A stretch of DNA of 64,000 nt, taken from assembly GCA_028693285.1 (NCBI GenBank), contig JAQUVQ010000002.1, positions 41,626 to 105,625 of the forward strand, read 5' to 3'. The DNA is from Smithellaceae bacterium. Lineage in GTDB: Bacteria; Desulfobacterota; Syntrophia; Syntrophales; Smithellaceae. The first letter of the stretch is position 1; the number at the start of each line of letters is the position of its first letter. The translations under genes were made by a program, and so were the position numbers. The notes below the pieces were generated by a model. The model saw only the letters and a list, made by a program, of their open reading frames with translations, ran no database searches and had not been told where the DNA came from. Below, one piece after another: positions 1 through 64,000 of the stretch.

Positions 1-1020
1 GAAGGCGTCATCGCTTTTTTCCTGGAGTCGGTTTTTGTCGGCGTGCTGATTTTCGGCCGAAAGAAAGTATCGCCCGGCGTTTACTGGGTTTCCGCTCTGC
101 TCGTGTTTATCGGCGGCCATTTATCCGCCTTCTGGATTATCGTGGCCAATTCCTGGATGCAGACGCCGGCCGGATATGAAGTGAGCGCCGCGGGCAAGGT
201 GATTCTGACGGATTTCGCCGCCGCTGTTTTTAATCCGTCCACCGTTGCCCGTTTTCTGCACACCGTTTTGGCCACCTGGATCACCGGCACCGTCCTGGTT
301 TGCGGGATCGCCGGCTGCTACGTCCGGAAAGGCCTGCACGGCGAGACCGCCCGCACCATGCTCAAAATCGGCATCATTCTCTTCGCGGTCACGCCGCTTC
401 TGCAGTTGGGAGCGGCCCACGGCCACGCGATTCAGGTGATCAATTATCAGCCGATGAAGGCGGCGGCGATGGAAGGGCATTTTGAGACGGCCCGGGGAGC
501 GGATGTTTACATTGCCGGGTATGTGGACGAGGAAAATGAAAAAACCTACGGCCTTTACATTCCCAAAGGGTTGAGCTTTTTGTACAACTTCGATTTCAAC
601 TCGGAAATCAAAGGTCTGCGTGAGGTTCCCAAAACGGACTGGCCGCCGGTAAACCTGGTGTTTCAGGCTTATCACATCATGGTGACGCTGGGCGGAATCT
701 TTATCGGCATGGGGCTGCTGGGCGCCCTGCTTCTCTGGACGGGCAGACTCTATGCGGCAAAGTGGTATCTCTGGCTCCTGCCTTTTCTGATTCCGCTTGC
801 GCATCTGGCCCATGAAACGGGCTGGATTACCGCGGAGGTCGGCCGCCAGCCCTGGATCATTCAGGGCCTGATGAAAACCGCCCAGGCCTCGTCCGTGGTG
901 GTATCGAAAGGAGAGCTGGCCGCGAGCCTGACCATGTTTGCCCTGGTTTATTTGTTGTTGCTGGTCATGTTTGTCATGCTCTTTGTGAAAATCGTCAAAC
1001 AGGGGCCGGCGGGGGAATAG
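1..1020 (+). CDS. cydA: Cytochrome bd ubiquinol oxidase subunit I, C-terminal part (5' truncated by window edge)
   Basis: Frame 1 is open from base 1 (EGVIAFFLESVFVGVLIFGRKKVSPGVYWVSALLVFIGGHLSAFWIIVANSWMQTPAGYE...), typical CydA; followed by cydB. Confidence 0.93.
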   Translation, partial: EGVIAFFLESVFVGVLIFGRKKVSPGVYWVSALLVFIGGHLSAFWIIVANSWMQTPAGYEVSAAGKVILTDFAAAVFNPSTVARFLHTVLATWITGTVLVCGIAGCYVRKGLHGETARTMLKIGIILFAVTPLLQLGAAHGHAIQVINYQPMKAAAMEGHFETARGADVYIAGYVDEENEKTYGLYIPKGLSFLYNFDFNSEIKGLREVPKTDWPPVNLVFQAYHIMVTLGGIFIGMGLLGALLLWTGRLYAAKWYLWLLPFLIPLAHLAHETGWITAEVGRQPWIIQGLMKTAQASSVVVSKGELAASLTMFALVYLLLLVMFVMLFVKIVKQGPAGE

Positions 1021-1041
1021 CGGATAGTGGATAGTGGATAG
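1021..1041. repeat. Short heptameric repeat (GGATAGT)n between cydA and cydB
   Basis: cGGATAGTGGATAGTGGATAG, period 7. Confidence 0.75.
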
Positions 1042-1116
1042 CTCATCACTTGTAACTGATTGTTGGCGGGAGATTTGGTCAGGCTGTGCCCGATCAAATC
1101 TTGATGGAGAAAGAAG

Positions 1117-2127
1117 ATGGAAAATATTCAGAACTTTCAAATCCTTTGGTTTGTTTTGATTTTCATCCTGCTGCTGGGCTACGCGCTTTTGGACGGATTT
1201 GATTTGGGCCTGGCCGCCCTGCTGCCGCTTCTGGGCAAAACAAAAGAAGAAAAGGATACGCTCATTGCTTCCATCGGCCCGGTCTGGGACGGCAACGAAG
1301 TCTGGCTGATTACCGGCGGCGGCGCGCTTTTTGCCGCCTTTCCCCACGCGTATGCCACCGCGTTTTCCGGTTTTTATTCAGCGATGATGCTGGTGCTGCT
1401 GGCCTTGATTTTTCGCGCGGTTTCGATGGAATTCCGGGCCAACGATCCGGCGCGCGCCGGTCTCTGGGAAAAAGCATTGATTGGCGGAAGCGCGCTGGCG
1501 GCTTTGCTGTTCGGCGTGGCGCTGGGCAATGTGATCTACGGCGTGCCGCTGGACGGCAGAATGGAATACGCCGGAAGCTTTTTCACGCTGCTTCGTCCCG
1601 TCCCGCTGCTGTTCGGCATCACCGGTCTTGCCGCCGTGCTGCTGCAGGGCGCGTCCTGGGCGGTGCTGAAAACGGAAGGGCGGGTGCAGGAGCGTTCATT
1701 TGAAGCCGCGCGGACTTTGACTTGGATCAATGCCGTCCTGGCGGTGATTTATTTCGTGGTTCTGATTTACGCCATCCCGCGCGTGTCGGGAAATGCGTTG
1801 TTTTATGTCGCGGTTGCAATCACCTTTGCGGGACTGATCGGATTGTTTTTTTCTCTTCGCAAAAAAAATGACGCAGGCCCGTTCTGGGAATCGTCTTTTT
1901 CGCTTATCGGACTGTTTCTGGCGGCGGGCGCGGCGCAGTTTCCCAACCTGATTACCGCTTCCAACGATCCGAACTTCAGCCTGACCATTTACAACAGCTC
2001 CACCAGCCTTTACACGCTGCAGATCATGGCCGTCATCGCGCTTGCCGGCATGCCGATTGTGATCGGCTACACCCTCTTTGTTTATCGCCTGTTCAAGGGA
2101 AAGGCCAAAGCCGACGGGCATTATTAG
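1117..2127 (+). CDS. cydB: Cytochrome bd ubiquinol oxidase subunit II
   Basis: 336 aa; N-terminus LLGYALLDGFDLGLAALLPLLG..., GPVWDGNEVWLITGGGALFAAFPHAYA motif typical of CydB. Confidence 0.95.
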   Translation: MENIQNFQILWFVLIFILLLGYALLDGFDLGLAALLPLLGKTKEEKDTLIASIGPVWDGNEVWLITGGGALFAAFPHAYATAFSGFYSAMMLVLLALIFRAVSMEFRANDPARAGLWEKALIGGSALAALLFGVALGNVIYGVPLDGRMEYAGSFFTLLRPVPLLFGITGLAAVLLQGASWAVLKTEGRVQERSFEAARTLTWINAVLAVIYFVVLIYAIPRVSGNALFYVAVAITFAGLIGLFFSLRKKNDAGPFWESSFSLIGLFLAAGAAQFPNLITASNDPNFSLTIYNSSTSLYTLQIMAVIALAGMPIVIGYTLFVYRLFKGKAKADGHY

Positions 2128-2150
2128 AAAGCATTTTTCAGGCGTCCTGC

Positions 2151-3284
2151 CTAAAGGATTTGATTGGCCGGGGTCTTTCTGAGCAGCGCGGTCAAAAGCC
2201 AGCTTCCCGCCAGGGCCGTCAGGAAAACGGCCGCAAACTTGATCCAGGGGGAAAGCGGCTGTCCCAGCAGGAAAAACTGCATCCAGATCACGAAGACATA
2301 ATGAAAAACATAGATGCCGTAGGCGTTGGCGGTTAGATGGTCCGCCACGGGGCGGGCGGTATGGAAAAATTTGCGGGCAAGCCCGAGGGCGGCAAGCCCC
2401 GTGAAGGTGCAGCACAGACAGTAGAGGGCGGTCAGGATGACGCTCATCAGCCATGCAGGGGTGATGCCGAGGCCGGCGGCGTTCACTTCCAGCGTTCCAT
2501 GCGTCAGGTAGGTGATCCCGCCCAGAAACAGCCACAGCGGCCACGGCCTGAGATTTTCCCGCGAAAGGGAGCGGTCCGGATCTGCGCCGCCCAGGGCGAC
2601 GCCCAGCAGAAACCACACAAAGTACAAGAAGAATCGCCAGGCGTGAAAATACAGGGGGCCTGCGATATGCGCCCAGTGTCCGGGTTCGACAAACAGGCGC
2701 AGCGGAAGCGTCGCGGCCAGGCTGGCCAGGAGAAAGACCACGACCAGATTTCGCGGCGATGCGGCCGTCCAGGATAACTTTTTCATGAGCCCGGGGGTGA
2801 ACCGGCAAGCCAGTGCGACGAAGGCGCCATAGGCCAGCAGGACCCAGATAAACCAGGCCGGCCCGCTTGCCCAGCCGTCGTTCGTAAAGAAGCCCCGCAG
2901 ATAGCCGCCCTGGCTCGCGGTGTTGCTTAAAAGCCATGACGGAAAGTAGGCCAGCGGGGCCAGCAGAAACACGGAAATGATAAACGGAACGCCGAGACGC
3001 TTGGCGCGGTCGGTCATAAAGCGGCCGGCGCCTTTCCGGTTCAGGGACGGGACAATAAAGAGTCCGGAGATCAGGAACATGAGGCACATGAAGAACATGT
3101 CGTTCCAGCCCACGAAAAAGTCCAGCGGCAGCAAGCGAAGCGCATCGACGACGGGGGCCGAAGATTTCATGTAATCGTCTGCATTATAGAAACTGGAGGT
3201 GTTGTAGGCCAGAGAGGCATGGTGGGCGACCACCAGCAGGGTGACGCCGCTGCGCAGATAGTCGATGGCGATATCTCGTTTCAA
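2151..3284 (-). CDS. Acyltransferase 3 / OpgC-like membrane acyltransferase, probable TTG start
   Basis: Multi-TM protein with DYLRSGVTLLVVAHHASLAY N-terminus. GGAGG is 6 nt upstream of a TTG at 3284, giving MKRDIAIDYLRSG...; the ORF-track ATG at 3335 lies inside the repeated leader. Confidence 0.75.
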   Translation of the reverse strand: MKRDIAIDYLRSGVTLLVVAHHASLAYNTSSFYNADDYMKSSAPVVDALRLLPLDFFVGWNDMFFMCLMFLISGLFIVPSLNRKGAGRFMTDRAKRLGVPFIISVFLLAPLAYFPSWLLSNTASQGGYLRGFFTNDGWASGPAWFIWVLLAYGAFVALACRFTPGLMKKLSWTAASPRNLVVVFLLASLAATLPLRLFVEPGHWAHIAGPLYFHAWRFFLYFVWFLLGVALGGADPDRSLSRENLRPWPLWLFLGGITYLTHGTLEVNAAGLGITPAWLMSVILTALYCLCCTFTGLAALGLARKFFHTARPVADHLTANAYGIYVFHYVFVIWMQFFLLGQPLSPWIKFAAVFLTALAGSWLLTALLRKTPANQIL

Positions 3285-3456
3285 AAAGTTCCTCCGGACG
3301 GCCAAGGGATCGGTTTGTTCGGCGAGGATCGTCAAAAGCCGGATCTTCGGGCGGCGGCCGTCGCATCGTCAGTATTGCGGCTGATCCGTTGGGCGCTTTT
3401 GACGGAAGCGCACTATAGGCAATTTATTTCGGCCTGTCAACCCGATCCGGAGCATC
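3270..3456 (-). repeat. ~187-bp direct repeat, copy 1 (promoter + leader + RBS + start region)
   Basis: Near-identical to 8982-9169; about 8 differences including a 1-nt indel, by eye. Confidence 0.95.
3412..3440 (-). promoter_or_regulatory. Sigma70-like promoter in repeat copy 1 (TTGACA-17-TATAGT)
   Basis: Minus strand: TTGACA (3440-3435), 17-nt spacer, TATAGT (3417-3412), upstream of the acyltransferase gene. Confidence 0.75.
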
Positions 3457-3600
3457 CGAGAAAAATGCTCCGTTCATCATTGCTTACTGCTTGAACAGTG
3501 AATGGTCGAATAGAATTGGAAAAGCAACAGCACAGGAAGCAAGCAAGGCCCGGATAAATCTTAAAAATATTCTTATCGCTTTCGGAAATCTCTTCCAATG

Positions 3601-6138
3601 TTATTTTTTGCCGGGCAGTAAATCGGCGTTTGCGTCGATCTCGCGGTCCACCGCCAGGAGCGCGGGCGGCAGCGCAGCCGCGGCGCGCAGGCGCCGGATC
3701 AGGCCGCAGGACACGCAAAAGAGCTGAGCCATGACTTCGTCCACGATTTCGCGGGGAATGCCGTAGTAAAGAAAGTTCAGCGGCATTCCTTCGCCCAGAA
3801 GGTAAAGGATCTTGCCGCAGGACGGCTGATCCGTGAAGGCAAGCCGGATTTCGTAACCCTGCAGAATGCCGGTCTGCAAATCCCGCAAGGGTTTGAAATC
3901 GGCGCTGACCGGCCGGCCGCCGATGCGCGCATTGGGGGTATCGCGAAGGGATTGCAGATAATGCTGTGCGTCGGCAAACTCTACCGTTTTGGTCGAACCG
4001 CTGATGAAAAATACGGCCGGTTGCCTGCCGTTTAGGAGAATTTCCTCCAGATGGCCGCGCTGCAGAAGCGATAGGCCGGTAACGCCGATGAACATGTCGG
4101 CGTTTCTCAGTACGCCGCTTCCCAGCTCATCGAGGGTTTTGGCTTCCTGGATGCCGTCTGCGGCGTCGTTTCCCGCGGCGACGTCCACGCCGAAGAGACA
4201 GCCTTTGGTCAGGCGGCGGCCGAGTTCCTTCCTGAGAAAGCCGCCGATGGCGCCGGCCGAGCCGAGGATGACGATCGTTCGGCGGGAAAGGAGCAGGCCC
4301 AGGCGGTGGAGAATGTTTTCCGCGGCGTTGAGGATCGAGACGGCGCAGGCCCTGGCTTCCGGACCTCTTTTTAAATCCGAAACAGCGATGCTGAGCGCCG
4401 GATATTGCAGTTTTCCGAACGCCTGCGCGACCTCGTTTAAATAATCGTATCCGTTTTTCGTATGTTCGACGCTGCCCGGAAACACCGGGGCCAGCCAGTC
4501 CGCCAGCGGCATATGGAAAGCCTCCGCGGGGCGGGGCAGGTGGAAGTGTTCAAAAACCTCTCCCAGCGTTTTCCCCTCCAGACAAAAGCGGTTGATGATC
4601 GGCGCGAGGTAGCCGCCGTCCTCCACCAGCAGCAGCAGCCGGTTTGCCCGCCGGGCCGCATCGGCCTCTTTGAAAAAAAGGTGTCCCGCCGCCATGCGCA
4701 TGGCGTCCAGGAAATCCGGCTGTTCGTCGATCAGCGCCTGTTCCATCGTTTCCAGCCCGGAAAAAGGAGTGAACTGCCGTGACAGCATGTAGCTGCCGGC
4801 CAGTCTGAGGCGCGATTCCATTTTCTGAAGGCCGTAAAATCGAAATGTCTGAGGCGGCAGGCTCATGAGGGTTTCCAGATAATCGTTCGGCACAATGCCG
4901 GCGTACTGGACGAAAAAAGCGGTCAGCGAATCGCATTGCGCGTCGGCAAAGGCCTTCAGCAGACCGAGCGCTTCCGCGGTTGCATGATGAATGACGAAAA
5001 GCCTTACGCCCTCGAGCGCCCGGGGATGGAGCGCCAAAGCAGCTCGAAGCGCCTTCATCGACGCGAGGTAATCCGCCAGATCCTGCCTTTCGCGGATTTC
5101 GTCGAAGCTCACGTTGAGGCAGGCGCCCCAGCGGGAAACGTCGAAATATATGCGAAACGATCCGGAAAGCATCTCGACGGTCTGCCCCTTTTCCAGCAGA
5201 TGCAAAACGGCCGGATCCTCCAGCAGTTGAATCTCCCTGGCCAGCATGTCGAGCGATTCGGTCAGGGCGGTCGCGTCGCTTTTTTCCAGAAACATCATCT
5301 GCCGGTCGTCTGTGGGCCAGGTAAAGCGAATCTGCTGCAGTTGGGGCAGGCCGGTTTGCCGCAGATAGGCGAAAAAGTCCGGCAGGTGCGCCGACGTTTC
5401 AACATGCTCGGCGCGATGATTGAGGACGTCGTGCAGAATGCCCTGGTGGATTTTTTCAGCCGTTGAAAAGATGTCGGTGAAAAAAGAGCGCCGAAGCGGC
5501 TGATCGACCACGCGATGAGGAATGTGTTTGAGCTGAAGGCGCGAATGGGCCGCGTCCTCAATCGTGATGCGCAGAAAATGGCCCGATGGGCTGTGCTCCA
5601 CCAGATAGTAATGGCCGTTTGGATCCCCGCCGTCGTGAAGATGAAACGGAAACAGCAGAGCGGGCGGCGCCGACGCCTCGGACGGTTGCAGACCGAAATA
5701 GCCGGGAAAGAGCGCGCCGCCCCACCGTTCGGTTTGGAGCGTCAGAAAAATCATCTGCAGTCGATCGCCGAAACTCCGGTAATGGAAGGGCAATCCTTCC
5801 GCCGCATCGAGCCTTACATAAATTGTTACCCAATCCAGACCGGCGGCAGCCAGCTCCGGCGTCAGGCGGGAATCCACTTTGCGGCGCACCATGATGTCGG
5901 CGGCGCCGAAAGCGCACTGCTCGATGATCTCCTCCGCCAGGAGCGAGACAAATGTGTGCAGATTGCGGAAAACGCGGATGCGGGAAAGATCGAAGGCGAT
6001 GTGACGCTCGCCTCGCCGGATCGGCGCAACGCCGAGCGTCGGAAGTTCCCCGGGCGCGCCGGCTGTTGTTTCCAGAGCTTCCCGGTCGGCCTGATTCCGA
6101 ATCAGGGTTGTGAGCATGTCGCCAACGTCGCGCTTCAT
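3601..6138 (-). CDS. Large uncharacterised protein with C-terminal Rossmann-like (SAH hydrolase-like?) NAD-binding segment
   Basis: Start refined to ATG at 6138 (MKRDVGDMLTTLIRNQ...). C-terminal RRTIVILGSAGAIGGFLRKELGRR glycine-rich nucleotide-binding motif. Confidence 0.7.
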   Translation of the reverse strand: MKRDVGDMLTTLIRNQADREALETTAGAPGELPTLGVAPIRRGERHIAFDLSRIRVFRNLHTFVSLLAEEIIEQCAFGAADIMVRRKVDSRLTPELAAAGLDWVTIYVRLDAAEGLPFHYRSFGDRLQMIFLTLQTERWGGALFPGYFGLQPSEASAPPALLFPFHLHDGGDPNGHYYLVEHSPSGHFLRITIEDAAHSRLQLKHIPHRVVDQPLRRSFFTDIFSTAEKIHQGILHDVLNHRAEHVETSAHLPDFFAYLRQTGLPQLQQIRFTWPTDDRQMMFLEKSDATALTESLDMLAREIQLLEDPAVLHLLEKGQTVEMLSGSFRIYFDVSRWGACLNVSFDEIRERQDLADYLASMKALRAALALHPRALEGVRLFVIHHATAEALGLLKAFADAQCDSLTAFFVQYAGIVPNDYLETLMSLPPQTFRFYGLQKMESRLRLAGSYMLSRQFTPFSGLETMEQALIDEQPDFLDAMRMAAGHLFFKEADAARRANRLLLLVEDGGYLAPIINRFCLEGKTLGEVFEHFHLPRPAEAFHMPLADWLAPVFPGSVEHTKNGYDYLNEVAQAFGKLQYPALSIAVSDLKRGPEARACAVSILNAAENILHRLGLLLSRRTIVILGSAGAIGGFLRKELGRRLTKGCLFGVDVAAGNDAADGIQEAKTLDELGSGVLRNADMFIGVTGLSLLQRGHLEEILLNGRQPAVFFISGSTKTVEFADAQHYLQSLRDTPNARIGGRPVSADFKPLRDLQTGILQGYEIRLAFTDQPSCGKILYLLGEGMPLNFLYYGIPREIVDEVMAQLFCVSCGLIRRLRAAAALPPALLAVDREIDANADLLPGKK

Positions 6139-6155
6139 CTTTTTTTCGCCTTCGT

Positions 6156-7133
6156 TTAAGGGTGAATGTCCAGGAGAACCTTCAGCGCGTCGCTCTGTGT
6201 CGCCCGGGCAAAGGCCTCCTCCACGCGCGCCAGCGGATAGCGGGCGGTAATCAGCCGGTCCAGCGGCATGTCCGGATATTCGCACATGATTTTGAGTCCG
6301 TCGGCAAACCGTCCGCAGCGCGATCCCAGAACCGTCTGCTCATTGATGACGATCGGCGCCAGATTGACGTCGCCGGAAACGGCAACGGTGGATTTCAGCA
6401 CAATAGTTCCGCGCGGCCGGCACAATGCCATGGCTGTGACGATTCCGGCGCCCGACCCCGTGGCCTCCACGACGATATCCGCGCCGGGCGCAACATCCTT
6501 TTCATGGAGGACGGTCCGAATGTTTCGCCACCGAAGATTCTCCAGTTTTTCCGGGTGATGCCCCACCACCGTGACCACCGGTAAAACGGTGGCGAGCACC
6601 CAGGCGCAAAGAGCGCCGAGGCGACCGTCGCCGAGAATCACCGCCCGTTCGTTGCCCGCGGGCCGCATTTGCTCCAGGATTTCGCAGGCCGCCGACAGGG
6701 GCTCCACGAGAACCGCTCGTTCGTCGGAAAGTTTTTCCGGAAGCGCCAGCAGGTTGACGATGGGCAGGGTGCAATATTCGGCCATGCACCCGTCGAGGTT
6801 GAGAATGCCGAGGGTCGAACGGTTCGGGCAGTGACGCCCCAGATCGCGCCGGCACCAGTCGCAATGCCCGCAGGCGGCGTTGATTTCGCCGACCACTCTC
6901 TTGCCGATCCAGGAGGGGTCGTCGCATTCCATGACGATGCCGACAAACTCGTGCCCCAGCACGCCTTTGAACCCCATATAGCCTTTCAAAATTTCCATGT
7001 CGGTTTTGCAGATGCCGGCGATCTTTACTTGTATTTTAGCCCAGCCGGGCTTGACGGGCGGCACGGAATAATCCTCGACATAGTTGAGTTTGCCGTCGAA
7101 AACCGCCGCTGCCATAGTGTCCATCGTCCCCAT
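6156..7133 (-). CDS. Zinc-dependent alcohol dehydrogenase-like (MDR family) protein
   Basis: GICKTDMEILKGYMGFKGVLGHEFVGIV, cysteine-rich structural Zn loop CGHCDWCRRDLGRHC, VILGDGRLGALCAWV Rossmann motif. Confidence 0.85.
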   Translation of the reverse strand: MGTMDTMAAAVFDGKLNYVEDYSVPPVKPGWAKIQVKIAGICKTDMEILKGYMGFKGVLGHEFVGIVMECDDPSWIGKRVVGEINAACGHCDWCRRDLGRHCPNRSTLGILNLDGCMAEYCTLPIVNLLALPEKLSDERAVLVEPLSAACEILEQMRPAGNERAVILGDGRLGALCAWVLATVLPVVTVVGHHPEKLENLRWRNIRTVLHEKDVAPGADIVVEATGSGAGIVTAMALCRPRGTIVLKSTVAVSGDVNLAPIVINEQTVLGSRCGRFADGLKIMCEYPDMPLDRLITARYPLARVEEAFARATQSDALKVLLDIHP

Positions 7134-7143
7134 CGTCTTCTCC

Positions 7144-8172
7144 TTATGTTTCCCTGAATTTGCGGGCTTTTTCTTTCAGCGCAAGGAAATATTCCGTTTC
7201 AACAATTTCGGAAACATCCTGCGCCTGCTTTTTCCGGTCGATGATAATTTTCAGTTCATCGACCTGTCGTTGGAGCGTTTTTTCCCTTTCCCGGACTTTT
7301 CCGGCCATCTGCTCGAAAATGCGGGCCAGCCGGCCCAGTTCGTCTGCGCGCGCGGACACGCCCGCCAGTCCGGGCAGATCGTAGTTGCCCTGTTCCACGG
7401 CTTGCGCGGCTTGGGCGAGATCCGCCAGCGGATCGGTCACCTTTCGGACAAAAACGATCGCGGCGATAAAGCCCGCGACTAAAAGCAGGACGGAAACGAC
7501 GGCGGCGATGTAAAAGTTTTCCACCATCGCGCTGTGGGAAACCAGATCGTCGAGGACCGCCCAGGTGATGGCGCCGGCGGTGGCCAGAATGCTCACGAGC
7601 AGAAGGCCGGTGATCATCAGGATGGTCCGCGTCTCCAGCGTCAGGCGAATGCGGCGGGCCAGAAGGAGAATGACCGGCACCAGAATGAAAGCGTTGACCG
7701 CGTCGGTGAGAAACGCAGGCAGAATCCAGGACGGAAAGGAATAGGGAAAGGTGAGCAGATGAATAAAGAAAACGTCGAGCACGACCGCCGCCGCAACGCC
7801 CGCGGCGCTGGCCCCGACCAGGCTCATCTGCAGGATGCCGAATTCCCGCACCGTGCCGATGCGGCGGATTCCCCCGTAGCCGACAAGCCCCGGAATCCAT
7901 CCCATAAGGCCGTTGGCGATATGCCAGTTCCAGAATTTAAGAGCGCCGAATCCGTAAACGGCGTCGCCGAACATGTTGCCCGCAAATCCAGTGATGAAGC
8001 CGGCCAGTGGATGGACCAGAATGCCCACGACCATCGGAAGAGCGATCTGCGGCCGCATGGAGATGATCGGCGCGGAGGGCAGCAGGAAAATGTTGGAAAG
8101 GCTGTTCAAGAGCCCATAGACGACGGCAAAGGCCAAACCGGCCAGGAGGATTTTTTTTGCGCCCGGATTCAT
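7144..8172 (-). CDS. Multi-TM (ECF S-component-like) protein with HAMP linker and C-terminal coiled coil
   Basis: Start refined to MNPGAKKILLAGLAFAVVYG. TM bundle resembling ECF-type substrate-specific components, then a TM + HAMP-like segment FVRKVTDPLADLAQAAQAVEQGNYDLP and a coiled coil. Overlaps the stop of the upstream ParA gene. Confidence 0.65.
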   Translation of the reverse strand: MNPGAKKILLAGLAFAVVYGLLNSLSNIFLLPSAPIISMRPQIALPMVVGILVHPLAGFITGFAGNMFGDAVYGFGALKFWNWHIANGLMGWIPGLVGYGGIRRIGTVREFGILQMSLVGASAAGVAAAVVLDVFFIHLLTFPYSFPSWILPAFLTDAVNAFILVPVILLLARRIRLTLETRTILMITGLLLVSILATAGAITWAVLDDLVSHSAMVENFYIAAVVSVLLLVAGFIAAIVFVRKVTDPLADLAQAAQAVEQGNYDLPGLAGVSARADELGRLARIFEQMAGKVREREKTLQRQVDELKIIIDRKKQAQDVSEIVETEYFLALKEKARKFRET

Positions 8173-8924
8173 GCCGTAATTCTCCGAAGGATATCTTCCA
8201 TCGCCCGGCCAAGCGCCGTATTCGGATGCATCAGACAAAACAGGCCGGAGCTGCCCAGCGCCATCATTTCGTCGGCGTGCGGCAGGACGCCGGCCACGTC
8301 GCAGTTGTATGCCGCCGTCACTTTGGCGGCCAGCGCGTCGCCCGGGAAAGCCGTGGGGACTTTGTTGACGATCAGAAACATTCGGGGAACTTCAAGCTGT
8401 CTCGACACCTCGACGGTCACGGCTGTTCCCTGATAGTCCTGCTGATCGGGGCGCAGCAGAATGAGGAGGGTGTCGGCGACGGCGATCGACATCAGCGTCT
8501 CCTCGTTCAAGCCCGGATGGGTGTCGATGAAAAGATAATCGAGCGCAAATTGTTCAATCGCTTTCTGATAGCCTTCCTTGAGCAGATTGATGTCGTAGCC
8601 GTAATGCAGGACCCGGGCGATGTCACCCGTGCGGATGCTCGACGGAATGAGAAAAAGCTTTTCTTTATCCTCCGCTCCGAGAATCCGGGACACGTCGTAA
8701 ACCGCGCGTCCGATGTCGCATTTGCCCCAGAGAAAATCGTTTAAGGTATGGGGCGCGTCTTTGGGATCGAGGTTGAACAGCACGTGAATGCCGGGAGACT
8801 GGATGTCCGTATCCACGACGCCGACGCGCCGGCCTTTTCGGGCCAGAAGGCAGGCCAGGTTGGCCGTGGTGTTGGTTTTTCCCGTTCCGCCTCGAAAGGA
8901 ATGAATCGCGATAATTTCAGGCAT
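8169..8924 (-). CDS. ParA/MinD-like P-loop ATPase
   Basis: MPEIIAIHSFRGGTGKTNTTANLACLLARKGRRVGVVDTDIQSPGIH: deviant Walker A typical of ParA/MinD. Start at ATG 8924; an in-frame TTG at 8996 in the repeat is an alternative. Confidence 0.85.
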   Translation of the reverse strand: MPEIIAIHSFRGGTGKTNTTANLACLLARKGRRVGVVDTDIQSPGIHVLFNLDPKDAPHTLNDFLWGKCDIGRAVYDVSRILGAEDKEKLFLIPSSIRTGDIARVLHYGYDINLLKEGYQKAIEQFALDYLFIDTHPGLNEETLMSIAVADTLLILLRPDQQDYQGTAVTVEVSRQLEVPRMFLIVNKVPTAFPGDALAAKVTAAYNCDVAGVLPHADEMMALGSSGLFCLMHPNTALGRAMEDILRRITA

Positions 8925-8981
8925 GGCGTCCTCTTTGCCGAAGTCGGCCGCAGTATAGAAAAAGCATTGTGCCAAGTCAAG

Positions 8982-9169
8982 GATATCATGTTTCAAAAAG
9001 TTCCTCCGGACGGCCAAGGGATCGGTTTGCTCGGCGAGGATCGTCAGAAGCCGGATCTTCGGGCGGCGGCCGTCGCATCGTCAGTATTGCGGCTGATCCG
9101 TTGGGCTCTTTTGACGGAGGCGCACGATAGGCAATTTATTTCGGCCTGTCAACCCGATCCGGGAGCATC
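8982..9169 (-). repeat. ~187-bp direct repeat, copy 2
   Basis: Matches 3270-3456. Its right edge is 3 bp from the stop codon of the 9172-11379 gene. Confidence 0.95.
9124..9152 (-). promoter_or_regulatory. Sigma70-like promoter in repeat copy 2 (TTGACA-17-TATCGT)
   Basis: Minus strand: TTGACA (9152-9147), 17 nt, TATCGT (9129-9124), upstream of the ParA-like gene. Confidence 0.65.
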
Positions 9170-9171
9170 GG

Positions 9172-11379
9172 TCACTGTATTTCCTCTACGCTCCAGGAAA
9201 CATAGCCGGACATCGGGAAGGATTGAGCGTGCTGCGCTTCGATTCGGACAATGCCGTCCAGACGGCGTGGAATGCCCAGGCGCAATACGCCGGCGGGGGT
9301 TTTCCAGTCGCTGATGCGGATGAATTTTCCGTCGCGCAGATCCTGGGCCAGACTGGGGCTGAACGCACCCACTTCCTGTGTGGTCGCGGCGCCGAACTCG
9401 CGGTTCAGCCGCGTTCGTATCCGTTCATACAACTGGTAGGCGTTGTCCAGTTCTCCCACCTGGTTCAGATCAATGATGACGGCGGTCCGCTCCAGCTTCT
9501 TCATCTGCTCGGTCAGCACCAGCCTCTGGCGCTGGGAAACATCGTCAAACCAGACGGTTTCAAAAACGAGATTCCGCCCTTCGCGGGTTCCCCCCTTGAT
9601 GTTTCTTTTTTCCAGGCCCGCCAAAGCCCGGTCCATGGGCATGCCGGGGCTGAGATCAGCCAGCGACCGGATGGGCGGCTGGACGTCCGGCGCAATTTCC
9701 GGCGGAGCAGGGGCGGCCTTCGCCGCTTCCGCGGGCGGGGCCTCTGCGGGCGCCGCCTTTACGGGCGCCGCCGGCCGGTCAAAGCTGAAGGTCCAGGTCA
9801 GGGCAATCCGGGTATCCGCGCTCTCGTCCGAGTTCTGAGGTTTGCGGTAGCCGTAATCCGCTTCCAGGCGAAGTTGATGCCGTTTGTAGGCATATTCACA
9901 GGCGGCGTTGAGGCCGTGGGTCAGATTGTCCACCAGTCCGGTCTGGCGATCCTGATTCAGATGCCGGTAGCTCAGGCTGAAACTCAGGGGGCCCCGGCTC
10001 AGTAAGGAGGAAAAATTCAATCCCAGATCATCGGAGTTCTGGCCGGTCTGGCGCAAAATGCTGTAAACGATTCCGGCGTTGGCCCGGCCTGAAAAACCGG
10101 CCAGCGCCAGACCATGCCCCAAATCAAATCCGTATTGCTGGGTGCGGTTGTCGGCGGATATGCCGTAGACCACATGGGTATCCTGAATATTGGCCGAAAG
10201 ACGGGATGTCCAGCCGGCCGGCAGCGGACTGGTCAGATTGGCGGAAAGCGCATGGATGATGGTCTTGGCCGGGTCGGATTCGGCCTGCTGACGGTAGGCG
10301 TCCAGGCCGGCATTGACGCCCCTGACCCAGGGATTGGGCACGGCGCCGCTCACGCCCAGGCCGCAGACGTACGTATCCGTGGTGACCGCCGAACCGATGC
10401 CGTCGCGATAGTATTGACCCCGGCCGGTAATCGAATAGTTCAAGGCGGATTGCCACCCGGCGCGGGCGTCTATGGTGCGCCGCCCGGCGCTGACGACGCC
10501 CCCGCGGGGAATATAGGCTTTGTCGTATTCTTCATAGCGCAGGCTGTAGGTCAGGGGAATTTTACCGCGTCCCTGAAACTGGGCAAACGCGCCCAGCCCT
10601 TCATCCTTGAAGGATTCGCCGTTTTGGGCGTTGTCCCCCCGAAGATAATTCAGCTCGGCATCCAGCGACAACTGCTGGGCCAGAAAATTGAAATTGTGAT
10701 TGACGGCCAGCCCGGTCACATACTGGCGCAAATCGGGAGTGCCGGATTGCGGCGCCTGATCGTTGTAGGCAAAATTCAACGACGCTCTTGTCCGGCTCCA
10801 GTTCATCATCCAGGAGGCCCCGCCAAAAAGATTGTCCGCCAGACGGTTGTCGAAAAAATCCCGGGACGCGCCGCCGCCCTGGAGCAGCAGGGAGTTTTGC
10901 GCTCCCAAAAACTGGCCGGGCTGCAGCTCAAGCTGGGCGCCCTTGAGCGAACGCTGAAGAACGCGGGGGGTTTGAAAGCCGTGAAAGTCGCCCAGGTCCA
11001 TCCGGTAGGGAACGGGCGCTTCTCCATTTTCCTGGTTGATGTTGAAGCGCTCCAGGATCACGCCGTACTGGGGGGAGCGGTAGGGCGATCCGCTGATGGC
11101 GCCGGACGCGTAGCCTTTGATGGTATTGTAGGGGTTTTGAATGTTTTGAAACCGGATATTGAGATCGTTGTAAGGCCTCCAGCCTTCCTGAAGGTAGGCG
11201 CCGTCCGGCCCGTGGGAATTGTAGTAGTCCAGGTGCATGCTGTTCTGGCCGGAAACGGACCAGCCGGGAAAAATGGCCTGGACGTCAACGGCAAAAGCCG
11301 CCCCGGGCGGGCTGCACAGCATCAGGCCCAGCAGAAAACAGATGATTTTTGATTTCCGGAAGATGGATCCGCTAATCAA
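9172..11379 (-). CDS. Cassette A gene 6: outer-membrane beta-barrel-like protein with extra C-terminal domain
   Basis: 735 aa, signal peptide (IICFLLGLMLCSPPGAAFA), alternating amphipathic beta-strand pattern; homologous to the 21195-23423 product along its length. Confidence 0.7.
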   Translation of the reverse strand: MISGSIFRKSKIICFLLGLMLCSPPGAAFAVDVQAIFPGWSVSGQNSMHLDYYNSHGPDGAYLQEGWRPYNDLNIRFQNIQNPYNTIKGYASGAISGSPYRSPQYGVILERFNINQENGEAPVPYRMDLGDFHGFQTPRVLQRSLKGAQLELQPGQFLGAQNSLLLQGGGASRDFFDNRLADNLFGGASWMMNWSRTRASLNFAYNDQAPQSGTPDLRQYVTGLAVNHNFNFLAQQLSLDAELNYLRGDNAQNGESFKDEGLGAFAQFQGRGKIPLTYSLRYEEYDKAYIPRGGVVSAGRRTIDARAGWQSALNYSITGRGQYYRDGIGSAVTTDTYVCGLGVSGAVPNPWVRGVNAGLDAYRQQAESDPAKTIIHALSANLTSPLPAGWTSRLSANIQDTHVVYGISADNRTQQYGFDLGHGLALAGFSGRANAGIVYSILRQTGQNSDDLGLNFSSLLSRGPLSFSLSYRHLNQDRQTGLVDNLTHGLNAACEYAYKRHQLRLEADYGYRKPQNSDESADTRIALTWTFSFDRPAAPVKAAPAEAPPAEAAKAAPAPPEIAPDVQPPIRSLADLSPGMPMDRALAGLEKRNIKGGTREGRNLVFETVWFDDVSQRQRLVLTEQMKKLERTAVIIDLNQVGELDNAYQLYERIRTRLNREFGAATTQEVGAFSPSLAQDLRDGKFIRISDWKTPAGVLRLGIPRRLDGIVRIEAQHAQSFPMSGYVSWSVEEIQ

Positions 11380-11866
11380 TTTTTTCCACGACCTCCATCA
11401 CCATTTCATTGGTGCCCGGCGCGGAAATGAATCCCTGCTTCGGATCGTTGAACTCCGCGCGTGTTTCCAGAATGACCGACACGTTGCTGACCCGCAGATG
11501 CCCGCCTTGCGGATCGGGAACAATCGTTTGATTCAACATGGAAGCGCTGTGGCTGTTGAGAACTTTCAGCCGGGCGTCTTTGGCGGTTTCGGTGTTCATG
11601 GCGTCCGTCAGGCGCTGCTGATCGTAGAAGTTCCCGGAAACGAGTTTTTTGAAGTCCGGACTGTTCCAGGATGCGGCAATCTCCTGAGCGGCGCGGGCCA
11701 GAGTTCCCGAAGGCAGCGGCTGCGACGGTTCCACCGGCTTTGCGCCGGGCGGCAGTTTTGCCGTTGCATGGGCCTTGCTGCGGATGGGAGACCATTGCCT
11801 CATTTCCTGGGCCTGTCCGGGCAGGGCGATCAGCAAAAGGATGAAGACCATTAAGTATTTTTTCAT
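11372..11866 (-). CDS. Cassette A gene 5: small exported protein (164 aa)
   Basis: Signal peptide MKKYLMVFILLLIALPGQA; homologous to the 23511-24023 product (EFNDPKQGFISAPGTNEMVMEVVE vs EYNDPTKGFVKFGGVNEYILRITE). Confidence 0.75.
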   Translation of the reverse strand: MKKYLMVFILLLIALPGQAQEMRQWSPIRSKAHATAKLPPGAKPVEPSQPLPSGTLARAAQEIAASWNSPDFKKLVSGNFYDQQRLTDAMNTETAKDARLKVLNSHSASMLNQTIVPDPQGGHLRVSNVSVILETRAEFNDPKQGFISAPGTNEMVMEVVEKID

Positions 11867-12822
11867 GGCAGGGCCCTCACGGATGCGTCGTAAACGGTAA
11901 TGGAATTATAGCGTCCGAAATGACTGTAGGGAACGGGCTGCAATCCGCCGTTCCCCGCCGAAAATGTCACCTGATAGCGGGTTTGGCCGATCAGGATGGT
12001 AAACTGGTTGTTGATGGAGGATGCTTCCACCGCCCGCAGACCGCTGCCGCACATGCCGCTATAGGTGGAAAATCCGGCGCCGGGCGTAATCGGTTCGCCG
12101 CTGATCACGTCAAAGAACACCTTGCTGCCGGCATCCGAACAGGAGGTATGGGGATTCTGAATGCCGATGATCGGCGCTCCGGCGGGATTCTGGTCAATGG
12201 CGCAGCTTGCCGGAAGCGTCTCCAGCCGCAGGAAAATCCAGGTTCCGACATTTCCGTTCAGAGGATAAATCGCCGGCATGCAGGCCACCGGCGGCCCGGG
12301 CGCGGGACCGGGGCCGGGCCCAGGCCCGGGAGACGGTGTTTCCGATACGATATGGAGCGTTCCGTTGCTCATCTGCTGCAATTGCTTCACCGCCGACAGA
12401 GTTTCGGGGTCATTGAGGTTTAGCGAACCTGCGCCTTTTGTCTGAATGGTGACGGCTGTTTTTAAAAGCAGCGCCGGATCGGCCACCTGTGTTCTGTCGA
12501 AAGTATACGTGACTCCGTTGAGAGTAAAATTGTAAAGCGGCTGGGCCGTATTCACGAAGTTGTGGCCGGAGATCACCCGGTTTTCCAGAATTTTGACTGT
12601 CCACGTTCCGGGGCTGAGCTTGCCTTCGGCCGTCATCTGCGCCGCGGGCCGCTGCCGGTCCTGAAGCTGCCGTTTCATCTCGGGGGAAAAGACGGGCTGC
12701 GTGTCCCGACCAAGAACATTTTCCGAGCCGAGTCCCGCCGCCGGCGCTTCGAAAACGGCAAAGCACGGCAAAAGCAAAAGCATCAGCAGCGCCGACGTAA
12801 AAAAAGCACTGCGTCGATTCAT
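11863..12822 (-). CDS. Cassette A gene 4: exported protein with PGPGPGPGPAPGPP linker
   Basis: Start refined to MNRRSAFFTSALLMLLLLPCFA, with an ATGA overlap to the upstream gene; LGRDTQPVFSPEM segment matches LGKDSRPLFPAEL in cassette B. Confidence 0.72.
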   Translation of the reverse strand: MNRRSAFFTSALLMLLLLPCFAVFEAPAAGLGSENVLGRDTQPVFSPEMKRQLQDRQRPAAQMTAEGKLSPGTWTVKILENRVISGHNFVNTAQPLYNFTLNGVTYTFDRTQVADPALLLKTAVTIQTKGAGSLNLNDPETLSAVKQLQQMSNGTLHIVSETPSPGPGPGPGPAPGPPVACMPAIYPLNGNVGTWIFLRLETLPASCAIDQNPAGAPIIGIQNPHTSCSDAGSKVFFDVISGEPITPGAGFSTYSGMCGSGLRAVEASSINNQFTILIGQTRYQVTFSAGNGGLQPVPYSHFGRYNSITVYDASVRALP

Positions 12823-15743
12823 CAGTTGTTGACCCATTCTTCCACCTGTTTGGCGTCCACATCGGCGCGCATGATCTGTGTGCCGCCCGGTATAAACTGA
12901 CCCTGGCCCGCCGCCGGATGAGCGTAAATCAATTCCACCGTAGCCGTGGCTTCCGTGTCGAAATTTCCCTGAAATCCCTTTACGTCATTAAAACATGCGC
13001 CGTCGCCGCCCACGCGGGTGATCGGACTTTGCGCCTGCTCGAATTTGAGCGATCCGCCCTGATCCAGCCGCCAGCGGCAGTGCATCCGGTCCGGATCGAA
13101 ATGCCCGGTAACGGCGGCGCCCAACTGCGTGGAATCGCCGAACACCATGAGCTGACGGCCTTCATTTTTCAGGCTTTTGAGAATTTTTTTCTGTTCTTTC
13201 TGGGTTGCCCGCTGCTCTTTGATTTCTTTCTTTTCCGCCTCGCGGATCGTATCGCAAACCTCATCCAGGGCAGCATCCGAAAGGTTCCCGTATTCGCCGG
13301 GATACTGAGTGCGCAGCTGCCTGCGGCAGTCCGTTTGCGTGGTCAGGCTTCCCGCGTCCACAAGCGGGATGGTGTCGATCACCCGGCCCGGCACGGTGAC
13401 CGGCATCAGCCGGATGCCTGCCTGAGCAACAACCACGTTGTCGGAGAAAGGCAGCATGGCCACTGTTTTGCCGCCTTTGAGAATTTCCACTTTTTTAACG
13501 GCGGCAACGGCGGACAATCCGGCCGAATAGCCTCCATCCTCGCCCTGAATAAAAGGCGTTCCGGTGCTGCCGCCTTCAAAATGGAAGAGCGCCTGATATT
13601 GATCCATGGCCGCCGGACCGATGACTCTCAGAACATAAGGGGTGAAGCCGCCGGAGGCTTTTCCCCGCGAAAGGATAAGCTGATTGGCCGTCACTTTAAC
13701 TTGATTGGAAGCCAGCATGGCCCCTTTGGCGGTTTCAAACTGTCCGCGCGGGTCCAGATCGATGCCGCCCAACTCGGCGCTGATCCAGGCTTCTCCCGCC
13801 GTTCGTCCCGTCTGGCCGCCGTTTCCGTCCGCCATGGCCACCGCCGGAGTGTCGCTCTTCAAACGCAAAGAAGCCCCGGTAAGAAAACGTTTGATGGTTT
13901 CCGGCGCCAGCTCGTTGCCTTTATCGTCCCGATAGATCGGCAGAGCCGCAAACCGGTTGCCGTCGGGATGATAATTGGGAAAGAACAAATCGACGCCGTC
14001 GCGGGAAGCGGGTCTGCACTTGGCGGCGAGCGTCAACTCCAGGGAGGCGACGCTGGGGACGACATTCAACCGCCGGGACCAGGAAAGCCGGACATCTTCA
14101 TCGCCAGCGTCACCGACCGTCACCTCCACATCCAGTTGAAGAACCGTTCCCATCCTGGTTCCCCCGGGAACGGCGACAACATTTTGCGCCTGCCAGGCAT
14201 TGCCCATTTTTTCAAATTTAGCTTGCGGATTTTTCCACTGGCCGCCTTTCCATTTCACTTTGTACTTGGCCATATCGGCCGGGCCCTGCACCTGCAGCGC
14301 CACCGAATAGCTTCCCCCTGGCGAAACCGCGCCGTCGGCCAGAGCATTATCCAAAACAGCCTGCCAGCGATTGGCGGTGAGCTTGCGGAAGAGAGACCAA
14401 TGCTGACCCAGTTGAATGTTCAAGCGCGCCTCGCCGATGCTGCCCAGCGGCTGCACATCACCGTCCTGGCTGACCGCAAACGGTCCGCCGCCTTCGATGG
14501 CGTAAGTCAGTGCGGTTGGCCATTTCGAGACCGGTTCCAGAACTTCTCTGAAACCGCCCCGGCTGCCGTCGATTTTGACGCTGTCAAACGGCCACGCCCG
14601 CTGCAGAATCAGACGGGGGGCCTTTTTGTCGTTCCTAAAGTACACCCCTTTAAAATCTTCGTTTTCCCTGGCAAAAAGATCATAACCATCCGCTTCGCTG
14701 CGAGTTTTCGTGTAATCCTTGCCGTCCAGATGGAGGCCCTTGACCGCGATCACTTCCACATCAATTTTCTGTTTTTGTTCGCCCTTGTTTTGCGGAATTT
14801 TCCAGTCGCCGGTAATGACCGTTTTGTCGCCGGGATTATGCCAGCGATCGGTGACGTTGAAGTTTTGAATGTTCAGGCGATAACGGGCCGGTTTGGAATT
14901 GTCTATGAGTTCCGTCGCATAATCGAAAACCTGACAATATTGTTTGTTCTGGGGCGTGAATTCCTCCGCCTTGTATTGACCGGTGAGCGTTGCCGTGACT
15001 GCGGCCGGGCCGGGTTGATCAAACCGCACGGCAGCGCCGTTGCCCAGAATTTTTCCTTCGCTTGTGGTCAGACGAAAGCCGATCCGGTCGGACCAGGCGC
15101 GCGGATCAATGTTTTGCTGAACGGAGATGTATTTTTCCTGAGCCGTGCGGATGCATTGGGAACCGGCAAAGGAGCCGTCGTTATTTTTCAAAATTTTGTA
15201 TTCCAGGCAACACTTCTCGACAGGGTGCGACTGGCTGTTGACGCCGATGATCGAAGCGGTTGCGGCCAAAGGAAGATTTCGCGGCAGACGCAGCAGGGCG
15301 GAGGTGAGCTCATCCGTCGCCGCGTTGGCGGAAAAGCCGGACTGGTTGCCTGCACCGGAGAAGCTTAAATACCCCGGATAAAAGGTCCAGGTACCGGGCA
15401 CGGTAGGCGCCGGTTTGATTTCTTCAATTTTTTCCGGCTGACGAAAGCTGAACTTCAGTTTCCGGGGCCTGGGCAGAGATTGGAGTATGACCGACGGATC
15501 GATGGGGCTCTGAGCCAGATCGGCCGGTCCGCGGCTCTGCCGGTAGCGGCTTCGGGCGGCGGCCAGGCGCTTGCGGGCGGCAGCCAGGTTACGATCGACA
15601 AACTCCTGCGGCGACTCTTCTTTTACCTGGGCGGGGGCCTGATTCTGCTGGGCCAAAGAGCGCGGCGGCATCATCAGCGCGCCTGACCCGATAATCAACA
15701 TTAAAGCAATTAATATTTTGATATTGACAGATAATTGCTTCAT
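12822..15743 (-). CDS. Cassette A gene 3: large exported protein (973 aa) with repeated beta-rich segments
   Basis: Signal peptide; homologous to the 24913-27789 product. Conserved C-terminus GAAVTG...CRWR...LKFEQ..P.....GACFNDVKG. Confidence 0.8.
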   Translation of the reverse strand: MKQLSVNIKILIALMLIIGSGALMMPPRSLAQQNQAPAQVKEESPQEFVDRNLAAARKRLAAARSRYRQSRGPADLAQSPIDPSVILQSLPRPRKLKFSFRQPEKIEEIKPAPTVPGTWTFYPGYLSFSGAGNQSGFSANAATDELTSALLRLPRNLPLAATASIIGVNSQSHPVEKCCLEYKILKNNDGSFAGSQCIRTAQEKYISVQQNIDPRAWSDRIGFRLTTSEGKILGNGAAVRFDQPGPAAVTATLTGQYKAEEFTPQNKQYCQVFDYATELIDNSKPARYRLNIQNFNVTDRWHNPGDKTVITGDWKIPQNKGEQKQKIDVEVIAVKGLHLDGKDYTKTRSEADGYDLFARENEDFKGVYFRNDKKAPRLILQRAWPFDSVKIDGSRGGFREVLEPVSKWPTALTYAIEGGGPFAVSQDGDVQPLGSIGEARLNIQLGQHWSLFRKLTANRWQAVLDNALADGAVSPGGSYSVALQVQGPADMAKYKVKWKGGQWKNPQAKFEKMGNAWQAQNVVAVPGGTRMGTVLQLDVEVTVGDAGDEDVRLSWSRRLNVVPSVASLELTLAAKCRPASRDGVDLFFPNYHPDGNRFAALPIYRDDKGNELAPETIKRFLTGASLRLKSDTPAVAMADGNGGQTGRTAGEAWISAELGGIDLDPRGQFETAKGAMLASNQVKVTANQLILSRGKASGGFTPYVLRVIGPAAMDQYQALFHFEGGSTGTPFIQGEDGGYSAGLSAVAAVKKVEILKGGKTVAMLPFSDNVVVAQAGIRLMPVTVPGRVIDTIPLVDAGSLTTQTDCRRQLRTQYPGEYGNLSDAALDEVCDTIREAEKKEIKEQRATQKEQKKILKSLKNEGRQLMVFGDSTQLGAAVTGHFDPDRMHCRWRLDQGGSLKFEQAQSPITRVGGDGACFNDVKGFQGNFDTEATATVELIYAHPAAGQGQFIPGGTQIMRADVDAKQVEEWVNN

Positions 15744-18700
15744 CGGCCACCTTCAAACGTGAGTCCCAGCTTCTGACAATTTTTCCATCCTTCGGTAATC
15801 CAGTCGGCCTGAATGCCGGACAGAATCTTTTCCTTGATCTCCAGACAGAGGATTCTTTCCTGGGCGGCCTGAATTCCGGCAACCGTCTGCACGCCTTCCC
15901 GGGCCGTATTGACGGATGTCCGGGCCGCGGTCGCAGCGGCGGACTTCTCGACAATATCCGCCTGAACAAGCTTTTGCGCCCCTGCATCCAGTTGACTGTT
16001 GATTTGTTCCAGCCGGACTTTCTGGGCATCCAGAGAAGCCCGGGTTTTGGCGTATTCAAGTTTCCTGGCCTGCTGGCTGGCTTCAGCGGCCTCGGAAACC
16101 TCCCGGGTAAGGACATCATCGGCTTTTCCCGATTCCCGGGCGTAGTCCCCGGCATGGGAATAGGCTTGACCCTGGGGATTTTTGGGTGAGGACATGCGAT
16201 AACCGCTGTCCCACGTATTGACCATCTGCTCCGCCTGCGGATTGATTTTTCTTACGCCCATGATGTCGTCGACCTGATCCAGCATGCTTTCAGGAATTCC
16301 TTCATCCACCATATTCTGGGAAACGGCTAACATCTTGCCGGGGGCGCCCTCAACATTTGCTTCGACTCCTTTGTCGTATGCGCGCTGCATCTTCCGGGCG
16401 AAATCGGCTTTGGACATGTTGACGCCCGACGGGAGATCCCCGACTTTATAGAAGCCGCCCGTATCCAGCGGCACGACGCGATAGACGCCCTTGGCCTCAT
16501 CCACCGTCTCAAAGGCGAAGTTGCTCAGTTTGTTGTCCGTCCAGACATAGCCTTTCGCGTTCATGTCCCTCATAAAGGCCTCGTAGGCCCGGACATGATC
16601 GGCGGTCAGCTTTTGCGCCCCGGCCAGCTTGTCTGCGTGCATGGAGGAGGGTATGTGTTCCATGACATCCACAACCTTGTAACTGGCGCCGTCGGGGATC
16701 TCAGCCAGGTTGCGCACGGTTTTTGCCGCACCGGATGCGTCCTGCACGATGTAATACCGATCCTTCACCTGCGGAAGGCGTCCGATCGATGAATCTTTTG
16801 TTATATCCTGAAGATAGACTCGTCCGGCATCGTCGAGATCACGGGATTTGCGGCTCAAAACCGCCGCCGGAGTGTCGCCCTTGATGATCGGCTGGTTGCT
16901 CACTTTCATTCCCAGATCTTCGTTGAGCCGCACGTAGGCGTTCATTCCTCCCTTGGTGTCAACTGTTGACGCATCGGCCAGCAGGTCTTCCGGCGTGCGC
17001 AGCATTTTGGGGTCGTAGGGGATATCCCTCGTCTTGCCGGATAAATCCCTTTCCAGCTTCATCAGCGCATCTTGATTTTTTCTGATGTCGTCGGCCAGAT
17101 GTTCGACGGTCTTGACACTGGGAACATCATCTAAAGTCTTGCCCGCCCGGGCGGCCGCTTCCTCAAGCTTTTTGGCTCTGGCGGCGGCCTGCGACAGATC
17201 CCCCGCCGTGTCCGCCGCCTCGGCGGCCAGTTTTGCGGCCTGTGAACCCCTGGACAGGATGACGCCCGTGGCGACGTCGGCCAGAATGCTGCCCACGAGC
17301 ATTTCCGTGTTGGTCAGCATCTTCCGGGCCAACTGCGTTTCTTCCGCTCTCTGCCGCCAGTCTTCCATCGTCTGGCGGTCATAAACTCCATCCGGCGGAT
17401 CATCGATAAGCAGCAGGTTGAAGCCGGAGCCGATTCCCCGGAAATAATCGGCAATGGAACCGACTCCCTTTTCAATCAGTGCCTGCTTGGCATCCGAACT
17501 TTCCCAGAGGTAAACCATGTCATTCTTGGTTTTATTGAGTTTTTCATAGGCTTCAATCGGATGCAGTTGGGCGTAGCCGATGCCGAGCAATATATTGCCG
17601 ACAGACCCGAAACCTTCGCAGACGCCGTGAAATACATTGAAGCCTTCTCCGACAAGGAGTCCGCCCGTCCCTTTCAGACCGGTCAGGTAGGTTCCCATGG
17701 CGATGATGGCGTCTTTTTCGGCCTTTATCTTGATTTTCTGGCATTCGATTTCCGTCTTGATGTAGGGCAGCGGATCAAATTTCAGCGGCAGGTCCAGGGG
17801 AAATTCTTCGGGGATATCGGTCTGCGCCGCCTTGATCCTGTCGAAAACAGCGGGTTTGGGCATGCGGAAACCCATGCCGGGCAGAGCCTCCACCGTTCCG
17901 GCGTCGCCCGCCTGATATATTGTCGGCGGGGGAGAAAAACCGGAATTTTCGGAAAAGGCCGTGTATGTGGAGCTCTCCACGATTTCGCCCAGGCAGTGCT
18001 CATAGCTGCCGCTTTGCGCCGCGATGGTCAAAGCCTGGCGGTTGCTTTCATATTCCCTGCGCAGCGTGTCGGTCATGAAAGCAGCCCGGCGGTCCAGTTC
18101 CGAAAAGTGATCCTTGTAGGGATCGGCTTCCATGGTTTTAAAGTACTCCGCCCGCGCGGTTTTCCAATCCTCTTTGAGCCGAATCATTTCTTTGCGCAGA
18201 TGCTCGGCGCCGGCGCGCTGTGCTTCAACGAAAAACAGCTTATTGCCGAGATCTTCCTGCTTTTTTGCCCAACGGCCGACGCTGGCCTCGCTGCCGTAAT
18301 ATCGCCTGTCTTGATCGGCGTCATACTGCCACACGCGAACGGCCATGTCCGCCATGTTCATATATTCGGGGACATCTTCATAAGATGCTTCCCTGAGCAT
18401 CCCCTCGCGGTCGGCCTCCTGGTAAAGCTGATCATAGCGCGCGCGAAAGGGGCCGGCGGTTGCGCCTGCCTTATCGGCATTGTCCGTCAGAAAATTGGCC
18501 AGGACCAGGCGGTGGGTATCCAGAATGCCGCGGTAGAGCGCCAGGCGCTGTCGTTCCTGATCCTGGTAAGTCTGTCCCAGGCGCACCAGCTCCGTCATGT
18601 ACGCCAGCGGCTTGTCGCAGGGGGTCAACAGCAGCGTTTCCAGACGGCGGATTTCTTCCAGCTCGGCGTTCGCCGCCGCCCCTGAAGGAACGAACTGCGC

Positions 18701-18751
18701 AAAGGCAATCAAGAGCAAAATGAAGAAGATTCTGGAAAAAAGTTTCGTCAT
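15740..18751 (-). CDS. Cassette A gene 2: large exported protein (1003 aa) with protein-kinase-like motifs
   Basis: Signal peptide; GYVWTDNKLSNFAFE (catalytic-loop-like, ~16507-16556) then VVPLDTGGFYKV (DFG-like); homologous to the 27809-30553 product. Confidence 0.75.
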   Translation of the reverse strand: MTKLFSRIFFILLLIAFAQFVPSGAAANAELEEIRRLETLLLTPCDKPLAYMTELVRLGQTYQDQERQRLALYRGILDTHRLVLANFLTDNADKAGATAGPFRARYDQLYQEADREGMLREASYEDVPEYMNMADMAVRVWQYDADQDRRYYGSEASVGRWAKKQEDLGNKLFFVEAQRAGAEHLRKEMIRLKEDWKTARAEYFKTMEADPYKDHFSELDRRAAFMTDTLRREYESNRQALTIAAQSGSYEHCLGEIVESSTYTAFSENSGFSPPPTIYQAGDAGTVEALPGMGFRMPKPAVFDRIKAAQTDIPEEFPLDLPLKFDPLPYIKTEIECQKIKIKAEKDAIIAMGTYLTGLKGTGGLLVGEGFNVFHGVCEGFGSVGNILLGIGYAQLHPIEAYEKLNKTKNDMVYLWESSDAKQALIEKGVGSIADYFRGIGSGFNLLLIDDPPDGVYDRQTMEDWRQRAEETQLARKMLTNTEMLVGSILADVATGVILSRGSQAAKLAAEAADTAGDLSQAAARAKKLEEAAARAGKTLDDVPSVKTVEHLADDIRKNQDALMKLERDLSGKTRDIPYDPKMLRTPEDLLADASTVDTKGGMNAYVRLNEDLGMKVSNQPIIKGDTPAAVLSRKSRDLDDAGRVYLQDITKDSSIGRLPQVKDRYYIVQDASGAAKTVRNLAEIPDGASYKVVDVMEHIPSSMHADKLAGAQKLTADHVRAYEAFMRDMNAKGYVWTDNKLSNFAFETVDEAKGVYRVVPLDTGGFYKVGDLPSGVNMSKADFARKMQRAYDKGVEANVEGAPGKMLAVSQNMVDEGIPESMLDQVDDIMGVRKINPQAEQMVNTWDSGYRMSSPKNPQGQAYSHAGDYARESGKADDVLTREVSEAAEASQQARKLEYAKTRASLDAQKVRLEQINSQLDAGAQKLVQADIVEKSAAATAARTSVNTAREGVQTVAGIQAAQERILCLEIKEKILSGIQADWITEGWKNCQKLGLTFEGGR

Positions 18752-18761
18752 GATCAGTGCC

Positions 18762-19586
18762 TTATCGCGGCAGCGTAAAAGCCGCCCCCTGTCCGTCGTG
18801 GACTTGTGCCGCCGTCTTGATCAGTTCGTCGCGGGCCGTCAAAGCGGCCGACAGCGCCTGGCTGATCGAACTTTGCATGGATTGAAGATCCGCGACGGAA
18901 TAGCAGTCAATCGCGCTCCAGACCTGGTAGGCGCCGTCATCCTGCCAGGTTTCCAGACGCAGTCTGTCGGCCAGATGGCTTTCGGAAAGCATCCGTTTGG
19001 AAATATCAACACCGAAGAAACGATCGGGCTTTTCTTTTAAAGATTGGTTTAGGTCTTTTTGCAGGCGGTTGAGGTCCGCGTTGAATTCGCCGATATTTTT
19101 GGGAAACCGGTTGAGGGAAACGGCCATGGTGGCGGTAACTTCGGGAAGAGAAAGCCCCTGGAAGACGGCCGGCGCCTTGAGAGTTTTTTTGCGGTTTTCG
19201 TAGGAGTTTTTTAATCCGGCGGAAGCGTTTTTAAATCCCTGTTCGGCCAGACGCAGGCGATACACCAGATCGACGGTTTTTTGTCCCGCTTCGGCGCCCG
19301 ACGTTCCGCAGGCCCAGCCCTCGATGGTCATGGGTGGAACATAGGAAGAGTTGAGCTCGACAAACGCCGATTCCGCCGGCGCTTTAATCAGCAAGTCTTC
19401 ACCGGCCCCGACCGGCGCAGCGGCGGCCAGCAGAATGAGAATAGGCAGGAAAGGAAATAAGACCGGAAAAGTTCTTTTTCCGGCCCGAAACGGAATGGAG
19501 AAAATTTCAGCAAGCGAAGTACACATCAACCGTAAGAATGTGCTTAAATGCCTTTTATGACTTTGGCAACCTGATTGTCCATGCAA
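18762..19586 (-). CDS. Cassette A gene 1: exported coiled-coil protein with EGWACG motif (start uncertain)
   Basis: Hydrophobic segment FPVLFPFLPILILLAAAAPVGA then IKAPAES...IEGWACG; homologous to the 30618-31370 product. The true start may be internal (e.g. MCTSLAEIF). Confidence 0.65.
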   Translation of the reverse strand: MHGQSGCQSHKRHLSTFLRLMCTSLAEIFSIPFRAGKRTFPVLFPFLPILILLAAAAPVGAGEDLLIKAPAESAFVELNSSYVPPMTIEGWACGTSGAEAGQKTVDLVYRLRLAEQGFKNASAGLKNSYENRKKTLKAPAVFQGLSLPEVTATMAVSLNRFPKNIGEFNADLNRLQKDLNQSLKEKPDRFFGVDISKRMLSESHLADRLRLETWQDDGAYQVWSAIDCYSVADLQSMQSSISQALSAALTARDELIKTAAQVHDGQGAAFTLPR

Positions 19587-19691
19587 CCGTGCAACCGCCG
19601 GAACCGGGAAAAAACCATTCCCTCGCTTGGCATCGCATTAAATCATCGGATTTTGGAAATCAAGTGTTTTTTTCAAGGTGATTTTGCTGAA

Positions 19692-19720
19692 TTGACAGGC
19701 GGACTGATTTTATTTATGGT
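19692..19720 (+). promoter_or_regulatory. Sigma70-like promoter (TTGACA-17-TATGGT) for the hydrolase gene
   Basis: TTGACA 19692-19697, 17 nt, TATGGT 19715-19720; start codon at 19766. Confidence 0.65.
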
Positions 19721-19765
19721 TCATTCGGTTTTCAAAAATCATGGACATCAACATCAGGAGAATCT

Positions 19766-21064
19766 ATGGAACGCTTATGGAAAGGATGTTTGCTCTGCCT
19801 GGCCGTTCTTCTTTTTGCCGGCTGCACGGCGGTGAATCATTATCTCGGGTTCTGGCAGGCTAAGCAGGAGGCCAGGGAGGCCTTCAGCCGGGAGCAGAGC
19901 GCGGAGCTGCTGATGCAGCTTGCGCCGGAGGATGCCTATCTTCTTCTGGGCAAGCTCGCTTTTGACCGGGAACCCGCGGGTCCCATCCTTCTGCTGGCGC
20001 TTACGGACAAATTTAAAAAAAGAGAAATCGCCGCCCGCTCTCCCATGCAGACGCCCCTGGATTACTATCAGATCCATTTGCCCGAAGGTGTTTATGAAAT
20101 TTATTTCTTCGCCGACCTCGATGAAAACGGTTATTTCGAAGCGCATGAATGCGTGGGCCGCCTGCCTCGGCCGGTCACGATTGCAAAACAAAAAGTCAAA
20201 GACGGATTGTCCGTCATCGGACCGGATTTAAAACTCAATCTGGCCGCTCCTTCGAAAACCGATCTGGTTTTCGAAGAAAAGGTCCGGCGGCATTCCTATG
20301 TTTACGAATCGCTGGAGGATGAATTCTTCGATCCCCGCTACGGGGAGATCGGCCTTTATGATTTCAAGGTTTTCATGGCGCATACTCAGCAGTATATTTT
20401 TTCCTTTGAGACGATGAATCCTCGAAAGACGCAGGTGCTCTTTGTGCACGGCGTCGCGGGCACGCCGAGGGATTTTCAATACATGGTCCGCGGAATCGAC
20501 CGGAAGCGCTACCAGCCCTGGTTTTATTTTTATCCTTCCGGCCTGCCCTTGAAAAAACTGGGCGCCAACCTGGCCAACATCATCAAGTATGCCGAAGCGA
20601 ACAATCCCGGCCGCCTGCGCCGCCTCATCATCGTCGCGCACAGCATGGGAGGGCTGGTGGCTCTATCCACCATTCAGCATTTGTCCGCTGACGGCGTTCC
20701 GCCCTATCTCAAGGGCTGCATCTCCTTCAACTCTCCCTACGGCGGCGTCGAGGCGGCGGCGTCCGGCATTAAGTATGCGCCCGCCGTCGTGCCTTCCTGG
20801 CATGACGTGGCGGCGGGAAGCCCCTTTCTGAACGAGCTTTACACGGAAGGGAAGCATAAGGCCATTCCCTTCTACCTGTTTTTCGGTTACAAGACCGGCG
20901 ACAGCAGCGACGGAACCATCACGCTGCAAAGCCAACTGAACAGGAATATCCATTTATCCGCGCATAAAAGTTACGGTTTCAATGCCTCGCATGTGGGCAT
21001 ACTCCGTGATGAACAGGCGCGTCAGGTGTTTTACAGGACCTTGTCCGATCTCGACCGTGACTGA
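19766..21064 (+). CDS. Alpha/beta-hydrolase lipoprotein
   Basis: Lipobox LLFAGC near the N-terminus; VLFVHGVAGTPRDFQYM and VAHSMGGLVAL nucleophile-elbow motif. Confidence 0.85.
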   Translation: MERLWKGCLLCLAVLLFAGCTAVNHYLGFWQAKQEAREAFSREQSAELLMQLAPEDAYLLLGKLAFDREPAGPILLLALTDKFKKREIAARSPMQTPLDYYQIHLPEGVYEIYFFADLDENGYFEAHECVGRLPRPVTIAKQKVKDGLSVIGPDLKLNLAAPSKTDLVFEEKVRRHSYVYESLEDEFFDPRYGEIGLYDFKVFMAHTQQYIFSFETMNPRKTQVLFVHGVAGTPRDFQYMVRGIDRKRYQPWFYFYPSGLPLKKLGANLANIIKYAEANNPGRLRRLIIVAHSMGGLVALSTIQHLSADGVPPYLKGCISFNSPYGGVEAAASGIKYAPAVVPSWHDVAAGSPFLNELYTEGKHKAIPFYLFFGYKTGDSSDGTITLQSQLNRNIHLSAHKSYGFNASHVGILRDEQARQVFYRTLSDLDRD

Positions 21065-21194
21065 TGGCAGGGGGGGCATGAGGCATCGCCCCGGGCGCTT
21101 CATGATGTTCAGGCCTTCCCCGTCTTGTTCCGCATCGGCGCAGTCCGGACCCATTCCCACGCTCCAGCAACAGGAGCCGGGCGCGATCATCCGG

Positions 21195-23423
21195 CTATTT
21201 TATTTCCTCCAGACTCCACAGGGTTTCGCTCAAAGGCGGGAAGCTTTCCGCAAACTGAATCTCCATGCGTACCTGGCCGTCAAGCCGCCGGGGCATGCCG
21301 AAACGGATCACGCCGCCGGGGCGCGACCACTCGGTCAGACGAATAAAACGGCCGTTTCGAATATCGGACAAAAGCCGGCCTCCCGTCTCTCCCTTTTCAT
21401 AAAAATTGGACGGGTTGCCGTAGCGATCCAGAAGAATGGACAGAATCCTCTGAAACGTCTGCATAATATCATCAGGCTGCTCCAGGTAGGCAAAATCGAT
21501 GATGACGGCGGACCGGTTCAATGCATTGTTTTTTTGAATCAAGACCAGCCGCTGACGCAGGTCTATTTCATCAAACACTCTGGTTTCGTAAAGGAGAAAG
21601 TTTTCCTGGCGCACCGGGTTGACAATGCCTTTGGCGATTAATTGCTTTTCGGCCTCGTCCATTTTTGCGCCCGGCGCGAAGGAAGCCAAATCAAATGCTT
21701 TGGCCGGCATTTCAGGGATTTCTCTTCGTTCTTCCGCCGCTTTGCCGCGCCCCGGAGTTTTTGCCGGTTTATCAAAAGAATAAGTCCAGAATGCCGCCAG
21801 TTTATAATAATCGATGGTCTGGCCTGGATCGGGATTTTGGTAGCCGGAGGAAAGTTCCAGACCAAAGGAATGGTTGTTCAGGGTAAAGCGGTAGTTCAGG
21901 GCCTGGGTGGTAGTGATCATATCGATGCCGTCGGTGACATAGCGGCGCTGATCCGTCCGGCTCAGGGTGTAATCCAGGCTGTGCGGCCCCCGCGTCAGCC
22001 GGAAGGCAATAGTGGGAGAAACGTCAAAGGAATCTCCGGTGTCGCTGTTGATTTTTCTGAGCACGACACCCGGCGTGACCGCGCCCCGGCAACCCAAAAA
22101 ATCAAGCAAATGATCCGCGCTTAGCGAAAATTGATGGGAAGCGCTGTCCCCCGCATCGGGAAGACGGTTGAAAAAATTGAGATACTGGTAGCCCAGCCGT
22201 CCCGTCCAGCCGGCAATTTTGGGAATATTGACATTCAGATTTACATTGTGTGTTAGATTGTCGATTGAATCCGTCCGGTTTTTCGCATCCTGGCGGAAGA
22301 CATCCAGTGATCCCAAAGGCCCGGTAAGATTCGCGCCGAAAAGAGACGCATCCGTCGGATTGGCGCGGCCGAGATCATTTCTTCTGCCCTGGGCCCGCAG
22401 CCGCAGTTGATACCCCCTCGCAAAAAGCCAGCCCGCATGTCCTTCCAGGTTGCGCAAGGCCGGTGTAATGGACGCGCCTGTCGGCTGGTAGTCTTCGCCG
22501 TATTCTTCATAGCGCAGCCGGTAAGTGAATGGATGTTTGCCGGAGCCGGACGCCTGAAAAAAAATCCCCCTGTCGCTTTTGTTCTGGCCGCTTTGCGCAT
22601 CCGCCGCGCCGTCATGATCTCCTCGAAACAGTCCCAGCTCGCCTTCCAGAAGCAGTTTCTGGTTTTTCGCCTGAAGCGTATGCTGGCCGGTTAAGCTGTA
22701 AACCATTTGAGTGCGCTGGAGAATGTTGCGGGCTTCGTCGCTTTGACGCGTGTTGTATGCAATATTCAGACTGTAGCGGCCAAACGTCGGGTTTTCGATT
22801 AAATAGGAGCCGCCGTTGAAATAGCTGTCGCGGAAATTCAGATGGCGCCAGGAGGAAAGACGGGCGCCGGAGGATAAAAGCACGGAATGCCTGGAGGCCG
22901 AGCCGGCAAAAGGCTGCAGATCAACCTGAACGCCCTTGAGAGACGTCTGCAGGGTTCTGTAGGTGTAGTAGGAATACACATCGCCCAGTTCCACACGGAA
23001 AGGCAGAGCAATGTCTCCTTTTTCCCTCATGAGATGGATGCGTTCCGGAACCAGTCCGTAATCGGCGCTGCGGTAGGGAGACCCGTTGATCACGCCAAAT
23101 ATATCCCCCTTCCAGAGATCATAGGGGTTTTTGCGCCTGCTGAAATTGAGGCCGATTTCATCATAGGAGGTCAGTCCTTCATAACTGTAAGGGGCCTGGG
23201 CTTCATCCCCTTGATAATCGTAGTATTCCAGCCGAAAAGTGTTGCTGCCGGATATTTGCCAGTCCGGAAGAACGGCATTTGCCGCTCTTTGCAGCGCGCC
23301 TTCCGTTTGGGCGGTCACGTCGGCCGGCGCAAGGCAGATAAACATCATCAGAAAAACACAAGCCAGCCGCCGGACAGAGCCGGTTATTCCGCCGCCGCGA
23401 CGCGGGATGCTTTGAAGTCTCAC
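21195..23423 (-). CDS. Cassette B gene 6: outer-membrane beta-barrel-like protein with extra C-terminal domain
   Basis: 742 aa; paralog of 9172-11379. Shared GSPYRS.DYG / SLKG.Q..LQP and C-terminal RQRLVL...SAVIIDF...RFIRLTEWSRPGGVIRFGMPRRLDG. Confidence 0.7.
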   Translation of the reverse strand: MRLQSIPRRGGGITGSVRRLACVFLMMFICLAPADVTAQTEGALQRAANAVLPDWQISGSNTFRLEYYDYQGDEAQAPYSYEGLTSYDEIGLNFSRRKNPYDLWKGDIFGVINGSPYRSADYGLVPERIHLMREKGDIALPFRVELGDVYSYYTYRTLQTSLKGVQVDLQPFAGSASRHSVLLSSGARLSSWRHLNFRDSYFNGGSYLIENPTFGRYSLNIAYNTRQSDEARNILQRTQMVYSLTGQHTLQAKNQKLLLEGELGLFRGDHDGAADAQSGQNKSDRGIFFQASGSGKHPFTYRLRYEEYGEDYQPTGASITPALRNLEGHAGWLFARGYQLRLRAQGRRNDLGRANPTDASLFGANLTGPLGSLDVFRQDAKNRTDSIDNLTHNVNLNVNIPKIAGWTGRLGYQYLNFFNRLPDAGDSASHQFSLSADHLLDFLGCRGAVTPGVVLRKINSDTGDSFDVSPTIAFRLTRGPHSLDYTLSRTDQRRYVTDGIDMITTTQALNYRFTLNNHSFGLELSSGYQNPDPGQTIDYYKLAAFWTYSFDKPAKTPGRGKAAEERREIPEMPAKAFDLASFAPGAKMDEAEKQLIAKGIVNPVRQENFLLYETRVFDEIDLRQRLVLIQKNNALNRSAVIIDFAYLEQPDDIMQTFQRILSILLDRYGNPSNFYEKGETGGRLLSDIRNGRFIRLTEWSRPGGVIRFGMPRRLDGQVRMEIQFAESFPPLSETLWSLEEIK

Positions 23424-23510
23424 GGAATCTCTCCTATTGCGTCCGACCAGGACGAAACCCTGCGCGATAGAGCGCGAAATTCGGGGAAGAGCGCCAAATG
23501 CCCGCGGCGG

Positions 23511-24023
23511 TTATTGCGCCGCCTCCTCCGTAATTCTGAGAATATATTCATTGACCCCGCCGAATTTAACAAACCCTTTTGTCGGATCATTATATTCAAT
23601 CTGCGTGTCCGCCGTCACGGAAACCTCGCTGATCATTTCATGGCCACCTCCATCTTTGTTTCTCTGAAACTGCTGAAGCGTCTGAACGCCCTGCACGGAC
23701 ATGATTCGAATGGCTGCGTCTTTCGGAACCTTGGTGCTGATTGCGTCGGCAAGCCCGCTCTTGTCGTAAAAATCGTCGCCCAGGTATTGTTGAATTCCGC
23801 CGCCGTTCCAGGCGCCCATCAGCTTCTTCACGGAATCGGCGGCCGCGCTTTTGGCGATCGGACGAAACTCCTCAACCGGGGCGGCGCCCGGAGGAATTAT
23901 TCCGGGTGTCGGAATGGCGTTGATGGTCCGGAATTCCTGCGCGGCGGCCGGTGTAAAGCTTATGCTTGCGGCGAGGACGGCAGCCAGCAGAATCCGCGGA
24001 AGGCTGATCGGTTTTGTTTTCAT
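23511..24023 (-). CDS. Cassette B gene 5: small exported protein
   Basis: Start refined to MKTKPISLPRILLAAVLAA; paralog of 11372-11866. Confidence 0.75.
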   Translation of the reverse strand: MKTKPISLPRILLAAVLAASISFTPAAAQEFRTINAIPTPGIIPPGAAPVEEFRPIAKSAAADSVKKLMGAWNGGGIQQYLGDDFYDKSGLADAISTKVPKDAAIRIMSVQGVQTLQQFQRNKDGGGHEMISEVSVTADTQIEYNDPTKGFVKFGGVNEYILRITEEAAQ

Positions 24024-24036
24024 GCTTTGTTTCCTC

Positions 24037-24909
24037 TTACGGCGGTGAAACATTGGAAATGAACAGCTCGAATTTATAATTGCTGATTTTTTTCACCGTG
24101 GCGAAAACAACCAGCTTCCGCCCCGCGTAGGGTGCTTTTTTGGACTGCAAATAAAAGCGGCCTTCCACATCGAATTTCAGGGGGATCCTCACAAATCCGG
24201 AACCGGTGGGCGGAATGAATTCCGCATAGGCAAAATCAGGAAAGGCGGCCACGTCCGTGTAGGTGCAGTCCGGAGACAGAAGCGGCACCATGATGTCAAA
24301 GGCCAGGAAGTTCCAGCCGCTGTCTCCACCGACGACTTTGCAGGCGCTTGCGGCGAAATCCACAAAAAGTCCCGCCGAAAAAGTCGGCATTTGCTTGCCC
24401 AGGCAGGTCTGGAAACCGGAGGTTGATTTGAACGGCGCCGACTGTCCGATACAACCGGCAAAGGGTGTCGGAGGCGGAGGCGGAGGCGGAGGGGGCGGGG
24501 AGGGGCCTGGACCAGGCGCTGGACTGTCGCCGCCACCCTGCATCATTTTTTGCAGCTCTTCAACGGACGCAAAATACAGCCGGCCGTTAATCGTGGCATT
24601 GTTGACCGGTTCGATCTGATTGAGCGGATTGTTGCCGCGCACCGGAATAACCCGTACAACCTCGATTTTGGTAATTTTCGTTTTTCCCCGGCCAAGTAAA
24701 ACCGCGCCGGATTCCGCCAGCGCATCCTGCGCTTTGCCTGCCTGCGAACTTTTATCGGAAGACGGCAATGCGCCGACAAAGCGCTCCGTCAGCTCGGCCG
24801 GAAAAAGCGGCCGGCTGTCTTTTCCCAAAATGATCTCTTCCGCCAGAACATTTTGAAAAGAGACAAATAAAAACAAACAATTTAAAATCATCAACATCCG
24901 TTGAAACAT
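24037..24909 (-). CDS. Cassette B gene 4: exported protein with poly-Pro linker (PAPGPGPSPPPPPPPPPPTP)
   Basis: Signal peptide; paralog of 11863-12822; the proline tract is in the same relative position. Confidence 0.72.
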   Translation of the reverse strand: MFQRMLMILNCLFLFVSFQNVLAEEIILGKDSRPLFPAELTERFVGALPSSDKSSQAGKAQDALAESGAVLLGRGKTKITKIEVVRVIPVRGNNPLNQIEPVNNATINGRLYFASVEELQKMMQGGGDSPAPGPGPSPPPPPPPPPPTPFAGCIGQSAPFKSTSGFQTCLGKQMPTFSAGLFVDFAASACKVVGGDSGWNFLAFDIMVPLLSPDCTYTDVAAFPDFAYAEFIPPTGSGFVRIPLKFDVEGRFYLQSKKAPYAGRKLVVFATVKKISNYKFELFISNVSPP

Positions 24910-24912
24910 TTT

Positions 24913-27789
24913 TTACCTCCGAAATTCATCCGCGCTGCCCACGTACTTTTCCGGGTCAACGAACAGCGGGTAGTTCGGCATATCCGTATCCAGAGACAGC
25001 TCCACATGAATCATCGCGGCGGGATCAAAATATTCCTGGATTCCCTTGACCACGTTAAAACAGCCGCCCAGCATTTCCGAGGACATCCGGACGGGCGTCA
25101 TGTCTTGTTCCAGATAAAGTTTGCTCTCCGAGGAGATGCGCCACCGGCACCATGTTCTCTCCCAGAATTCCCGGGAAAGTCCGGTAACGGCCGCGCCAAC
25201 TTTCATGGCGTCGTTAAACACCACCAGATCCAGACCCCTTTTCTTCAGCTGTTCGGCAAAACGGTTTTGCGCCCGTTTATTCTGTGCTTCCTGCGTCTGC
25301 TGCTGAAGCTTTTGCCGGCAGTAGGTTTCCGGTTTTCCGCCCGTTTCAAAGCCCCACATATCCGCCCAGCGGGCAACCGTGCTCACGCAGTCGGTCATGC
25401 TCTTGAAATCATTGGAATTGTCGCCCGTATCTTTGCCGACGGCCGCAGCAGGCGGACGAGTGGGCAATAATACGATATTGGCCTGGGCCAGCGTGCTTTT
25501 CGCGTCCAGCTGGGCCAGCGCCAAATCATCCAGAACAATCCGGACATGATCAACTCTGCTGCCGGACAATAATGTGGCCACGAAAGCGTCGCCGTCTTTG
25601 GTAAATTGCGTGGCCGTTTCCGACGCCCCGGCAATTCCGGCTGTCTTCCATAAGGCTTTGTACTTGCTCATGTCTCCTGCGCCGCTCGCGGAGAGCTTGT
25701 AGAGCGTTTTCCCGTTTTGCAATGTGGAAGATAAGATCAGGCGGTTGACATTGACCCAGATGGTGTTGGAGATCAGCTTGGCCTGAGCCGTTTCCAGCAT
25801 TTTGTAATTTTCTTTTGGATCGCTGATGTTGGCATAGCCGCTGATTTTCGCGCTGATTTCGGTTTCCATAGGATATACGGACTGGCTTGTCAAACGCCCG
25901 CCCGTCGTTACGGCGGCGGCGCCGGGATTGGTGGATTTAAATTCAATCTGCACGGGAACTTTCACATCGCCAAGCGCCAGCGGATCTTTGACGTTCCGAA
26001 GATGCAAAAACGGCATCAGGCGAACATCGGCGGCCAGATGATTGGGGTAAAACAGGTCAATTTCATCCATTTCCCGGGGTGTCCGGTTACCGTAACGAAC
26101 CAGAAGCTTCAGCTTTTCGGCCACGGGCATCGCCAGCTTTGCCGATCCCCGGAAGGAGAAAACATCCTGCCGCGGCGGAGGAGACAAAATCTGCAGCATC
26201 CTCAACAGATCCTTCTTTTGCGGATTGCTTCCGATGATCGGCAGATAACTTGCACTGGCGGAAAAATCGACTTTTTTGCCCACTCCCTCCGGCCATTTGT
26301 CCAACACATCCACAATCAGTGTATTGACGGCCGACCAGACATTGCCTTCTTTTTTAAAGTAGGTGCGGGATTCTTTCCATTTTGCCGGTCCGGCGGAACT
26401 CCAGTTAACTGTATAGTCTCCACCCATGTCGGCTTCTCCCTGAACCATCAGTTTTACGGAATATTCTCCGCCCTGTGCCAGTTCTCCATCACGCATTTCG
26501 GGCGCAGGCTCAACGGCTGCGGAATTGACCGTGAAACGGTGTTGAACCATCCGCTTTTCTGTTTCCAGCTTGCCCAGATTCCAGGCAATGACACTTGCGC
26601 CAGTGCCGCCCGCATACTGGAGAAATCCTTTTCCGTCAGGCAGAATCGGGCCTGGTGACTTGACGTCCGTATGCACGGTGACGGGAAAGTCGGATATTTC
26701 AAATGGTTTTTCCTTCTCCTGACCTGTGTCGATAACTAAAATGGGACTGATTCGGCCAATCGCATAAGGATCGGCCCAAATATCGAGCATGAACCGTTCA
26801 GGCGCAGAGGTGGAAAGGCTTTTAGTGCTGGCAATGACGCCGTTGTAACTTTGGTTGACGGGAATAAAATAGTCCAGGAAAGGCGCTTTGGCCCCCGGAA
26901 GATTAAAGTCGAGGCCCGGAATGCCGAAATCCTTGAATTTGATGGACTGAAATTGGATGGTTCTTGTAAAATCCCGGCCTGCATTGACATAGTCCGTCCA
27001 TTCATTTCGGCCCTGGCAAAGCTCGGGGTTGATTCCCTGCAATCCGCCCTTTCCGGAAATCGTCACTGCCGGCAGGCCGGGCGAAGAAAATGCAACCGTT
27101 CCGGAATCCAGAACCGTTGCGCCGCCCGCCGCGCTCACCAGCACGCCCAGCTTGCCCCGCACATCGGCAGGCACGCTAAAGACATTGGCTTCGCCGCCGG
27201 ATACAGCACGCCGCATGACGCCGCAAAAATTACTGACCAGAGAAAATTTATCCTGCAAGATGGAAAAACCGATTTTGGGCGAAAAACCAATGTCGGTGGG
27301 AGGAATCCTGTTTTTAAGATTGAGGAGCGCGGCTGTTTCTGAGTCTGCCGCCACATAGCCCGGATAGGCTTTCTCAAAATAGGAGATCCCTCCCAGAACC
27401 GGTGTGTATCTAGGGTTGCGCAAATCGCTGAGAGCGTCCGCGCTCAGTTGCGGCAGCTTTTCTTCCGGGTAGGCAACGTTGAAACGCAGCGTTTTGGGTT
27501 TTGGCAGCTTGCCTGCAATTTCCTGCGTATTGCCACCCCTGGAGATGGACTCCAAAAGCAGGGAGCCGCAGTTCTTTTCATAAGTCTGCTCTAAATTTCT
27601 TAATGATTCTATGGTATTATGAAGGTTTTCCGCGATAAACGAGGCGGGCTGGGAAATCGTCAACTGCTCAGCCTTTTTTCCCTTTTCCGGATCTTTGGCC
27701 AAAACCTGGTTTCCGAAGCCTTGCAGCAGCAAAAAGGTCCAAAGCACAAGCGCGGGCAGGATCACGAAATAAAATTTACCTCTGAACAT
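24913..27789 (-). CDS. Cassette B gene 3: large exported protein
   Basis: Start refined to MFRGKFYFVILPALVLWTF with an AGGAG RBS; paralog of 12822-15743. Confidence 0.8.
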   Translation of the reverse strand: MFRGKFYFVILPALVLWTFLLLQGFGNQVLAKDPEKGKKAEQLTISQPASFIAENLHNTIESLRNLEQTYEKNCGSLLLESISRGGNTQEIAGKLPKPKTLRFNVAYPEEKLPQLSADALSDLRNPRYTPVLGGISYFEKAYPGYVAADSETAALLNLKNRIPPTDIGFSPKIGFSILQDKFSLVSNFCGVMRRAVSGGEANVFSVPADVRGKLGVLVSAAGGATVLDSGTVAFSSPGLPAVTISGKGGLQGINPELCQGRNEWTDYVNAGRDFTRTIQFQSIKFKDFGIPGLDFNLPGAKAPFLDYFIPVNQSYNGVIASTKSLSTSAPERFMLDIWADPYAIGRISPILVIDTGQEKEKPFEISDFPVTVHTDVKSPGPILPDGKGFLQYAGGTGASVIAWNLGKLETEKRMVQHRFTVNSAAVEPAPEMRDGELAQGGEYSVKLMVQGEADMGGDYTVNWSSAGPAKWKESRTYFKKEGNVWSAVNTLIVDVLDKWPEGVGKKVDFSASASYLPIIGSNPQKKDLLRMLQILSPPPRQDVFSFRGSAKLAMPVAEKLKLLVRYGNRTPREMDEIDLFYPNHLAADVRLMPFLHLRNVKDPLALGDVKVPVQIEFKSTNPGAAAVTTGGRLTSQSVYPMETEISAKISGYANISDPKENYKMLETAQAKLISNTIWVNVNRLILSSTLQNGKTLYKLSASGAGDMSKYKALWKTAGIAGASETATQFTKDGDAFVATLLSGSRVDHVRIVLDDLALAQLDAKSTLAQANIVLLPTRPPAAAVGKDTGDNSNDFKSMTDCVSTVARWADMWGFETGGKPETYCRQKLQQQTQEAQNKRAQNRFAEQLKKRGLDLVVFNDAMKVGAAVTGLSREFWERTWCRWRISSESKLYLEQDMTPVRMSSEMLGGCFNVVKGIQEYFDPAAMIHVELSLDTDMPNYPLFVDPEKYVGSADEFRR

Positions 27790-27808
27790 GCTTTGTCTCC
27801 TCATCGAC

Positions 27809-30553
27809 CTAATGATTCAGATTGGCGCAGGGATTGCCCATTTTCTTAAGCTTTTCCGGATCTTCGCCGGCAATCAGCAGCTTTCTGTATTTCACGCATT
27901 CCGCACAGTCGGACAGTCTGGAGGCTGCATTGGTCATCAAAGTGTATCCTGCCGCCTGTTCCAGTGACTCAGCTATTTCCGCGGCTTCCGGAACCGGGGA
28001 AGCCTTCTTCCTTGCTTTTATTGCGTCCTCGGCCGGAGCGGCTAAAACGGCATCAGCCGTTTTCCCTTGCAGGGACACTGCCAGTTCCTGATCAGTCATT
28101 TTAGCAATGTTTCCCGTGTTGATGCGAATGTCTCCCGCCGCCATGCCGATGCTGTCCGAGCTTTCAATGCCCATGGCTTTTATATCGACCAGCGGCTTTT
28201 CATAAGCGCCGAGAATCTTTTCCCGTATTTCCGCCTGCTCCAAAAAAGTTTTTCCTTCCATGGTTTTGCCCAGTTCGTTGACCCGAATCTGCATGGCCCG
28301 GGCGTTTTTGGCCAGCTCTTCCGCAGTGTTTCCTGTAACTTTCACGATGTTGCCCGTATCAAACACCACCACGCGCCAGCGATCTTCACCCGGCAGTTTT
28401 TCAAAGGCAAAATTGCCGCTGTGATTGTCCACCCAGGCAAATCCCTTGCTGTTGATGTCGCGCAAACCCTGTTCATAGGCCATTTTTTGCCCTTCGGTTA
28501 AAATTCCTCCCTGTTTTTTTATTGTTGTCGCCGCGTCTTCCGCCACTCTTTCCACTACTTCAATTTTTTTTGCTTTTTCGATGCCCAATTCGTCGCCCGG
28601 TGTGGTGTAAACAGCTTCTCGTTTAGCTACGCGAAGCGAGTCGCTTTTAACGTCTTTTTCCAGAGCCTGTCGGCCAAAATCATCAAGTTTGGCGGCAGCA
28701 ACGGCTTTTTTGTCCAGCACGGTTTGTCTGATAATCCGCGAATCATTGGTCGCGTCGATAAACGCCGTGCTGGTGGAACCTTTTCCCAGTTGCTCACCCA
28801 GAGTTAGAGAAACATTTTGTCCCTCCGCTGTTGAGACCTGAACCGTCGCTTTGGCCTTTGTCGGCTGGCCGGCAAAAGGTTTAACCACCGGTTCATTGAC
28901 AACTTTCTTTTGCAATATTTCCAGCTTACCGTTGACGTCTTTTTGTCCTTCAATAATTTTTTCCAGACTTTTGGTTTTTGCTTCCACTTGCGCGGTCAGG
29001 GCGGGATTTTGCGCTTTCAGGGCTTTGAGCTGATTGGCCAGAGACTCGAATTTGCCGCCCGCAACACCGGCTTTGGCCAGCGACACCGCTTGCCCCGTTT
29101 TGGCGATAACCGCGTCCGCCTTCCAGAGCATGGCGATTTCGCCGGTAACTTTGGCCATTTCCTTCAGGCCAACATTTACCTGCCGGGCCGATTCAATTTG
29201 CTCCAGCATCTTTTCCAGTTTTTTTTGGGGCGGGTCACCCGGATTGGCGGTAAAACGATCAGAATCAACGGCGCGGAGCGCCAACTGTGAACCGAGGTTG
29301 CCCAGTTTATCGGCGGATGATTCCAGGGCTGTGCCAATGGCTTCTCCAATGCCGCCTTCCGCCTTGATTTTGTACAGGTAGCCGCGGTCGAGAACTTTAT
29401 CGCCGAATTCGATCACCGCCTTGGCGCCGTTGACAGTGCTGTCGATGGGATGAGAAGCGATATCGATCATCGCGTCGCCCAGGGGCGCGGTTGCCTCCAC
29501 AATGTGAAAGGCGGCGTCAAATGCGAAAGACAAAGTTTCATCGACAAAGTCAATGCCCAGTTCAATCGTGTCTCTTTCCTGTTTTTCCAGCTCCAGCTTG
29601 AGGATTTCTTCCACGAACGCCCGCGCTTTGTCTCCGTCGCGCTTCAGATGAAGCTGGAACGGACAATCGGGAATATTGGTCCTGGCCAGCACGGGCAGAT
29701 TGGTCGGTTGCAGAAACTGAAGACCCATTCCCGGCAGGCCTTCCACGGTGTCCTTCTTTCCCTTGATAAACAGCTTTTCCGTTCCATCAATATATGTGTA
29801 GGAGGAGGAGGCGGGCGCCATTTTCCCCAGGCAGTGTTCGTAGTCGCCGCTGTAGGCGGCTTTGCTGAGCTGATCTGCATTGTTGAAATAGCCGGCTTTG
29901 GCTTTCGCCATTTTCTCACTCAGAGATGCCAGATCTTTATTGGCCAAATCCAGATCGCTTTTGATAAACTCGTCGTATTTCTTTTTGTGCTCATTCCATT
30001 TGCTCTTGATGTCGTTCAGTTTTTTGCTGAGTTCGGCTTTGCCGGCCTCATTTTTTTCCGGATTGCCGAAATAGAAATAGGATTTCGCATCGGGGGCAAA
30101 GGCAAATTCCGAGTTGCTGATCTGGATGCCGGCCCTTCTTTGCTTGTCGGACCAGGGCGGCGTGCCGTCGATCAAAAGTCCAGTCTCCCGCGCTTCGTTT
30201 TTTAATGAAACAAAAAGGTTATAAAACTGACCCGGTTCTGCTTTGGCATTGGCGTCGGGCGAGACCACGAAATCTTTCAGGATGCCCCACTGTTTTTGAT
30301 TGTAAAGTTCATAGATGGAAAGCCGTTGGTTTTCACTGCTGTAATAGGACTGCCAGTGATCGATCAGGCCATCCATCAAAGATTGCACGTCCTGGCAGGA
30401 CCTTTTGATTTTCTTGTCAATATCGTTGATCTGGATTTTGAGGTTTGCGCAGTCCGTTTTTTCTCCTTCCTGATTTGCGGCCGGAGAAATCCCCGCAAAA
30501 AAGGAAAAGAAAACCAAAAACAGGATCATCAATCCGGCAAATTTGTTTTTCAT
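27809..30553 (-). CDS. Cassette B gene 2: large exported protein with protein-kinase-like domain
   Basis: Signal peptide; LGEQLGKGSTSTAFID (Gly-rich-loop-like), GFAWVDNHSGNFAFE (catalytic-loop-like, ~28402-28446), VVVFDTGNIVKV (DFG-like). Start refined to MKNKFAGLMILF (MRSMKNK at 30562 is also possible). Confidence 0.78.
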   Translation of the reverse strand: MKNKFAGLMILFLVFFSFFAGISPAANQEGEKTDCANLKIQINDIDKKIKRSCQDVQSLMDGLIDHWQSYYSSENQRLSIYELYNQKQWGILKDFVVSPDANAKAEPGQFYNLFVSLKNEARETGLLIDGTPPWSDKQRRAGIQISNSEFAFAPDAKSYFYFGNPEKNEAGKAELSKKLNDIKSKWNEHKKKYDEFIKSDLDLANKDLASLSEKMAKAKAGYFNNADQLSKAAYSGDYEHCLGKMAPASSSYTYIDGTEKLFIKGKKDTVEGLPGMGLQFLQPTNLPVLARTNIPDCPFQLHLKRDGDKARAFVEEILKLELEKQERDTIELGIDFVDETLSFAFDAAFHIVEATAPLGDAMIDIASHPIDSTVNGAKAVIEFGDKVLDRGYLYKIKAEGGIGEAIGTALESSADKLGNLGSQLALRAVDSDRFTANPGDPPQKKLEKMLEQIESARQVNVGLKEMAKVTGEIAMLWKADAVIAKTGQAVSLAKAGVAGGKFESLANQLKALKAQNPALTAQVEAKTKSLEKIIEGQKDVNGKLEILQKKVVNEPVVKPFAGQPTKAKATVQVSTAEGQNVSLTLGEQLGKGSTSTAFIDATNDSRIIRQTVLDKKAVAAAKLDDFGRQALEKDVKSDSLRVAKREAVYTTPGDELGIEKAKKIEVVERVAEDAATTIKKQGGILTEGQKMAYEQGLRDINSKGFAWVDNHSGNFAFEKLPGEDRWRVVVFDTGNIVKVTGNTAEELAKNARAMQIRVNELGKTMEGKTFLEQAEIREKILGAYEKPLVDIKAMGIESSDSIGMAAGDIRINTGNIAKMTDQELAVSLQGKTADAVLAAPAEDAIKARKKASPVPEAAEIAESLEQAAGYTLMTNAASRLSDCAECVKYRKLLIAGEDPEKLKKMGNPCANLNH

Positions 30554-30617
30554 GCTTCGCACTTTCGCTTTTTCGGGAAAAAACTAACGTTTGATATTAT
30601 TCACAATGAGATGCTGC

Positions 30618-31370
30618 TTAACGCTTCCGGTATTTTTCCACGTCGCGTCTGAGCTTTTGATACTCATCAAAAAGCGCGATCGCTGTCTGATAAGCCTGCG
30701 TCTGGTTTGAGACAAACACATCCAGATCGGATTTTGTATAACAGTTGACGATGACATAGGTTTCATCGTTGTCCATCACCTGTTCCAGGGTTGTTTCATA
30801 ACCCACGAACTTCGCGGAGGTATCGGCCAGGCGGTTGACGCCATTGGCTGCTGCTTTCTGAAAGTCTTCAATCTCCTTATGAAATTTTTGAATGTAGTAC
30901 CGGTCGATTTCTTCCATGCTGCGGGCGGAAATCGTTCTGTGTGCCTGATAATCGGTCAGGGTCAGATCAACGGCGGCCGTCCGGGACAAAATTGATTCGC
31001 TGAGGCGGGACGCGTTTTCCGAAAGCTGATTGGAATTCAGCCCCTGCTGCCTGCTTTCCTCCATAAGCAAACCTAGGGATTGAATGCCTTCCCGCAGAAG
31101 TTGGTTTTTGTCGACCAGTTCTTCGGAAATCAGGTTGGCGGTGCGGATGTCGTGAATGATTTGCGGAGCAAGGTTGTCGCCGCAGGCCCATCCTTCTACA
31201 GCAAACTGCCGAAAGGAACGATGGGGATAAGAACCGCTGGCCGATTCTTTCGGCGCGGTGATTTTTATGATGTCTGGCGAAAGGTTTTCACAAAAGGCGG
31301 CATGCGGAAAGGCAAAAGAAGCTAAAATCAGGACTCCTGCCATGACTTCCGCAACTTTATTTATTTTCAT
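30618..31370 (-). CDS. Cassette B gene 1: exported coiled-coil protein with EGWACG motif
   Basis: Start refined to MKINKVAEVMAGVLILASFAFPHAAFC preceded by GGCGGAG; ITAPKESASG...VEGWACG matches the cassette A protein. Confidence 0.78.
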   Translation of the reverse strand: MKINKVAEVMAGVLILASFAFPHAAFCENLSPDIIKITAPKESASGSYPHRSFRQFAVEGWACGDNLAPQIIHDIRTANLISEELVDKNQLLREGIQSLGLLMEESRQQGLNSNQLSENASRLSESILSRTAAVDLTLTDYQAHRTISARSMEEIDRYYIQKFHKEIEDFQKAAANGVNRLADTSAKFVGYETTLEQVMDNDETYVIVNCYTKSDLDVFVSNQTQAYQTAIALFDEYQKLRRDVEKYRKR

Positions 31371-31406
31371 GTTTACTCCGCCCAGGAAACATGATTTTTG
31401 ATTTGC

Positions 31407-31435
31407 ATTATAGTCTTGCCATCTGCGCAATTCAA
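31407..31435 (-). promoter_or_regulatory. Sigma70-like promoter for cassette B (TTGAAT-17-TATAAT)
   Basis: Minus strand: TTGAAT (31435-31430), 17 nt, TATAAT (31412-31407), ~37 nt upstream of the refined start. Confidence 0.72.
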
Positions 31436-31526
31436 GAAAATATTAAATACAGAATGACTTTTTTGGCCTCCGCTCAAAATTAACATCAAACTCTTGTCAA
31501 GTCCGGCCTTTTTGACGGATGCATTG

Positions 31527-34088
31527 TCAACCGTTCCGGGCTTTTGTCTTTCTGGTCGGAACGGCGTTCCAGGGGTCGTCGGGCCAGGGATGCCTGGGGT
31601 AGCGGCCCTTCAGCTCTTTTTTCACCTGCGGATAACCGGTGTTCCAGAATTGTTTCAGATCCCGGGTTATCGAAACGGGCCTTCGGGCGGGCGAAAGAAG
31701 TTGGAGAAGCAATTTAATTCTTCCGCCGGCAATAACCGGGGTGTCGGCAAGACCGAACATCTCCTGGAGTTTGACGGCCAAAACCGGGATGTCCCCGGAA
31801 ACATAATCAATCGGGATGTTATGGCCGCTGGGGGCGGCGATGGTTACGGGGGCACGCTCAGCAAGAAGACGCCGCTCTTCCCACGTGAGCCTTTCCGTAA
31901 GCGCAGGCAGCATGTTCAGGTCGGCAAGCTGCTGGGCGTTGCGAATGCCGGAAAGCCGGGGCAAAAGCCAGTCCTGTGGCGCCGAAATAAGCGTTTCGGA
32001 AGAGATGTCCGGCCATTTTTCTTCGGGAAAGGTTTGTTGCATCAAGCGCACCCGGGCCTGAAACTGCAGGACCTCCGGGCTGAAGGCGATCATAACGGTC
32101 CTTGATCGGATGGCCTCGCAAAGGACTGAAGCGACTTCCTCCTTGGGTGGATTTACGGGTTTGGCCGAAAGGATGATCGTCCCTAAACGTTCTTCACGGG
32201 TGGCGATAATTCGTCCCTCCTGTTTGTCCCAAACGACTTGCCGCACAGTTTCAATCTGATCTTGCAGTGCCTCACGGATGAGCTCTTCCGTCAGCGGTTC
32301 AGCCATATGCACCATGCCTTCCGCCTTTTCGCCCTTGTCCACCACAACGGCAACCAAACAGGGACTCCCGCCCGGGGCAATTTTTGCTGACAGCCGAACG
32401 CCTCTTCCCTGCCGCAAAACATAACGGCTGTTGTCGTCTTCGCGACGCTTGGCGATGCGGTCGGGAAAGGCAAAAAGAAGCAGACGGGGAATCATGCCGC
32501 CGTTTTCAACGCCTGCGTCTTCAGAGGTCTTGCCCATCAAACGCCGGAGCTGCTGCGATGTCCTATCTACCGCACGCAAGGCAAAAGCGTCGGCCGTTTT
32601 CGGCAGCATCTTGTTTTGCCGCCATTGCCCGAGGAGACCGAGACGATCGCTTAGATCAAACCCGCCGGCTGAATGCGGAAAAGAGGACCGGGAATGACGG
32701 ATGATGTCCCGCTCGGACAGCAGCGCCGCCAGATCCGCTCCAAAGGACGGACAGTCCAAATCAGCCGCTCTCAAAAGCAGGCGGCCGAGGCGCGGATGAA
32801 GAGGCAGGCGCGCCATGGCCCGGCCTACGGGTGTAATCGAACCGTTTGCATCCAGGGCGCCAAGTTCTTTGAGCAATTCCTTTGCCGCGCGCCAGGCCGA
32901 AGGCGGCGGCACATCGAGCCAGGAAAGCAGAGCAGGATCTTTAACACCCCATGCGGCCAGATCCAGAACCAGCGATGACAGATCGGAAATGGCGATTTCC
33001 GGCGGGGCAAAGGGAATCAGGGACTGGAAGGTATGATAGCTATATAGTCGATAGCAAACGCCGGGACCCAGACGGCCGGCGCGGCCCTGACGCTGCCTGG
33101 CTGCGGCCTGTGAAACCGTGACGGTGACCAGACGGTTCATGCCGGTTCCCGGATCGTACTCAAGCCTGCGGGTCAATCCGCTGTCAATCACCGCACCGAC
33201 GCCCTGAATGGTCAGGCTGGTTTCCGCGATGTTTGTGGCCAGGACAATTTTTCGTGCAGAGGCTGGAAGGATCGCCCGTTCCTGTTCTTCAAAGGGCAAA
33301 TCGCCGTAGAGGGGATGAAGTGAAATGCCGCTTGCCGCTTTGCCATGAAGCGTTTCTGCGATGGCATCACCTACTGTGCGAATTTCCCCGGCGCCCGGAA
33401 GAAAGACGAGGATGTCGCCCGGCGTCTCCCTGAGCGCTCTTTGGACAACCTCGTCCACGCGCGCCGCAATGTGTTTATCCGGGTTGTCGCCGCAGTAGCG
33501 CTCTTCCACGTGGTAGGCCTTGCCCTCCGATGAAATAATGGCTGCCCCGTCCAGAAGGGCTGAAACCGGCCCGCCGTCGAGTGTGGCGGACATTACGAGG
33601 ATTTTGAGGTCTTCGCGCAGGGCGCGGCGAATATCGAGACAAAGAGCAAGCGCCAGGTCCGCCTGAAGGCTCCGCTCGTGGAACTCGTCAAAAATCACCA
33701 TGGCGACGCCCGCAAGATCAGGATTGGCCAGAATGCGCCGCGTCAGGATTCCCTCCGTCATCACTTCAATGCGGGTCTTCTTCGAGACCCGGCTGTCAAA
33801 GCGGATGGAATAACCCAGCGTTTGGCCAATCTCCTCGCCCAGTGTTCCGGCCATCCACCGGGCGGCCGAGACGGCGGCGATCCGCCGGGGTTCCAGCATG
33901 AGTATGCGTCCCTGTTCAGGTTCGATGATATCCAGAAGCGCCAGGGGAACCCGTGTGGTCTTGCCGGAACCGGGCGGAGCCTGAAGGACAACGGCGGGAT
34001 GTTTACGGATAGCCGTTTTCAATTCCGGAAGGATGTCGTCGATGGGGCAGGGTTTTAAAATTTGTCCGCTCTTGATGTTCTTTTGCAT
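31527..34088 (-). CDS. hrpB: ATP-dependent helicase HrpB
   Basis: LQAPPGSGKTTRVPLALLD (motif I), IFDEFHERSLQADLALAL (DEFH), QRQGRAGRLGPGVCYRLYS (motif VI), HrpB-type C-terminus. Start refined to MQKNIKSG. Confidence 0.92.
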   Translation of the reverse strand: MQKNIKSGQILKPCPIDDILPELKTAIRKHPAVVLQAPPGSGKTTRVPLALLDIIEPEQGRILMLEPRRIAAVSAARWMAGTLGEEIGQTLGYSIRFDSRVSKKTRIEVMTEGILTRRILANPDLAGVAMVIFDEFHERSLQADLALALCLDIRRALREDLKILVMSATLDGGPVSALLDGAAIISSEGKAYHVEERYCGDNPDKHIAARVDEVVQRALRETPGDILVFLPGAGEIRTVGDAIAETLHGKAASGISLHPLYGDLPFEEQERAILPASARKIVLATNIAETSLTIQGVGAVIDSGLTRRLEYDPGTGMNRLVTVTVSQAAARQRQGRAGRLGPGVCYRLYSYHTFQSLIPFAPPEIAISDLSSLVLDLAAWGVKDPALLSWLDVPPPSAWRAAKELLKELGALDANGSITPVGRAMARLPLHPRLGRLLLRAADLDCPSFGADLAALLSERDIIRHSRSSFPHSAGGFDLSDRLGLLGQWRQNKMLPKTADAFALRAVDRTSQQLRRLMGKTSEDAGVENGGMIPRLLLFAFPDRIAKRREDDNSRYVLRQGRGVRLSAKIAPGGSPCLVAVVVDKGEKAEGMVHMAEPLTEELIREALQDQIETVRQVVWDKQEGRIIATREERLGTIILSAKPVNPPKEEVASVLCEAIRSRTVMIAFSPEVLQFQARVRLMQQTFPEEKWPDISSETLISAPQDWLLPRLSGIRNAQQLADLNMLPALTERLTWEERRLLAERAPVTIAAPSGHNIPIDYVSGDIPVLAVKLQEMFGLADTPVIAGGRIKLLLQLLSPARRPVSITRDLKQFWNTGYPQVKKELKGRYPRHPWPDDPWNAVPTRKTKARNG

Positions 34089-34190
34089 GGCGGGAGTATA
34101 GGGAGGGCAGCCGATCCTGTCAATGCAATCGTGCCTCATCACCATGGATTTGATTCCACTGATGAAAATAAAGGGATGATTCTGTTATTT

Positions 34191-34451
34191 TTACCAGATC
34201 GGCTGGTGGGCTTTCCTGCCGTAAACGCGTTCATGGGCTTTGCAGAAGGGGCAAAGCCCGCCTTCAATCTTTTTGACAAACCAGAACGCGGCGCCCTTTT
34301 GTTTTTTGCGGGCATGTCTGCACACGGGGCATTTCACGCAGACCAGCGCCATTTTGCGATCCCTGTCCGTGATTTTATTTTCCGCGGCTTTTACGGCCGC
34401 CTTTCCAGCGGTCCCTTTATTTTTCTTTGCGGTCGCTTTTCTTTTTGACAT
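34191..34451 (-). CDS. Small basic zinc-ribbon-like protein
   Basis: 86 aa; Lys/Arg/Ala-rich N-terminus, two Cys pairs (CVKCPVC ... CPFC). Confidence 0.55.
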   Translation of the reverse strand: MSKRKATAKKNKGTAGKAAVKAAENKITDRDRKMALVCVKCPVCRHARKKQKGAAFWFVKKIEGGLCPFCKAHERVYGRKAHQPIW

Positions 34452-34527
34452 TTACATCCTTCCTTGCTGTTGTCCCGGCGTTTTGGCGGGGCGATGATGT
34501 AAATTATAGAAAACAATGGATAAAAGC

Positions 34528-34557
34528 AATAAAAAGTTTGAAAATAAAAAGTTTGAA
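34528..34557. repeat. 15-bp tandem duplication (AATAAAAAGTTTGAA x2)
   Basis: Two exact consecutive copies upstream of locus C. Confidence 0.9.
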
Positions 34558-34610
34558 AAAACCCTCGAAAGTTGCTAGCAGGCAATAACCGTTCTTTAAG
34601 GAGACAGATT

Positions 34611-37600
34611 ATGAAAAAGATGACCTGCCTGCTGTTGATTTGCGCCTTTCTCGCCTGTTCCCAATGTGTGTTTGCCCAGGATTCCGCGGAGAAAAGCAGT
34701 CCGAAAACAACCGGGGAATATCTGAAGAAAACGGCAAAGGATCAGGCGGCATCAACGGCGGAAGATATGGCTAAGAAAAAGGTTCAGGAAAAGGTTGATC
34801 AGAAAGCGCCGCAATTGATCAATTTGGCATACGAAAAATATCCGGTGATCGCCAAATTCTCCGGCAGGAAAGATTTCTCGGAGTTAATGAAGGATTACAA
34901 CAAATACAGTGACGCATATGAAAAGCTCACCACGGTGAATTCGCTGCTCGTCAAGGTGGCGGAAGGCAACGTGGCGGGCGCGACCTATGACGCGACCAAA
35001 GAAATATTCACCAAAGTATTCCCTTATTCCAAATACATATTTTCATATCTCGAAGCGTGGGACAAAATTCTTACGTCCGTATCGGACGCCGTCATGGAAA
35101 ATAATCTTGATTACATCCGCAAGGAATTCATGAGAGACGTCCTGCCGAAGTGCAAAGAATCCTGTCCGTTGTCGGAGGAGCAAAGTTTCGCCGGAAGAAT
35201 AGGCCGGCGCATGGCGGAAGATGATCAGGGCGCTTACGGTCTGGTTGCCTGGTATTGCAAGGAGGGAGGCGCGGCCGGCAGTTCCAAGTGCGGAAGCATC
35301 TGTGTGTCCGGGCCGTTTGACTGGTCCAAAAGGAGAAGCTTTGAAAACTCGGGATGTGAAGATTATGCCGTCATGTCTTTTGTCCGCTCCGACCAGAAGA
35401 TCCGTCAGGCAGTGTCCGCTCACTATTCCATTCTCCGAGCCATTGAGGATGTGGGCGATATGCAGAAAGCGATGAAAAATGCATCCGATTATGTAAAGAA
35501 AAATCTGCTTGTCTTTGAACAGGAGCAGGGAAAAATATTTGCCGCCCAGGAGGCATTAAAAGAGCAGCAAAAGAAGGCCGCGCAGGAAAAGATCGCCATG
35601 GCCGAGCCGCCAACGCAGTGCGATGAAAAATGCGCGGAGAGTTATCGCAAAGCCTGGTATAAGACTAGAGAGATCTCGCAGGAGATTCAAGACAAGCGCA
35701 GCGCCATCAATGCAAGGGTCCAGGAAATCCAGAAAGAAAACGCCGCCAGAAGAAACGAACTGAAAATAAATGTTTCATCCGGCAATTTGGAAGAGCTCAA
35801 GACCGATCCCGGCAATGTATCCATTGACGAGGACAACGTTGATTACAATGGGCGGCAGGCCCAAAGGTTGGAAAAGCTTGTGGCCAACGCCGAAAAATGG
35901 CTTCAGTCTCAGCAGCTGGAGATTCGGGTTTACGACGGGCGCATATCCAGCCTTCAGGGGCTTTCCGGTCTGTATGCGCAGAAACAGAATCTCGAGACCC
36001 AGTATGGAACAGGCGGCACTTACCGATCCAGTGAGAAATTTACCGCCAATTATTCGCTGATTCTGGAAAATGAGATCAAGGGCGTGGAGCTCAAACGGCA
36101 GGAACTGGTGGATGAAATTACTGTCGTTCAGAACAATCTTTCCGGCTACAGGTCCCTCCAAAGCAAGTATAAAAGCGCCTTTGAACAGGGCAGCAAGAAA
36201 GCCAGAGAACTTCTGGAAAAAGAGGTAGAGCCCGCCTATCAGGAATATGCCCAGGCCGACCAGGAATTGGAAAATATCGAAAACGAACGTCGTGAATACG
36301 AGCAGGAGAAACTGATCCAGATCAACGTGGTCATGTCCAAAATCACCGCGGCAAAGAACCAGGCGGAATTGGAGACCCTGCTGCCCCAGGTCAACAAAGA
36401 TATGGCCGAATACAATCAGCTGCTGCAGAAGCAGGCGCAGCTGATGCAGAAGGCCGCAGACAAAAGTCAAAAAGTTGAAGCGCTTTCCAGATCTTCCAGG
36501 ATTCAAAGGGCAAAAGGTACGCTGGGATATCAAAGCAGCTCCCTGTCTTCCCGAATGGTCCGGCCGGACTTGAGCGGTTCAAAGTTCAGCCTTGCCGCTT
36601 ATCTTCCTTACATTGCCGAGGCCAACCGCTATGTTGTGACGGAAAGCGCGCGGCGCTATGGCGAAACCCTGAAAAAAATTCCCGATGAAGCGGCATTCAT
36701 CATTATGCCGGATGGCGATATGAAAAAGCTTTCTATGGAAGTGTCTTCGGCAACCGGAGAAAATGCGGCGAGTTCCATCAAAGCCCAGGCCTCAACCATT
36801 GCCAGAATCAAAGACTTCAGCGGAGCCTACAGCGCCTATCAGTCGGATCTTGGCAGTTCTCTGAATTCTGGAAACTGGAAAATAGATGCTGTGTTATCCG
36901 AGGAAGCAAGGGCGGCTTTGAACAGGCTGGCCGCTTTTTGGAGTGAGCATTTTAATCCGCTTATGCAAAAACGTTCGCAAAAAATTAATGAGAAAATTAC
37001 CTACAGCCAGCCGAAGATCGGCTCCGGAGCGCAAACCCTTCACGGCGCCGTCCGTTTGACCGCCGGTGACATTACTGACGGCAAAGTGCCTTTTCAAATC
37101 ACGGCCAGTGGCTGGGGCATCTCCCGCGCTCTTGTCAGAGTTGCCGCAGCCGGGAAGAACCTGCCGCTGACCATCAAGACCTCAACGGCAGCCGAAATAC
37201 CCGAGGCTGTCTATACGGCGATGGTTCCGGTTGCGGCCGGCAAGGCAACGCATGTTTCCTACACGGTCGGGGACTGGACGCATTCCGTTGATCTTCGCGC
37301 GCCGGCAGGCCATGCTGTTTCGCCGGAGGATGTCGGCAAAATTCGCGCTTTCTACGACAAATTCAAACAGGAATACGAGTCGCGCAACGATTCACGGATT
37401 GTGGCCATGATCAGCGACGACTGGCAGGCCGGCGACGGATCAACGCTTTCCGATCTGCAGATGAATCTGCGGCGCACCTTTCGGGTTTTTGACGAGATCC
37501 GCTACAACATTCAGAATCTCTCCGTAACACCCGGTCAGGACGGACGTTACAATGTATCCTATGATGTCACCATCACCAGCAGAATTTACAAAAGGAACCT

Positions 37601-37706
37601 CAAGCACGAAGAAAAATCGAGCGTTCAGGAAGAAGTGACCATCGGGAGTTCCGGCAAGCCCAAAATATCAAAAACGCTGGGGGGAAGGTTCTGGACTGTT
37701 CAATAA
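34611..37706 (+). CDS. Locus C giant exported protein 1, coiled-coil-rich, C-terminal NTF2-like domain
   Basis: Start refined to MKKMTCLLLICAFLACSQCVFA with GGAG RBS. C-terminus IRAFYDKFKQEYESRNDSRIVAMISDDWQAGDGSTLSDLQMNLRRTFRVFDEIRYNIQNL...TLGGRFWTVQ. Confidence 0.85.
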   Translation: MKKMTCLLLICAFLACSQCVFAQDSAEKSSPKTTGEYLKKTAKDQAASTAEDMAKKKVQEKVDQKAPQLINLAYEKYPVIAKFSGRKDFSELMKDYNKYSDAYEKLTTVNSLLVKVAEGNVAGATYDATKEIFTKVFPYSKYIFSYLEAWDKILTSVSDAVMENNLDYIRKEFMRDVLPKCKESCPLSEEQSFAGRIGRRMAEDDQGAYGLVAWYCKEGGAAGSSKCGSICVSGPFDWSKRRSFENSGCEDYAVMSFVRSDQKIRQAVSAHYSILRAIEDVGDMQKAMKNASDYVKKNLLVFEQEQGKIFAAQEALKEQQKKAAQEKIAMAEPPTQCDEKCAESYRKAWYKTREISQEIQDKRSAINARVQEIQKENAARRNELKINVSSGNLEELKTDPGNVSIDEDNVDYNGRQAQRLEKLVANAEKWLQSQQLEIRVYDGRISSLQGLSGLYAQKQNLETQYGTGGTYRSSEKFTANYSLILENEIKGVELKRQELVDEITVVQNNLSGYRSLQSKYKSAFEQGSKKARELLEKEVEPAYQEYAQADQELENIENERREYEQEKLIQINVVMSKITAAKNQAELETLLPQVNKDMAEYNQLLQKQAQLMQKAADKSQKVEALSRSSRIQRAKGTLGYQSSSLSSRMVRPDLSGSKFSLAAYLPYIAEANRYVVTESARRYGETLKKIPDEAAFIIMPDGDMKKLSMEVSSATGENAASSIKAQASTIARIKDFSGAYSAYQSDLGSSLNSGNWKIDAVLSEEARAALNRLAAFWSEHFNPLMQKRSQKINEKITYSQPKIGSGAQTLHGAVRLTAGDITDGKVPFQITASGWGISRALVRVAAAGKNLPLTIKTSTAAEIPEAVYTAMVPVAAGKATHVSYTVGDWTHSVDLRAPAGHAVSPEDVGKIRAFYDKFKQEYESRNDSRIVAMISDDWQAGDGSTLSDLQMNLRRTFRVFDEIRYNIQNLSVTPGQDGRYNVSYDVTITSRIYKRNLKHEEKSSVQEEVTIGSSGKPKISKTLGGRFWTVQ

Positions 37707-37881
37707 ATAATGCTGGAAATTGCACGGCAAGTTTCTTATTATACAGCAAAGAAGCGCTTCAAATCGTGAGGCGGGGAGATTCAAAGAACCTTGGTCGGAA
37801 TTCAATTTTTTCTGGAAACCAGACAAATCTATGAAAAATCCAACAGTCTGTTTTGGTCCATGCCGGTACATCAAGAAAAAC

Positions 37882-40800
37882 ATGATGAAGTTTTGCATAC
37901 TCATTTTCATCCTTTGCCTGCTGGCCATGCCCGGGCTTTGCAAAGCCGCTTCAGAAGAAGATGTTTATGACGCCATGTTCAACGCGGACGCCTCTCTTTT
38001 TACGACAGGCTACGGGGTTTTCCTTGACCAGGTAAAGGACGGCCAGAGATTTGGCGCTTCCATCGATGTGTTCAACAAGGCCGCCGGGTTTGCCGCCACT
38101 TACAGCAGCGTGACGACAAAAGCTTTTGCCACAGGCGATGTATCCGGCGCCGGAGAGGAAGCCATGCTGGCCGTCCTGTCCGAAATCGCCGGATGGCCGT
38201 CCGGCCAAGGCCTCCTGAAATACGTCGGTCTCTCTACGGGGGTCTTTCAGGTAGCATTGACGGCTTATTCCATCACCAAAGAGTCCTTTGCTCAGGTCAG
38301 GGCTACAAAGATTGCCCTCAACATAGAAACTCTATATGGCTGGATTGAAAGCGACCCGGTGCTGAAGCCCAAAAAGGGCAGGCAGCTCGGAGACAAGAGC
38401 GATCCGATTCCGGTCAATAATGAGTCGGTGGAATACATGTTCAGGAAGGTGGCGCAGGATGAGAGATGGCGTAATTTGTTCAAGTCCTATGTGTCGGAAG
38501 AACTCGGAGAAACCTTTCCAGAGCCCTCGACCTGGGATTGGCTCAGCATTGCCGCTGTAGACGGCTGGAAAAGCGCTCACACGGCCGAGCAGGCGGAAAT
38601 ATTCAAGGACAAGCGGCAGGTGGAAACATGGATCGCCGGTCTTCTGAGCCAGTTGAATAAATATGCCAGGGCTGTCGAGAGCGAAGTGATCCTGCGGCAG
38701 ACGTTGGCGAAGATCGAGAAGGCATCCAAGAAGATAACGCCCGAATTCCAGAAGTTTGTTGTCGGCGCCGAGGAGGCTGAAAAAAAACTTCCCGAGATCG
38801 ATGCCTATGCAAAGCAGGTTCCCACAATCATTGCCGCTGCAAAGAAAAATCAAAACTGGGACAGCCTCTACGATGTTCGGGACAAAATCGGGTATTATGC
38901 AAGAGTTTATGTAAGAGTGCTTCCCGACACGGGAAATATCGGCAAGAAGAAGCAGGCGACAAAGGCCGCCCTCAAGAACTCCTGGGTCGATGTGTCCAAG
39001 ACGCTCAAGGATATTCCCAAAACCATTAAAGAAGATTTTACTGCGCAAACCGTGACACCCCAATACAAGACCTCGATTTCACTGGCCGAGGTTTCTCCTG
39101 ATTTCATTGACATTGACGAGGTTGCCGCGAGACTGCACAAGGCGAAGTCTCTTCAGGACATGGAAGCCGAAGTGATTCTTGTCAAGGAGGATACAGAAAA
39201 AAAATACAGGACCTTTCAGGAGAACCACAACAAGGAAAATCCGGCGGGTGATCAGCATCCCGCCTATAATTCCCGGCGCGATGCGATGCTTCAGACATTG
39301 GAAAATCAGCGAAAAGCCCTGGAAGCGCAAATTGCTTCATGTGACCAATACTGCCGTTGGCTTTCCGGCGCCAATCCGTGTGGGGCGGATGGCGGCAAGA
39401 CCTGGGAGAGATGCTTCAACAGTGCGTCAGATGCCAAACGCGCCTGGGAAAAAACGGCATGGAAGCCATTGGAAGATCTGGAAACTGATAAAAAAAATTA
39501 CAATGCCAAACGAGAACTGTATGCCGGCAATATTTTTAATCAGCATGAAGCTTTGCTGAAAGCAATCGGCAGGCTGACCAATGAAGAGAGGGCAAGGTTT
39601 GCCGATATGGAAAAGCTGAAGAAGGATGCCCTGGACACTCTGGGAGCGGTGGATCAAAGCGTCCCGATCTTTTATCCGGAAACGGAAACAAAGCACTCCC
39701 AGGTAACGGCGGCGGACACGAAACAGTACCTCAACAGCTTCAGAGGCCAGAAAACCGACGGATATCTGGGCCTGCCGAAGATGAAGTTCCCGAAGTGGGG
39801 TGAGGATGGAATGGCTGTTTACGAGTATGTCCGGCGCATCGAGAGAAACGTATCCAACGAGAGACAGAATTTTGATCGATTGAGCGAAAAACACAGTCAG
39901 GCGATTCAATACATCGGGAAACTGAAAACATACCTCAAAGAAAAGGACCGGTATGAGCAGGAGATCAAGGAAGCAAAAGAAAGAATCTATGCCCTGCAAC
40001 TGCAGTCTGATCCCAAGGCGCAGGTAATCCCGGACATCGAAAAAAGAATTGCCGAAATGAAAAATGTGGAAAAGCTGGCGCTCGAAATTGAAGCTGAATT
40101 AAACAACAACTTGATCGCGGAAAATCAGAAGCAGCTTGCCGGCATAGAGGACGACCTGCAATATCTCGACTATCTGTTCAAGAGAATCGACTATTGGCGC
40201 GATGCGGTTCGGGGAAATACGCTGGCGGGATCGGTCAATGCCACTGTGGTGGAAGTAGCCGTCGCCACGGAAAACAGTGCCGGTTCAAACCATCATAAAT
40301 ACCTTGCGCCCTCATGGCAGGACTTGAGTCTTTTTGACAAAGCGAAAGCCGCCGCCGCCGCAAATGCGTTGCTGAAGGATGTCGAGCGCACCGGCATCGC
40401 CAAATGGGATCCCAACGGGGATACGGGGCTCAAGGTCATGCTGGAGAAGAAGGCCGCGGAGATAAGAAATTACTGCATCGACACGCCCGATTACGCCATC
40501 GTGAACGCCAATGTGGTGTATGCCGCAAGGATTGCCAGGATGGCCGCCGACGTGAAAGCAATCCCCGCAAGCACTTACGGAACCAATACTTATAAAGAAG
40601 GCCTCAAAAACCGCACGTTCGATGAGAAGCTCGGCGCAGCGCTTGGAAACGGCACAGCCTTTGCGATGAATATAGAGATGAAAATGAATTCGAACGAACA
40701 GACGGTTTCGGTGACGCTTGACAAAGCCAAAGAGCTGGCGGCGAGCCACGGAAACGCCACCATCAAGACGGCATCCTCCGACATGGTGAAGGCGATAGAA

Positions 40801-41598
40801 GAGCATTTGTCGCGCTACAACGCCCAGGTTGCCCAGGAGGCCAAACAATGGGAAATCGATAAAGCCAAAGCCGAGGCGGAGCAGAAACTCCAGAACGAAT
40901 GTCTCGCCAAGGGGGGGAATTATTCAAACGGCGAATGCAAAACCATTCCTGGAGGCACGGGATTAGGCACGGGCGGTTTTCCGGGCCAGTCGGGACAAGC
41001 CGCGGGTCCGGGTGCGATTGCGGCGGGCGGGCCGGCCGGAATAAATACAGGAGCGCCGCCTGCGGGCAGGGGAGCGGTAATGCCTCAGCCGCCGGGATCG
41101 GGCGCAAAAGCGCCTGCCTTCCGCCCGGACCAAACCGGTCCTGCAAAAGGCGAACCTGTCGGATTTTCAGCCTCCGCTGCCTCAAGAAATATGGGCGGCA
41201 GGTCCGGGATGGATGATAACCTCAAGGATAAAGTTAAAGATCTTTATGGCCGGTTTAAAGAAGCTTATGAGGCGAAAAATGCCTCGGGCGTGATCTACTG
41301 CCTGAGCGATCAGTGGGAATCCAGTGACGGCGGAACCCTTTCGGATCTCCAGCAGAATCTCCGGCGGACATTTCGCACCTTTGATCAAATTCAGTTTAGA
41401 ATCGAAAATATGCAGATCAGCAACATCGCGGAGGACCGGTTCCGTGTCAGCTACGACGCAGTCATCACCAGCAGAATTTACAAAAGGAACCTCAAGCACG
41501 AAGAAAAATCGAGCGTTCAGGAAGAAGTGACCATCGGGAGTTCGGGCAAGCCCAAAATATCAAAAACGCTGGGGGGAAGGTTCTGGTATGTCAAATAA
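37882..41598 (+). CDS. Locus C giant exported protein 2, C-terminal NTF2-like domain
   Basis: Start refined to MMKFCILIFILCLLAMPGLCKA; ORF opens at 37720. Shares its C-terminal domain with proteins 1, 3 and 4 and its N-terminal region with protein 4. Confidence 0.85.
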   Translation: MMKFCILIFILCLLAMPGLCKAASEEDVYDAMFNADASLFTTGYGVFLDQVKDGQRFGASIDVFNKAAGFAATYSSVTTKAFATGDVSGAGEEAMLAVLSEIAGWPSGQGLLKYVGLSTGVFQVALTAYSITKESFAQVRATKIALNIETLYGWIESDPVLKPKKGRQLGDKSDPIPVNNESVEYMFRKVAQDERWRNLFKSYVSEELGETFPEPSTWDWLSIAAVDGWKSAHTAEQAEIFKDKRQVETWIAGLLSQLNKYARAVESEVILRQTLAKIEKASKKITPEFQKFVVGAEEAEKKLPEIDAYAKQVPTIIAAAKKNQNWDSLYDVRDKIGYYARVYVRVLPDTGNIGKKKQATKAALKNSWVDVSKTLKDIPKTIKEDFTAQTVTPQYKTSISLAEVSPDFIDIDEVAARLHKAKSLQDMEAEVILVKEDTEKKYRTFQENHNKENPAGDQHPAYNSRRDAMLQTLENQRKALEAQIASCDQYCRWLSGANPCGADGGKTWERCFNSASDAKRAWEKTAWKPLEDLETDKKNYNAKRELYAGNIFNQHEALLKAIGRLTNEERARFADMEKLKKDALDTLGAVDQSVPIFYPETETKHSQVTAADTKQYLNSFRGQKTDGYLGLPKMKFPKWGEDGMAVYEYVRRIERNVSNERQNFDRLSEKHSQAIQYIGKLKTYLKEKDRYEQEIKEAKERIYALQLQSDPKAQVIPDIEKRIAEMKNVEKLALEIEAELNNNLIAENQKQLAGIEDDLQYLDYLFKRIDYWRDAVRGNTLAGSVNATVVEVAVATENSAGSNHHKYLAPSWQDLSLFDKAKAAAAANALLKDVERTGIAKWDPNGDTGLKVMLEKKAAEIRNYCIDTPDYAIVNANVVYAARIARMAADVKAIPASTYGTNTYKEGLKNRTFDEKLGAALGNGTAFAMNIEMKMNSNEQTVSVTLDKAKELAASHGNATIKTASSDMVKAIEEHLSRYNAQVAQEAKQWEIDKAKAEAEQKLQNECLAKGGNYSNGECKTIPGGTGLGTGGFPGQSGQAAGPGAIAAGGPAGINTGAPPAGRGAVMPQPPGSGAKAPAFRPDQTGPAKGEPVGFSASAASRNMGGRSGMDDNLKDKVKDLYGRFKEAYEAKNASGVIYCLSDQWESSDGGTLSDLQQNLRRTFRTFDQIQFRIENMQISNIAEDRFRVSYDAVITSRIYKRNLKHEEKSSVQEEVTIGSSGKPKISKTLGGRFWYVK

Positions 41599-41735
41599 AG
41601 CCGGTCCCGCAAACCTAAAAAGCGCTTGTGGAGCATAAAAAGTTATCATATAAAAACAGGCATGACAGATTGAAGCCGCAGGATACATCAAATGAATTTG
41701 AGAAGAATATCTATTATGAAAGGAACGGTAAAAAA

Positions 41736-43379
41736 ATGAAAACCTCTTCAATCACAGGAGTGTGCTTTTCTTCCCAAAGCTTTCGGTGGCTAACGGTGAT
41801 CCTCATGTGTTTCTTTTTTCTGGGGAATCCTTTTCTTCTGAAAGCGGAAAACGAATTTCATGCGTCCAATGAATTCAGCTACACGTATAATGACATCAGC
41901 GGTCCCGGCAGCAGCCAGTCATCCCTGCGGCAGGGTTTCAGCTACCTGAATCTTCTGAATATCAACGATCTCGGAAACTATAAAGGGTTTGATTACAATT
42001 TCAATTTCGGGCTCAAACTGACGGATGACCCGACCAACGACCAGCAAACCGCTTCCATCACCAACCTTCAGGGGAGAATCACCAACAAGGTTCACACCTT
42101 GAACCTTGGCGACACCTTCGAGACATTTTCCCAGTACGCGCTGAGTTCGGCCGTAAAAGGGGCCTCCTACCGGTTTGTTAAGGAAAACTCTTATATTCCG
42201 GAAGTGAGCCTGGTTTATGGCTATGCCTATTCGCGATGGGACAATGCCTTTGCGATTTACGACGGCCCGGTGAAAGCTGTCGCCCGGCAAGTGATGGGCG
42301 CGCGCCTCAAGGAAAATCTGGGGCAGAATTTCTGGGCGGGCTTAAGTTATGTTCAATCGCAGGATAATGACCGCGTCAATCCCACGGATTCCCTGTATCT
42401 GAACCGCGCCTATACTTTTGACATGGAATACAAACCGATTCCCGGCCTGACCGTTTCCGGAGAAGCCTCTCTTTCCGATCAGAAGGAATGGACGGGAAAT
42501 GACGGCAGCGAGACCACCCGCCACGGCGCGGCCTACAGATTGACGGCTGTGGGAGATGCGGATCCCAGCCGGGTTACGCTGGAATACGAAAGAATATCGC
42601 CCAATTTCACAACGCTGGTCGGTTCGGCAACGCCGGACAGAGAAAAGGCCAAGGCAAAATGGCGTTATAAGTACACAAAAAATATTTCGGCCAATTTAGG
42701 ATTCCTCTGGTTTAGAGACAACCTGGACGGGCAGAAAACAGCGGGGCGGACGGACTATTATAAACCGGAGATCGGCTTTACCTTGAAAAGGTTTCTGGGA
42801 AGGGCATACGGTACAGCCGACATCGCCTACAAACTGGATGTCACATCCAATAATAATACGGAAAATTATAATCATATCGTTACCTTGAACTATCAGGACC
42901 AGTTCTTCGGATTTCTGGACAGCGACACAAACCTGGGCTACACGCTTTATGACAATAAAATTTCCGTCGAGGAACGGAACAATGAGTTCACCTACAATAC
43001 CTCTTTGAGCAGCCGCCACACTTTGGGCATGGTTGTCCTGAAGCCTGCCGTGTATCTGGGCGGGTGGACGCAGCGCAGTGAGCTGGTGGTCAGCACCGAC
43101 CAGATTTATGAGTATTCCGCGGGATTCGGTCTGGATGTTCCGGATTGGAAGCTCACCTCCACCATCAAGGCCGGCCAGAACCGTCTGGATAAAAGCGTCG
43201 GCCAGGACACGGACAAGACGTTTGCCTCTTTCAACCTCAATTACCGCCCGCCGTTTCTCAAAAAGCTCAATCAGGGCATGCTGTTTTTCAGGGCTAAATA
43301 CAACGATTTCAGTTACACGAACGCCGGAAACAACTTTCGCGAAACCAGCCTGACCGCAGGTTTGATTCTTGAGATTTAA
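41736..43379 (+). CDS. Locus C outer-membrane beta-barrel-like protein
   Basis: Start refined to MKTSSITGVCFSSQSFRWLTVI. Signal peptide; repeated amphipathic beta strands ending ...FRETSLTAGLILEI. Confidence 0.75.
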   Translation: MKTSSITGVCFSSQSFRWLTVILMCFFFLGNPFLLKAENEFHASNEFSYTYNDISGPGSSQSSLRQGFSYLNLLNINDLGNYKGFDYNFNFGLKLTDDPTNDQQTASITNLQGRITNKVHTLNLGDTFETFSQYALSSAVKGASYRFVKENSYIPEVSLVYGYAYSRWDNAFAIYDGPVKAVARQVMGARLKENLGQNFWAGLSYVQSQDNDRVNPTDSLYLNRAYTFDMEYKPIPGLTVSGEASLSDQKEWTGNDGSETTRHGAAYRLTAVGDADPSRVTLEYERISPNFTTLVGSATPDREKAKAKWRYKYTKNISANLGFLWFRDNLDGQKTAGRTDYYKPEIGFTLKRFLGRAYGTADIAYKLDVTSNNNTENYNHIVTLNYQDQFFGFLDSDTNLGYTLYDNKISVEERNNEFTYNTSLSSRHTLGMVVLKPAVYLGGWTQRSELVVSTDQIYEYSAGFGLDVPDWKLTSTIKAGQNRLDKSVGQDTDKTFASFNLNYRPPFLKKLNQGMLFFRAKYNDFSYTNAGNNFRETSLTAGLILEI

Positions 43380-43403
43380 AAAGTTTTCCAAAGGAGGAAA
43401 ATC

Positions 43404-44873
43404 ATGAAATACAAAAGCAAAAGTCTGATAATGATAATGTCTTTCGCGCTTGTGCTGCTTTCTTTTGCAGGCGCTCAGGCAAAATGGTGGATTTTCGGTG
43501 AGTCGGATGAAGAGGTGTCGATCAGCTACCTTTTTGTCAACAAATCATCTTTCGATGAAACAGGCGCAAAAATAACCCTGTTCAAGGAGATGCTTCCGGA
43601 CGGCAAAATCACCATCAGCGGAAAGGCCGTCGCGGGAAAAGGGAAAATCGGCAGCGCCCGGGTCAGCCTGGACGGGAAAGAAACATGGAAGGACGCCAAC
43701 CTTTCTGAAGGCGGCGCTTTTGAGTACAGCTTCTCGCCGGAAACGGGGAAAACCTATTCTATCTTTGTCGAAGTTTCCGACACGCTGGGCAAGACCAACG
43801 ACGTTGCGGCTACCGCTCGTCAACTGACTCTTTCCGAACGCAATATCATGAGCTTTATCAGGGAAGCGCTCGACAAATTGATTGCCGCCTATGAAAACCA
43901 TGACGCAAAAACTTTCATGTCGCTGGTCAGCGAGGATTTCGCCGGAGACATGACCAATCTGGACCGTGCCATACGAAAAGATTTCAGTTCCTTTGACGAT
44001 ATTGATTTGAACTATACCCTGAACAACATCACGTCCGACAGCAAGGGCATCTCTGTTTCTTTGAGCTACCGCAGGTTGCTGATGTCGACCAAAACCGGAC
44101 AATCCGTCAAAGACAAGGGCGTTACGGAATTCGTCTTTAAAATGGGCGACAAGAGCGCAAGGATTTACAGCATGAAAAATCCGCTGATTTTCGGTATCAC
44201 CGGCGCGCCGAACGTGGCGACGGGTACCGTTGCGTCCACAACAAACGATCCCGTCATCATCGCCGACGGCAGAGGAAACGTGGCCGAGGTGCCGGCACAG
44301 ACTTTTAACCAGATTGTTATGGATGACAGCGTCAGGATCACAAACAATCCCGATGGAACTTCAACCGTAAAAACTTCCGATAAAACGATAACGGTGGACA
44401 AGAACGGACAGCAGACCAGCGGCGGCAGTAATCCCAGCGAAACGGTGGAAAAGGGCTTAAGAACCATCATTTCGTTAGGCCATCCTCCCATGGGGTTTTC
44501 TTTTGTCAATGGTGAGGTTATGACTGCTGCGGGAGATTTTATGATTACGGGCGGCGGTCCGGGATTTGGTTACGGATTTGTTGAGCCCAGTGTAACCTTT
44601 GTGGATCTTGGCGCAAAAAGTATCGGCAGCGTCAATGAAGCTCCTGCAACGGGATATGCAAATCCCGCCGGCATGGGGGTACGGTTTGAAGAGGGGCACA
44701 CATACGCCTTTAAACTGGCCAACGGCAAATATGGCCTGATGGAAGTCAAATCCGTGACGGAGGAATGGATTCCCGGAAATCCGGGCCCGCCGCCGCAGCC
44801 GCCTGCGATGAGAATCACGATGAGATTTGAATACAAATATCAGCCCAGCGGCGCACGGCAGTTTCTGCCGTAA
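43404..44873 (+). CDS. Exported protein: Ig-like N-terminal region, NTF2-like domain and C-terminal extension
   Basis: AGGAGG RBS, signal peptide; FIREALDKLIAAYENHDAKTFMSLVSEDFAGDMTNLDRAIRKDFSSFDDIDLNYTLNNI resembles the 53111-53617 product. Confidence 0.78.
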   Translation: MKYKSKSLIMIMSFALVLLSFAGAQAKWWIFGESDEEVSISYLFVNKSSFDETGAKITLFKEMLPDGKITISGKAVAGKGKIGSARVSLDGKETWKDANLSEGGAFEYSFSPETGKTYSIFVEVSDTLGKTNDVAATARQLTLSERNIMSFIREALDKLIAAYENHDAKTFMSLVSEDFAGDMTNLDRAIRKDFSSFDDIDLNYTLNNITSDSKGISVSLSYRRLLMSTKTGQSVKDKGVTEFVFKMGDKSARIYSMKNPLIFGITGAPNVATGTVASTTNDPVIIADGRGNVAEVPAQTFNQIVMDDSVRITNNPDGTSTVKTSDKTITVDKNGQQTSGGSNPSETVEKGLRTIISLGHPPMGFSFVNGEVMTAAGDFMITGGGPGFGYGFVEPSVTFVDLGAKSIGSVNEAPATGYANPAGMGVRFEEGHTYAFKLANGKYGLMEVKSVTEEWIPGNPGPPPQPPAMRITMRFEYKYQPSGARQFLP

Positions 44874-44925
44874 AGGGATTCTTGCCGGGTGACAACCGGT
44901 TGTTCCAGGAAGAAAGGTTGATAAA

Positions 44926-46203
44926 ATGCGAAGAAAGATTCAGTTCTTCGGGATTAAACCCGTATGTCTTCTGATCGTCATGACGATTGTTTTATGCTTT
45001 TCCGGGCAGTGCCTTGCAAAGGGACCTGCTCCCAAAAAGGCAAAGGCTGCCCAGCGGCAGGAAGCTCCCAAGGCTGCTGTTTTGCCGGCTCCCGCCGTGG
45101 GTAAAGCGGAGCCGGAAAAGAAGCCGGCCCCCCCCGCATCTTTTGGCGTTGCCGCACCCCGGGACGCGGCGGCCTTTTTCGAGGAAGCCCGGAAACTGGC
45201 CGCAACCGATCCTGTTTCTGCCGTTGCGCTTTACCAGCGGGGAATGATGCTGAAACCCGATGCATGGAAAGAAAGAAAGGAGCTGGCCGCCCTCTACGAA
45301 AAGCAGGGTCAGTGGAATATGGCCCTGGAGGAATATGAAGCCGTTTTCAGGGCGGACAAGTCTGCGGAGAGTTATGCCAACCGGCTGCGGATGCTGGAGA
45401 AGGCCGGTTATTTGCGAACCGCGGCGGCTGAGGCAAGGAAAGCTTTTGCTCAATATCCCGACCGGCCTCAGTTTCTTCTGCAGGCCGGTGAGCTTTTTCA
45501 CAAAGCAGGAGATGAAGCCCCCGCAACGGCCGCTCTGCAGGAATATCTGAAATTGAAGCCGGATGACGGCCGGGCGCTGATGATGCTTGGCTCCGTTTAT
45601 GAAAAATCCAAAAAGCCGGCCGACGCCCTGAACGCCTATCTTCAGGCGGAAAAAAAGATGAAAGGCAATCAGGAAGCGGCGGATGCGGCAAAAAGGCTTC
45701 GGGCCGGAAACGCCGTTGCAGGCGGGCTGACCATTTTCCTTCCCGAAGGGTGGTCTGCGGATCAAGACGGCATCTTCAACCTTCAGAGCGGGGAGCGTGT
45801 GACCGTTTCCGTGAAATCCGCCGGAAGCCCCGCCGCTCTGGCGCTGACATCCGCGAGGGATTCCATGCCGAAAGAGCCGTTTAGTGCGGAAAATCTGAAA
45901 CAAATGGAAAAATTAAAAAAAATGCGGCAGGAACTGGCTAAGAAAGATCCGGAATCCGCGAAAAACATGCCGTCCGGCATGATGCCCATTCACACCCAGG
46001 GAGATTTTGCCCAGCTGAAGGGCGCAAAAAAAGCCGTTCTTTCCACCAGTGAGACGCTTCAGCCGGGAATGGAGTCGGCCGTGTCCGTCGCCGTTCCCTC
46101 CGGAGGAAAAATATATGTCTTTTTGTGGCGGGCGTCCCTGCCCGCCGCGGACGGAGAAAAGACGTTGAGTTTGCTCCTTGGACAATCCGTCTGGCCGCTT
46201 TAA
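44926..46203 (+). CDS. Exported TPR-repeat protein
   Basis: Signal peptide, Pro/Ala linker, then A.LYEKQGQWNMALEEYEAVFRADKSAESYANRLRMLEKAGYL and later TPR-like repeats. Confidence 0.8.
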   Translation: MRRKIQFFGIKPVCLLIVMTIVLCFSGQCLAKGPAPKKAKAAQRQEAPKAAVLPAPAVGKAEPEKKPAPPASFGVAAPRDAAAFFEEARKLAATDPVSAVALYQRGMMLKPDAWKERKELAALYEKQGQWNMALEEYEAVFRADKSAESYANRLRMLEKAGYLRTAAAEARKAFAQYPDRPQFLLQAGELFHKAGDEAPATAALQEYLKLKPDDGRALMMLGSVYEKSKKPADALNAYLQAEKKMKGNQEAADAAKRLRAGNAVAGGLTIFLPEGWSADQDGIFNLQSGERVTVSVKSAGSPAALALTSARDSMPKEPFSAENLKQMEKLKKMRQELAKKDPESAKNMPSGMMPIHTQGDFAQLKGAKKAVLSTSETLQPGMESAVSVAVPSGGKIYVFLWRASLPAADGEKTLSLLLGQSVWPL

Positions 46204-46215
46204 TCGGAGGTTCTC

Positions 46216-49200
46216 ATGATGTCACGATTACTCATTTCCAATATTTGCCGCTCTCTGTTGCTGCTGTTTCTCTGCTGCTTCAATCCCCTGGCTGCTGATG
46301 CCCAGGAGTATCAGCAGGCGGCCAACGCTCTTGAAAATCTTGCCTCGGAAATCCGCATGAATGAAGCCGCCGTGGGTCAGGTGCTCATGGAGGCCATGCA
46401 GTCCAAACACGGGGATATGCAAAAATGGAACGATCTGGACGCAAAGATGGCGGAGCTGGGCCGGTCCATTGACGCCAATCTGCCTGAAATCAGCCGGAAT
46501 GCGGCGATTGTGCTTGCGCAGAATCCTGATCAATACGTGCCGAGCATCTCCCTGGGGCGGACGTTTGAAGGCAACCTTCGAATGGCGACGGACAAGAGGA
46601 AACAGCTCGGTGAACAGTGGAAGGCCGAAAACGACAAACTGATGAGTATAAACGCAAAGATTGCCAAGGTTACTGAACTTATCGGCAACGCGCAGGCAGG
46701 CTCTGCCATCGACGCTGTCATGGTGCTAAATCCTTTGCCGGATGATTTCTGGGAGTTTGGAGGAGAGGCCACAATTGCGGTTCTTGCCTTATATTCCGGG
46801 CCGGTCGGCTGGGTTGCGCTTGCCGGCACAGCAGCGGCTAAAGGCATCAGTATGGTCACCAAATCATACTACAATGCAAAAAGTTTGAAAGAACGCCTGA
46901 AGGTGTACACGGAACTAAGGGACGTCCTGCAGGAAAAGAAAAAAATCCATGAAGATAATATGAAAACGCTCCGCGACGGCGAGCAGGAAATGCGTCAGAT
47001 CGAACAGACACTGGAAAAGCACGAAAAGAAAATGACTGAATATAAGGCCAGGGTCAACTCCGCCATGGAGGCCTTAAACAATCAATACAAGAGCGCCTTT
47101 GATGCCAGAAAGCAAAAGCTGGACGAAGAAGTTCGGAAAATGGCGGACGCGCCCAAGCCGGATCTGAAGCCAAACGGATGGGTCTACGGCATGGATCCCA
47201 TTCCGCCCATTTCTTCCGGTGAGTACAGCGGTGAAGTGAACGCGATGATTTCGCAGATGAGATCTTACGCCCAGGCGGTGGAAGACGGAGGCGACCCGGA
47301 TAATTTCCAGATCATGGTCACGGACTGGCACAATCGTTTGCACGATCGGCACAAGAACATCAAAAAAGAGCTTGATCAGAAGAGAGAGGCGCACAATCAG
47401 GCCACCCAGGTTTTCTGGAGGTCGTATGACGCGGCCTCGGCGGAATATGATCGCGCCTGGCGTATCTATGTCGATTGCCGTGACGGGAGTGACCGCTGCT
47501 ACGCCTCGCTGCGGGCAGCGGGAGACCGGTATAATGCCGCTGTCAGAGCCGCCTATGCGGCGCTCCGGCCCTTCGGTCAGGCGATGATCAATCCCTACCG
47601 TGAGCTGATAAAAATCGATCAGATTCATTACCGGGTCCGGGACGCTTTCTATCCTTTCCGGGAGCGAGTGGACAATGCCGCAAAGAAAAACACCCGGGAT
47701 TTCTGGAACCAATCCCGCCTTTGGGAGACCAAATTTGACGAAACCAATGCCAAAGTTTACGATGCCGTGGCGCCTGTTCCCTACTGGATTGATCAGTGGA
47801 AAAGCCGGGCTGAAAGATTGGATGATGAGATTCAGAGCGCTCTTTACTGGGGGCGAAATATTGCGGATGTCCGGGCCGAGCTGTTGTCCACGGCAAAGGA
47901 TTTGAGGGATTTGCATAAAACCGTTCAGGAAGCGGCCAAAAAGTATGAGAGCGCCAACCAGGAGCGCATCCAGACGGCCAACAAGGCGCAAAGTGAATTG
48001 AATGGTATCCTCACCCGTTATGGACGGCTGATTAATTATTACTGGGCATCCAACTTTTCCATAGACTGGCTTGGTGATCCAATGGAATTTACGCCGCGTG
48101 CTCCGGACCAGGAAAAAAATATCACGTCGCTGGAGGAATATGTTAAGAAAAAATTCACTTTTTACGAACCGGAACATCTTAAAAAATCCCTGAAATTGGA
48201 TATTCCGGGGATTGCCGCACAATACGAGAACAAAGCCCGGGAACTGACGTTTTACACGGACTGGGTCGATACGTATCGCCATCGCGCATCGACGGCAGTC
48301 GGCGCTTTAGACAGAATCAGCGTGGAAAAGACGGGTCAGTACTTTTATTCCGACCGGGGAGGAACGGTTCCGGAGGTTCTGTCGAAGGAATTTGGTAAAC
48401 CGCCCTGGTCAACCATTGCCCAGGATGCGGAAAAGTATGTATCCAAGGGAGATTTCGCGTCACTTCCCTGGGGAAAGTTTCAATCCTGGGAGAACCTTGG
48501 AATATGGCAGAAACTTTACGCCGGGCAAACGCTCCTGCTGAATAAGCTGAACAAGGATGCCAAAAACTACGTTCAGGCAAGGTCCAATGGATGGTTTATG
48601 GCGGTTCCCGCACAAACGATGGACCCCCTGATCGAAAACTGGAAAAAACTGCGCGAGGTTAGCGAACGCTTCGACAAGCTGGCCAAGCCCGAACATGACA
48701 AACTTGCCGGCGGTCAGGAACAGGCGCAAAAGGAAGCCCAGCCTGTTTTCGAAACCTGGGGCAAGATGCCCAAGTATTCGCGGGATATGGTGGCGGAGGA
48801 ATACAGGCGTTTTTCCAATGCATACAACTGGCTCCAAGACTATATCAGAAGCAAATTCGATGCGACCAGGACCACTCTTCAGCCGCCGAACAACTCCGTC
48901 GCCGTCAATCTGGACAACCTGATTCTGGGCTATGCTCCGGCTTATGAAAAATGGAAAAAACAGCAGGAAGAAGCCGACCGGCGCGCTGAAGAACAGAGGC
49001 GCCAGTGGGAAGCGGCGGAAAAAGCCCGCCTCGAGAAGGAAAAGAAGCAGGCGGAAGAAGAGGCGCAAAGAGCCGCCAGGGCAATCGAAGAAGAAAAGAA
49101 GAGGGCCCAGGAAAATCTTTCCCTGGTCAAGGATTTTTATGTCCGCTTCAAGGAAGCCTACGAAGAAAGAAATGATTCGCGGGTGATCAGCATGATCAGC

Positions 49201-49491
49201 GACCAGTGGCAGGCGGGCGACGGAACCACGCTTTCCGATCTGCAGATGACGCTGCGCCGCACGTTTAAAACATTCGACGAGATCCGTTACAACGTGCAGA
49301 ATCTGTCGGTCACTCCCCTGCAAGGAGATCGTTACAGTGTTTCGTATGACGTCACCATTACGAGCCGGATTTACAAACGCAATCTGAGGCATGAGGAAAA
49401 ATCAAGCATCAACGAAGAAGTGACCATTGAAAAATCAGGAAAAGCAAAGATTTCGAGAACGCTGGGCGGAAGATTCTGGTATGTGCAATGA
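46216..49491 (+). CDS. Locus C giant exported protein 3, coiled-coil-rich, C-terminal NTF2-like domain
   Basis: GGAGG RBS, signal peptide, long coiled coils, Glu/Arg-rich helix EEADRRAEEQRRQWEAAEKARLEKEKKQAEEEAQR, then the shared C-terminal domain. Confidence 0.85.
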   Translation: MMSRLLISNICRSLLLLFLCCFNPLAADAQEYQQAANALENLASEIRMNEAAVGQVLMEAMQSKHGDMQKWNDLDAKMAELGRSIDANLPEISRNAAIVLAQNPDQYVPSISLGRTFEGNLRMATDKRKQLGEQWKAENDKLMSINAKIAKVTELIGNAQAGSAIDAVMVLNPLPDDFWEFGGEATIAVLALYSGPVGWVALAGTAAAKGISMVTKSYYNAKSLKERLKVYTELRDVLQEKKKIHEDNMKTLRDGEQEMRQIEQTLEKHEKKMTEYKARVNSAMEALNNQYKSAFDARKQKLDEEVRKMADAPKPDLKPNGWVYGMDPIPPISSGEYSGEVNAMISQMRSYAQAVEDGGDPDNFQIMVTDWHNRLHDRHKNIKKELDQKREAHNQATQVFWRSYDAASAEYDRAWRIYVDCRDGSDRCYASLRAAGDRYNAAVRAAYAALRPFGQAMINPYRELIKIDQIHYRVRDAFYPFRERVDNAAKKNTRDFWNQSRLWETKFDETNAKVYDAVAPVPYWIDQWKSRAERLDDEIQSALYWGRNIADVRAELLSTAKDLRDLHKTVQEAAKKYESANQERIQTANKAQSELNGILTRYGRLINYYWASNFSIDWLGDPMEFTPRAPDQEKNITSLEEYVKKKFTFYEPEHLKKSLKLDIPGIAAQYENKARELTFYTDWVDTYRHRASTAVGALDRISVEKTGQYFYSDRGGTVPEVLSKEFGKPPWSTIAQDAEKYVSKGDFASLPWGKFQSWENLGIWQKLYAGQTLLLNKLNKDAKNYVQARSNGWFMAVPAQTMDPLIENWKKLREVSERFDKLAKPEHDKLAGGQEQAQKEAQPVFETWGKMPKYSRDMVAEEYRRFSNAYNWLQDYIRSKFDATRTTLQPPNNSVAVNLDNLILGYAPAYEKWKKQQEEADRRAEEQRRQWEAAEKARLEKEKKQAEEEAQRAARAIEEEKKRAQENLSLVKDFYVRFKEAYEERNDSRVISMISDQWQAGDGTTLSDLQMTLRRTFKTFDEIRYNVQNLSVTPLQGDRYSVSYDVTITSRIYKRNLRHEEKSSINEEVTIEKSGKAKISRTLGGRFWYVQ

Positions 49492-49521
49492 TTTTCCAGT
49501 AAAAAAGTTAATATAAACAGA

Positions 49522-52500
49522 TTGTTCCGGGATGTGCTGATCATGAGCGTAAGAAGAGACTGGAAGTTGATTTATAAGCGGGGGAGATTATTCCTGCTGG
49601 TGATTCTGGCCACGCTTATGTTGGTGAATAGTGCAGGGGCGTTTAGTACCGATTTTGAAGCAGGAGTTGATTTTTTCGGTAACTTCGTCGAAAAAGGCAC
49701 CAACAGCGGCTATGGAACAGTCCTTAAATTAGACCAGCCTAATCTTGATCCTGATAAATTTAAGAACTTTGATTGGGCCCGGCTGACCATGGCCCGGTTT
49801 TCTACCGCTCTGGACGTTGTGGACAAGCTCAATAGGGGGGAATATGACGATGCGCAACTTGCCCTGGCTCTCAGAGCAATCCAGGAGATAGCCGGCTCGG
49901 AAAGCGGGGGCAAATTGTTAGGCGCATTGGGACTCAGCTCATTAACGGTGAACGTCTTCGTAGTGTCGGTGAAGGTCTATGTAGCCTCTGTGAGGGCGGT
50001 GCGGGAATCGACCCGCGCGGTGCAACTGGAATCGCTCTACGGCCATTTCGAATCTATTGCCAATAATCCGCGGCTGAGAAACCCCGGCAGGGTCCTGGGC
50101 GAAGGCGATCCGATGCCCGTGACCCGCGCCAGCATCGATCTCCTCTGGAGAGATATTGTGGATGATGAGAATGTGCGGGCGCAGTTCTATGTTTATGTGA
50201 CTCAACTGCTGCAAAGAGATTGGCCGGAGGGCCCTTACTGGCTGGGCTGGTATGCGGCTGCACATCCCCCGCAAAAACTACCTTCTGCGCCAAATACAGT
50301 AGTGCAAACAATAACGGCAACGCCACCGCCGCCGTTTTTGCAAGCCCAACCTGTTGCCGGGCCGACACCGGAATTACTTGCATCGAGGAGAAGGGAGATG
50401 GAGGGCTACATTGCCAGTCTGCTCGGAGACCTCAACCAGAAAAGGAAGGTCGAAGAACAGTTGACGCAGGTCCGTAAGTCCTTTATCGATCTGAAAGACC
50501 GGATCGGAAGGTCCCGTGATCTGGAGGCGATCATGGTAAAATTCGCTCAATCTCTGGAGAGGCTGCCGGCCGTTGAAGAATTTGGAAAAAAATGTCCCGG
50601 CTACATCCAGAACGCGGAGAACATCAAGAGCCAGCGGTCGCTTGAAGATCTGATGGAACAGAGCAAGGGCTTTGCGGAAAACGTGATCCAGTTCATCCCG
50701 GCAAAGGGGTTCTATGCCAAAGACCGGGCGAGGCTTCTCGGCCTTCTTAAAACCTGCTACATTCAAGCCAAAGAAAAGATTCCCGTTGTGGCACAGAAAC
50801 AGAAGGAGGAAATGGAAAAACCGACTCCGCGGCCGACTGATGCAAGAAAGGATGAAACAGTACAAGACGGATATGCCTATTATTTCAAGGCTTTTGTTGT
50901 TCCATACGCCTGGTCCGAGGAACCTGACACCGCAAAACGCAGCGTTTTCGTCAGCCTGAGCAAAGGAAAGTGGGATCAGGCCGATGACGTATATGCCCGA
51001 TGGACGGGAAAGACTTATTACGGATATGATCGGGGTCCCGGCCAGACCTACGTCGTTCACTACTCGGATGTTCTGACGAAAGTAACCGACCTGTATAATA
51101 AGCCCCGCAACCCTCTGGCTAAACAATACCAGGCTGCCTACGACAGCTGTGACGCTGCCTATCGGGCGTCTTTCGGGCCCAGAGATGCCTGTTATGCGGC
51201 TGCAAAAACCGAAAAGGACAAACAGCCCTGCCAGGATATTGAGAGCAGGGCTTCTAATGCCTACAGCTTTTGTCAGGAGAGCAGTGGCCGTCCGCTCCGG
51301 TTGCAGATTGAAGTACTCGATGCCGGCTTCAGCCGCGCAAAGCAGGCCGTTGGCTATCTTCTGGAAGGTGATGAGAGTCTCTATCGGGAGACGAAGGTGG
51401 CCATGGACGAGGCTTTCCGGAGCATTGTCGAGCTTCAGCAGGAGAAGAAAAGACAGCTGGAAACCCTGCGCAAAGACCTGGCCAAGTTTGATGGACGGCT
51501 TCCTCTGGAGGAAAAACCCCGGGTGGTGGAAGGGCTGGACAGGGCGATTGCTGATTTAAAGAAAAACAGTTGGCCGGGAGTGACAAAAGAGTGGATGGGC
51601 GGAGGGGGAATATCATCCAGTTCGGTTGTCATCGATGAACGCGCGCTGAGCCTGAGGGAACGCGCGCGCCCCCTTCCCGGAAGCGTGGATAGCTGGGAAG
51701 CGAAAATCATCGAGGCTGAAGAAGGATGGAATTTTGCCGTTCGTGACTGGCAGGCCTTTTATCCGACCGTTGATCTCAAAAAACAGGATTATGACATGAT
51801 TACGATGTGGGTAGACAAGACCTTCAGCCGGGATGATTTTGATCGCTACGACAGGGCGGCTAATCGTGTTCCGGCGCTTGTCTATTCCGCGAAGACGAAA
51901 CTGGGGGAATACCGGACTCTGGCGGGAACGGAATTTCACAACATTTCCACCGATGCCGCCTGGCTTTCCTCGATCACCGCCGAGTTCAGTAAATGGGTTG
52001 CCCAAAAGCAGAAGGAGGGAATTCCCTATTTCAGTTACAGCCCGGGATTGCACCTGTTGTCCAGTCCTTATCCTCACTACCTGACCAAGGGTGAAGCGGC
52101 CTTATACGCCGCGGAGGCGAAGCAGCTCAAGATCTATGACTTTGTGCAGAAGTATATGCCTTCCAGCCTGGCCGCTTTTGACGCAGACCTTCTCCTGGGT
52201 AAGATTCGTCTGGCCGAGGAAGATAATTTCATTATTGGCTTTAACACAATCGCCGGAAATATAGCCATTTACAAGAGTCAGATCAGCAGGGCCAATGACC
52301 TTTTGGCGAGCCTGAAGCCGGATATGGGCGCTGTTGCCTATGGGGAGGTGCTCAAAGAGGTCAGCACGGTTTTGCCCGTGACGCTGGAGCGCTCCAACGA
52401 GGCGGAGGATAAAGCCCGTGAAAAAAACGCCAAGAGCATGAAGATATCTTATGTGCCGCTTCCCTGGGAAGGCCGCCTGATCTTTGTGGACGAGTCTAAA

Positions 52501-53082
52501 CTTAACTTTCCCCTGGGTCTTGCTTATCTGGATTTAAGGAAGCAGCTTTCCGTGGCGATCCGAAAAGGTCAGGAATACACGATTGCGGAACGGGCGAAAG
52601 CGGCGGAAAAGAACGGGCAGCAGGAACAGGCTAAAAAGGAGAGCCCGAAAACCGCGGAAGTTGCGCCGTCGCCGGCTGTGTCTGCCGGCAGAGATAAGGA
52701 AGAAATACAGGCTTTTTATAATCGATTCAAGCAGGCCTATGAGGAGCGCAACGATTCTCAGGTATTGAGCATGATCAGCGATCAGTGGCAGGCGAACGAC
52801 GGCGCAACGCTGTCCGACCTGCAGATGAACCTCCGCAGGACTTTTAAAATGTTTGATGAAGTCAAATACAATATTCAGAACCTGTCGATGATTCTTGTTG
52901 AATCCGGAAACGGCCGTTTGCGCTATCTGGTTTCTTATGATGTCACCATTACCAGCAGGATGTACAAACGCAATCTGAGGCATGAGGAAAAATCAAGCAT
53001 CAACGAAGAAGTGACCATTGAAAAATCAGGAAAAGCAAAGATTTCGAGAACGCTGGGCGGAAGATTCTGGTATGTACAGTAA
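49522..53082 (+). CDS. Locus C giant exported protein 4, C-terminal NTF2-like domain (start may be 49543)
   Basis: Hydrophobic leader LFLLVILATLMLVNSAGA; N-terminal region homologous to 37882-41598; shared C-terminal domain. Confidence 0.82.
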   Translation: MFRDVLIMSVRRDWKLIYKRGRLFLLVILATLMLVNSAGAFSTDFEAGVDFFGNFVEKGTNSGYGTVLKLDQPNLDPDKFKNFDWARLTMARFSTALDVVDKLNRGEYDDAQLALALRAIQEIAGSESGGKLLGALGLSSLTVNVFVVSVKVYVASVRAVRESTRAVQLESLYGHFESIANNPRLRNPGRVLGEGDPMPVTRASIDLLWRDIVDDENVRAQFYVYVTQLLQRDWPEGPYWLGWYAAAHPPQKLPSAPNTVVQTITATPPPPFLQAQPVAGPTPELLASRRREMEGYIASLLGDLNQKRKVEEQLTQVRKSFIDLKDRIGRSRDLEAIMVKFAQSLERLPAVEEFGKKCPGYIQNAENIKSQRSLEDLMEQSKGFAENVIQFIPAKGFYAKDRARLLGLLKTCYIQAKEKIPVVAQKQKEEMEKPTPRPTDARKDETVQDGYAYYFKAFVVPYAWSEEPDTAKRSVFVSLSKGKWDQADDVYARWTGKTYYGYDRGPGQTYVVHYSDVLTKVTDLYNKPRNPLAKQYQAAYDSCDAAYRASFGPRDACYAAAKTEKDKQPCQDIESRASNAYSFCQESSGRPLRLQIEVLDAGFSRAKQAVGYLLEGDESLYRETKVAMDEAFRSIVELQQEKKRQLETLRKDLAKFDGRLPLEEKPRVVEGLDRAIADLKKNSWPGVTKEWMGGGGISSSSVVIDERALSLRERARPLPGSVDSWEAKIIEAEEGWNFAVRDWQAFYPTVDLKKQDYDMITMWVDKTFSRDDFDRYDRAANRVPALVYSAKTKLGEYRTLAGTEFHNISTDAAWLSSITAEFSKWVAQKQKEGIPYFSYSPGLHLLSSPYPHYLTKGEAALYAAEAKQLKIYDFVQKYMPSSLAAFDADLLLGKIRLAEEDNFIIGFNTIAGNIAIYKSQISRANDLLASLKPDMGAVAYGEVLKEVSTVLPVTLERSNEAEDKAREKNAKSMKISYVPLPWEGRLIFVDESKLNFPLGLAYLDLRKQLSVAIRKGQEYTIAERAKAAEKNGQQEQAKKESPKTAEVAPSPAVSAGRDKEEIQAFYNRFKQAYEERNDSQVLSMISDQWQANDGATLSDLQMNLRRTFKMFDEVKYNIQNLSMILVESGNGRLRYLVSYDVTITSRMYKRNLRHEEKSSINEEVTIEKSGKAKISRTLGGRFWYVQ

Positions 53083-53110
53083 TGATCAATACGGAATAAA
53101 GGAGTCGTGT

Positions 53111-53617
53111 ATGAATATTTTCAAGAGGATTTTGCCGGTTGTCTTGTTGCTGGTTATGACGGTTTCCGGAGCGGACGCCATGGCGCAGGAAACGTCAAAA
53201 AACTTGTCCGTCGGCAAGAAAGCGTCCGGAAAGACGTCTTTTCTGGAGACGCAAAAGGCTGTGCGGGAAACGCTCGACGGCATGGTTGAGGCCTACACCG
53301 GGAAGAATGCCAGGCAATTCATGTCTTTTGTCGCCGAGAATTATATGGGGGATGATTCGCTTCTGGAGAGGCGCATCAGAAGGGATTTCAGCAAATTTCT
53401 CGATATGGACATCCGCTACACATTGAACAACGTGACAACCGATTCCCGCAACGAGAACATATCCGTCGCGGTTAGCTTCACGAGAAGTTACACGGACGTC
53501 AAAACCACAAAGCGGATCAATAAAAACGGTTCGGCTGCGTTTATTTTCCGGATGGTGGACGGCAGGCCCAGGCTGTTCAACATGAAAAGACCCTACATGT
53601 TCGGCGTTGGGAAATAG
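53111..53617 (+). CDS. Stand-alone exported NTF2-like protein
   Basis: Start refined to MNIFKRILPVVLLLVMTVSGADA with AAAGGAG RBS; VRETLDGMVEAYTGKNARQFMSFVAENYMGDDSLLERRIRRDFSKFLDMDIRYTLNNV. Confidence 0.8.
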   Translation: MNIFKRILPVVLLLVMTVSGADAMAQETSKNLSVGKKASGKTSFLETQKAVRETLDGMVEAYTGKNARQFMSFVAENYMGDDSLLERRIRRDFSKFLDMDIRYTLNNVTTDSRNENISVAVSFTRSYTDVKTTKRINKNGSAAFIFRMVDGRPRLFNMKRPYMFGVGK

Positions 53618-53621
53618 TCCG

Positions 53622-54692
53622 TTATTTGACGCCCAGCGCTTCTTGGAGTTTGCCGCGGTTCTTGATGGCTTCGCCGACGCGGGAAAGCGCAAGGGTGATG
53701 TCGTCGTCCGGTTTCCCCAGCGCCCTGTCGGATTGCCGGTAAAGAGTCAGCGCGGTATCCAGATCCCCGCGGCTTTCCGCGCAGACGCCCAGGTTATACA
53801 AAAGCGCGTAAGAGCCTGGGGTAAGGTTTCGCGCCTGTCCCCAGAGTTCGCAGGCGCTGTCCATGCGGCCCTTATCCGCGTATTCCAAGCCGCGCTTGAG
53901 AAGGTCTTTTGCCTCATTTGATTCGATGCCGTCCGTGGAATCGATCAGGCGGATTTCCCGGGTGACATAGAAAGGAGCAATATCGCGCCGGAACTGATTT
54001 TTGACGGAGGCTTTGGCCTGTTCCAAAAGGACGGATTCGCTTTGAACCGGCCGCGTGTCTTCGCAGCCGTTGGAAGCGGTCACGGCGGACAGATTGCGGG
54101 AGTATACGATTCTGCCGGTGGCCACATCGACCAGCTTCGGCGAAACGGCGAAGTTGGCGACGCGTTTCATGCAGCGGACGTTGTAGTTGCGCCATTGAAG
54201 GCAGGCGCCCTGATAGATTCGCCCCTTTTCATCCCTTCGTTTCTCATAATGGACGCAGGTTGACCGTTTTTCGTAGTAGAAGCTGTCGTCATGATTGTTC
54301 TGCGTGACGACGCCCGTGTAGATTCCCTGGGCGCCGATCATTTTGCCCAGCTTTACGGCTGTTTTCGGATCCACCAGGCCGCTGTGTGAAAATTTCATTT
54401 CGCTGACGATTTTGTCGACGGAGGCGCGGTCCACCAGCGTGAAATACGGTTTATCGTCGATGCCGATTCCCGCGAGCACGCCTTCGATTTCCGCGGCGAA
54501 TTCCGGTCCGCCGGGGCCGGTGAAGGGCAAAACGGCGACAGCTTTGGTCAGCGATGCTTCATGATACTGCGCGGGCTGCAGCATGTTGACGCGAATTTTC
54601 GTGGCGCAGCCGCACAGCATCAGGAGGGTGACCAGCAAAATTGCCGAAACCAGAACAGGATAATTACCGTACCTTCCGCGCGAATTGAACAT
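53622..54692 (-). CDS. CsgG/LpoB-like lipoprotein with C-terminal TPR-like repeats
   Basis: Lipobox LMLCGC; AVAVLPF and LVDRASVDKIVSEMKFSHSGLVDPKTAVKLGKMIGAQGIYTGVV typical of CsgG-related proteins. Confidence 0.8.
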   Translation of the reverse strand: MFNSRGRYGNYPVLVSAILLVTLLMLCGCATKIRVNMLQPAQYHEASLTKAVAVLPFTGPGGPEFAAEIEGVLAGIGIDDKPYFTLVDRASVDKIVSEMKFSHSGLVDPKTAVKLGKMIGAQGIYTGVVTQNNHDDSFYYEKRSTCVHYEKRRDEKGRIYQGACLQWRNYNVRCMKRVANFAVSPKLVDVATGRIVYSRNLSAVTASNGCEDTRPVQSESVLLEQAKASVKNQFRRDIAPFYVTREIRLIDSTDGIESNEAKDLLKRGLEYADKGRMDSACELWGQARNLTPGSYALLYNLGVCAESRGDLDTALTLYRQSDRALGKPDDDITLALSRVGEAIKNRGKLQEALGVK

Positions 54693-54704
54693 CGCCGCCT
54701 CCTT

Positions 54705-55838
54705 TTATTGCTTCAAATACTCCAGCGTCAGGGAGTAGGGCGAGAAATTGACGATTTTAAAGCTTCCCTTCTGCTGGATGCTGTTGGCCAGATACAGGGT
54801 GTTTTCCGGATAGCTGACCACAAACGACCCCATTTCCTTTTCTTCCACCCCCGCGACCCAGACGATGTTCTGAAGGATGCCCTTGACTTTCAGGACCGCG
54901 TCCAGATCCTCCACGCCCGCCACCTGCACGGCAATCTTTTTGGTGTTGCCCTGAATGTATTGCCCGACCTTGTCTAGCAGGGAGGGGGTCAGGGTTTCCG
55001 CCAGTTCCTGCATGGCCTGGGCCGCCGCGTCCTCGACGCTGTTGGCGAGCCCCCTGGCCTGTTCCACGCCCGTGGAAAGAATTTCCATGTTGCCGGTGTT
55101 GTTGTTTTTGGAAAGAATCCGGTAATTGAGACGGACGGTGACGTGGTTGAAGGGCATGGAGAGGCCGTAGCCGATGTCTTCGCCTTTTTTGGTGGAAATG
55201 GTGTAGTCCACCTTCCCGATGATGATCAGATTCGACAGGAACTTGTACGTCAGGCTTCGCATGGACAGGGTTCGGCCGGTGCGAACGGCGCTTTCGACGT
55301 CTCTGGCGTTCACCGCGTGCGTGGGCGCGACGTCCACCACGTTGAAGCCCTGCTCGGTCAGTTTGCCGATGAGCGTTTCGGAAAGAATGTTCTTTTCTTC
55401 AAATTCATCTCCGCGCCGCCCCGGTTTCCGCGCGGGAATGAAAAGCGCGATGGAGTTGTTCAGACCCAGCTGCGAAACGGCGTTCCGGGCCTGGGACGGC
55501 TCGACGCAGGCGTTGATTTTCACGTTCAGAACGTCATCCTTTACGGATTCATCAATCACCTGATAGCTTCTCACCACGCCGCCCGCCTTGGTTTTCATCA
55601 CGTCTTCAACGAGGGTGAAGTTTTGCACGAGGCTGCCGGCCTTTACTTCCGTTCCGGCGACGTCTTCGATGGCCGTCCACTTGGCGCGGGCCACGGCTTC
55701 CATTTTTGCCGAGGGCCGGTCGTTGTTGAGGATCAGCGCTTCGCCGTCCGCGTGAACGCATTTGGACTGGGCCGGCGCGTCAGGGACGGAAAAACAGAGC
55801 AGGCAAAGCACGCAAAAGAGGAAAGGTGATGTTTTCAT
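54705..55838 (-). CDS. FlgT-like exported protein
   Basis: Signal peptide; GEALILNNDRPSAKMEAVARAKWTAIEDVAGTEV resembles the FlgT N-terminal domain (A...A...AIE...G). Confidence 0.6.
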   Translation of the reverse strand: MKTSPFLFCVLCLLCFSVPDAPAQSKCVHADGEALILNNDRPSAKMEAVARAKWTAIEDVAGTEVKAGSLVQNFTLVEDVMKTKAGGVVRSYQVIDESVKDDVLNVKINACVEPSQARNAVSQLGLNNSIALFIPARKPGRRGDEFEEKNILSETLIGKLTEQGFNVVDVAPTHAVNARDVESAVRTGRTLSMRSLTYKFLSNLIIIGKVDYTISTKKGEDIGYGLSMPFNHVTVRLNYRILSKNNNTGNMEILSTGVEQARGLANSVEDAAAQAMQELAETLTPSLLDKVGQYIQGNTKKIAVQVAGVEDLDAVLKVKGILQNIVWVAGVEEKEMGSFVVSYPENTLYLANSIQQKGSFKIVNFSPYSLTLEYLKQ

Positions 55839-55937
55839 GACGCACCTCTGGAAAATAATTTATAGGTTCGGCAAAACGGCGCCGCGAAAATCTTTGAATC
55901 GCGCACAAAACTAGCATAAAGAGGACTGCTTTTCAAT

Positions 55938-57320
55938 TTATTTGCCGATGCAGAAACCGGAGAAAATCCGGGAAAGAACATCCTCCGATATTTTTTTGCC
56001 GGTGATTTCATCCAGCGCGTTCAGGGCCTCGGAAAGCTCAAAGGCGGCAAATTCCGAAGACTGGCCCGTTGCGAGGCAGTTTTGGGCCGCCTTGAGGCAG
56101 GCAAGGGCCTTTTCCAGCGCCAGTTTGTGGCGCAGCCGGGAAATCATGCCGCCTTCCGCGGGGGCATCCGTGCCGCCGGCCAAATCGCTCAGGGCTTTTT
56201 TCAGATCCTCCACGCCGTCGCCGAATTTTGCCGAAAGATCGAGCAGGCGCCTGCCGTGAAGCGGGTGACCGGGAAGCCGGTTGTCCCAGGCGGGCGCGAG
56301 GTCGCGCTTGTTGACAACCGTCAGGATTTGGCAGTCGCGTTTTTTGCTTTGCTCCAGGATCCGGTAATCTTCGTCCGTCAGCGGTTGGCTGCCGTCAAAG
56401 AGCAGCAGGAGAATATCGGCCTGCTCCATCTGCTGCCGAACCAGGCTTATGCCTTCTTTTTCAATGTCGTCTCTGGGCGGACGGATGCCGGCGGTGTCGG
56501 TCAGGTGGATGCTGATGCCGTCCAGAGTGATCGTTTCCGTAATCAGGTCCCGCGTGGTGCCGGGAATGTCCGTGACGATGGCTTTTTTTTTGCCGGCCAG
56601 CCGGTTGAGCAGGCTGGACTTGCCCGTGTTGGGCTTGCCGACGATGACCACGCGGATGCCCTGCGTGATGAGCCGGGCCTGTCGGTAGGTGGACAGGAGC
56701 AGCTCCACGCCGGCGGCGGCCTGGAGAATTTGCCCGGGGACGGCGGGGATTTCTTTGTCGGAAACATCCTCGGTAAAATCGATTGCGGCTTCCAGATTGG
56801 CGAGACCGTCGATCAAGAGTGAGCGCAGTTCGTCAATTGAGTTCCCCAGCGATCCTTTTAGCTGCGACAGCTCAAGCTGCAGCGCCTTTGCCGACTGCGC
56901 GCAAATCATGGCCGCCAGCGCTTCCGCCTGCGACAAATCCATTCGGCCGTTCAGATAGGCGCGTTCGGAAAATTCACCGGGGCGGGCCGGGCGGCAGCCC
57001 AGCGCCAGAAACTGTTCCATAATGTTTTGCAGAATCAAAGGGTTTCCGTGGCAGGAAATTTCCAGAACGTCTTCGCCGGTGAAAGAACGCGGTTTTCGCA
57101 TCAGCGTGGCCAGCACTTCGTCCAGAACCGTTTTGCCGTCAGCCGCGATGATGTCTCCGTGATAGCAATGGTGGCTTTGCCAGGTGCAGTTGGAATGGGC
57201 GGGACGGAAAAGCCGCTGCGCCAGTTCAGGGGCCAGAGGGCCGCTGACCCGGATGAGGCCCACGCCTGCCGTGCCCGAAGGCGTGGCAATGGCTGCGATC
57301 GTTTCTGTCTTTGTCACCAT
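55938..57320 (-). CDS. mnmE: tRNA uridine-5-carboxymethylaminomethyl(34) synthesis GTPase MnmE
   Basis: DTIAAIATPSG-type N-terminus, GKPNTGKSSLLNRL, IPGTTRDLI, C-terminal FSGFCIGK. Confidence 0.97.
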   Translation of the reverse strand: MVTKTETIAAIATPSGTAGVGLIRVSGPLAPELAQRLFRPAHSNCTWQSHHCYHGDIIAADGKTVLDEVLATLMRKPRSFTGEDVLEISCHGNPLILQNIMEQFLALGCRPARPGEFSERAYLNGRMDLSQAEALAAMICAQSAKALQLELSQLKGSLGNSIDELRSLLIDGLANLEAAIDFTEDVSDKEIPAVPGQILQAAAGVELLLSTYRQARLITQGIRVVIVGKPNTGKSSLLNRLAGKKKAIVTDIPGTTRDLITETITLDGISIHLTDTAGIRPPRDDIEKEGISLVRQQMEQADILLLLFDGSQPLTDEDYRILEQSKKRDCQILTVVNKRDLAPAWDNRLPGHPLHGRRLLDLSAKFGDGVEDLKKALSDLAGGTDAPAEGGMISRLRHKLALEKALACLKAAQNCLATGQSSEFAAFELSEALNALDEITGKKISEDVLSRIFSGFCIGK

Positions 57321-57349
57321 TCACTATTCACCATCCACCATCCACCATT
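57314..57349. repeat. Degenerate heptameric repeat (YCACCAT)n between jag and mnmE
   Basis: tcaccattcactattcaccatccaccatccaccattcatt, period 7. Confidence 0.75.
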
Positions 57350-57351
57350 CA

Positions 57352-58344
57352 TTAAAAGCTATCGCCGGCCGGCTCTTTCCGGCTTCTGTTTTTACCCGGG
57401 CGGAGGCTGTTTCCTTTTTTGGCCGGCAGAACGATGACCTTCCGGTACTCGCCTTCGCCGCGGCTTTTGGTGATGAGCTCTTCGTCTTCCTGCAGCGCCA
57501 GATGAATGATCCGCCGGTCGTGAGCGTTCATGTGCGACAGCGAGAGAGGCTTCTGGGTTTTTTTCACCTTCTCCCGAATCCGCTCGGCCATCGCCAGCAG
57601 GGATTCCTCTCTTCTTTTGCGGTACTCTTCGGAATCGACCACGATCATTTTGCGCTGTGCTTCCGATTTATGGACGGACTTGTTCAGGAGGTACTGCAGC
57701 GCGTCCAGATTCTGCCCCCGGCGGCCGATCAGAAGCCCTCCGTCATCCCCCTCGATGCTGAGGATGATCGTTTCATCCGTTTCGGCGGCGGTCACCTGGC
57801 ATTCAAACGTCATTCTGCCGAGGATTCCGGCCAGGAGGTCTCTGGCCTTAAGCGCCGCCGGCGTTGTGGCGGGAACCGCTTCAACCCGCGGCACGGCGGG
57901 CGGGGGGGATTGTTCGGGCGCCGCGGGCGGCTGGGCCGGTTTCACCCGGGCCGGACGGGGAGCGGATGCCCTGGACTCCGCGGGTGCGGACCTCGCGGCC
58001 CGGCGCTCCGGTTGGGCTTCGTGCCGTTTTTCCTGCCGGTGTTCTTGCCTCGATTCCGGTTTTCTTTCCGCAGGGCGGTCGGTTTTTTCTTCCGGTTTGC
58101 CGTCGGATTTTGCTTGGGGCCGTTCCTTCTGCCGGGCGGAGTCCTCCGTGGAGAAGTCCATATCGAAGGAAAAGATCGAGGCGCGGATTTTGGCCTTCTT
58201 CGCGCCGATTCCCAGAAAGCCGTTGGACCCTTCGGAAATGATTTCGATGTTCAGTTTTTCGCGCCCGACGCCGAATTCCCGGCAGGCCCGTTCGATGGCT
58301 GCGTCAATGTTTTTTTCTTCTATGTCCAGTATCTTTGCGCTCAT
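57352..58344 (-). CDS. jag: Jag/KhpB-like RNA-binding protein (Jag-N, KH, R3H)
   Basis: N-terminal Jag domain, KH-like GLLIGRRGQNLDALQYLLN, R3H-like HDRRIIHLALQ; yidC neighbour. Confidence 0.93.
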   Translation of the reverse strand: MSAKILDIEEKNIDAAIERACREFGVGREKLNIEIISEGSNGFLGIGAKKAKIRASIFSFDMDFSTEDSARQKERPQAKSDGKPEEKTDRPAERKPESRQEHRQEKRHEAQPERRAARSAPAESRASAPRPARVKPAQPPAAPEQSPPPAVPRVEAVPATTPAALKARDLLAGILGRMTFECQVTAAETDETIILSIEGDDGGLLIGRRGQNLDALQYLLNKSVHKSEAQRKMIVVDSEEYRKRREESLLAMAERIREKVKKTQKPLSLSHMNAHDRRIIHLALQEDEELITKSRGEGEYRKVIVLPAKKGNSLRPGKNRSRKEPAGDSF

Positions 58345-58361
58345 TTTGAACTCCGTCGATC

Positions 58362-60053
58362 CTATCCGGTCGCCAGCTTTTTATTGATGTAGTATTGCTG
58401 TCCGATTTGCAAAATATTGTTCCACAGCCAGTAGATCACCAGTCCCGACGGGAAATTCAAAAAGAAGAAGGTAAAGATCACCGGCATGAACAGCATGATT
58501 TTCTGCTGCGTCGGATCGCCCATGGCGGGCGTCATTTTCTGAGTGATGAACTGCGTGGCGCCCATGATGATCGGGGTGATGTAGTAGGGGTCCTTTGCCG
58601 ACAAATCCTGAATCCAGAAGAAGAAGGGCGAATGGCGCAGCTCGATGGAATACATCAGCGCCTTGTACAGTCCGAAGAACACGGGGATCTGGATCAGGAT
58701 GGGCAGGCATCCGGAAAAGGGATTGACCTTGTGCTCCCGGTAAAGCGCCATCGTTTCCTGGCCGATTTTGGTCTGATCGTTTTTGTATTTTTGCTTCAGG
58801 GCCTCGATTTTCGGCTGGAGCTTTTTCATCTCGTTCATGGACTTGTAGCTCATGTTGCCCAGCGGCCAGAATACGATTTTGATGATCGTGGTCAGGATGA
58901 TGATGGCAATGCCGTAGTTGAGGACGAATCCGTAGAGGAAGTTGAGGATGTAAAGGGCCGGGATGGCCAGCCATTTGAACCAACCGAAATCAATGGCGTT
59001 TTCAAGACCGACGCCCAGGTTCTTGAGCAGGTCGTATTGTTTGGGGCCGAGGTACAGAGAGTAGGAAAAAACGCTGTTCTGACCGCCGGGAATGATTTCC
59101 TTGCGGCCCTTCATGCCGACGCCGACCATGTTGGCCGCGTCGCGCGTCAGGACGGCGTTGGTCAGAGACGGGTTTTCCGGAATGAACGACGCGATGAAAT
59201 ACTTGCTTTCAAACGCTCCCCACAACACGTTCGGACCCTGTACGGACTGGCTCTGGAGCTTTTTGACTTCCTCCAGCTCGATGCTGCCGCCGACCGAGAC
59301 GATGGGGCCTTCATGTCCGTAGCTGTCGTCGATCTTCTGAGGATCGACATACTGGTACCAGTTCAACTGCGGAATCTGGGTGATGGGCGCTCCGGTGAGA
59401 TTGTGAACCTTGACGTCCAGGCCCAGGGTGTATCCGGACGGATCAAACGAATAGATCTTTTCGATTTTGACGCCGCCCTGGGATCTGGAAAAAACCAGTT
59501 GCTGTTTCTGCTGAGTGCCGGTCAAATCCATGCGGTTTCCGGCCGCGTCAAAAACTTCGTCCGGTGCGACATCGACGCCGGATTCGGGGAAGGTCACCGC
59601 CAGCGGATAGGGCATGCCTTCGCGAACATCGACCAGTTCAACAAACTCCGGGGTTTTGGGCTTCGGGGAGGCTTTTTGGCCTGTCACCAGTCCTTTGATT
59701 TTCGGCCAGATGTCCTCGGTGCATTCATGGCAGTCCCGATAATAGCCTTTGAGCTTCAGTGATTTCAGGGCCGCGCCGCGTGTGGAGAAAACGGCCGTGT
59801 AATGATCGGTTTCCACGGTGATGTCACGGGGCGGCGTTAGCGGTCCGGCTGCCGCTTTCGGCGCGGGGGCTGCGGGAGCCTTTGTCAGGGCCGCTGCGGG
59901 TGACGGAGCGGCGGCCTTATCCTGCTGAATCTGTCCGGCGGGCGTCTGTGAAGATGCGCCTTTTTGCGGTACCGGCGGCTTGACAAAAAAGATTTGATAA
60001 ACCAAAAGAACGGCCAGCGACAGGACGATGGCCAGAATAGTCCTTTTGTCCAT
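58362..60053 (-). CDS. yidC: Membrane protein insertase YidC
   Basis: Start refined to MDKRTILAIVLSLAVLLVYQIFF; YidC periplasmic domain and C-terminal insertase region (PIFFGLYKALM...). Confidence 0.96.
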   Translation of the reverse strand: MDKRTILAIVLSLAVLLVYQIFFVKPPVPQKGASSQTPAGQIQQDKAAAPSPAAALTKAPAAPAPKAAAGPLTPPRDITVETDHYTAVFSTRGAALKSLKLKGYYRDCHECTEDIWPKIKGLVTGQKASPKPKTPEFVELVDVREGMPYPLAVTFPESGVDVAPDEVFDAAGNRMDLTGTQQKQQLVFSRSQGGVKIEKIYSFDPSGYTLGLDVKVHNLTGAPITQIPQLNWYQYVDPQKIDDSYGHEGPIVSVGGSIELEEVKKLQSQSVQGPNVLWGAFESKYFIASFIPENPSLTNAVLTRDAANMVGVGMKGRKEIIPGGQNSVFSYSLYLGPKQYDLLKNLGVGLENAIDFGWFKWLAIPALYILNFLYGFVLNYGIAIIILTTIIKIVFWPLGNMSYKSMNEMKKLQPKIEALKQKYKNDQTKIGQETMALYREHKVNPFSGCLPILIQIPVFFGLYKALMYSIELRHSPFFFWIQDLSAKDPYYITPIIMGATQFITQKMTPAMGDPTQQKIMLFMPVIFTFFFLNFPSGLVIYWLWNNILQIGQQYYINKKLATG

Positions 60054-60076
60054 GAACATACCTCCCAATTTCTTGT

Positions 60077-60304
60077 TTACTGGACGGGATCGTATCCGCC
60101 GGGATGCAGGGGATGGCATCGCAGAATTCTTCTTGCCCCCAGCCAGACGCCTTTGGCCGGGCCGTGCAGCCGGATCGCGTCAATCGCGTATTGCGAACAG
60201 GACGGGGTAAATCGGCAGCAGGACGCAAAAAAGAATGGAGAAATACAGGCTTGGTACAGACGAATGAGAAAGACAAAGAAATTGACCAAGGTTTTCCTGA
60301 ACAT
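60077..60304 (-). CDS. yidD: Membrane protein insertion efficiency factor YidD
   Basis: [28 protein letters not shown]...[16 protein letters not shown]. Confidence 0.95.
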
Positions 60305-60307
60305 GCT

Positions 60308-60655
60308 TTATTTGCCGGCTTTCCGCAAGAAGAGTTCGGTCAATTCCCTGGCTGTTTCCTGATAGTTGGAAGGCGGTGTATTTTTTTTGACCATGACGAC
60401 GACGTCATGCCCCGCTGGAAACAATTCCTTGTTGCGGCGGAAGAATTCCCGAAGAAGCCTTTTCATTCGATTGCGAAAAACGGCGTTGCCCGTTTTCTTC
60501 GTGACGGTGATTCCCAGGCGTTTGGCGCCCTTCGGGTTGCCGCAGGTTATGATGGTAAAGAATCGCGAACTTCTTCTGACCCCCTGTTCGTAAATGGTCC
60601 GATAACGGCTCTTGCTGGTTACCCTTTCCGCTCTTCGAAAAGATTGCGCTTTCAT
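60308..60655 (-). CDS. rnpA: Ribonuclease P protein component
   Basis: [28 protein letters not shown] motif; rpmH-rnpA-yidD-yidC order. Confidence 0.95.
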
Positions 60656-60699
60656 TGCGGAAGAAACCCAACATCCCTTCGAGGCGTTCCATATCGGAA

Positions 60700-60837
60700 T
60701 TAAACGGTTAATTTCTTTCTGCCTTTGGCTCTTCTGCGGCTCAGCACCTGCCTGCCGGTTTTGGTCGCCATGCGGACCAGAAATCCATGGGTCCTTTTTC
60801 TCTTGGTATTGGATTTATTCGTCAAAGTCTTTTTCAT
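60700..60837 (-). CDS. rpmH: 50S ribosomal protein L34 (absent from supplied ORF track)
   Basis: Minus-strand translation [45 protein letters not shown], 45 aa; canonical position upstream of rnpA. Confidence 0.96.
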
Positions 60838-61232
60838 GTTAAACCCCTAAAAGTAATAGGGCATTGCCTAAACCACAGTCACCTTCATTTGTCAAGGTCA
60901 AAGTGGTCCTGTTCACGCAGCTTTTCCGCCGGTTGGCCGATTGACGGGGCGCTGGTCCGCATTCGGAAGTCGTTTTTGAGTTTTTCCGCAGATGCCGGTT
61001 CATCTGCGGCGGGTCCAATTCCATCCAATCGGCTTTTTAAAGAAGATTCCATTCGGCATCGGACAGCCAGCAACGCTCGCCCGCCGGATTCGAGATCGAT
61101 GATGACTTTTTTTCTCAAGTGTGCTAGGGAGCCCTCACACAAAATATCGTATTGCGGCAAAAAAAGACAGTCTTCGCGTCCATTGAAATTTCAGGCGCTG
61201 CGGGCTAAAAATATCAAAAAAGGAGTGTAATC

Positions 61233-63104
61233 ATGGCATTAAATCCGTTACTCGATTCCAGAGATCAGAGGTTTGTCCTGTTTGAAGCGCTGGAGGCGGA
61301 CAAACTCAACCGGTATGAGAGGTTTGCTGATTTCGACCGCGACACGTATGAGGCGACACTGGACCTTGCCGAGCAGATTGCCGTCGAACAGGTCTATCCC
61401 GCGAACGCGCAGGCCGACAAAACAGGCGCGATATACGACCCGGCCGCCAAAACCGTCAAAGTTCCCGAAGGTTTTCATGCGGCCATGAAAAGCTACAGGG
61501 AGGCGGGATTTTCGGGTCTGAGCAACTCTCCCGAATTCGGCGGCACGGGCATGCCTGAAACCGTCTATCGCGCTGCGATGGAGTATTTCTGCGCGGCCGG
61601 CGTGGCCTTCAGCTCGTATGATACGCTGAAGGTCGGCGCCTGCAACCTGATCATTCATCACGGTTCCGAGGAACTCAAGAAAATCTATGTAGAGAAAATG
61701 GTTGCAGGCCAGTGGGGCGGAACCATGTGCCTTACCGAACCTTCCGCCGGCTCCGATGTCGGTGCGCTGAAAACCCGCGCCGTCCGGCAGGCCGACGGCA
61801 CTTACAAAATCACCGGCCAGAAAATATTCATCACGGCGGGCGACAATGATCTGTACGAAAACATCATTCATCCAGTTCTGGCGAGAATCGACGGCGATCC
61901 CCCCGGAACCCCCGGCATCTCCATTTTCATCGTTCCCAAATTTCACGTCAATCCCGATGGCACGTCAGGCAAGCGCAATGACGTCGCGACCACCGGCATC
62001 GAACACAAAATGGGCATCAAGGGGTCGGCCACCTGTTCTCTCTCTTTCGGCGACAACGACCAGTGCGTCGGCTGGCTTCTGGGTCAGGAGCGTCAGGGCA
62101 TGAAGATCATGTTCCAGATGATGAACGAAGCGCGTCTCGACGTTTCCCAGCAGGGTCTGGGCACGGCCAGCTCCGCCTACATGCATGCGGTGACGTATGC
62201 GAAAAACCGTCTCCAGGGGCAGGACCCGGCCAAAAAGGGTGATTTTACCTCCGTGCCGATCATCAGGCATCCCGATGTGAAAAGAATGCTCATCTGGATG
62301 AAGGCACAAGTGGAAGCCATGAGAATGCTGACGCTGCTTGCCGCCTACTCGGCGGACATGGCGAATGTCGAAAAAGGAACACCGGAAGGCCGCGAGGCGC
62401 AGGGGCTTTTGGATTTCCTGATTCCCCTGTGCAAGGCCGGCAACACGGACCTGGCCTGGCTTGTCACTTCCGAGGCCATGCAGGTCTTCGGCGGCTACGG
62501 CTACTGCTCGGAGTATCCGATCGAACAGCTCGCCCGCGACTGCAAGATTCTGGCGATTTATGAAGGAACCAACGGCATTCAGTCGATGGATTTGACGATG
62601 CGCAAGCTGCTCATGAATCCGGACATGTTCAATTTCAAGGTTTTCAAAAAGAGAATCGCCCTGAGCTGCGAAAAGGCCGGGGGCATTGTGGAAGACAAAT
62701 ATATCGCGGCCATGAAAAACGCCGTTGACGCGATGGACGCAACCGTGGCGAAACTGACAGAATGGAGAGACCGGAAAAGGATTCTCGATATTCTGGCCGT
62801 CGCCCAGCCGCTCCAGCAGGCCATGCGCATGGTTGCGCACGCCTGGATGCATTTGTGGTCCATGACGGTTGCCATCCCGAAACTGAAAGCCATCGCTGGC
62901 GACATCAAGGGAGAAAAAGCGGCATCGCTGGCAAAGGACAACGCGGAAGCCGCCTTCTACATGGGCAAAGTCCTGTCCGGTCAATTCTATCTGGGTGCCG
63001 AGCTGAAACATCTCACCGGCTATCTGGATTATGTAACAGCCGGCGAGCCCGCGGCCGTCAACGAATGTTTTGAAAACATCTTTACCGGGGCGTTGCCCCA
63101 GTAG
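61233..63104 (+). CDS. Acyl-CoA dehydrogenase family protein (long form with C-terminal extension)
   Basis: MCLTEPSAGSDVGALKTRAV, KITGQKIFITAGDND, QVFGGYGYCSEYPIEQLARDCKILAIYEGTNGIQSMDL. Confidence 0.93.
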   Translation: MALNPLLDSRDQRFVLFEALEADKLNRYERFADFDRDTYEATLDLAEQIAVEQVYPANAQADKTGAIYDPAAKTVKVPEGFHAAMKSYREAGFSGLSNSPEFGGTGMPETVYRAAMEYFCAAGVAFSSYDTLKVGACNLIIHHGSEELKKIYVEKMVAGQWGGTMCLTEPSAGSDVGALKTRAVRQADGTYKITGQKIFITAGDNDLYENIIHPVLARIDGDPPGTPGISIFIVPKFHVNPDGTSGKRNDVATTGIEHKMGIKGSATCSLSFGDNDQCVGWLLGQERQGMKIMFQMMNEARLDVSQQGLGTASSAYMHAVTYAKNRLQGQDPAKKGDFTSVPIIRHPDVKRMLIWMKAQVEAMRMLTLLAAYSADMANVEKGTPEGREAQGLLDFLIPLCKAGNTDLAWLVTSEAMQVFGGYGYCSEYPIEQLARDCKILAIYEGTNGIQSMDLTMRKLLMNPDMFNFKVFKKRIALSCEKAGGIVEDKYIAAMKNAVDAMDATVAKLTEWRDRKRILDILAVAQPLQQAMRMVAHAWMHLWSMTVAIPKLKAIAGDIKGEKAASLAKDNAEAAFYMGKVLSGQFYLGAELKHLTGYLDYVTAGEPAAVNECFENIFTGALPQ

Positions 63105-63146
63105 GAAGGCCGCCGCCGCACGCTCCCTGATGCCTGCTTTGAAAAG

Positions 63147-63182
63147 CCCCCCCCCGACGCTTTCACGCGGGGGGATTTTCTC
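63147..63182 (+). terminator. Probable Rho-independent terminator
   Basis: CCCCCCCCC...GCGGGGGG hairpin followed by ATTTTCT downstream of the acyl-CoA dehydrogenase stop. Confidence 0.6.
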
Positions 63183-63428
63183 AAAGGATCCGCCGGAGGG
63201 ACAATCCATAAGTACATGGAAAGACGAGTTTAATCAGATTTTGGAAAATAATCGGGAAATAATGCAATTTCTTCTTGACAGTTTTGAACATAGAGAGTAG
63301 AAGCTCACTTCTGTCCGTCAGAGATGTGCTTGAAGGCCCTAGCAGTTTTCAAGAGGTTTACCGATGGTGCCACTCTTTGTTGTCGGATGATTCCTGTTTG
63401 CGGACGGAACAAAATTTGAAATTTCAGC

Positions 63429-63457
63429 TTGACAATGAAATCGAATTGATTTAAATG
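63429..63457 (+). promoter_or_regulatory. Candidate rRNA operon promoter (TTGACA-17-TAAATG)
   Basis: TTGACA 63429-63434, 17 nt, TAAATG 63452-63457; then a leader with GGCTCTTTGGAAATTGAATAG (boxA-like region) and a GGAAGAT/ATCTTCC hairpin before 16S. Confidence 0.5.
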
Positions 63458-63583
63458 TCACAGCTCGTTTCAAGAAGGCTCTTTGGAAATTGAATAGTGG
63501 GAAAAGAAATTTGTGGGTCCTAGTAGTTTTTTGAAGTATCAAGCGAGTTCAAAAGGAAGATTTATCTTCCTTTACAGGATTTT

Positions 63584-64000
<417 letters not shown>

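Follow-up and report, generated by a model that had tools for sequence, protein, structure and literature searches.

A rare family of exported proteins with a divergent kinase-like domain, encoded in a six-gene envelope cassette of Smithellaceae and Syntrophorhabdaceae

The kinase-like gene and its cassette

The window, the whole stretch of 64,000 nucleotides analysed here from a Smithellaceae bacterium, holds on the reverse strand a gene whose product combines a signal peptide with kinase-like motifs. Read from ATG, the open reading frame at 27809-30553 encodes 914 amino acids, and read from GTG it spans 27809-30562 and encodes 917; the initial annotation, which gave 917 residues for 27809-30553, had the length of the GTG form and the coordinates of the ATG form. 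All residue numbers below count from the ATG. The gene belongs to a cassette of six gene families that is common to five loci in three genomes, and two of these loci, cassettes A and B, lie in the window:

27809-30553, reverse strand: exported kinase-like protein of cassette B, from its open reading frame, signal peptide and homologs; 914 residues from ATG, 917 from GTG at 30562
30618-31430, reverse strand: exported protein of about 250 residues with a GWACG motif, upstream of the kinase-like gene in cassette B, from homolog alignments
24913-27804, reverse strand: exported 963-residue protein of cassette B, without known family, from family search and homologs
24037-24909, reverse strand: exported 290-residue Pro-rich protein of cassette B, from homologs
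23511-24053, reverse strand: exported 180-residue protein of cassette B, from homologs
21195-23423, reverse strand: 742-residue likely outer-membrane beta-barrel of cassette B with a C-terminal soluble domain, from homologs and alternating hydrophobicity
9172-19586, reverse strand: cassette A, a paralogous six-gene set, from homologs of all six families
15740-18751, reverse strand: paralogous kinase-like protein of cassette A, 1003 residues, from homology to the cassette B protein

The N-terminus of the cassette B protein, MKNKFAGLMILFLVFFSFFAGISPAA, reads as a classical signal peptide and no further hydrophobic segments were found behind it. Signal peptides are present in the kinase-like proteins of 5/5 cassette homologs, which also share four invariant cysteines, none of them within the kinase segment; the export proposed in the initial annotation is supported. 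The protein would start with a helical region that carries the conserved motifs EHCLG and LPGMG, followed by a linker, then a putative kinase-superfamily domain of small size (residues ~571-745) and a variable C-terminal region carrying a conserved cysteine pair.

The five partner families comprise proteins of ~250 (with GW[AV]C), ~960, ~290 (Pro/Gly-rich), ~170 and ~740 amino acids, and the cassette genes had no match to known families in the searches made. By eye, all cassette B proteins start with a signal peptide. Genes 2-5 of cassette B overlap or are 3-4 bases apart, with the two outer genes no more than 90 bases away. In the ~740-residue protein, beta-barrel-like alternation of hydrophobicity exceeds all 300 shuffles in 5/5 homologs, which points to a likely outer-membrane barrel. 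The gene for the ~170-residue protein stands at the opposite cassette end in the loci on contig C53 of the same genome and in genome G452, compared with cassettes A and B and the Syntrophorhabdaceae MAG SKW74, while the six-gene set is unchanged. The ~170-residue proteins (11372-11866 and 23511-24053) may be NTF2-like. The kinase-like protein would be produced along with its five exported partners, one of which is the likely outer-membrane barrel. Sec export would place it in the envelope, where the six proteins probably work as one assembly.

The kinase-like protein is rare. The window's genome (2.68 Mb, 99% complete) has three copies, and a search of 156 genomes from its class found none in any of the others. 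Across the phylum, a full-length match occurs in 1/397 other genomes (G452), and three more have short weak matches only. Within the class of G452, 2/46 genomes carry the protein, the second being SKW74 (G538, contig JAOAHW010000086.1); in total, the cassette occurs in 3 of ~570 genomes searched. A contig search with the single protein returned no relatives, and an alignment-based scan found SKW74. Plasmids, phages and IMG/VR gave no relative. Five homologs of the cassette B protein are known, two in the same genome (15740-18751 and contig C53) and three in Syntrophorhabdaceae. One of these, the second SKW74 homolog (L025, 157-4566), is divergent, stands alone outside any cassette and has 1469 residues, among them an extra region at the N-terminus. 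A further Syntrophorhabdaceae genome (G329), in which the kinase-like protein is not detectable, has the C-terminal part of the cassette barrel at the edge of a contig (C65, 6-1079). Overall identity of the kinase-like proteins is 21% between cassettes B and A, which share one genome, and 46% between cassette A and SKW74; this greater divergence of the same-genome copies suggests an old duplication or a horizontal transfer of entire cassettes.

Several neighbouring loci were also observed. Between cassettes A and B, a putative lipoprotein gene (19766-21064, forward strand) has an alpha/beta-hydrolase-like GHSMGG motif (AHSMGG by eye). A third exported gene set occupies 34572-53082 on the forward strand, where four large proteins (34572-37706, 37720-41598, 46216-49491 and 49522-53082) share a nearly identical C-terminal domain of ~120 residues, the last 150 bases of two gene pairs being 91% and 95% identical. 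By eye this terminal domain looks NTF2/SnoaL-like, and 43404-44873 may hold a divergent copy. TamB-like (1325 aa) and TamA-like (601 aa) genes, recognised by eye, lie beyond the left end of the window, a few kb upstream (L010, 13410-19189).

Kinase-like motifs, conservation and profile comparisons

The motifs that the initial annotation had listed in kinase order, a Gly-rich loop, a D..N catalytic loop and a DFG-like motif, are all present in that order, and its estimate of the segment (~28300-28830) agrees with ours:

28319-28843, reverse strand: kinase-like segment, residues 571-745; best-conserved part, sole region scoring against the Ser/Thr kinase profile, ABC1 match at E=0.0024
28760-28786, reverse strand: Gly-rich-loop-like GKGSTSTAF, residues 590-598, from sequence and alignments
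28727-28729, reverse strand: R609 at the beta3-Lys position, by eye from alignments; Lys in the cassette A, SKW74 and L025 homologs
28403-28441, reverse strand: catalytic-loop-like FAWVDNHSGNFAF (D709, N714); both residues invariant in 6/6 homologs, loop aligned with the Ser/Thr-kinase motif HRDIKPxN
28352-28360, reverse strand: DFG-like DTG (D732, 28358-28360); Asp kept by the five cassette homologs and replaced by Glu in L025

Within WVDNHSGN, D709 is encoded at 28427-28429 and N714 at 28412-28414. In the cassette B protein, the first Gly precedes the catalytic D by 119 residues, N follows D at exactly +5 and DxG follows at 23; the same intervals in PKA are 116, +5 and 18. Across the open frames of this locus and its relatives, 92,761 amino acids in all, the pattern of Gly-loop, D-x4-N and DxG is fitted by the cassette B protein and its C53 paralog alone, and 1/500 shuffles of the cassette B protein fits it. 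The co-occurrence of these motifs exceeds chance.

Alignment of all known copies shows that D709 and N714, the catalytic Asp and its Asn at +5 in a beta6-loop-beta7 setting, are invariant in 6/6 homologs and that the Mg-site D732 is kept in 5/6, with Glu in the divergent L025 protein. The three residues recur in homologs with only 21-29% overall identity. The conservation of catalytic residues on which the earlier reading depended was thus checked and did not fail. Other positions are more variable. Three of the six proteins have Lys at the beta3 position and three have Arg, no alphaC Glu could be assigned in the alignment, and the GxG of the Gly-rich loop, found in cassette B, C53, G452 and L025, has shrunk to GGMN in the proteins of cassette A and SKW74. 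The kinase-like domain of L025 is partly more canonical (GSGSTATV, VAK, LDPNSGN), yet has the DFG Asp replaced by Glu. In 5/5 pairs compared, segment 571-745 is the most conserved part of the protein, at 29-61% identity versus 14-49% elsewhere. For example, it reaches 61% between cassette A and SKW74 versus 32-49% for other parts, and 42% between cassette B and C53 versus 24-28%.

For profile comparison, 17 usable Ser/Thr kinases and three ABC1 proteins were collected from related genomes. When a six-row domain profile was aligned to the Ser/Thr kinases with hhalign, the catalytic loop came to lie over HRDIKPxN and the DxG motif over DFG, with a score of 23.5 that was reached by 0/120 column shuffles and 0/120 block shuffles; the best unrelated cassette piece scored 19.0. 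Sliding 200-column slices along five cassette proteins gave scores of 10-18 against the kinases, rising only at the Gly-loop, to 26, and at the catalytic loop, to 30. In the six-row slices, these two blocks land exactly on the Gly-loop and the HRDxKPxN catalytic loop of the kinase profile, and for neither block did any of 150 column shuffles reach the score. Shuffles that moved intact 12-column blocks gave similar scores in 1/150 and 2/150, so the signal resides in two short motifs. In absolute terms, the probabilities from hhalign stay low and do not exceed 31%, versus 98% for ABC1 against Ser/Thr kinases.

Searches against known families gave one match, below its cut-off. Pfam on the isolated segment returned ABC1 (PF03109) as best match (E=0.0024), covering the catalytic loop and DFG of the cassette B homolog only and scoring 17.5 bits against a gathering cut-off of 22.9. 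Pkinase (PF00069) and CotH/Fam20C did not match the segment at E up to 10, nor did a hand-made consensus sequence match Pfam. Searches of PDB sequences with single proteins and profiles found nothing, and NCBIfam, PHROGs and PADLOC had no relevant match. As no score lies above a Pfam cut-off, membership in ABC1, Pkinase or CotH/Fam20 was set aside.

AlphaFold was run on the domain and on the full protein with an input of only three rows (window and L007 sequences), giving pLDDT values of 35 and 37. In these weak models the order of elements, helix-strand-loop-strand-strand-DxG, agrees with a kinase C-lobe, and nothing else does. Foldseek of the domain model against the PDB had a best E of 0.37, and TM values were ~0.1; about 20 of the top 50 matches were kinases and class A beta-lactamases recurred as well, and with every E above 0.3 these matches were not used as evidence. 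With both models at pLDDT 35-37, a bilobal kinase fold stays a prediction, though a likely one. Homology of the segment to the kinase superfamily is likely, the profile matches being in the correct register. The earlier kinase-like reading is borne out in part: export and motif order are sustained, and the profile support for homology lies at the level of the motifs.

Possible activity and alternative readings

We describe here a real, rare and new family with a divergent kinase-like domain, exported within a six-protein envelope cassette. The leading reading is that the kinase-like domain works, with activity as a candidate function only: a new and divergent exported kinase-superfamily domain may transfer phosphate or a nucleotidyl group to one of the cassette partners, a proposal that we offer tentatively, as plausible rather than probable. 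D709, N714 and D732 would most likely bind a nucleotide-Mg complex, from which phosphate or nucleotide would pass to the partner protein; this could happen in the periplasm or, ahead of export, in the cytoplasm. That the domain binds a nucleotide and is catalytic, what its substrate is and where it acts are all inferred, and to judge from sequence, phosphotransfer, AMPylation and other transfers look alike. Catalysis is no more than a candidate because the beta3 Lys is Arg in 3/6 homologs, the alphaC Glu is unassignable and the Gly-loop is eroded in two.

These same departures, along with the change of the DFG Asp to Glu in one homolog, make a pseudokinase the main rival, in which a kinase fold without catalysis would serve as a nucleotide-sensing or protein-binding module organising an envelope complex. 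The scarcity of ATP outside the cytoplasm (PMC7432876) points the same way. The initial annotation had raised this doubt about the periplasm; ATP is indeed scarce there but not zero, the same review citing ~24 µM, per 10^10 cells, in E. coli (PMC7432876), which makes the objection less strong than first put. Keeping D and N in 6/6 and the Mg-site D in 5/6 despite 21-46% overall identity would be unusual in a dead enzyme, and Lys-to-Arg occurs in 1/13 newly described Legionella kinase-like families that otherwise keep the key residues, N and D included (PMC9758233). WNG kinases offer a further precedent in having no Gly-loop (PMC6442604). We consider a pseudokinase somewhat unlikely, and the most serious of the alternatives.

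Another possibility is convergence, in which the segment is some other alpha+beta domain and its W-x-D-N-x3-N-F and V-x2-D motifs have a different role. The lack of a confident structure, the confinement of profile likeness to two short blocks and the empty list of Pfam or PDB families above cut-off would all be expected of such a domain. Two independent blocks nevertheless hit the right places of the kinase profile, correctly ordered and spaced, and none of 150 column shuffles did as well; the divergent L025 homolog is partly more canonical, which fits the expectation from shared ancestry; convergence is accordingly unlikely, more so than a pseudokinase. We give least weight to a secreted effector, or a toxin of polymorphic type, in which the kinase-like domain acts inside an ATP-rich recipient cell, with delivery aided by the cassette barrel. 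A large exported multi-domain protein with patchy distribution and several diverged copies per genome would suit such a role, and polymorphic toxins are known to include toxin domains of kinase type (PMC3482391). Here, however, the domain is internal rather than C-terminal and is the same in every copy, not swapped; no small immunity-like gene was recognised as tied to the kinase-like gene, whose cassette neighbours encode co-conserved exported proteins that matched no known family in the searches made, and PADLOC and known toxin families gave no match. This reading is improbable, and toxin-with-immunity and anti-phage readings were set aside.

Returning to a working transferase, its boldest form is a new Sec-exported Gram-negative kinase-superfamily enzyme that modifies the proteins of its own cassette outside the cytoplasm, by phosphorylation or nucleotidylation, and so forms the catalytic component of an envelope system of six proteins, not described so far, that has its own outer-membrane barrel; this full combination is speculative and rather unlikely. 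To our knowledge, animals have well-known kinase-fold enzymes that work outside the cytoplasm (Fam20), and Gram-negative bacteria, with their scarce periplasmic ATP, hardly any. A defined set of six proteins with a conserved, exported domain of kinase-like type makes a tangible case for testing, its five known partners being the candidate substrates; as an envelope system, the cassette is itself uncharacterised.

Comparison with known kinase-like systems

ABC1/UbiB (PF03109) is the best Pfam match and shares a D-x-H-x-G-N catalytic loop followed by DxG. The match, however, covers the catalytic half only and falls below the cut-off, and the cassette B protein has a signal peptide, whereas UbiB-type proteins are cytoplasmic or membrane-attached. 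With eukaryotic-like Ser/Thr kinases (PF00069) of related bacteria, the Gly-loop and the HRDxKPxN/DFG positions align in order. Unlike these, the cassette B segment is only ~175 residues long, is exported and has no Pfam match; an activation segment, APE and C-lobe helices were not recognisable in it.

Kinase-like Legionella effectors offer a parallel for partial loss, one family having Lys-to-Arg with N and the DFG D conserved (PMC9758233), but they are injected into a host by a pathogen rather than Sec-exported with a cassette and have no sequence relation by Pfam. Lantibiotic-synthetase-type domains of polymorphic toxins likewise place a kinase-like domain within a large exported protein (PMC3482391). 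Their motifs (DxH, YKP and DxHxEN) are different, and the present domain is internal and unswapped, with no immunity gene recognised. CotH and Fam20 set the precedent of atypical kinases that phosphorylate surface or secreted proteins, although neither matches in sequence, CotH acting in the spore mother cell and Fam20 in the eukaryotic secretory pathway. CotH phosphorylates the coat proteins CotB and CotG and is required for their assembly (PMC9765600), and by analogy a CotH-type role, in which surface proteins are phosphorylated for assembly, would fit the kinase-like protein.
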